From a virus: a stretch of DNA of 21,221 nucleotides. The position numbers and the translations under genes were made by a program. The stretch spans positions 1 to 21,221 of IMG/VR virus record IMGVR_UViG_3300006810_000494; one strand, 5' to 3'. Of this stretch, positions 1-21,221 are shown in pieces (position 1 is the first letter of the stretch; each line of letters starts with the position of its first letter). The notes beneath the pieces were generated by a model that was given only the letters and a program-made list of their open reading frames with translations, did no database searches and had not been told where the DNA came from.

Positions 1-2391
1 GATTTTTCTGTAGAACTTAATGTATCTAATTTTATAAAAGAGGCAAGAAGTCTTTATGAATCTAAAGGAACATATGAATCTTTTAGAATTCTGTTTAATA
101 TCTTATACAATGAAACACCAAGTATAATCAATCTTGAAGATTTCCTAATTAAACCATCTGATGCATCATACAAAAAAAGATCATCAGTAACTGTAATACC
201 AATATCAGGTGACATTTCTCTCCTTGAAGGTCAAACTATTCTGAAGAACTTAGATGATCTTACAACAGCATCTGTATCTGAAATAGATACATTTACCAAG
301 AATGGAGTCAAGTATTATAGATTAAATTTATTTGTAGGATATGATGATACATATCCATCGATCACCGGAAATTTCAATATCACTACAAATAGTAGAGTTT
401 CAGAAACTGTAGTAGTATCGAATACAGATTTAGTTGCAATTACTGTAGATTCTACTGTAGGATTCGAAGAGTCTGGAAGTATCTTTAAAGGAAATACTGA
501 GATTTTCTACACTGAAAAAACAGTAAATCAATTTTTAGGATGCCATATTAATGGAGATTTCCCAGTAACTGTAAATAAAACTGATTTTATTTACGGAACC
601 AATACTTATTATGGTTATGAAGAGGGTGATACCTCTAGAAGAGTTGATTTTATAATTACAGGAATCCTTTCAGATTTTGATTTAAAAAATGATGATTTCA
701 ATTTTGAAATTGGAGACTCACTTTATCCAGAAAGTATTGGTCAGATTGTAACTAAAGGAATTTCTAAGAAAGAGATATTTGCAAATTCATTAGTATATAA
801 TACAAATTCAAGATATCAAATCAATTTTTATAGTGGAAATACGATAAGAATATCATCAAATGTTTTAGAAACTCCATTGAAAGTTGGAGATTATGTTGAA
901 ATCTTATCTAGAGGAACTGAATTTGCAATTCCTGGGTATGAGCACGTAAATATACAATCAATTTCTAGTGATGGTAGTATATCTTTAAGTGTAAGCACAT
1001 CAAATTTAAATAGAAATCTTACTTATGATGCTAGAAGATTGCTGAATAAGGCAACTTCAGAATATGTTCTAGTAAAATATGGAAATGATGTAATATCATC
1101 AGATATTCAAAATGTATATTTTGATGATGAAGATGGTTCTGATATTGCATACATTGCTTCAAACTCATTGCCATCATATCCAATAGACATCAAACCATTT
1201 GAGTATAAGATTAAAAAGTTTGGTGGATTTGATGGAATTAAAAGAGAATATTCTACTATTGTTTTTGATACTCCAATTTCATTCTTAACTGGTGATAAAG
1301 TTTTTTATTATCCAGACCCTTCACTGACAATAACTAATCTTGAAGAAGGATTTTATTTTGTCGAAGTATTAGAAGATAAAAAGAGTTTAAAACTATATCA
1401 AAGTGGAGTTAATGTTCCTTCCGAAGACTTTTTATATTTTGGACTTTCATTGGGTGATACTCTCCCAGAAAATGAAAATAGATTGGTTCTTTTTGATCAA
1501 AGAGAAGGATTATTGTATCCACAAAAAGTATTAAATAAAATTAATCTATCCCAAACTATTGATAGTAGTCTTCCAACAGAAGTTGAACCTGGACCAATAG
1601 GGATATTGAAAAATGGTGTAGAAATCTACAGTTATAAGACTAATGATAAAGTTTATTATGGACCTATTGAAAGTGTAGATGTTCTAAATGGTGGATCCAA
1701 TTATGATGTTTCAAATCCACCACTGATCGAACCTGCATATGGTTCTGCAGAATTTTATCCAGTAGTTTCTGGATCAGTAAATAAAATTTTAATTGACCAA
1801 TCTTTCTTTGATTTTGATAACATTACTTCAATTGAATTTAATGGTGGAAACGGTTCTGGTGCAAAATTTAGACCAGTTGTAGAAAAAGTTGAAAGAAATC
1901 TTGATTTTGATACTAGATTGGTATCTGATTGTGGAGGAATCGATAAAAAAGAAAGAACCATAACCTTTAAAAATGCCCATGGATTGATTAATGGTCAAGA
2001 AATTGTATATAACTCAAATGGACTTTCTGAAGTAAATATTAAAACTAGAATATTAGATTCTACCACAACACCATCATTTAGAAATCAATATATTTTTGAT
2101 GCAGTTAGTCTTGATCAATTTGGAGGATCTGTAGCAATAGATTCTGATAAGGTTGTGATTGGTGCCCCTTTAGCAGAAATATTTGTTGGTGCTACTCTTT
2201 ATGCTGGTGCTGGTAAAGCATACATTACAGATTTAAATGGAAGTGAATATATTCTTTTAAGTGCCCCAGAAGCAGATTTGCAGACCAATGCTCAGTTTGG
2301 ATCTGCAGTTGCAATAGGACAGGGTGTAATAGCAGTTACTGCAGTATTTGAGTCAACAAGTAGAGGTGCTGTATACTTATTTGATTATTAA
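1..2391 (+). CDS. Giant gp7-position structural protein, 5' part (5'-truncated; ends at in-frame TAA)
   Basis: The frame is open from base 1, so the true start lies upstream; there is no stop until TAA at 2389-2391. The first 70 codons (motifs SKGTYESFRILFNILY and LIKPSDASY) resemble the conserved region of the very large structural protein that precedes gp8 in marine T4-like phages, the place of baseplate wedge gp7 in T4. A GGSNY beta module lies at codon 564, and an AHGLINGQEIVY module near 1972-2010. From 2113 come two FG-GAP-like propeller blades (DQFGGSVAI, AQFGSAVAI). The stop falls at the end of blade 2, after YLFDY, where other blades continue with a glycine-asparagine pair. Translation resumes in the same frame with GNFKSK and blade 3, so this is not a natural C-terminus. 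A TTG-initiated shorter version from 877 is unlikely because the conserved upstream coding sequence is uninterrupted. Role in the virion is inferred from gene order and family resemblance. Confidence 0.8.
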   Translation, partial: DFSVELNVSNFIKEARSLYESKGTYESFRILFNILYNETPSIINLEDFLIKPSDASYKKRSSVTVIPISGDISLLEGQTILKNLDDLTTASVSEIDTFTKNGVKYYRLNLFVGYDDTYPSITGNFNITTNSRVSETVVVSNTDLVAITVDSTVGFEESGSIFKGNTEIFYTEKTVNQFLGCHINGDFPVTVNKTDFIYGTNTYYGYEEGDTSRRVDFIITGILSDFDLKNDDFNFEIGDSLYPESIGQIVTKGISKKEIFANSLVYNTNSRYQINFYSGNTIRISSNVLETPLKVGDYVEILSRGTEFAIPGYEHVNIQSISSDGSISLSVSTSNLNRNLTYDARRLLNKATSEYVLVKYGNDVISSDIQNVYFDDEDGSDIAYIASNSLPSYPIDIKPFEYKIKKFGGFDGIKREYSTIVFDTPISFLTGDKVFYYPDPSLTITNLEEGFYFVEVLEDKKSLKLYQSGVNVPSEDFLYFGLSLGDTLPENENRLVLFDQREGLLYPQKVLNKINLSQTIDSSLPTEVEPGPIGILKNGVEIYSYKTNDKVYYGPIESVDVLNGGSNYDVSNPPLIEPAYGSAEFYPVVSGSVNKILIDQSFFDFDNITSIEFNGGNGSGAKFRPVVEKVERNLDFDTRLVSDCGGIDKKERTITFKNAHGLINGQEIVYNSNGLSEVNIKTRILDSTTTPSFRNQYIFDAVSLDQFGGSVAIDSDKVVIGAPLAEIFVGATLYAGAGKAYITDLNGSEYILLSAPEADLQTNAQFGSAVAIGQGVIAVTAVFESTSRGAVYLFDY

Positions 2392-3150
2392 GGCAATTTT
2401 AAGAGTAAAATAACGGCATTTGATGCTGCTGATGGTGATCAATTTGGATTTAGTATTGCTATTGGAAATGATAGAATTGTAGTTGGTTCTCGTTATGATG
2501 ATGATTATGGATTACAAACTGGTGCTGCATACATTTATGATTTAGAAGGAAATATAATAAACAAAATATATCCTTCAGATCCAGAAGCTACTTTAGTCTT
2601 TGGTTTTTCAGTTGATATAAACGATAATTTAATTGCCGTTGGTGCTGTAGGTTATGCTGATTTTATCGGTGCAATATATCTTTATGATGTAAATGGAAAC
2701 TTTATTAGGAGGATTGTTCCATCTGATGGATCTGGTGGTGGTGTTACTATAGGAGATAGATTTGGAACTTCAATAAGTATAAAAGAAGACTTAATCGCTG
2801 TTGGTGCTCCATATAGAGATGGAGAAAAAGGTGCAATTTACTTATTTGATTATGAAGGAAATGAGTTGAATATACTCACAGATTCTGCTGGTGTTGCCCA
2901 AGATTATATGGGAAGAAATGTCAAAATTAATAGTAGAAGAATAGTTACATCTTCATTTGGTTACAATTCCTTTGCTGGAAAGGTTTTTGTTTATGATATT
3001 ACTGGAAATTTATTATCAACATTAATTCCAACAGACTCTACCGCATCAGATCAGTTTGGATTTGCTCTTGCCATAGGAAGTGGGAGAATTATAGTTGGAG
3101 CAAGAGAACCAGGAGTAAGAACTGGAAAAGTTTATCATTATGGAACTCCA
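2113..3150 (+). repeat. Seven FG-GAP-like repeats: predicted seven-bladed beta-propeller
   Basis: Seven successive repeats of about 49-59 codons begin near 2113, 2290, 2437, 2593, 2755, 2902 and 3049. Their consensus is D-Q/R-F-G-x-S/A-x-x-I, then an I-x-V-G-A core strand, then G-A-x-Y-x-Y-D and x-G-N. Examples are DQFGFSIAIGNDRIVVGS, DRFGTSISIKEDLIAVGAP and GAIYLFDYEGN. This is the pattern of FG-GAP (FG-GAP_2 type) repeats, which build integrin-like propellers; seven copies match a closed ring. Blade 6 is the most divergent (DYMGRNVKI). The in-frame TAA at 2389 lies at the blade 2/3 junction, so the reading frame of the propeller is cut. A role in ligand or host-surface binding is inference only. 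Confidence 0.82.
2389..2391 (+). other. In-frame TAA stop inside the propeller
   Basis: Codons read D-Y-TAA-G-N-F. In the equivalent place other blades read D-Y-E-G-N (near 2848), D-L-E-G-N, D-V-N-G-N and D-I-T-G-N. A single G-to-T change of GAA (Glu) would give the TAA. The frame before and after is unchanged and open for hundreds to thousands of codons, so no insertion or deletion is involved. It may be a nonsense mutation, a sequencing or assembly error, or, less likely, a recoding site. Confidence 0.85.
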
Positions 3151-6100
3151 GTAAATGCTTTTGAATTTAAGAAATTAGTTAATAATGCAATATACTATCC
3201 AAGAATATTGGATAGAAGTAAAATTGAGTTGTATGATAGTTTAAATAACTACTATCAACAATTAAATCCAGTAGGATTTACAACTGTAACTGATTTGGGA
3301 ACTCATAAGTTCTTATCTTCAGGTAGAAATAAACTATCTGAAATATTAGTAGTTAGTGGTGGTTCTAATTATACTAATAGAAGATTAAAAGTATCTTCAT
3401 CTGGAATTTCAACTTTTAGTAACACAATAAACTACAAAAATCATGGATTCTCTGATGGAGATATTGTAAATTACGAATCAGAAATAACATCAATATCTGG
3501 AATATCAACATCTGACAAATATAGAGTATTAAAAGTTGATGATGATACATTTGGACTAGCATATGCTGGTGAAGATGGTAAAGATATTACCGACTATTCG
3601 AGGAGATATAGGGCAAGATTATTCGATTCCGGATCTGGTGATCAGATCTTCAGTGATCCAGAATTTAGTGTTAATATTAGATATTCATCTCCTGGAATTG
3701 GAAATACTCAAACTGTATTGAAAGGATTTCCAATTATAAGAGGAGAAATCTCTCAGATTTATGTTTATGATGGTGGATCTGACTATGGATCAAATAGTCT
3801 CAATTTTAATAATAGACCACCTATTTTAGTTAAAAATGGTTCTGGTGCAATACTTGATCCAGTAATCGTTGATGGAAAAATAAGTTCTGTTAAGGTATTA
3901 TTTGGAGGATCTAATTATTATTCAATTCCAGATTTGGTAGTGAATGGTTCCGGAATTGGTGCAGTATTAAGAGCAACACTTTCAGATAATAAAATTGTCA
4001 GCGTATCTGTTCTGAATTCTGGAAGTGGATATGCTCAAGCATATACTACAGTAACCATTTTAAATCCTGGTGCTGGAACAGTTTTAAGGGCAAATATAAG
4101 ATCTCTAACTCCAAACATATCTTTTAGATATGGAATTCAGAATAACTTCTATAGAGATCCATCATCAGAATTATTAATAAGAGGTAGAAATAATTTGCAA
4201 TATGCTGTTGTAAGTTATTCAGATACTCTTAAGAATAAATTAAATGATGTTAGTGGAACTAATGGTTCTCATTCAGAAATTATTGGATGGGCATATGATG
4301 GAAATCCAATTTATGGATCTTATGGATATTCGGATCCAGAAGATATAAATTCCGACATAAAACTATTGAATAGTGGTTACGAATTAACTACAATTGATAA
4401 TAGACCTTCTGAAGATATTTTCCCCTTAGGATACTTTGTAGAAGACTATGTATATTCTGTAGATTCTGATTTAGATGAATTTAATGGTAGATTTGGAAAA
4501 ACTATAGATTTTCCAAATGGAGTTTATGCTTATTTTGCAACTACCGAATTGAATGTGGATGAAGTAATAATTGGAAAATTTCCATATTTTATAGGAAATA
4601 AATTTAAATCGAAGTATTTAAAAATAAATCAAAATTTAAATCAGTCATTTGATTTTAATAGTTCAAAATTACTAAGAAATACATATCCATATGGAATTGG
4701 TGATAAGTTTTCAACAAATGATTTTATATCAGAATCCAATAAATTAACATATCAAGAATCTATAATAGAATCAATATCGACCGGTGGTATTGATGGAATG
4801 ACTATAATTGAACCTGGAGATAATTACTCAGTAAATGATACTGTAGTTTTTGAAGATGTTGAAGATTTAAGAAACAAACCATTTGTAAAAGTATCTGAAA
4901 TTTCCGGAAAAGAAGTTTCTAGTATTGATACAGAATTAATATCATATCCAAATTCAGTTCTTTCATGGGAAGATAAAAACTATATTAGAGTCAATGTTTT
5001 CCCATATCATGAATATAATGTAGATGATATAATTACAATTAGTGGATTATCAACTGATAGTTTGAAAATAAATGATACATATAAAGTTAAATTTGATACT
5101 ATAAATTCAACCTTATTTGAATCTATCGGTGATTATTCAACTACTGGAATAGTTACAGACATATATTTGAGCTATATTCCAGAAAATGTATCAGTTGGAA
5201 ATAGCATAAGAATTGATGATGAATTATTTAAAATTCTAGATTTTTATAATACATTTTCTATTGCAAAAGTAGAAAGATCAGTATCTGGAACTGCACATAC
5301 TAGTGGTGCTAATATAGAATTTTTGCCCGATTATTTTACCATAGAAAAATCCGTTGATAAATTTATTTCCAATAAATCTAGGAATTTATATTTCAATCCC
5401 AATATTGCCCTTTCTGTAGGCGTAAATACTGGTTTTGGCGTTACTGTATCCTATAATATAGGAAATTCTAATTATAATACATTTATTCCATCACAGTCAA
5501 TACTTTTACAAAATAATAAGTTAAATACTGCGGACAAGATAATATTAAGTAAAGAATCATCATCGTTACCAATTTCTGTCAAAAGTCCTGAAACAAATGC
5601 AGAATTTAATATCCCTGATGATGTAAATGAATTTTATGTTGTTAAAAAATCAATTGATTTTATTGGAATTGTAACTAATGTTGGTCTTACAACTTTTTCG
5701 AATGGATTATTTTTCTTAGATGGTGGTTCAAATGATTATGGATATCAATTTACTACAGTTGAGGATCAAATAACTGCAGATTCTAATAGAATTACAACCA
5801 CAGTATCAATTTCAACTTCTCATAATTTGCAAGTTGGTGATAAAGTAAAATTAAATGTTAGACCAGATTTAAATGTTGGTATAGGAACAAGCACGTCCAT
5901 AAGAGTTAAGTATAAAGATGGAAATCTATTGATAAATGAAATCAAGTTTACTTCTTCAGAAGTAAACAATATTGATAATATATTATCAATATACCAACAT
6001 AATTTCCATACCGGACAAAAAATATTCTATGACTCCGAAGACAATGTAATATCTGGACTATCTACTGGAGAATATTTCGTATATAAAATTGATGATGACA

Positions 6101-9100
6101 ATATCAAATTGTCAGAAACATATTTAGAATCAATTTCAACTCCACCAACTGTAGTTTCATTTGGATCTGTTGGGGGAAATCTACAGATAATAAGTTCAAT
6201 AAATCCACCAATTTCAAATTATAGGAATAATAATTTAGTATTTGATCTATCAGATACTTCATTGTCTGGTTATGGTTTTAATGTTTACACTGATGATGGA
6301 TATGAAAATGTATTTAATGCAATAAAAGATGATGGATTATTTGCAGTTTCTGGAATTGGAACTGTAGGTGTTTCCACTGATGCTGCATTAATTTTAGATT
6401 ACACTGATAAAACTCCAGCAATATTGTATTACAATTTGACAGAATCTGGAATTCCAGTATCAACTACAGATAAAGATGTAAAACAATATTCTCAAATAAC
6501 ATATAAATCTAGCATTTATAATGGAGAATTTCCAATCATTGGTATAACTGATCAATCTTTTGATATTTGTATACCAAGAATACCTGAAAGATTATCATAC
6601 AATTCTTCAGACTGTGATCGTTTAGAATATAGCACTACATCATTAAGTGCAAGAGGTCCAATTAAAAAACTATTCGTAGTTAATCAAGGTTACCCTCTTA
6701 AGAATTTACCTTCATTCTTATCAGTGAGCAGCTCTCTTGGTAAAGGGGCATTCTTAGTTCCAACATCAAAATCTATCGGAAAGATATTAAGTAGCAGAAT
6801 TACAAATGAAGGTTTTGATTACTCATCAGATAATACTATTAGACCTGTAGCTAGTGTTCCAAAATCTTTATATCTAACAAATACCAATAAAATAAATTCT
6901 GTAAGTGTATTGAATGGAGGATCTGATTACAGTTTTGCTCCAATATTGATAATAGTTGACCCACAGAATGGTGAAGTTATAAACTCTGGATTTTTAGATC
7001 CAATAATGTCCGGATCTTCAATATCTAGTGTAGATATTAACATATCTCCTGCCGGTCTTCCAGATGGAGAAGTATTAATTAGATCCATTAATAACAGTAA
7101 TGGTGTTAATATTGATCGAGTAGAATATTCTCCATCTGGAACAGTAACTTGCACAATAACAACACCAATTGCAGGATTCTCATCTCCATTATTTGAGTTG
7201 GGAGAAAAAATATATGTTGAAGGAATTGAAAAGCAATCTTCAGATGGAACGGGATTCAATTCTGAGAATTATGGATACAACTTCTTTACTGTAAGTCAAT
7301 ATTTTGATACAAATCCAGTAAAAGTTGAATTTAATATTTCAAATTATTCAAATAATCCAGGAACACCTAAACAAGTTCAAGAAGGATCTGCATCTATAAT
7401 AAAATATGATAATTACCCAAGATTCTCTATAGATAAATCTCTTTCATCTTTCTTTGAAGGTGAAAATCTACTTATAAATCGTGGAAATGGATTTGAAAAT
7501 TCGGGACTGAAAGTTACAAAGGCAAATACTTCCAATATTAGAGTATTGGGCAATTTTACTCCAAAAATTGGTGATATATTAAAGGGAGAAAATACTTCAA
7601 GTGTAGGGACAGTTTCATACATAAAATCTAGTGATGCTGTATACAATTCTTCCTGGACCATAGTTAAAGATCTTGGGTGGACATTTAATACTGGAAAATT
7701 AAGTGAAAGTTTCCAAGTATTTTCTGATAATGATTATTATCAGAAAATGTCTTATTCTGTGAAGATCACCAAGACATGGGATGAAATATCTTCAGTAATT
7801 AATCCATTAGTCCATATAAGTGGATTAAAAGATTTTGCAGATGTTCAAATAACTGGTAAAGCAGATTCTGGAATATCTACTGAGTCAAAAACTGAATTTG
7901 AACTGAAAAATAGTTTCTTCTCGGAGCTTAGAGTTGATAGAATTAATGATTTTGATTTGGCAATAGATGTAAACGTTACTAAAAATGGATCTAGTGATGT
8001 TTCTAGATCAGTAAAACTTAATAATACATATTTGCTAGATTTTGTTCTTTGCAAATCTAATAGAGTTTTGGATATTGATGATATAAGTGATGATTTTTCA
8101 AGCAAAAATGATAAAAGAAAAGAAAATGAAACAATTATATCAATAAATTCTTCAAATTATTATAATAAATTTTTAATACTTTCCAAAGATATTATCAGTG
8201 GAAAAATTCAATTTAATGAAATAATTTCACTTAATGATGATGAAAGTGTATATTCTCTATTTAAAACTCAAATTTCAAACGGAGAAAATATATTAGAAAG
8301 TATTATTCCATCATATGATGTGAACTTTAATTATATACTTGATGCATTTCCAGTAGATCCTGATAATTCTGCAATATCGTTCAAAATATTGAAGGAAACA
8401 TTTATTAATGATTTTGTAGGATCAAATTCAAATGAATTAGGTTGCATTTCATTACTGTCTAGCAATGTGGAGGCAGAATCTGGCATATCTACTAGTGTCT
8501 ATAATTTAGACACTAACGATTACTCTGCTGTCCATTCTAGTATTCAAATATTGAATGATGACAAATCTAAGATGAATTATGTTGAAATTTATGTTTCACA
8601 TGATGGAAATGATACTTTTATAAATCAATATTATTTTGATTCTGAAGATGGATTTAGTTTCTCTTCACTAGGGCAATTTGAACCATCTTTAGATGGCGGA
8701 GAGTTATCATTAAATTATACAAGTAACACTGAGGAAAACTTAACTATTAGAAGTAGAAGTGTTGCATTTGGATCTACATCTTTGGGAATTGGGACATACA
8801 GATTCCTTTCAGAAAATCAACCAGATGGATCCGAAAGAACTGCTCTATATCAATCTCAATTTGATACAATAACATCAGGAACTGGAGAAGTATTCTCTAT
8901 AGATTCTAATTTATTCTCTGCGGTCAAATCAACTGTCAAGGTAAGCACTGGTCAAACTAGCTCAGTCCATCAAGTTATTTCATTATTTGATGGTTCTGAC
9001 GTATATGTTTCCGAATATCCATTCTTATCTGCTAGAAGTCAAGTTGGTGTAGGAACATTTATTGGAGATTTTTCTCTTGGACAGTTTAAATTATCGTTTA

Positions 9101-12100
9101 AACCTTATTCATACCCAGATGATGTTGAAATTATTTCCTTTAATCAATGCTTCTATAAAGATTACGATGAAATTAATCAACCATTAGATTTGAATTATTC
9201 CCCAGTTAATGAATCTCTAAGTTTAGCATATTATTATGGAAACAATGTAGATTTGGGATATAAAGTTGATTTTGAAATGAATTATAAAGGTTCTCCAATA
9301 TTTGCAAAATCTTTTGATCCATCAAATACTAGTGTAGTAGATTTTTCTACTAATTCATTCAATATTAAAGATCATTTATTTAATACTGGGGAAGAATTAA
9401 AATATACTCCGGGATCAACATTTGTAGGAATTGGAAGTTCCCCTATAGGAATAGTTGAAACTGAGGATAATGTTGGAGTATTAACTGATCTTCTACCATC
9501 TACATTATATGCTATTAGAGATGATAATAATACATTTAGAGTAGCAACTAGAAAGGAATATGCCACTGCCGGATATGGTGTTACATTTACTTCTGTTGGA
9601 ATTGGTAATTATCATCAAATTGAGATGGTAAAGAAAAATGAAAAATCTTTAATTTCAATTAATAATTTAGTTCAAAGTCCAATTTCATATACCTACATTA
9701 GTCATGTTCTTGCAAACAATTCTGGTCAAATTTCTGCTGGTGCCACTACTTTTGCTCTTAGTGGAATAAGTTCAATTAGACCTAAAGATGTATTGAGGAT
9801 TGAAGATGAATATGCAATAGTTGAAAATGTTGGATATGGAACTGAAAGTGTAGGTCCCATAACATTCTCCGGAAATGAACCTTTAGTTGAAGTTTCTAGA
9901 GGATCTTTTGGATCTAAGGCGTTATCTCATCTAGATGGAACTAATTGTCAAATCTATAGGGGTGCATATAATATCAATGGAAATAAAATATACTTTATTG
10001 ATCCACCAAAAGGAAATAATTTAGATTTAGTTCGTGCCAGTGAAAGTAACCTATCTATAGATCGAGATAGTTTTAATGGTAGAGTATTCTTGAGAAAGAG
10101 TTATGAAAGTAATGAAGTATATGATGATATTTCAGATCAATTTACTGGAATTGGACAAACATTCACATTAACTGCTCAAGGAATAAACACTGTAGGTTTA
10201 GGAACTAGTGGTGGTAATGGACTAGTATTCATTAATGGTGTCTTCCAATCACCAACTACTGAAAATAATTCCGATAATAATTATATTATTGAGGAAGATC
10301 TCAATCTTGGAATATCTAGTATCACCTTCACTGGAATAACATTTGAAGAAAATGATTTCTTATCTGAAATTGATATAAATCAGAATAAACTTCCAAGAGG
10401 AGGTGTTATTGTATCATATGGATCAACTGCAGGACTTGGTTTTGCACCTCTAGTTGGAGCATCAGTAACAGCAGTTTTAAATTCTGGTTCAATAATCTCT
10501 GTAGGAGAACAACCATCTGATGAGATTGGTTCTGGTTATTATGAAATTCCTTCAGTAGAAATTATCGATCCTGATCATAATGGTGATGATGCTATTATTA
10601 ATGCAATTGTTGGTGCTGGTGGAACACTGGCATTTGATGTTGTCTTCGGTGGAACAGGTTATGTAAATCCATTTATAAATGTTGGATCACCATCTTATAG
10701 CAATCTCTCTATAATTGGTGTTTCTAGACTATCAGAGGGACCTACAACAGACTCTGGATTTGGTGCTCTTATAACTTTAGATGTAGGACCAAGTGATTCT
10801 GTTGGTATTGGTTCTACTCTTTACGAAGTTAAAGGATTTAATATTGTTAGAAATGGTTATGGTTTTAGAAGAGGCGATGTATTTAAACCAATTGGTCTAG
10901 TTACTGATAGAAATCTATCTGCTCCAATATATGATTTTGAAATTACTGTGGTAGATACATTTTCTGATGAATTTAGTGCTATTCAGATTGGGGAACTTGA
11001 TTATATAGATTCTTTAGCACCATATCAAGATGGAAAGAGAGTCAGATTCCCACTAATTTACAGAGGAGAAAACTTAACTTTTGAGACTGATGAACTTGAC
11101 GAAGAGTCTGAATTGATTGATTTGAACAATGTTTTAGTTATCTTTATAAATGGAGTTTTACAAGAACCAATAAAATCATATCAATTTAATGGTGGATCTA
11201 CATTCACATTTACTTTCCCGCCAAAAGAATCTGATGACGTTAAGGTCTTCTTCTATAGAGGAACTAGAGGTGAAGATAGTCTTCAATTTGATATTGATGA
11301 AACTATACAAATTGGAGATACTGTTCAAATTGTATTAAACAATGAAATTGAAAATACAAAAACTCAAGATGAAAGAATTGTTTATTCCATAACAAGCTCT
11401 GATGTTTTCCAGACAAATATATATCAGTATGTTGGTATAGATGATCAAAATTATAAGCCATTGCATTGGACAAAACAAAAATCTGACTTAATACTTAATA
11501 ATGAGGAATTATCAAAAGCAAGAAGATTAAAATCATCTCAAGTATATCCAACTGCCAATATTATAAGTAATTTTGATGCAAATTCAACAGAAATATATGT
11601 TGATGATATTAGTTTATTTGATTATGAGGATGAAACTATAATTAATTTTGATGCTCTTGTATTTACAAACGCTGTTGGAGTTGGAACAACTATAACATCA
11701 AAAAATTATGAATTAATTTCTGGCGTAAATAATCTAGAAGGATTTAATGCTAGTGTAACTAGCATATCTCCAACTTCTGGAATTGGTGCTGCTGATGGAA
11801 TTGAATTTGTAATTAGTAGAGACCCATTCACGTTCACTAATTTTACTGTTGGAACAGTATTTTATATTACTGAGACTAATGTTGGACAGGGAGTCATTTC
11901 CTTAGATAATTCTGGATCAAATACTTTATCAATATCCACATCATTTGTCAATAACATTTATCAAGTTGCATCTTTCAATTCTTCAACTGGAACTATAGTA
12001 TGCAATGTCGATTCCGGATCAAATCTTTCTGGAATAACAACTTCAGGAACATTAAATTATCCTGTAGGAAAACTTTCTTGGAGAAGACTTTCTGGATTCC

Positions 12101-12255
12101 AGAGAAGATCTGTTGATCCACTAGATATTGATATAATGGGATATACTTCTAGTGTTGGTATGACATCTGATTCATATAATTCTGGATTATCAACATATCC
12201 CATCATTCAGAGAAGAAACTTTGGATTCAGAGATAGTGGTGCTCTAATAGTATAA
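2392..12255 (+). CDS. Giant gp7-position structural protein, 3' part (in frame with 1-2391)
   Basis: This continues the frame of the upstream part directly after the TAA, for 3,287 codons to TAA at 12253. There is no credible new start: the first candidates are TTG at 2866 and ATG at 2908, both inside propeller blades and without a Shine-Dalgarno sequence, and clear homologous sequence lies upstream of them. Order of content: propeller blades 3-7 (to 3150); a run of GGS-x-Y beta modules (3358-4110); a YHYH-type segment (about 4201-4590); HGL/TGD-type modules; more GGS-x-Y modules (6916, 10528, 10648); a tandem pair of beta modules (8524-9165); and the C-terminal cassette of marine T4-like phage structural proteins (INGVLQEP, FFYRGTRG, STYPIIQRRNFGFRDSGAL). 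No transmembrane segment or signal peptide is apparent. It is probably a peripheral baseplate or fibre protein. If expressed only as fragments, this part may not be made. Identity as a T4 gp7 counterpart rests on position. Confidence 0.82.
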   Translation, partial: GNFKSKITAFDAADGDQFGFSIAIGNDRIVVGSRYDDDYGLQTGAAYIYDLEGNIINKIYPSDPEATLVFGFSVDINDNLIAVGAVGYADFIGAIYLYDVNGNFIRRIVPSDGSGGGVTIGDRFGTSISIKEDLIAVGAPYRDGEKGAIYLFDYEGNELNILTDSAGVAQDYMGRNVKINSRRIVTSSFGYNSFAGKVFVYDITGNLLSTLIPTDSTASDQFGFALAIGSGRIIVGAREPGVRTGKVYHYGTPVNAFEFKKLVNNAIYYPRILDRSKIELYDSLNNYYQQLNPVGFTTVTDLGTHKFLSSGRNKLSEILVVSGGSNYTNRRLKVSSSGISTFSNTINYKNHGFSDGDIVNYESEITSISGISTSDKYRVLKVDDDTFGLAYAGEDGKDITDYSRRYRARLFDSGSGDQIFSDPEFSVNIRYSSPGIGNTQTVLKGFPIIRGEISQIYVYDGGSDYGSNSLNFNNRPPILVKNGSGAILDPVIVDGKISSVKVLFGGSNYYSIPDLVVNGSGIGAVLRATLSDNKIVSVSVLNSGSGYAQAYTTVTILNPGAGTVLRANIRSLTPNISFRYGIQNNFYRDPSSELLIRGRNNLQYAVVSYSDTLKNKLNDVSGTNGSHSEIIGWAYDGNPIYGSYGYSDPEDINSDIKLLNSGYELTTIDNRPSEDIFPLGYFVEDYVYSVDSDLDEFNGRFGKTIDFPNGVYAYFATTELNVDEVIIGKFPYFIGNKFKSKYLKINQNLNQSFDFNSSKLLRNTYPYGIGDKFSTNDFISESNKLTYQESIIESISTGGIDGMTIIEPGDNYSVNDTVVFEDVEDLRNKPFVKVSEISGKEVSSIDTELISYPNSVLSWEDKNYIRVNVFPYHEYNVDDIITISGLSTDSLKINDTYKVKFDTINSTLFESIGDYSTTGIVTDIYLSYIPENVSVGNSIRIDDELFKILDFYNTFSIAKVERSVSGTAHTSGANIEFLPDYFTIEKSVDKFISNKSRNLYFNPNIALSVGVNTGFGVTVSYNIGNSNYNTFIPSQSILLQNNKLNTADKIILSKESSSLPISVKSPETNAEFNIPDDVNEFYVVKKSIDFIGIVTNVGLTTFSNGLFFLDGGSNDYGYQFTTVEDQITADSNRITTTVSISTSHNLQVGDKVKLNVRPDLNVGIGTSTSIRVKYKDGNLLINEIKFTSSEVNNIDNILSIYQHNFHTGQKIFYDSEDNVISGLSTGEYFVYKIDDDNIKLSETYLESISTPPTVVSFGSVGGNLQIISSINPPISNYRNNNLVFDLSDTSLSGYGFNVYTDDGYENVFNAIKDDGLFAVSGIGTVGVSTDAALILDYTDKTPAILYYNLTESGIPVSTTDKDVKQYSQITYKSSIYNGEFPIIGITDQSFDICIPRIPERLSYNSSDCDRLEYSTTSLSARGPIKKLFVVNQGYPLKNLPSFLSVSSSLGKGAFLVPTSKSIGKILSSRITNEGFDYSSDNTIRPVASVPKSLYLTNTNKINSVSVLNGGSDYSFAPILIIVDPQNGEVINSGFLDPIMSGSSISSVDINISPAGLPDGEVLIRSINNSNGVNIDRVEYSPSGTVTCTITTPIAGFSSPLFELGEKIYVEGIEKQSSDGTGFNSENYGYNFFTVSQYFDTNPVKVEFNISNYSNNPGTPKQVQEGSASIIKYDNYPRFSIDKSLSSFFEGENLLINRGNGFENSGLKVTKANTSNIRVLGNFTPKIGDILKGENTSSVGTVSYIKSSDAVYNSSWTIVKDLGWTFNTGKLSESFQVFSDNDYYQKMSYSVKITKTWDEISSVINPLVHISGLKDFADVQITGKADSGISTESKTEFELKNSFFSELRVDRINDFDLAIDVNVTKNGSSDVSRSVKLNNTYLLDFVLCKSNRVLDIDDISDDFSSKNDKRKENETIISINSSNYYNKFLILSKDIISGKIQFNEIISLNDDESVYSLFKTQISNGENILESIIPSYDVNFNYILDAFPVDPDNSAISFKILKETFINDFVGSNSNELGCISLLSSNVEAESGISTSVYNLDTNDYSAVHSSIQILNDDKSKMNYVEIYVSHDGNDTFINQYYFDSEDGFSFSSLGQFEPSLDGGELSLNYTSNTEENLTIRSRSVAFGSTSLGIGTYRFLSENQPDGSERTALYQSQFDTITSGTGEVFSIDSNLFSAVKSTVKVSTGQTSSVHQVISLFDGSDVYVSEYPFLSARSQVGVGTFIGDFSLGQFKLSFKPYSYPDDVEIISFNQCFYKDYDEINQPLDLNYSPVNESLSLAYYYGNNVDLGYKVDFEMNYKGSPIFAKSFDPSNTSVVDFSTNSFNIKDHLFNTGEELKYTPGSTFVGIGSSPIGIVETEDNVGVLTDLLPSTLYAIRDDNNTFRVATRKEYATAGYGVTFTSVGIGNYHQIEMVKKNEKSLISINNLVQSPISYTYISHVLANNSGQISAGATTFALSGISSIRPKDVLRIEDEYAIVENVGYGTESVGPITFSGNEPLVEVSRGSFGSKALSHLDGTNCQIYRGAYNINGNKIYFIDPPKGNNLDLVRASESNLSIDRDSFNGRVFLRKSYESNEVYDDISDQFTGIGQTFTLTAQGINTVGLGTSGGNGLVFINGVFQSPTTENNSDNNYIIEEDLNLGISSITFTGITFEENDFLSEIDINQNKLPRGGVIVSYGSTAGLGFAPLVGASVTAVLNSGSIISVGEQPSDEIGSGYYEIPSVEIIDPDHNGDDAIINAIVGAGGTLAFDVVFGGTGYVNPFINVGSPSYSNLSIIGVSRLSEGPTTDSGFGALITLDVGPSDSVGIGSTLYEVKGFNIVRNGYGFRRGDVFKPIGLVTDRNLSAPIYDFEITVVDTFSDEFSAIQIGELDYIDSLAPYQDGKRVRFPLIYRGENLTFETDELDEESELIDLNNVLVIFINGVLQEPIKSYQFNGGSTFTFTFPPKESDDVKVFFYRGTRGEDSLQFDIDETIQIGDTVQIVLNNEIENTKTQDERIVYSITSSDVFQTNIYQYVGIDDQNYKPLHWTKQKSDLILNNEELSKARRLKSSQVYPTANIISNFDANSTEIYVDDISLFDYEDETIINFDALVFTNAVGVGTTITSKNYELISGVNNLEGFNASVTSISPTSGIGAADGIEFVISRDPFTFTNFTVGTVFYITETNVGQGVISLDNSGSNTLSISTSFVNNIYQVASFNSSTGTIVCNVDSGSNLSGITTSGTLNYPVGKLSWRRLSGFQRRSVDPLDIDIMGYTSSVGMTSDSYNSGLSTYPIIQRRNFGFRDSGALIV
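3340..4110 (+). repeat. Cluster of GGS-x-Y beta modules
   Basis: Four modules follow one another with the pattern hydrophobic strand, G/S-G-S-x-Y, strand, G-S/A-G-A, strand, G-K/N-I. Their cores are GGSNY (3358), GGSDY (3772), GGSNY (3904) and SGSGY (4018). Related single copies occur at 1690, 6916, 10528 and 10648 in this gene. Another pair lies in the gp8-like gene (12989, 13100), and one or two copies in the DUF4815 gene (19418 and about 19550). Modules like this are common in large marine phage structural proteins; their fold is not known to me. Confidence 0.7.
4201..4590 (+). other. YHYH-type domain segment
   Basis: The sequence around 4270-4326 reads HSEIIGWAYDGNPIYG followed by SYGY. 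It continues through YSVDSDLDEFNGRFGKT and FPNGVYAYFATTE. This H-S-x-I-I-G-x-A-x-D-G-x-P-I-Y-G signature with a downstream L-D-E-x-N-G-R-F and Y-A-Y-F is characteristic of the YHYH protein family, found also in cyanophage structural proteins. The literal Y-H-Y-H tetrad after the aromatic strand is not present here (the sequence is YAYFATTE). Biochemical function is unknown. Confidence 0.7.
8524..9165 (+). repeat. Tandem pair of related beta modules (about 85 codons each)
   Basis: Copy A starts at 8524 with SAVHSSIQI and contains YVSHDGNDTFINQYYF, LGQFEPSLDGG and a final strand ending SVAFG. Copy B starts at 8917 with SAVKSTVKV and contains LFDGSDVYVSEYPF, GTFIGDFSLGQ and a final strand ending NQCFYK. 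The shared skeleton is SAV-x-S, D-G-x-D-x-(Y/F)-(I/V)-x-x-Y-x-F, G-x-F, L-x-(F/Y). The nucleotide sequences have diverged, so this is an old duplication. The pair recurs in cyanophage structural proteins of this kind; the function is unknown. Confidence 0.6.
9721..12255 (+). other. C-terminal module cassette typical of marine T4-like structural proteins
   Basis: Recognisable blocks in order: a D-E-Y-A-I-V-E-N-V-G-Y-G-T unit followed by VEVSRGSFGSKALSHLDGT and IYRGAYNINGNKIYFIDPP (about 9770-10010); a first INGVFQSP unit (about 10231); GGS-x-Y related modules with glycine-rich loops (10528-10860); a second INGVLQEP unit at 11146, leading into GGSTFTFTFPP, FFYRGTRG and GDTVQIV; a KPLHWTKQKSDLILN segment; and the terminal TYPIIQRRNFGFRDSGAL block. 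I recognise this arrangement from the large proteins upstream of gp8 in cyanophages. It supports the view that the 3' end is intact and functional in design. Confidence 0.65.
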
Positions 12256-12258
12256 ATA
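12251..12258 (+). promoter_or_regulatory. Candidate T4-type late promoter (TATAAATA)
   Basis: An exact match to the T4 late promoter sequence TATAAATA lies in the only non-overlapping intergenic gap of note, 19 bases before the gp8-like ATG at 12278. Its third to fifth bases are the TAA stop of the upstream giant gene. If used like T4 late promoters, transcription would begin around 12264-12267, leaving a leader of only about a dozen bases. I saw no other exact + strand copy when scanning by eye. AT-rich DNA makes chance matches possible, so position is the main support. Confidence 0.55.
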
Positions 12259-12277
12259 TAAGAAAAAAGTTATATAG

Positions 12278-13849
12278 ATGTCCGCACTTGTAACAGATCA
12301 ATTTAGAATTGAAAATTCTTCGAATTTTGTAGAATCTATAAAAGATTCTACAAATTCTTATTATATCTGGGTTGGATTGCCAAATCCAAGTGTTTATACT
12401 GGATTTGCTAGAAATGAAAACTGGCAGGGATCTCCAGGTGTTTCTGAAGGTTTTGTCCCAAATCCAGTTGATAATCTTAGCTATTTGAATCAATATAAAG
12501 ATACTCTACTTTTTGGAAAAAGAGTAACTTCTTCTAGTGTAAGAAGAGTTGTGAAGAGAGTTGATTGGGTTAGAGGTAAAAAATATGATATGTATAGACA
12601 TGATTATAGTTTTTCAAATCTAACTACAGTATCAAAAAGACCAAGATTATTCGATTCTGAATTTTATGTAATTAATAGTCAATATAATGTGTATATTTGC
12701 ATAAAAAATGGAAGTGGTGCAGGAAATAATCAGGCAAATCAATCTCAATATGAACCAAAATTTACTGATTTAGAACCATCTGCTGCAGGAAATGGTTCAG
12801 ATGGATATGTGTGGAAATATTTGTTTACTATTTCACCTTCAGATATTATAAAATTTGATTCTACAGAATATATACCATTACCAAACGACTGGTCAACATC
12901 AACTGACTCAAATATTGTAAGTGTAAGAGAATATGGCAATTCTGATTTAAATGAAAATCAGATTAAAACTGTTTTTATTGCTGAAAGTGGTTCAGGATAT
13001 ACTTCAGGTGAAGTTTCAATCTTGGGTGATGGTTCTGGAGCTAAAGTTTCAATAGAAACAAATTCTGCAGGAGAAATAATTAATACTACCGTAACTTCCG
13101 GAGGTTCTGGATATTCATATGGTATTGTTGACTTAGGAAATTTACAACCAATTGGAAATATATCCAATCCAGCAAAATTAATTCCAATTATCCCACCATC
13201 AAAAGGTCATGGGTATGATATTTACACCGAATTGGGTGCAGATAAGGTATTATTATATACTAGATTTGATTCTTCAACTAGAGATTTTCCAGTAAATTCT
13301 AGATTTTGTCAAATTGGTATTGTAAAAAATCCAAAAGAATATGCATCGGATCAAATTTATTATGGTGGAGAATTTTCAAATTTACAATCAATTATTTTTG
13401 ATAGCGTAAATGAATTTTCTCCAACAGTTGGAGAAAAAATTAAACAAACAATTACTGGAGTTGGGACTGCAGTTGGATATGTAGCATCTTATGATGACGA
13501 TACTAAGGTTTTAAAGTATTTTACTGATAGATCTCTTTATAATGGTGATTCTAATGATGAAACTGATTATATTGGTGTTTCTGTTGATGGGAGAAATATA
13601 GATTTTACCAATGCAGGATTAAACGTAATTGGAGAATCTAGTGGTTTTTCTGGAAGTATTTTAAATTTCTCTGGAATAACTACAAACATCCAAAATTCAA
13701 TTGTAAATCTGGGAGTCAATTTTACTGAAGGACTTGCTTCTTCAGAGATAAATAAAAGAACGGGGGATATTTTATATATTGACAATAGACCTCTAGTCTA
13801 TAGAAATGAAAGACAAAAAGAAGACATCAAAATCATTCTCGAATTTTAA
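12278..13849 (+). CDS. gp8: Baseplate wedge protein, gp8-like
   Basis: This is a 523-residue protein starting MSALVTDQFRIENSSNF. The N-terminal block (ESIKDSTNSYYIWVG, DWVRGKKYDMYRHDYS, YVINSQYNVYICI) and the segment DGYVWKYLFTISPSDIIKF (residues about 176-195) followed by YIPLPNDW match the gp8 family of T4-like phages. In T4 gp8 is a component of the six baseplate wedges. It is longer than T4 gp8 (334 residues), mainly because of a glycine-rich middle with two GGS-x-Y modules (SGSGY at 12989, GGSGY at 13100) and a C-terminal extension, as usual in marine relatives. The start is the first ATG after the upstream stop. Upstream there is only an A-rich purine stretch (12261-12269), not a strong Shine-Dalgarno sequence. 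Unlike the two giant neighbours, the frame is uninterrupted. The next gene begins 3 bases after its stop. Confidence 0.9.
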   Translation: MSALVTDQFRIENSSNFVESIKDSTNSYYIWVGLPNPSVYTGFARNENWQGSPGVSEGFVPNPVDNLSYLNQYKDTLLFGKRVTSSSVRRVVKRVDWVRGKKYDMYRHDYSFSNLTTVSKRPRLFDSEFYVINSQYNVYICIKNGSGAGNNQANQSQYEPKFTDLEPSAAGNGSDGYVWKYLFTISPSDIIKFDSTEYIPLPNDWSTSTDSNIVSVREYGNSDLNENQIKTVFIAESGSGYTSGEVSILGDGSGAKVSIETNSAGEIINTTVTSGGSGYSYGIVDLGNLQPIGNISNPAKLIPIIPPSKGHGYDIYTELGADKVLLYTRFDSSTRDFPVNSRFCQIGIVKNPKEYASDQIYYGGEFSNLQSIIFDSVNEFSPTVGEKIKQTITGVGTAVGYVASYDDDTKVLKYFTDRSLYNGDSNDETDYIGVSVDGRNIDFTNAGLNVIGESSGFSGSILNFSGITTNIQNSIVNLGVNFTEGLASSEINKRTGDILYIDNRPLVYRNERQKEDIKIILEF

Positions 13850-13852
13850 CCA

Positions 13853-14782
13853 ATGGCACAAAAAACTAATTTAAATGTAAGTCCTTATTTTGATGATTTC
13901 GATGCTGAAGATAATTATTATAAAGTATTATTTAAGCCTGGGACTCCCATTCAGTCTAGAGAATTAAATAATCTCCAGTCAATACTACAAAATCAAATTG
14001 AATCCTTTGGAAGTCATATATTTAAAGAGGGTTCATTAGTAATACCTGGAAGTGTTACATATGATCCTCAATATTTTGCTGTTAAATTAAATCAAACATA
14101 CTCGAATATTGATATTCGATCATATATTGAGCAATATATAGGAAAGCAAATTGAAGGGGAAACCTCTGGAGTAACTGCAATAGTTCAGAGAATAGAATTT
14201 CCAAATGAAACCAACAATTTAGATTATATTACACTATATGTAAAATATCTTGATGCTAATAATGATAATGTTATTAGTTCTTTTGAAGATGGAGAATCGT
14301 TAATATCAAACGTAGCAATTACTTATAGTGAAAATACTGTAATTAATGAAGATACTCCATTTGCAACTTTATTGGAAGTAGACGCTACCGCTATTGGGTC
14401 TGCAGTATCAATAACTGATGGAATATACTTCATACGAGGGACATTTGCAAAGGTATATAAACAAACTTTAATTTTAGATTATTATACAAATACTCCATCA
14501 TACAGGGTTGGTCTTCAAGTATCTGAAGAAATTGTAAGTGCTAAAGATGATAATCAATTGTATGATAATGCTAAAGGATTTAATAATTATTCAGCACCAG
14601 GATCAGATAGATTTAAATTGACATTAACTTTAGATAAGAAAGAATTAGGAACAGTAGAATCTGATGTCGATTTTATAGAAATTCTCAGAATAGATGGTGG
14701 AGATATAAAGAAAATTACAGTAAAGAACCAATATTCATTAATTAGAGACTATCTGGCAAAAAGAACATTTGAAGAATCTTGA
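13853..14782 (+). CDS. DUF4815 structural protein, N-terminal part (ends at in-frame TGA)
   Basis: The start ATG at 13853 lies 3 bases after the gp8 stop, which suggests translational coupling; no Shine-Dalgarno sequence is visible. The N-terminus shows the DUF4815 hallmark: NVSPYFDDFDAEDNYYKVLF, then PGTPIQSRELNNLQSILQNQ and FGSHIFKEGSLVIPG. The frame runs 309 codons to TGA at 14780, after RTFEES. The same frame continues immediately with NYSVAPFKLSLHNSLNN and then a PGKAYVRGFD motif that belongs to the same DUF4815 domain. In relatives I recall the equivalent text is E-S-G-D/N-Y, so the TGA replaces a conserved glycine. The fragment ends mid-domain and probably does not represent a natural short protein. 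The full gene encodes a large virion protein found between gp8 and the fibre genes in marine T4-like phages. Confidence 0.85.
   Translation: MAQKTNLNVSPYFDDFDAEDNYYKVLFKPGTPIQSRELNNLQSILQNQIESFGSHIFKEGSLVIPGSVTYDPQYFAVKLNQTYSNIDIRSYIEQYIGKQIEGETSGVTAIVQRIEFPNETNNLDYITLYVKYLDANNDNVISSFEDGESLISNVAITYSENTVINEDTPFATLLEVDATAIGSAVSITDGIYFIRGTFAKVYKQTLILDYYTNTPSYRVGLQVSEEIVSAKDDNQLYDNAKGFNNYSAPGSDRFKLTLTLDKKELGTVESDVDFIEILRIDGGDIKKITVKNQYSLIRDYLAKRTFEES
14780..14782 (+). other. In-frame TGA stop inside the DUF4815 domain
   Basis: Codons read E-E-S-TGA-N-Y-S. The surrounding DUF4815 sequence predicts glycine here, and GGA to TGA is a single G-to-T change. The reading frame is the same on both sides, and 13853-21136 would be 2,427 codons without it. 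No sign of a frameshift, insertion or mobile element is seen. As with the TAA at 2389, the explanation could be mutation, sequencing error or, less likely, readthrough. Confidence 0.85.
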
Positions 14783-17700
14783 AATTATTCTGTAGCACCA
14801 TTCAAATTATCACTACACAACTCTTTAAATAATAATATTGATAGTGAAGGATTATTTTTCCAAAATGAATTTACCGATGAGGGTAATATACCTTCAGATG
14901 ATTTAATGTGCCTAAAATTATCACCAGGAAAGGCATATGTAAGAGGATTTGATATTGACAAACCAGTCACTACAATAATTGATGCCAATAAACCAAGAAA
15001 AACGCAAAAAGTAGAATCTCAAATAGTTACTTTTGATTTTGGAAATTTAATTAGAGTAAATAATGTTTATGGAGCACCAAGATTAAATTATATTGTAGAG
15101 TTGCATAATGCAAGAAGAACTGCTGGCAATCCATTTACTACCAGTAAAATTGGAGAAGCTAAAATTTATAGTTTTTCATTGACAGATGCAAAATATACTG
15201 GACCAGAATCTAGTTGGGATCTTTATCTTTATGATATTCAGACATACACTAAGATAACGTTGACTAGTGGAACAATATCTAATGCTGAATTGCCAGAATG
15301 TTCATTTGTAAAAGGAGCAGATAGTAGTGCAACTGGATATGCAGTTACTTCTGGTGGAGGATCATCTACTATATTACTATCGCAAACTTCTGGAAAATTT
15401 TCTTCTGGTGAAAAGTTAATAATTAATGGTTTTGAAACAAATTATATTATTTCCACAGCAGTTTCATATAGTATTTCTGGTATTAAGCAAGTATATCAAG
15501 ATGTAGCAAATACTTCATATCAAAATGCATTTCTTTGCGACACTGTTTTACAAAATGTAACCCCAGTAGGATTTAATGCTTCAGACACTTTAGTAATAGG
15601 ACCTACTGGTGAAGCAACATCTCCTGGAAATTCATTTTCTACAGTTAATGTTGGAGATATTGTAAGATATCAGCATCCAGATTTTTCAGATGAAGTTTAT
15701 AATGTTATTACTGGAGTAAATGCTTCTTCATTAACACTAGAATCAGTTTTAAGTGTTGCTGGAGTATGTGAAGGAACTGTCCAAGGAAGTTTCACCGCAT
15801 CTTCATTCTCTATAGGATCACCAAGAGTAGTAAATACTAATTCTACAGGTTTATATGAATCTCTTCCAGATAGAGTAATTTCTTCTATAGATTTAAGTTC
15901 TGTATCTTTAACATTTAGTGCTCAAACTAATATAACTAGATCAGCTGGTAGTCCTATTGTAATTTCAGTATCTGATTTTGACGTTCCAAATACATCAAAT
16001 TTCTTACCATATGATGAAGAGAGATATTCCATTCATTATACAGATGGAACTATAGAGCCTTTAGATTCTACTAAAGTTACAGTTTCGGGAAATCAAGTAA
16101 CATTTTCTAATTTCGATGATACCAATAAAGTAACAGATGTTATTATTGCAACTTTTAGTAGACAAAATATAACCAATAAATCAAAAACATTAGTTCGCAG
16201 TCAAGTAACAAATATTACATTATCAAAATATAAAGAGTCTGGAAGTGACCCATCTACAACAATTAATGACGGATTGGCATATAATCAATATTATGGTTTA
16301 AGAGTTCAAGATGAAGAAATTTGCCTGAATTATCCAGATGTAGTTAAAGTGTGGGCAGTATATGAATCTTTAGATACCAATGCTCCAGTTTTAGACAAAT
16401 TGACATTTAGTTCTGTATTAAATGTTGAGGAAAATGTTATTGTTGGTGAAAATGTTATTGGAAACTCTAGCAGATGTATAGCAAGAGTAGTTTCAAAATC
16501 TGCAGAGACTGTCGAGATTGTTTATTTAAATAATAATAGATTTATAGAAAGTGAAGTAGTAACATTTAGTGAAACTGGATTATCTAGTGAAATTGGAGAA
16601 ATAATTGATGGAAGTTATTTGAATTTAACAAATTCTTATAGATTAGATAAAGGTCAAAGAGAACAATATTATGATTACTCTAGAATAGTAAGAGTTCTAT
16701 CTAAAGAAGAACCATCCAAAAAACTTCTAATAGTATTTGATTATTTTTCTGTTCCAAATAATGATACTGGCGATATTATTTCGGTTTTATCATATCCTAG
16801 TGACCAATATAAAAATATACCACTACTGAATTCTGGAACTATAAGAGCATCTGATGTTCTGGATTTCAGACCTAGAGTAACAGAAGGATTTAGTCAAACA
16901 AACGTATCACCATTTTACTACACAAATAGAGATTTTAGCACTAAAATTGATTTAAATATATCTCCAAATGAAGGAGCTTTATTATCATATGACAGATATC
17001 TTGGAAGAATTGACAAAGTATATTTGGATAAAAATGGAAACTTTATTTATCTTGAGGGTCAATCTGCTTCAGATCCAAAATCTCCTGTAAAGAAAGATGA
17101 TATAATGGAATTAGCAACTGTTGAAGTTCCACCATATCTATATGATATTAAAAATGCATTGATAACGATTAAAGATAATCGAAGATATACAATGAGAGAC
17201 ATTGGTGTCATTGAAAATAGATTAGAAAATCTTGAAAGAGTAACTTCTTTATCACTTTTGGAGTTAAATACTCAAAATCTTCAAATACAAGATGCTGAAG
17301 GATTTAATAGGTTTAAGACCGGATTTTTTGCAGATGCATTTAAAGATTTGGATAGAGCAGATCTTTTATATACTTTTTCTGAAATAAGTAATAATCTTGG
17401 TGGACTAACTCCCCTATCTGCAAAAAATAGTCTTAAGAATTTCCTAGCACCAAAATTAAATGTTGGAGATAGTCAAATTGATTTATCTACCGATTATGAA
17501 TTGATTGATACTAAAGCTGTAAAGAGAGGTCCATGTGTCTTATTGGATTATGAACCAGAATTATGGGTAGAACAGACTTTAGCTACTCAAGTTGAAAATG
17601 TAAATCCATTCCATGTAGTAACTTATAGGGGACTAGTTACATTATCCCCAAGTAGAGATAATTGGACAAGAACTATTCAATTGGAAGATGTTGTCATTAA

Positions 17701-20700
17701 CATCAGAAATTCAAGTAGTTCTTCATCATCTCAAACTGTTCAAGGTAGAGATATTGTAACTGAAATTGCAAACTGGGATATTGCCCAAGGAGAAAGATTA
17801 GAAGTTATTACTGGTCAAGTAAGTAGCACTTCAACTTCCACATCAACTAGCACTTCTTTCAGCTCTTCAAGTAGAACTGACCTTGTAGACACATATGCTG
17901 AAGAGTATATGAGATCGAGGAATGTTACCTTTAATGTAACAAATACAAAACCATATACTAGATATTACCAATTCTTAGACGGGAACAGTGCTGTAGACTT
18001 TATTCCAAAGTTTATTGAAATTGCTTCAGATAGTTCATTGCAAGAATATGGATCAAGTAAAGATTATATAATTGGTGAGACTGTTATTGGATATGATAAA
18101 CAAAATAATCAAATTATTTCTTTTAGAGTAGCAGCTCCAAATCATAAAACTGGTTCATTTAATAGTCCAGCAACTGTATATGAAGTAAACCCATATATTA
18201 GATCTGAACTTTTACCTGATGACTACACAAATACTTCTAAAGTTATTAACGTTGATTTATTAGCACTTTCAGAAGAAGCTCAGGGATTATATTCTGGATA
18301 TGTAAATGTTGGAACAAAGTTAATAGGACAAACTAGTGGTGCTGTTTCTTATGTTAAGGATTTGAAATTAGTTTCAGATAACTTTGGAGATCTTGCTGGT
18401 TCATTCTTCCTTAAAGATCCAAATACAGTTCCTGCACCATCTGTAAGGATTAATACTGGAACAAAAACATTTAGAATTACATCTAGTCAAAATAATACTC
18501 CAATAATACCAGGAAGCACTCAAATTTCAGCAGCAGAAGCACAATATTTATCTGAAGGAACTGTTGAAGAGTATCAAACTACCATAACAAATGTAACTAC
18601 AGTTACGACAGTAGTAACAACAACTACTACTGTTCAAAACACTGTTGATGCATATTTTGATCCTCTTGCACAATCATTCTCAGTAGGAGGATCTGGAACT
18701 ACTAATAATGATGAAGAAGGTTCATTCCTATGTGAATTTGATCTTTTCTTTGCAAATAAAGATTCTGGAAGTAATCCAATTACCGTTCAGATCAGGACAG
18801 TTGAATTGGGAACTCCAACTAGAGTTGTTATCGGACCTCCAGTTGTTCTTAAACCAAGTGATATTGCAACATCCACTGCAGGTGATGTTGCAACAAGAGT
18901 AAAACTACCATATCCAATATATTTGGCACCAAATCAGGAATATGCCATAGTATTATTGGCACCAGAAAGCACTGAATACGAAGTTTTCATTGCAGAAATG
19001 GGTAAAGCAGTATTGAAACCATCAACTCTGCCAAATTCAGAAACTCAATTCTATACTCAACAATTTGCGATGGGTAGTCTCTTCCTTTCGCAAAACGGAT
19101 CCATTTGGACTCCAAATCAGTTCCAAGATCTTAAGTTTAGACTGTATCGTTGCAAGTTCAAAAACTCTGCCGCAAATGCATATTTCTTCAATCCTACCCT
19201 AGATAGGAGTAATGGATATGTAAGAAGATTAACTGAAAATCCTGTTACCACAATTCCAAGAAGAATATCTGTAACTTTCGATGATTTATCTATCTCAACT
19301 CTCGGATATGATATTGATTCAATAATTGGAGTAAAGATATCTGAAACAGAAAAAGATCAAAATTATGGATCAGTAGTCTCTGTTGGAGCATCTGTAGTTT
19401 CATTAGCAGTTCTTGATGGCGGATCTGGATATTCAGATGGATTTAATTTTGCAACAAGTTCTGTTGGAAGTAATGCATTTGGGCTTGAATGTGACATAGT
19501 TACATCAGATGGTGCGATTATTAGTGCTACTCCATCCCCATTTAATTTAGGATCAGGTTATATTGAGGGAAGTATTATTGAAGTTGATACCGCAAATGGT
19601 AGAGGTGGAAGATTAATAGTAACTACAGATCCAACTATCATTAATACATTATATCTTGGTGGGGTTCAAGGAGAATCATTTACTGTAGATGGAACAAATA
19701 ATTTAGTAGTATATGATAGTGGAGGAAATAGAAATACATTTACTCCTCCAGTATTAATTACAAATTCAAATACTGTTTCCGAAATATTCTCTGGAAAATA
19801 TATGGCGGTAAATCATTTCAATCATGGAATGTATGCAAGCAATAATAAAATAAAATTATCAGGAATTTTACCATCAGATATTTCATACACTATAACACAA
19901 GCAGTATCTTCTTCAGACTCTACAATTTCGGTATCCGATATTGATAAATTCTCAACTTTTGAAGGTGTTCCAGTAAGTAGTGAAAATCCAGGATATGCAA
20001 TTATTCAAAATGAAATTATAAAGTATGAAAGCACTTCAACTGGAGTTCTAGATATTGTTTCTAGAGGACAAGATTCAACGTTAACACTTGACTATCCATC
20101 TGGAACTCCGATAAGAAAATATGAATTGCAAGGAGTATCTTTAAGGAGAATAAATACCACTCATACAATTAGCGATTATGACATAGGAATAGATAGATAT
20201 TTTATTGAAATTGATAGAACTGCAAATGGTCCAGATAGATCAATTGATAATACAACTTTAAATTATCCACTACTATCGTTCTCATCTCAACTATCTTGTG
20301 GTGGACCTAATGTATTTGCATCAGAAAATATACAATATAATGCAATCGTTCCATACTTTAATATAGTTTCCCCAACAAATTCCACAAAAGTTACTGGAAG
20401 AATTCGATCTGTTAGTGGAACAAGTGCAAATGGAACTGAAGTATCTTTTGAGGATCTAGGATTTGAAGACGTAATTTTAAATAATTTAAATACTTTCGAT
20501 AAGACTAGAATTGTTTGTTCAAAAGTAAATGAAGATAACTTCCTATCTGGACTTCCCAGAAATAAATCATATACTTCGGCATTAACTTTAGAGACAAGCA
20601 ATCAATATCTATCACCAATAGTTTTCTTAGATAATTGTTTTACTGAATTTAGATCTTATAGAGTGAATAGTCCTATTACAGATTATTCTACAGATTTAAG

Positions 20701-21136
20701 AGTAAATACTTTCGATAGAGATCCACATGCTGCTACATATGTTACTAGAGATATTTTGCTGAAAAATCCAGCAACATCACTCAAAGTTATTATTTCAGCA
20801 TATAGACATTCATCAGCAGACTTTAGAGTTCTATATAGTTTAATTAGACCTGATTCTAGTGAAGTTCTTCAGAATTATGAATTATTCCCAGGATATGATA
20901 ATTTAACATCAGATTCTGATGGAGATGGATATTTGGATGTTGTTGATCCATTTAGAAATAGTGGATTGCCAGATTTATTTGTTAGACCAAGTAAATCTAA
21001 TGAATTTTTTGATTATGAATTCTCAGTTGGAAATCTTCCACAATTTATTGGATTTAAAATTAAAGTTGTTATGTCATCAACTAATCAGGCATATCCAATT
21101 GTATTAAGAGACGTTAGAGCACTTGCAGTAAGATGA
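14783..21136 (+). CDS. DUF4815 structural protein, C-terminal part (in frame with 13853-14782)
   Basis: This is the continuation of the DUF4815 gene, 2,117 codons to TGA at 21134. The first in-frame ATG (14906) is an internal methionine within a conserved stretch just before LSPGKAYVRGFDIDKP, so it is an unlikely start. Numbering from 13853, the order is: rest of DUF4815 (to about residue 600); a helical segment with RLENLERVTSLSLLEL (about 1114-1162); Ser and Ser/Thr tracts (1287-1293 and 1324-1341); a Thr/Val tract (1576-1594); the DPLAQSF domain (from 1603); a GGSGY module (about 1856); a RRINTTHTISDYDI region; and a C-terminal domain with DPHAATYVTRDI, SADFRVLYSLIRPDSSEVLQ and a calcium-loop-like DSDGDGYLDVVD. 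The end (NLPQFIGFKIKVVMSSTNQ, then VLRDVRALAV) is intact. Expected to be a virion-surface baseplate or fibre protein; exact position is unknown. Confidence 0.84.
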   Translation, partial: NYSVAPFKLSLHNSLNNNIDSEGLFFQNEFTDEGNIPSDDLMCLKLSPGKAYVRGFDIDKPVTTIIDANKPRKTQKVESQIVTFDFGNLIRVNNVYGAPRLNYIVELHNARRTAGNPFTTSKIGEAKIYSFSLTDAKYTGPESSWDLYLYDIQTYTKITLTSGTISNAELPECSFVKGADSSATGYAVTSGGGSSTILLSQTSGKFSSGEKLIINGFETNYIISTAVSYSISGIKQVYQDVANTSYQNAFLCDTVLQNVTPVGFNASDTLVIGPTGEATSPGNSFSTVNVGDIVRYQHPDFSDEVYNVITGVNASSLTLESVLSVAGVCEGTVQGSFTASSFSIGSPRVVNTNSTGLYESLPDRVISSIDLSSVSLTFSAQTNITRSAGSPIVISVSDFDVPNTSNFLPYDEERYSIHYTDGTIEPLDSTKVTVSGNQVTFSNFDDTNKVTDVIIATFSRQNITNKSKTLVRSQVTNITLSKYKESGSDPSTTINDGLAYNQYYGLRVQDEEICLNYPDVVKVWAVYESLDTNAPVLDKLTFSSVLNVEENVIVGENVIGNSSRCIARVVSKSAETVEIVYLNNNRFIESEVVTFSETGLSSEIGEIIDGSYLNLTNSYRLDKGQREQYYDYSRIVRVLSKEEPSKKLLIVFDYFSVPNNDTGDIISVLSYPSDQYKNIPLLNSGTIRASDVLDFRPRVTEGFSQTNVSPFYYTNRDFSTKIDLNISPNEGALLSYDRYLGRIDKVYLDKNGNFIYLEGQSASDPKSPVKKDDIMELATVEVPPYLYDIKNALITIKDNRRYTMRDIGVIENRLENLERVTSLSLLELNTQNLQIQDAEGFNRFKTGFFADAFKDLDRADLLYTFSEISNNLGGLTPLSAKNSLKNFLAPKLNVGDSQIDLSTDYELIDTKAVKRGPCVLLDYEPELWVEQTLATQVENVNPFHVVTYRGLVTLSPSRDNWTRTIQLEDVVINIRNSSSSSSSQTVQGRDIVTEIANWDIAQGERLEVITGQVSSTSTSTSTSTSFSSSSRTDLVDTYAEEYMRSRNVTFNVTNTKPYTRYYQFLDGNSAVDFIPKFIEIASDSSLQEYGSSKDYIIGETVIGYDKQNNQIISFRVAAPNHKTGSFNSPATVYEVNPYIRSELLPDDYTNTSKVINVDLLALSEEAQGLYSGYVNVGTKLIGQTSGAVSYVKDLKLVSDNFGDLAGSFFLKDPNTVPAPSVRINTGTKTFRITSSQNNTPIIPGSTQISAAEAQYLSEGTVEEYQTTITNVTTVTTVVTTTTTVQNTVDAYFDPLAQSFSVGGSGTTNNDEEGSFLCEFDLFFANKDSGSNPITVQIRTVELGTPTRVVIGPPVVLKPSDIATSTAGDVATRVKLPYPIYLAPNQEYAIVLLAPESTEYEVFIAEMGKAVLKPSTLPNSETQFYTQQFAMGSLFLSQNGSIWTPNQFQDLKFRLYRCKFKNSAANAYFFNPTLDRSNGYVRRLTENPVTTIPRRISVTFDDLSISTLGYDIDSIIGVKISETEKDQNYGSVVSVGASVVSLAVLDGGSGYSDGFNFATSSVGSNAFGLECDIVTSDGAIISATPSPFNLGSGYIEGSIIEVDTANGRGGRLIVTTDPTIINTLYLGGVQGESFTVDGTNNLVVYDSGGNRNTFTPPVLITNSNTVSEIFSGKYMAVNHFNHGMYASNNKIKLSGILPSDISYTITQAVSSSDSTISVSDIDKFSTFEGVPVSSENPGYAIIQNEIIKYESTSTGVLDIVSRGQDSTLTLDYPSGTPIRKYELQGVSLRRINTTHTISDYDIGIDRYFIEIDRTANGPDRSIDNTTLNYPLLSFSSQLSCGGPNVFASENIQYNAIVPYFNIVSPTNSTKVTGRIRSVSGTSANGTEVSFEDLGFEDVILNNLNTFDKTRIVCSKVNEDNFLSGLPRNKSYTSALTLETSNQYLSPIVFLDNCFTEFRSYRVNSPITDYSTDLRVNTFDRDPHAATYVTRDILLKNPATSLKVIISAYRHSSADFRVLYSLIRPDSSEVLQNYELFPGYDNLTSDSDGDGYLDVVDPFRNSGLPDLFVRPSKSNEFFDYEFSVGNLPQFIGFKIKVVMSSTNQAYPIVLRDVRALAVR
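17192..17338 (+). other. Conserved helical segment in the DUF4815 protein
   Basis: The segment RDIGVIENRLENLERVTSL and its continuation through SLLELNTQNLQIQDAEG to NRFKTGFF is rich in Leu, Glu and Asn with heptad-like spacing (I, L, L, V, L, L). It is the only clearly helical stretch in a protein otherwise dominated by beta-type sequence. The same block (a D-I-G-x-x-E-N-R-x-E-N-L-E core) is conserved in marine phage relatives. It could form a trimerisation coiled coil; that is inference. Confidence 0.55.
17711..17875 (+). repeat. Serine and Ser/Thr low-complexity tracts
   Basis: Two tracts lie close together. The first is seven serines in a row at 17711-17731. The second at 17822-17875 is an alternating SSTSTSTSTSTS followed by FSSSSR. 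Synonymous codons are mixed (agt, agc, tca, tct, tcc), so this is protein-level low complexity rather than a simple DNA microsatellite. The tracts flank a hydrophilic segment (DIVTEIANWDIAQGERLEVI) and probably act as flexible linkers. Confidence 0.7.
18578..18634 (+). repeat. Thr/Val-rich tract before the DPLAQSF domain
   Basis: Nineteen codons read TTITNVTTVTTVVTTTTTV, all beta-branched residues apart from one Asn. The tract sits immediately before the conserved QNTVDAYFDPLAQSF start of the next domain. It looks like an extended beta linker or a short shaft element between domains. Function is inferred from composition only. Confidence 0.65.
18650..19165 (+). other. DPLAQSF domain, conserved in marine phage structural proteins
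   Basis: The domain begins YFDPLAQSFSV and includes EFDLFFANKDSGSNPITVQI, RTVELGTPTRVVIGPPVVL, LAPNQEYAIVLLAPES, and MGSLFLSQNGSIWTPNQFQD ending in LKFRLYRCKF. This is a beta-rich block that I recognise from DUF4815-type proteins of cyanophages. Its strong conservation here, well downstream of the TGA at 14780, argues that the 3' part was under selection until recently. Confidence 0.6.
20912..20950 (+). other. EF-hand / TSP3-like calcium-binding loop
   Basis: Residues DSDGDGYLDVVD fit the 12-residue calcium loop: Asp at positions 1, 3, 5 and 9, Gly at 6, Leu at 8 and Asp at 12. The loop lies within the C-terminal domain, between YELFPGYDN and SGLPDLFV. There is no flanking helix pair, so it resembles dockerin or thrombospondin type-3 loops more than a full EF-hand. 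Calcium binding is a family-based inference. Confidence 0.65.
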
Positions 21137-21221
21137 TCACAGTAGAAGGACATTCAAATTTATACAGAGATGAAAGATCAGGATCTATTGTTAATACTGA
21201 TGATCTTTCCTATAATCAGTA
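21133..21221 (+). CDS. Small conserved phage protein of unknown function (3'-truncated)
   Basis: The ATG at 21133 overlaps the upstream TGA as ATGA, a typical coupled junction. The 29 visible codons begin MITVEGHSNLYRDERSGSIV and continue NTDDLSYNQ to the window edge. An N-terminus of the form V-x-G-H-x-N-L-Y-R-D-E-x-(S/T)-G-x-I-(V/I)-N is one I associate with a small, roughly 100-residue protein encoded in the structural cluster of marine T4-like phages. Its function is unknown to me. The gene is cut by the end of the window. Confidence 0.7.
   Translation, partial: MITVEGHSNLYRDERSGSIVNTDDLSYNQ

Follow-up and report, generated by a model that had tools for sequence, protein, structure and literature searches.

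The in-frame TAA codon at positions 2389–2391 of the window (the whole 21,221-base stretch of virus DNA analyzed here) is very probably an alteration confined to this contig rather than a heritable, selected feature of the phage, its likely source being an unselected transversion caused by sequencing error or DNA damage. Three genes, all on the + strand, make up this virus record: gp7, gp8, and a phrog_358/DUF4815 structural gene. The phage is a T4-like cyanophage, and the interrupted gene is gp7, which encodes its giant baseplate wedge initiator. The third gene likewise contains an in-frame stop (TGA, + strand, 14780–14782), which the initial annotation had not included; neither stop is shared by the other contigs of this phage that cover its site.

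The assignment of gp7 follows from a whole-length match to the phrog_2885 profile and from its location directly before gp8. The part preceding the TAA (1–2388) matches the profile with an E value of 1.2e-161 and the part following it in unchanged frame (2392–12255) with an E value of 0, the profile running continuously across the stop (positions 183–856 before it, 540 bits; positions 858–3325 after it, 2,360 bits). In frame 1, 796 open codons precede the TAA, which stands directly after GATTAT (Asp-Tyr), and 3,287 follow it up to the terminal TAA at 12253–12255, bearing out the initial annotation that 1–12255 would be a single frame but for this codon. The 5′ end of gp7 lies beyond the window; in a sister contig (see below), the start ATG falls at window coordinate −545, and the complete protein has 4,266 amino acids. 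The downstream gp8 gene for a baseplate wedge subunit (12278–13849; phrog_438, E 2.3e-151; Phage-Gp8, PF09215) is intact, and the phrog_358/DUF4815 gene, recognized by profile matches, extends from 13853 to 21136; gp7 and gp8 are terminated by TAA and the third gene by TGA. The relatives of gp7 in the phage collection are cyanophages, 440 records matching its first part (by name, Synechococcus 350, Cyanophage 61, Prochlorococcus 24, and Marine 5); near DNA relatives of the window were absent from the named phage collection, and an NCBIfam search of the window returned no match.

The status of the TAA is revealed by two sister contigs in IMG/VR, 3300025840_000015 (116,179 bases) and 3300006867_000043 (31,777 bases), each retrieved from viral_contigs both by a pattern and by a protein search, which span all 21,221 bases of the window without a gap and show 32 differences from it (99.85% identity). 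They carry the same propeller in gp7 as the window but differ from it by sense codons at both stop sites, for Glu (2389) and for Gly (14780); each of their three frames ends in a terminal stop only, leaving the window with one extra stop in gp7 and one extra in the third gene. Glu is the residue that had been predicted at 2389 in the initial annotation, which had also proposed comparing homologous phage genomes at this codon, and it is encoded in 2/2 of the same-phage contigs covering the site. An ordinary residue was to be expected there, because the equivalent turn in later propeller blades carries ordinary residues (D-L-E-G-N, D-V-N-G-N, D-Y-E-G-N, and D-I-T-G-N). The earlier view that mutation or error is more probable than a deliberately shortened protein is likewise supported, gp7 being open throughout in both sisters. 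No difference separates the two contigs, whether inside the window or beyond it, and they thus may represent one sample assembled twice; they would therefore perhaps amount to a single independent witness at 2389. A literature search on the three metagenome numbers gave no match.

At the second stop site, the sense base at 14780 is found in a third contig of the same phage (3300006025_002291, which differs from the sisters at 1 of 5,132 bases), in a 90% relative (L030), and in 68/68 more distant loci aligned by blastn. In the protein alignment, Gly occupies this site in all 61 aligned gp8-linked loci (80 searched), 3 of which are this phage, and the locus set overlaps with that of blastn. Contigs like the window seem to be uncommon, because a stop inside the alignment was met in only 1/80 gp8-linked loci, possibly an undercount since tblastn may end alignments at stops. 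That single locus (L070, 3300007214_000144) has two nearby stops inside the alignment in its gp7 region, which may reflect error, a broken gene, or an alignment extending over a boundary. A scan with the pattern surrounding the TAA returned 8 stretches in viral_contigs, of which 2 belong to this phage and the other 6 are chance occurrences without a blastn match to the window.

The 32 differences, read from sister to window (C>T 8, G>T 6, G>A 4, T>C 4, G>C 3, A>G 3, C>A 2, A>T 1, and C>G 1), likely comprise two layers, namely real strain differences and unselected, G/C-directed changes. The 19 transitions (13 synonymous and 6 missense) carry the mark of selection, as their synonymous count exceeds the 5.12 expected at random (P 0.0001; all random expectations are from 20,000 draws). 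The 13 transversions are scattered, with 1 synonymous, 9 missense, 2 nonsense, and 1 intergenic against random expectations of 0.68, 10.71, 1.55, and 0.06, respectively, and the probability of at least two nonsense changes is 0.47; these counts are compatible with transversions that arose at random and without selection. Although the DNA has 30.7% GC, 12 of the 13 replace a G or a C (binomial P 6.5e-6), as compared with 12/30 in a 97.9% relative, L040 (Fisher P 0.002). The G>T/C>A types account for 8/13 in the window versus 8/30 in L040 (P 0.04), with no excess of G:C/T:A exchanges when L040 is counted in both directions (8/13 versus 13/30, P 0.33). Window alleles are common to L040 at 3/12 covered transitions and 0/5 covered transversions. 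The synonymous/non-synonymous ratio for all changes differs between the window (14/17) and L040 (90/32; P 0.004), the differences for transversions only (1/11 versus 11/19, P 0.13), for transitions only (P 0.09), and in the transition/transversion ratio (19/13 versus 92/30, P 0.08) being not significant. The window base is present in some distant homologues at 10/13 transversion sites, which says little at about 65% identity. The synonymous transitions are for the most part tightly clustered, at 1260–1293, 9411–10128, and 13024–13066, as recombination tracts or chimeric assembly would give. Taken together, the transversions have the features of an artefact, being private to one assembly, unselected, and biased in spectrum, albeit in small numbers (13 transversions). 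In conventional sequencing, C>A/G>T is described as the artefact that occurs most often, and it is tied to 8-oxo-dG (PMC6337315).

Both stops are thus most likely due to a sequencing error, to DNA damage, or to a defective molecule; neither recoding nor readthrough nor a split gene matches the evidence. In this reading, the contig would be an assembled copy of a T4-like cyanophage that has an intact gp7 in its other copies. Besides the usual differences between strains, it would carry about a dozen transversions that are scattered, unselected, and almost always directed at a G or C; two of them would by chance have created stops, the first in gp7 and the second in the phrog_358 gene. These changes would most likely have come from base-call or DNA-damage error of the guanine oxidation type, fixed into a contig that was presumably thinly covered.

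The explanation that comes next, that the assembly captured a phage genome or subpopulation that is genuine but made defective by a real nonsense mutation, is unlikely, although the transitions (13 of 19 synonymous) show the window to be a true strain variant, a real molecule with its own history, and damage in environmental virions would produce the same G/C-directed spectrum. Such defective genomes would persist only briefly, as dead molecules or by co-infection. Two lethal-looking stops in two tail genes within 21 kb, together with nine missense transversions, argue against a state long heritable in a lytic phage; gp7 is essential in T4. Still further from the evidence would be a real subpopulation in which both proteins are cut and rescued by readthrough or by co-infecting intact phage, with the short-gp7 baseplates constituting a living, cheating, or host-range-altering form, an idea we consider highly improbable.

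Stop reassignment or programmed readthrough, in which the TAA (and the TGA) would be decoded to give a short gp7 and a rare long one, finds no support, and we regard it as very improbable; the initial annotation had left readthrough to a rare long form open. The frame does stay intact downstream of both stops, and phages with recoded stops exist; proteomics described in one report on crAss-like phages shows TAG read as Gln (PMC9523058). However, same-phage contigs without either stop already contradict this explanation, and two different stops would have to be recoded, both of which serve as ordinary terminators in the window. Whereas a recoded stop should be kept in relatives and its codon unused as an ordinary terminator, the stop is missing in 2/2 contigs at 2389 and in all relatives aligned at 14780. 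Furthermore, the RNA 3′ of the TAA folds no better than shuffled sequences (z 0.36), and Rfam and tRNA scans of the window returned nothing, so that neither an intron nor a suppressor tRNA gene is present within it. The weakest proposal, that gp7 and the phrog_358 protein are each designed as two chains with the second made from an internal start, has next to no probability. In its favour, the TAA is followed by an in-frame TTG at 2866 preceded by AAGGA, and the TGA by an ATG at 14906. Against it, this TTG, the first in-frame start past the TAA, lies 477 bases beyond it, past about three propeller blades, with an AAGGA that belongs to Y-E-G-N repeat coding, the ATG at 14906 (126 bases past the TGA) has no Shine-Dalgarno-like site among four motifs scanned, and both genes are unsplit in the sisters and relatives. 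A promoter or terminator at the stop was likewise discarded as a candidate, with 2 promoter-like sites found versus 3.6 in shuffles and no terminator.

The stop is therefore present in the record but private, and is best explained as an error or one defective molecule. Even where a gene in one metagenomic virus contig looks strikingly interrupted, the matter can be settled through sister contigs and the substitution spectrum, two stops per 21 kb being the yield of about 13 unselected transversions. This serves as a warning that short forms, readthrough, or pseudogenes should not be deduced from one contig alone.

More notable than the stop is the propeller insert of gp7 in which it lies. The insert amounts to a net 365 residues or so, with 369 residues encoded at 2047–3153 (+ strand) as against about 4 in S-SRM01. 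It contains FG-GAP_2 repeats (PF14312, E 4.1e-53, 6 stretches), and a single-sequence structure prediction of the intact sister sequence, of moderate confidence (mean pLDDT 70.1, pTM 0.78), shows seven four-stranded blades as counted by eye; the repeats and the predicted fold together identify an FG-GAP beta-propeller. Structural matches of the model in the PDB are led by integrin alpha propellers, and a sequence search for a relative of solved structure found none. The initial annotation had placed the stop at a junction between propeller blades; the propeller stands, whereas in the predicted model the stop site is insert residue 115, within blade 2, in the turn joining its third and fourth strands (106–112 and 118–123). 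Among 115 loci searched, both gp7 flanks were found in 36; the 6 that belong to this phage have 369 residues separating the flanks, as opposed to −5 to +8 residues at the insert site in the other 30, some of which look like one phage twice (such as L045/L046 and L084/L085). The propeller is thus specific to the gp7 of this phage among 31 measurable gp7 loci or records (the 30 loci and S-SRM01), and no locus besides those of this phage gave an insert match at E 1e-6 in the 115 searched. As a guess from the fold, the propeller may function in host contact or adhesion; in this one cyanophage lineage, the incorporation of an integrin-like seven-bladed propeller into a baseplate protein that is essential may be relevant to how hosts are reached or held.

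The gp7 of the window is worth comparing with that of S-SRM01 (MW015081, QPX48159.1), a whole-length homologue whose flanks are 50.6% (tblastn, baseplate wedge initiator) and 48.2% identical to it and whose gene order is the same (gp7, gp8, and a DUF4815-like gene). The S-SRM01 protein has neither an internal stop nor the propeller, and its two flank matches abut, 12 bases apart. The S-SRM01 gene following gp8 at the DUF4815 place (28745–34037) is annotated as a virulence-associated VriC protein, a name that looks like a misnomer, and in S-SKS1 (HQ633071.1/NC_020851.1) the gp7 match region at 136567–139733 carries no annotated feature. A literature search combining FG-GAP, cyanophage, and baseplate found nothing. 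Propellers resembling the insert occur in 20 of the 50,697 records of the phage collection, mostly cyanophages, and in other proteins where looked at. The FG-GAP propellers of S-TIM5/S-TIM66-type cyanophage virions are 33.8% identical over 93% of the insert, and a propeller of this type is also the top match in the viral structure library (TM 0.74). The match in S-SCSM2R is a gene named TolB, and that in S-H9-1 a 4,620-base gene named baseplate wedge subunit. In contrast to the propeller of S-TIM66, which is encoded by a separate 1,224-base gene, that of the phage described here is part of gp7 itself.
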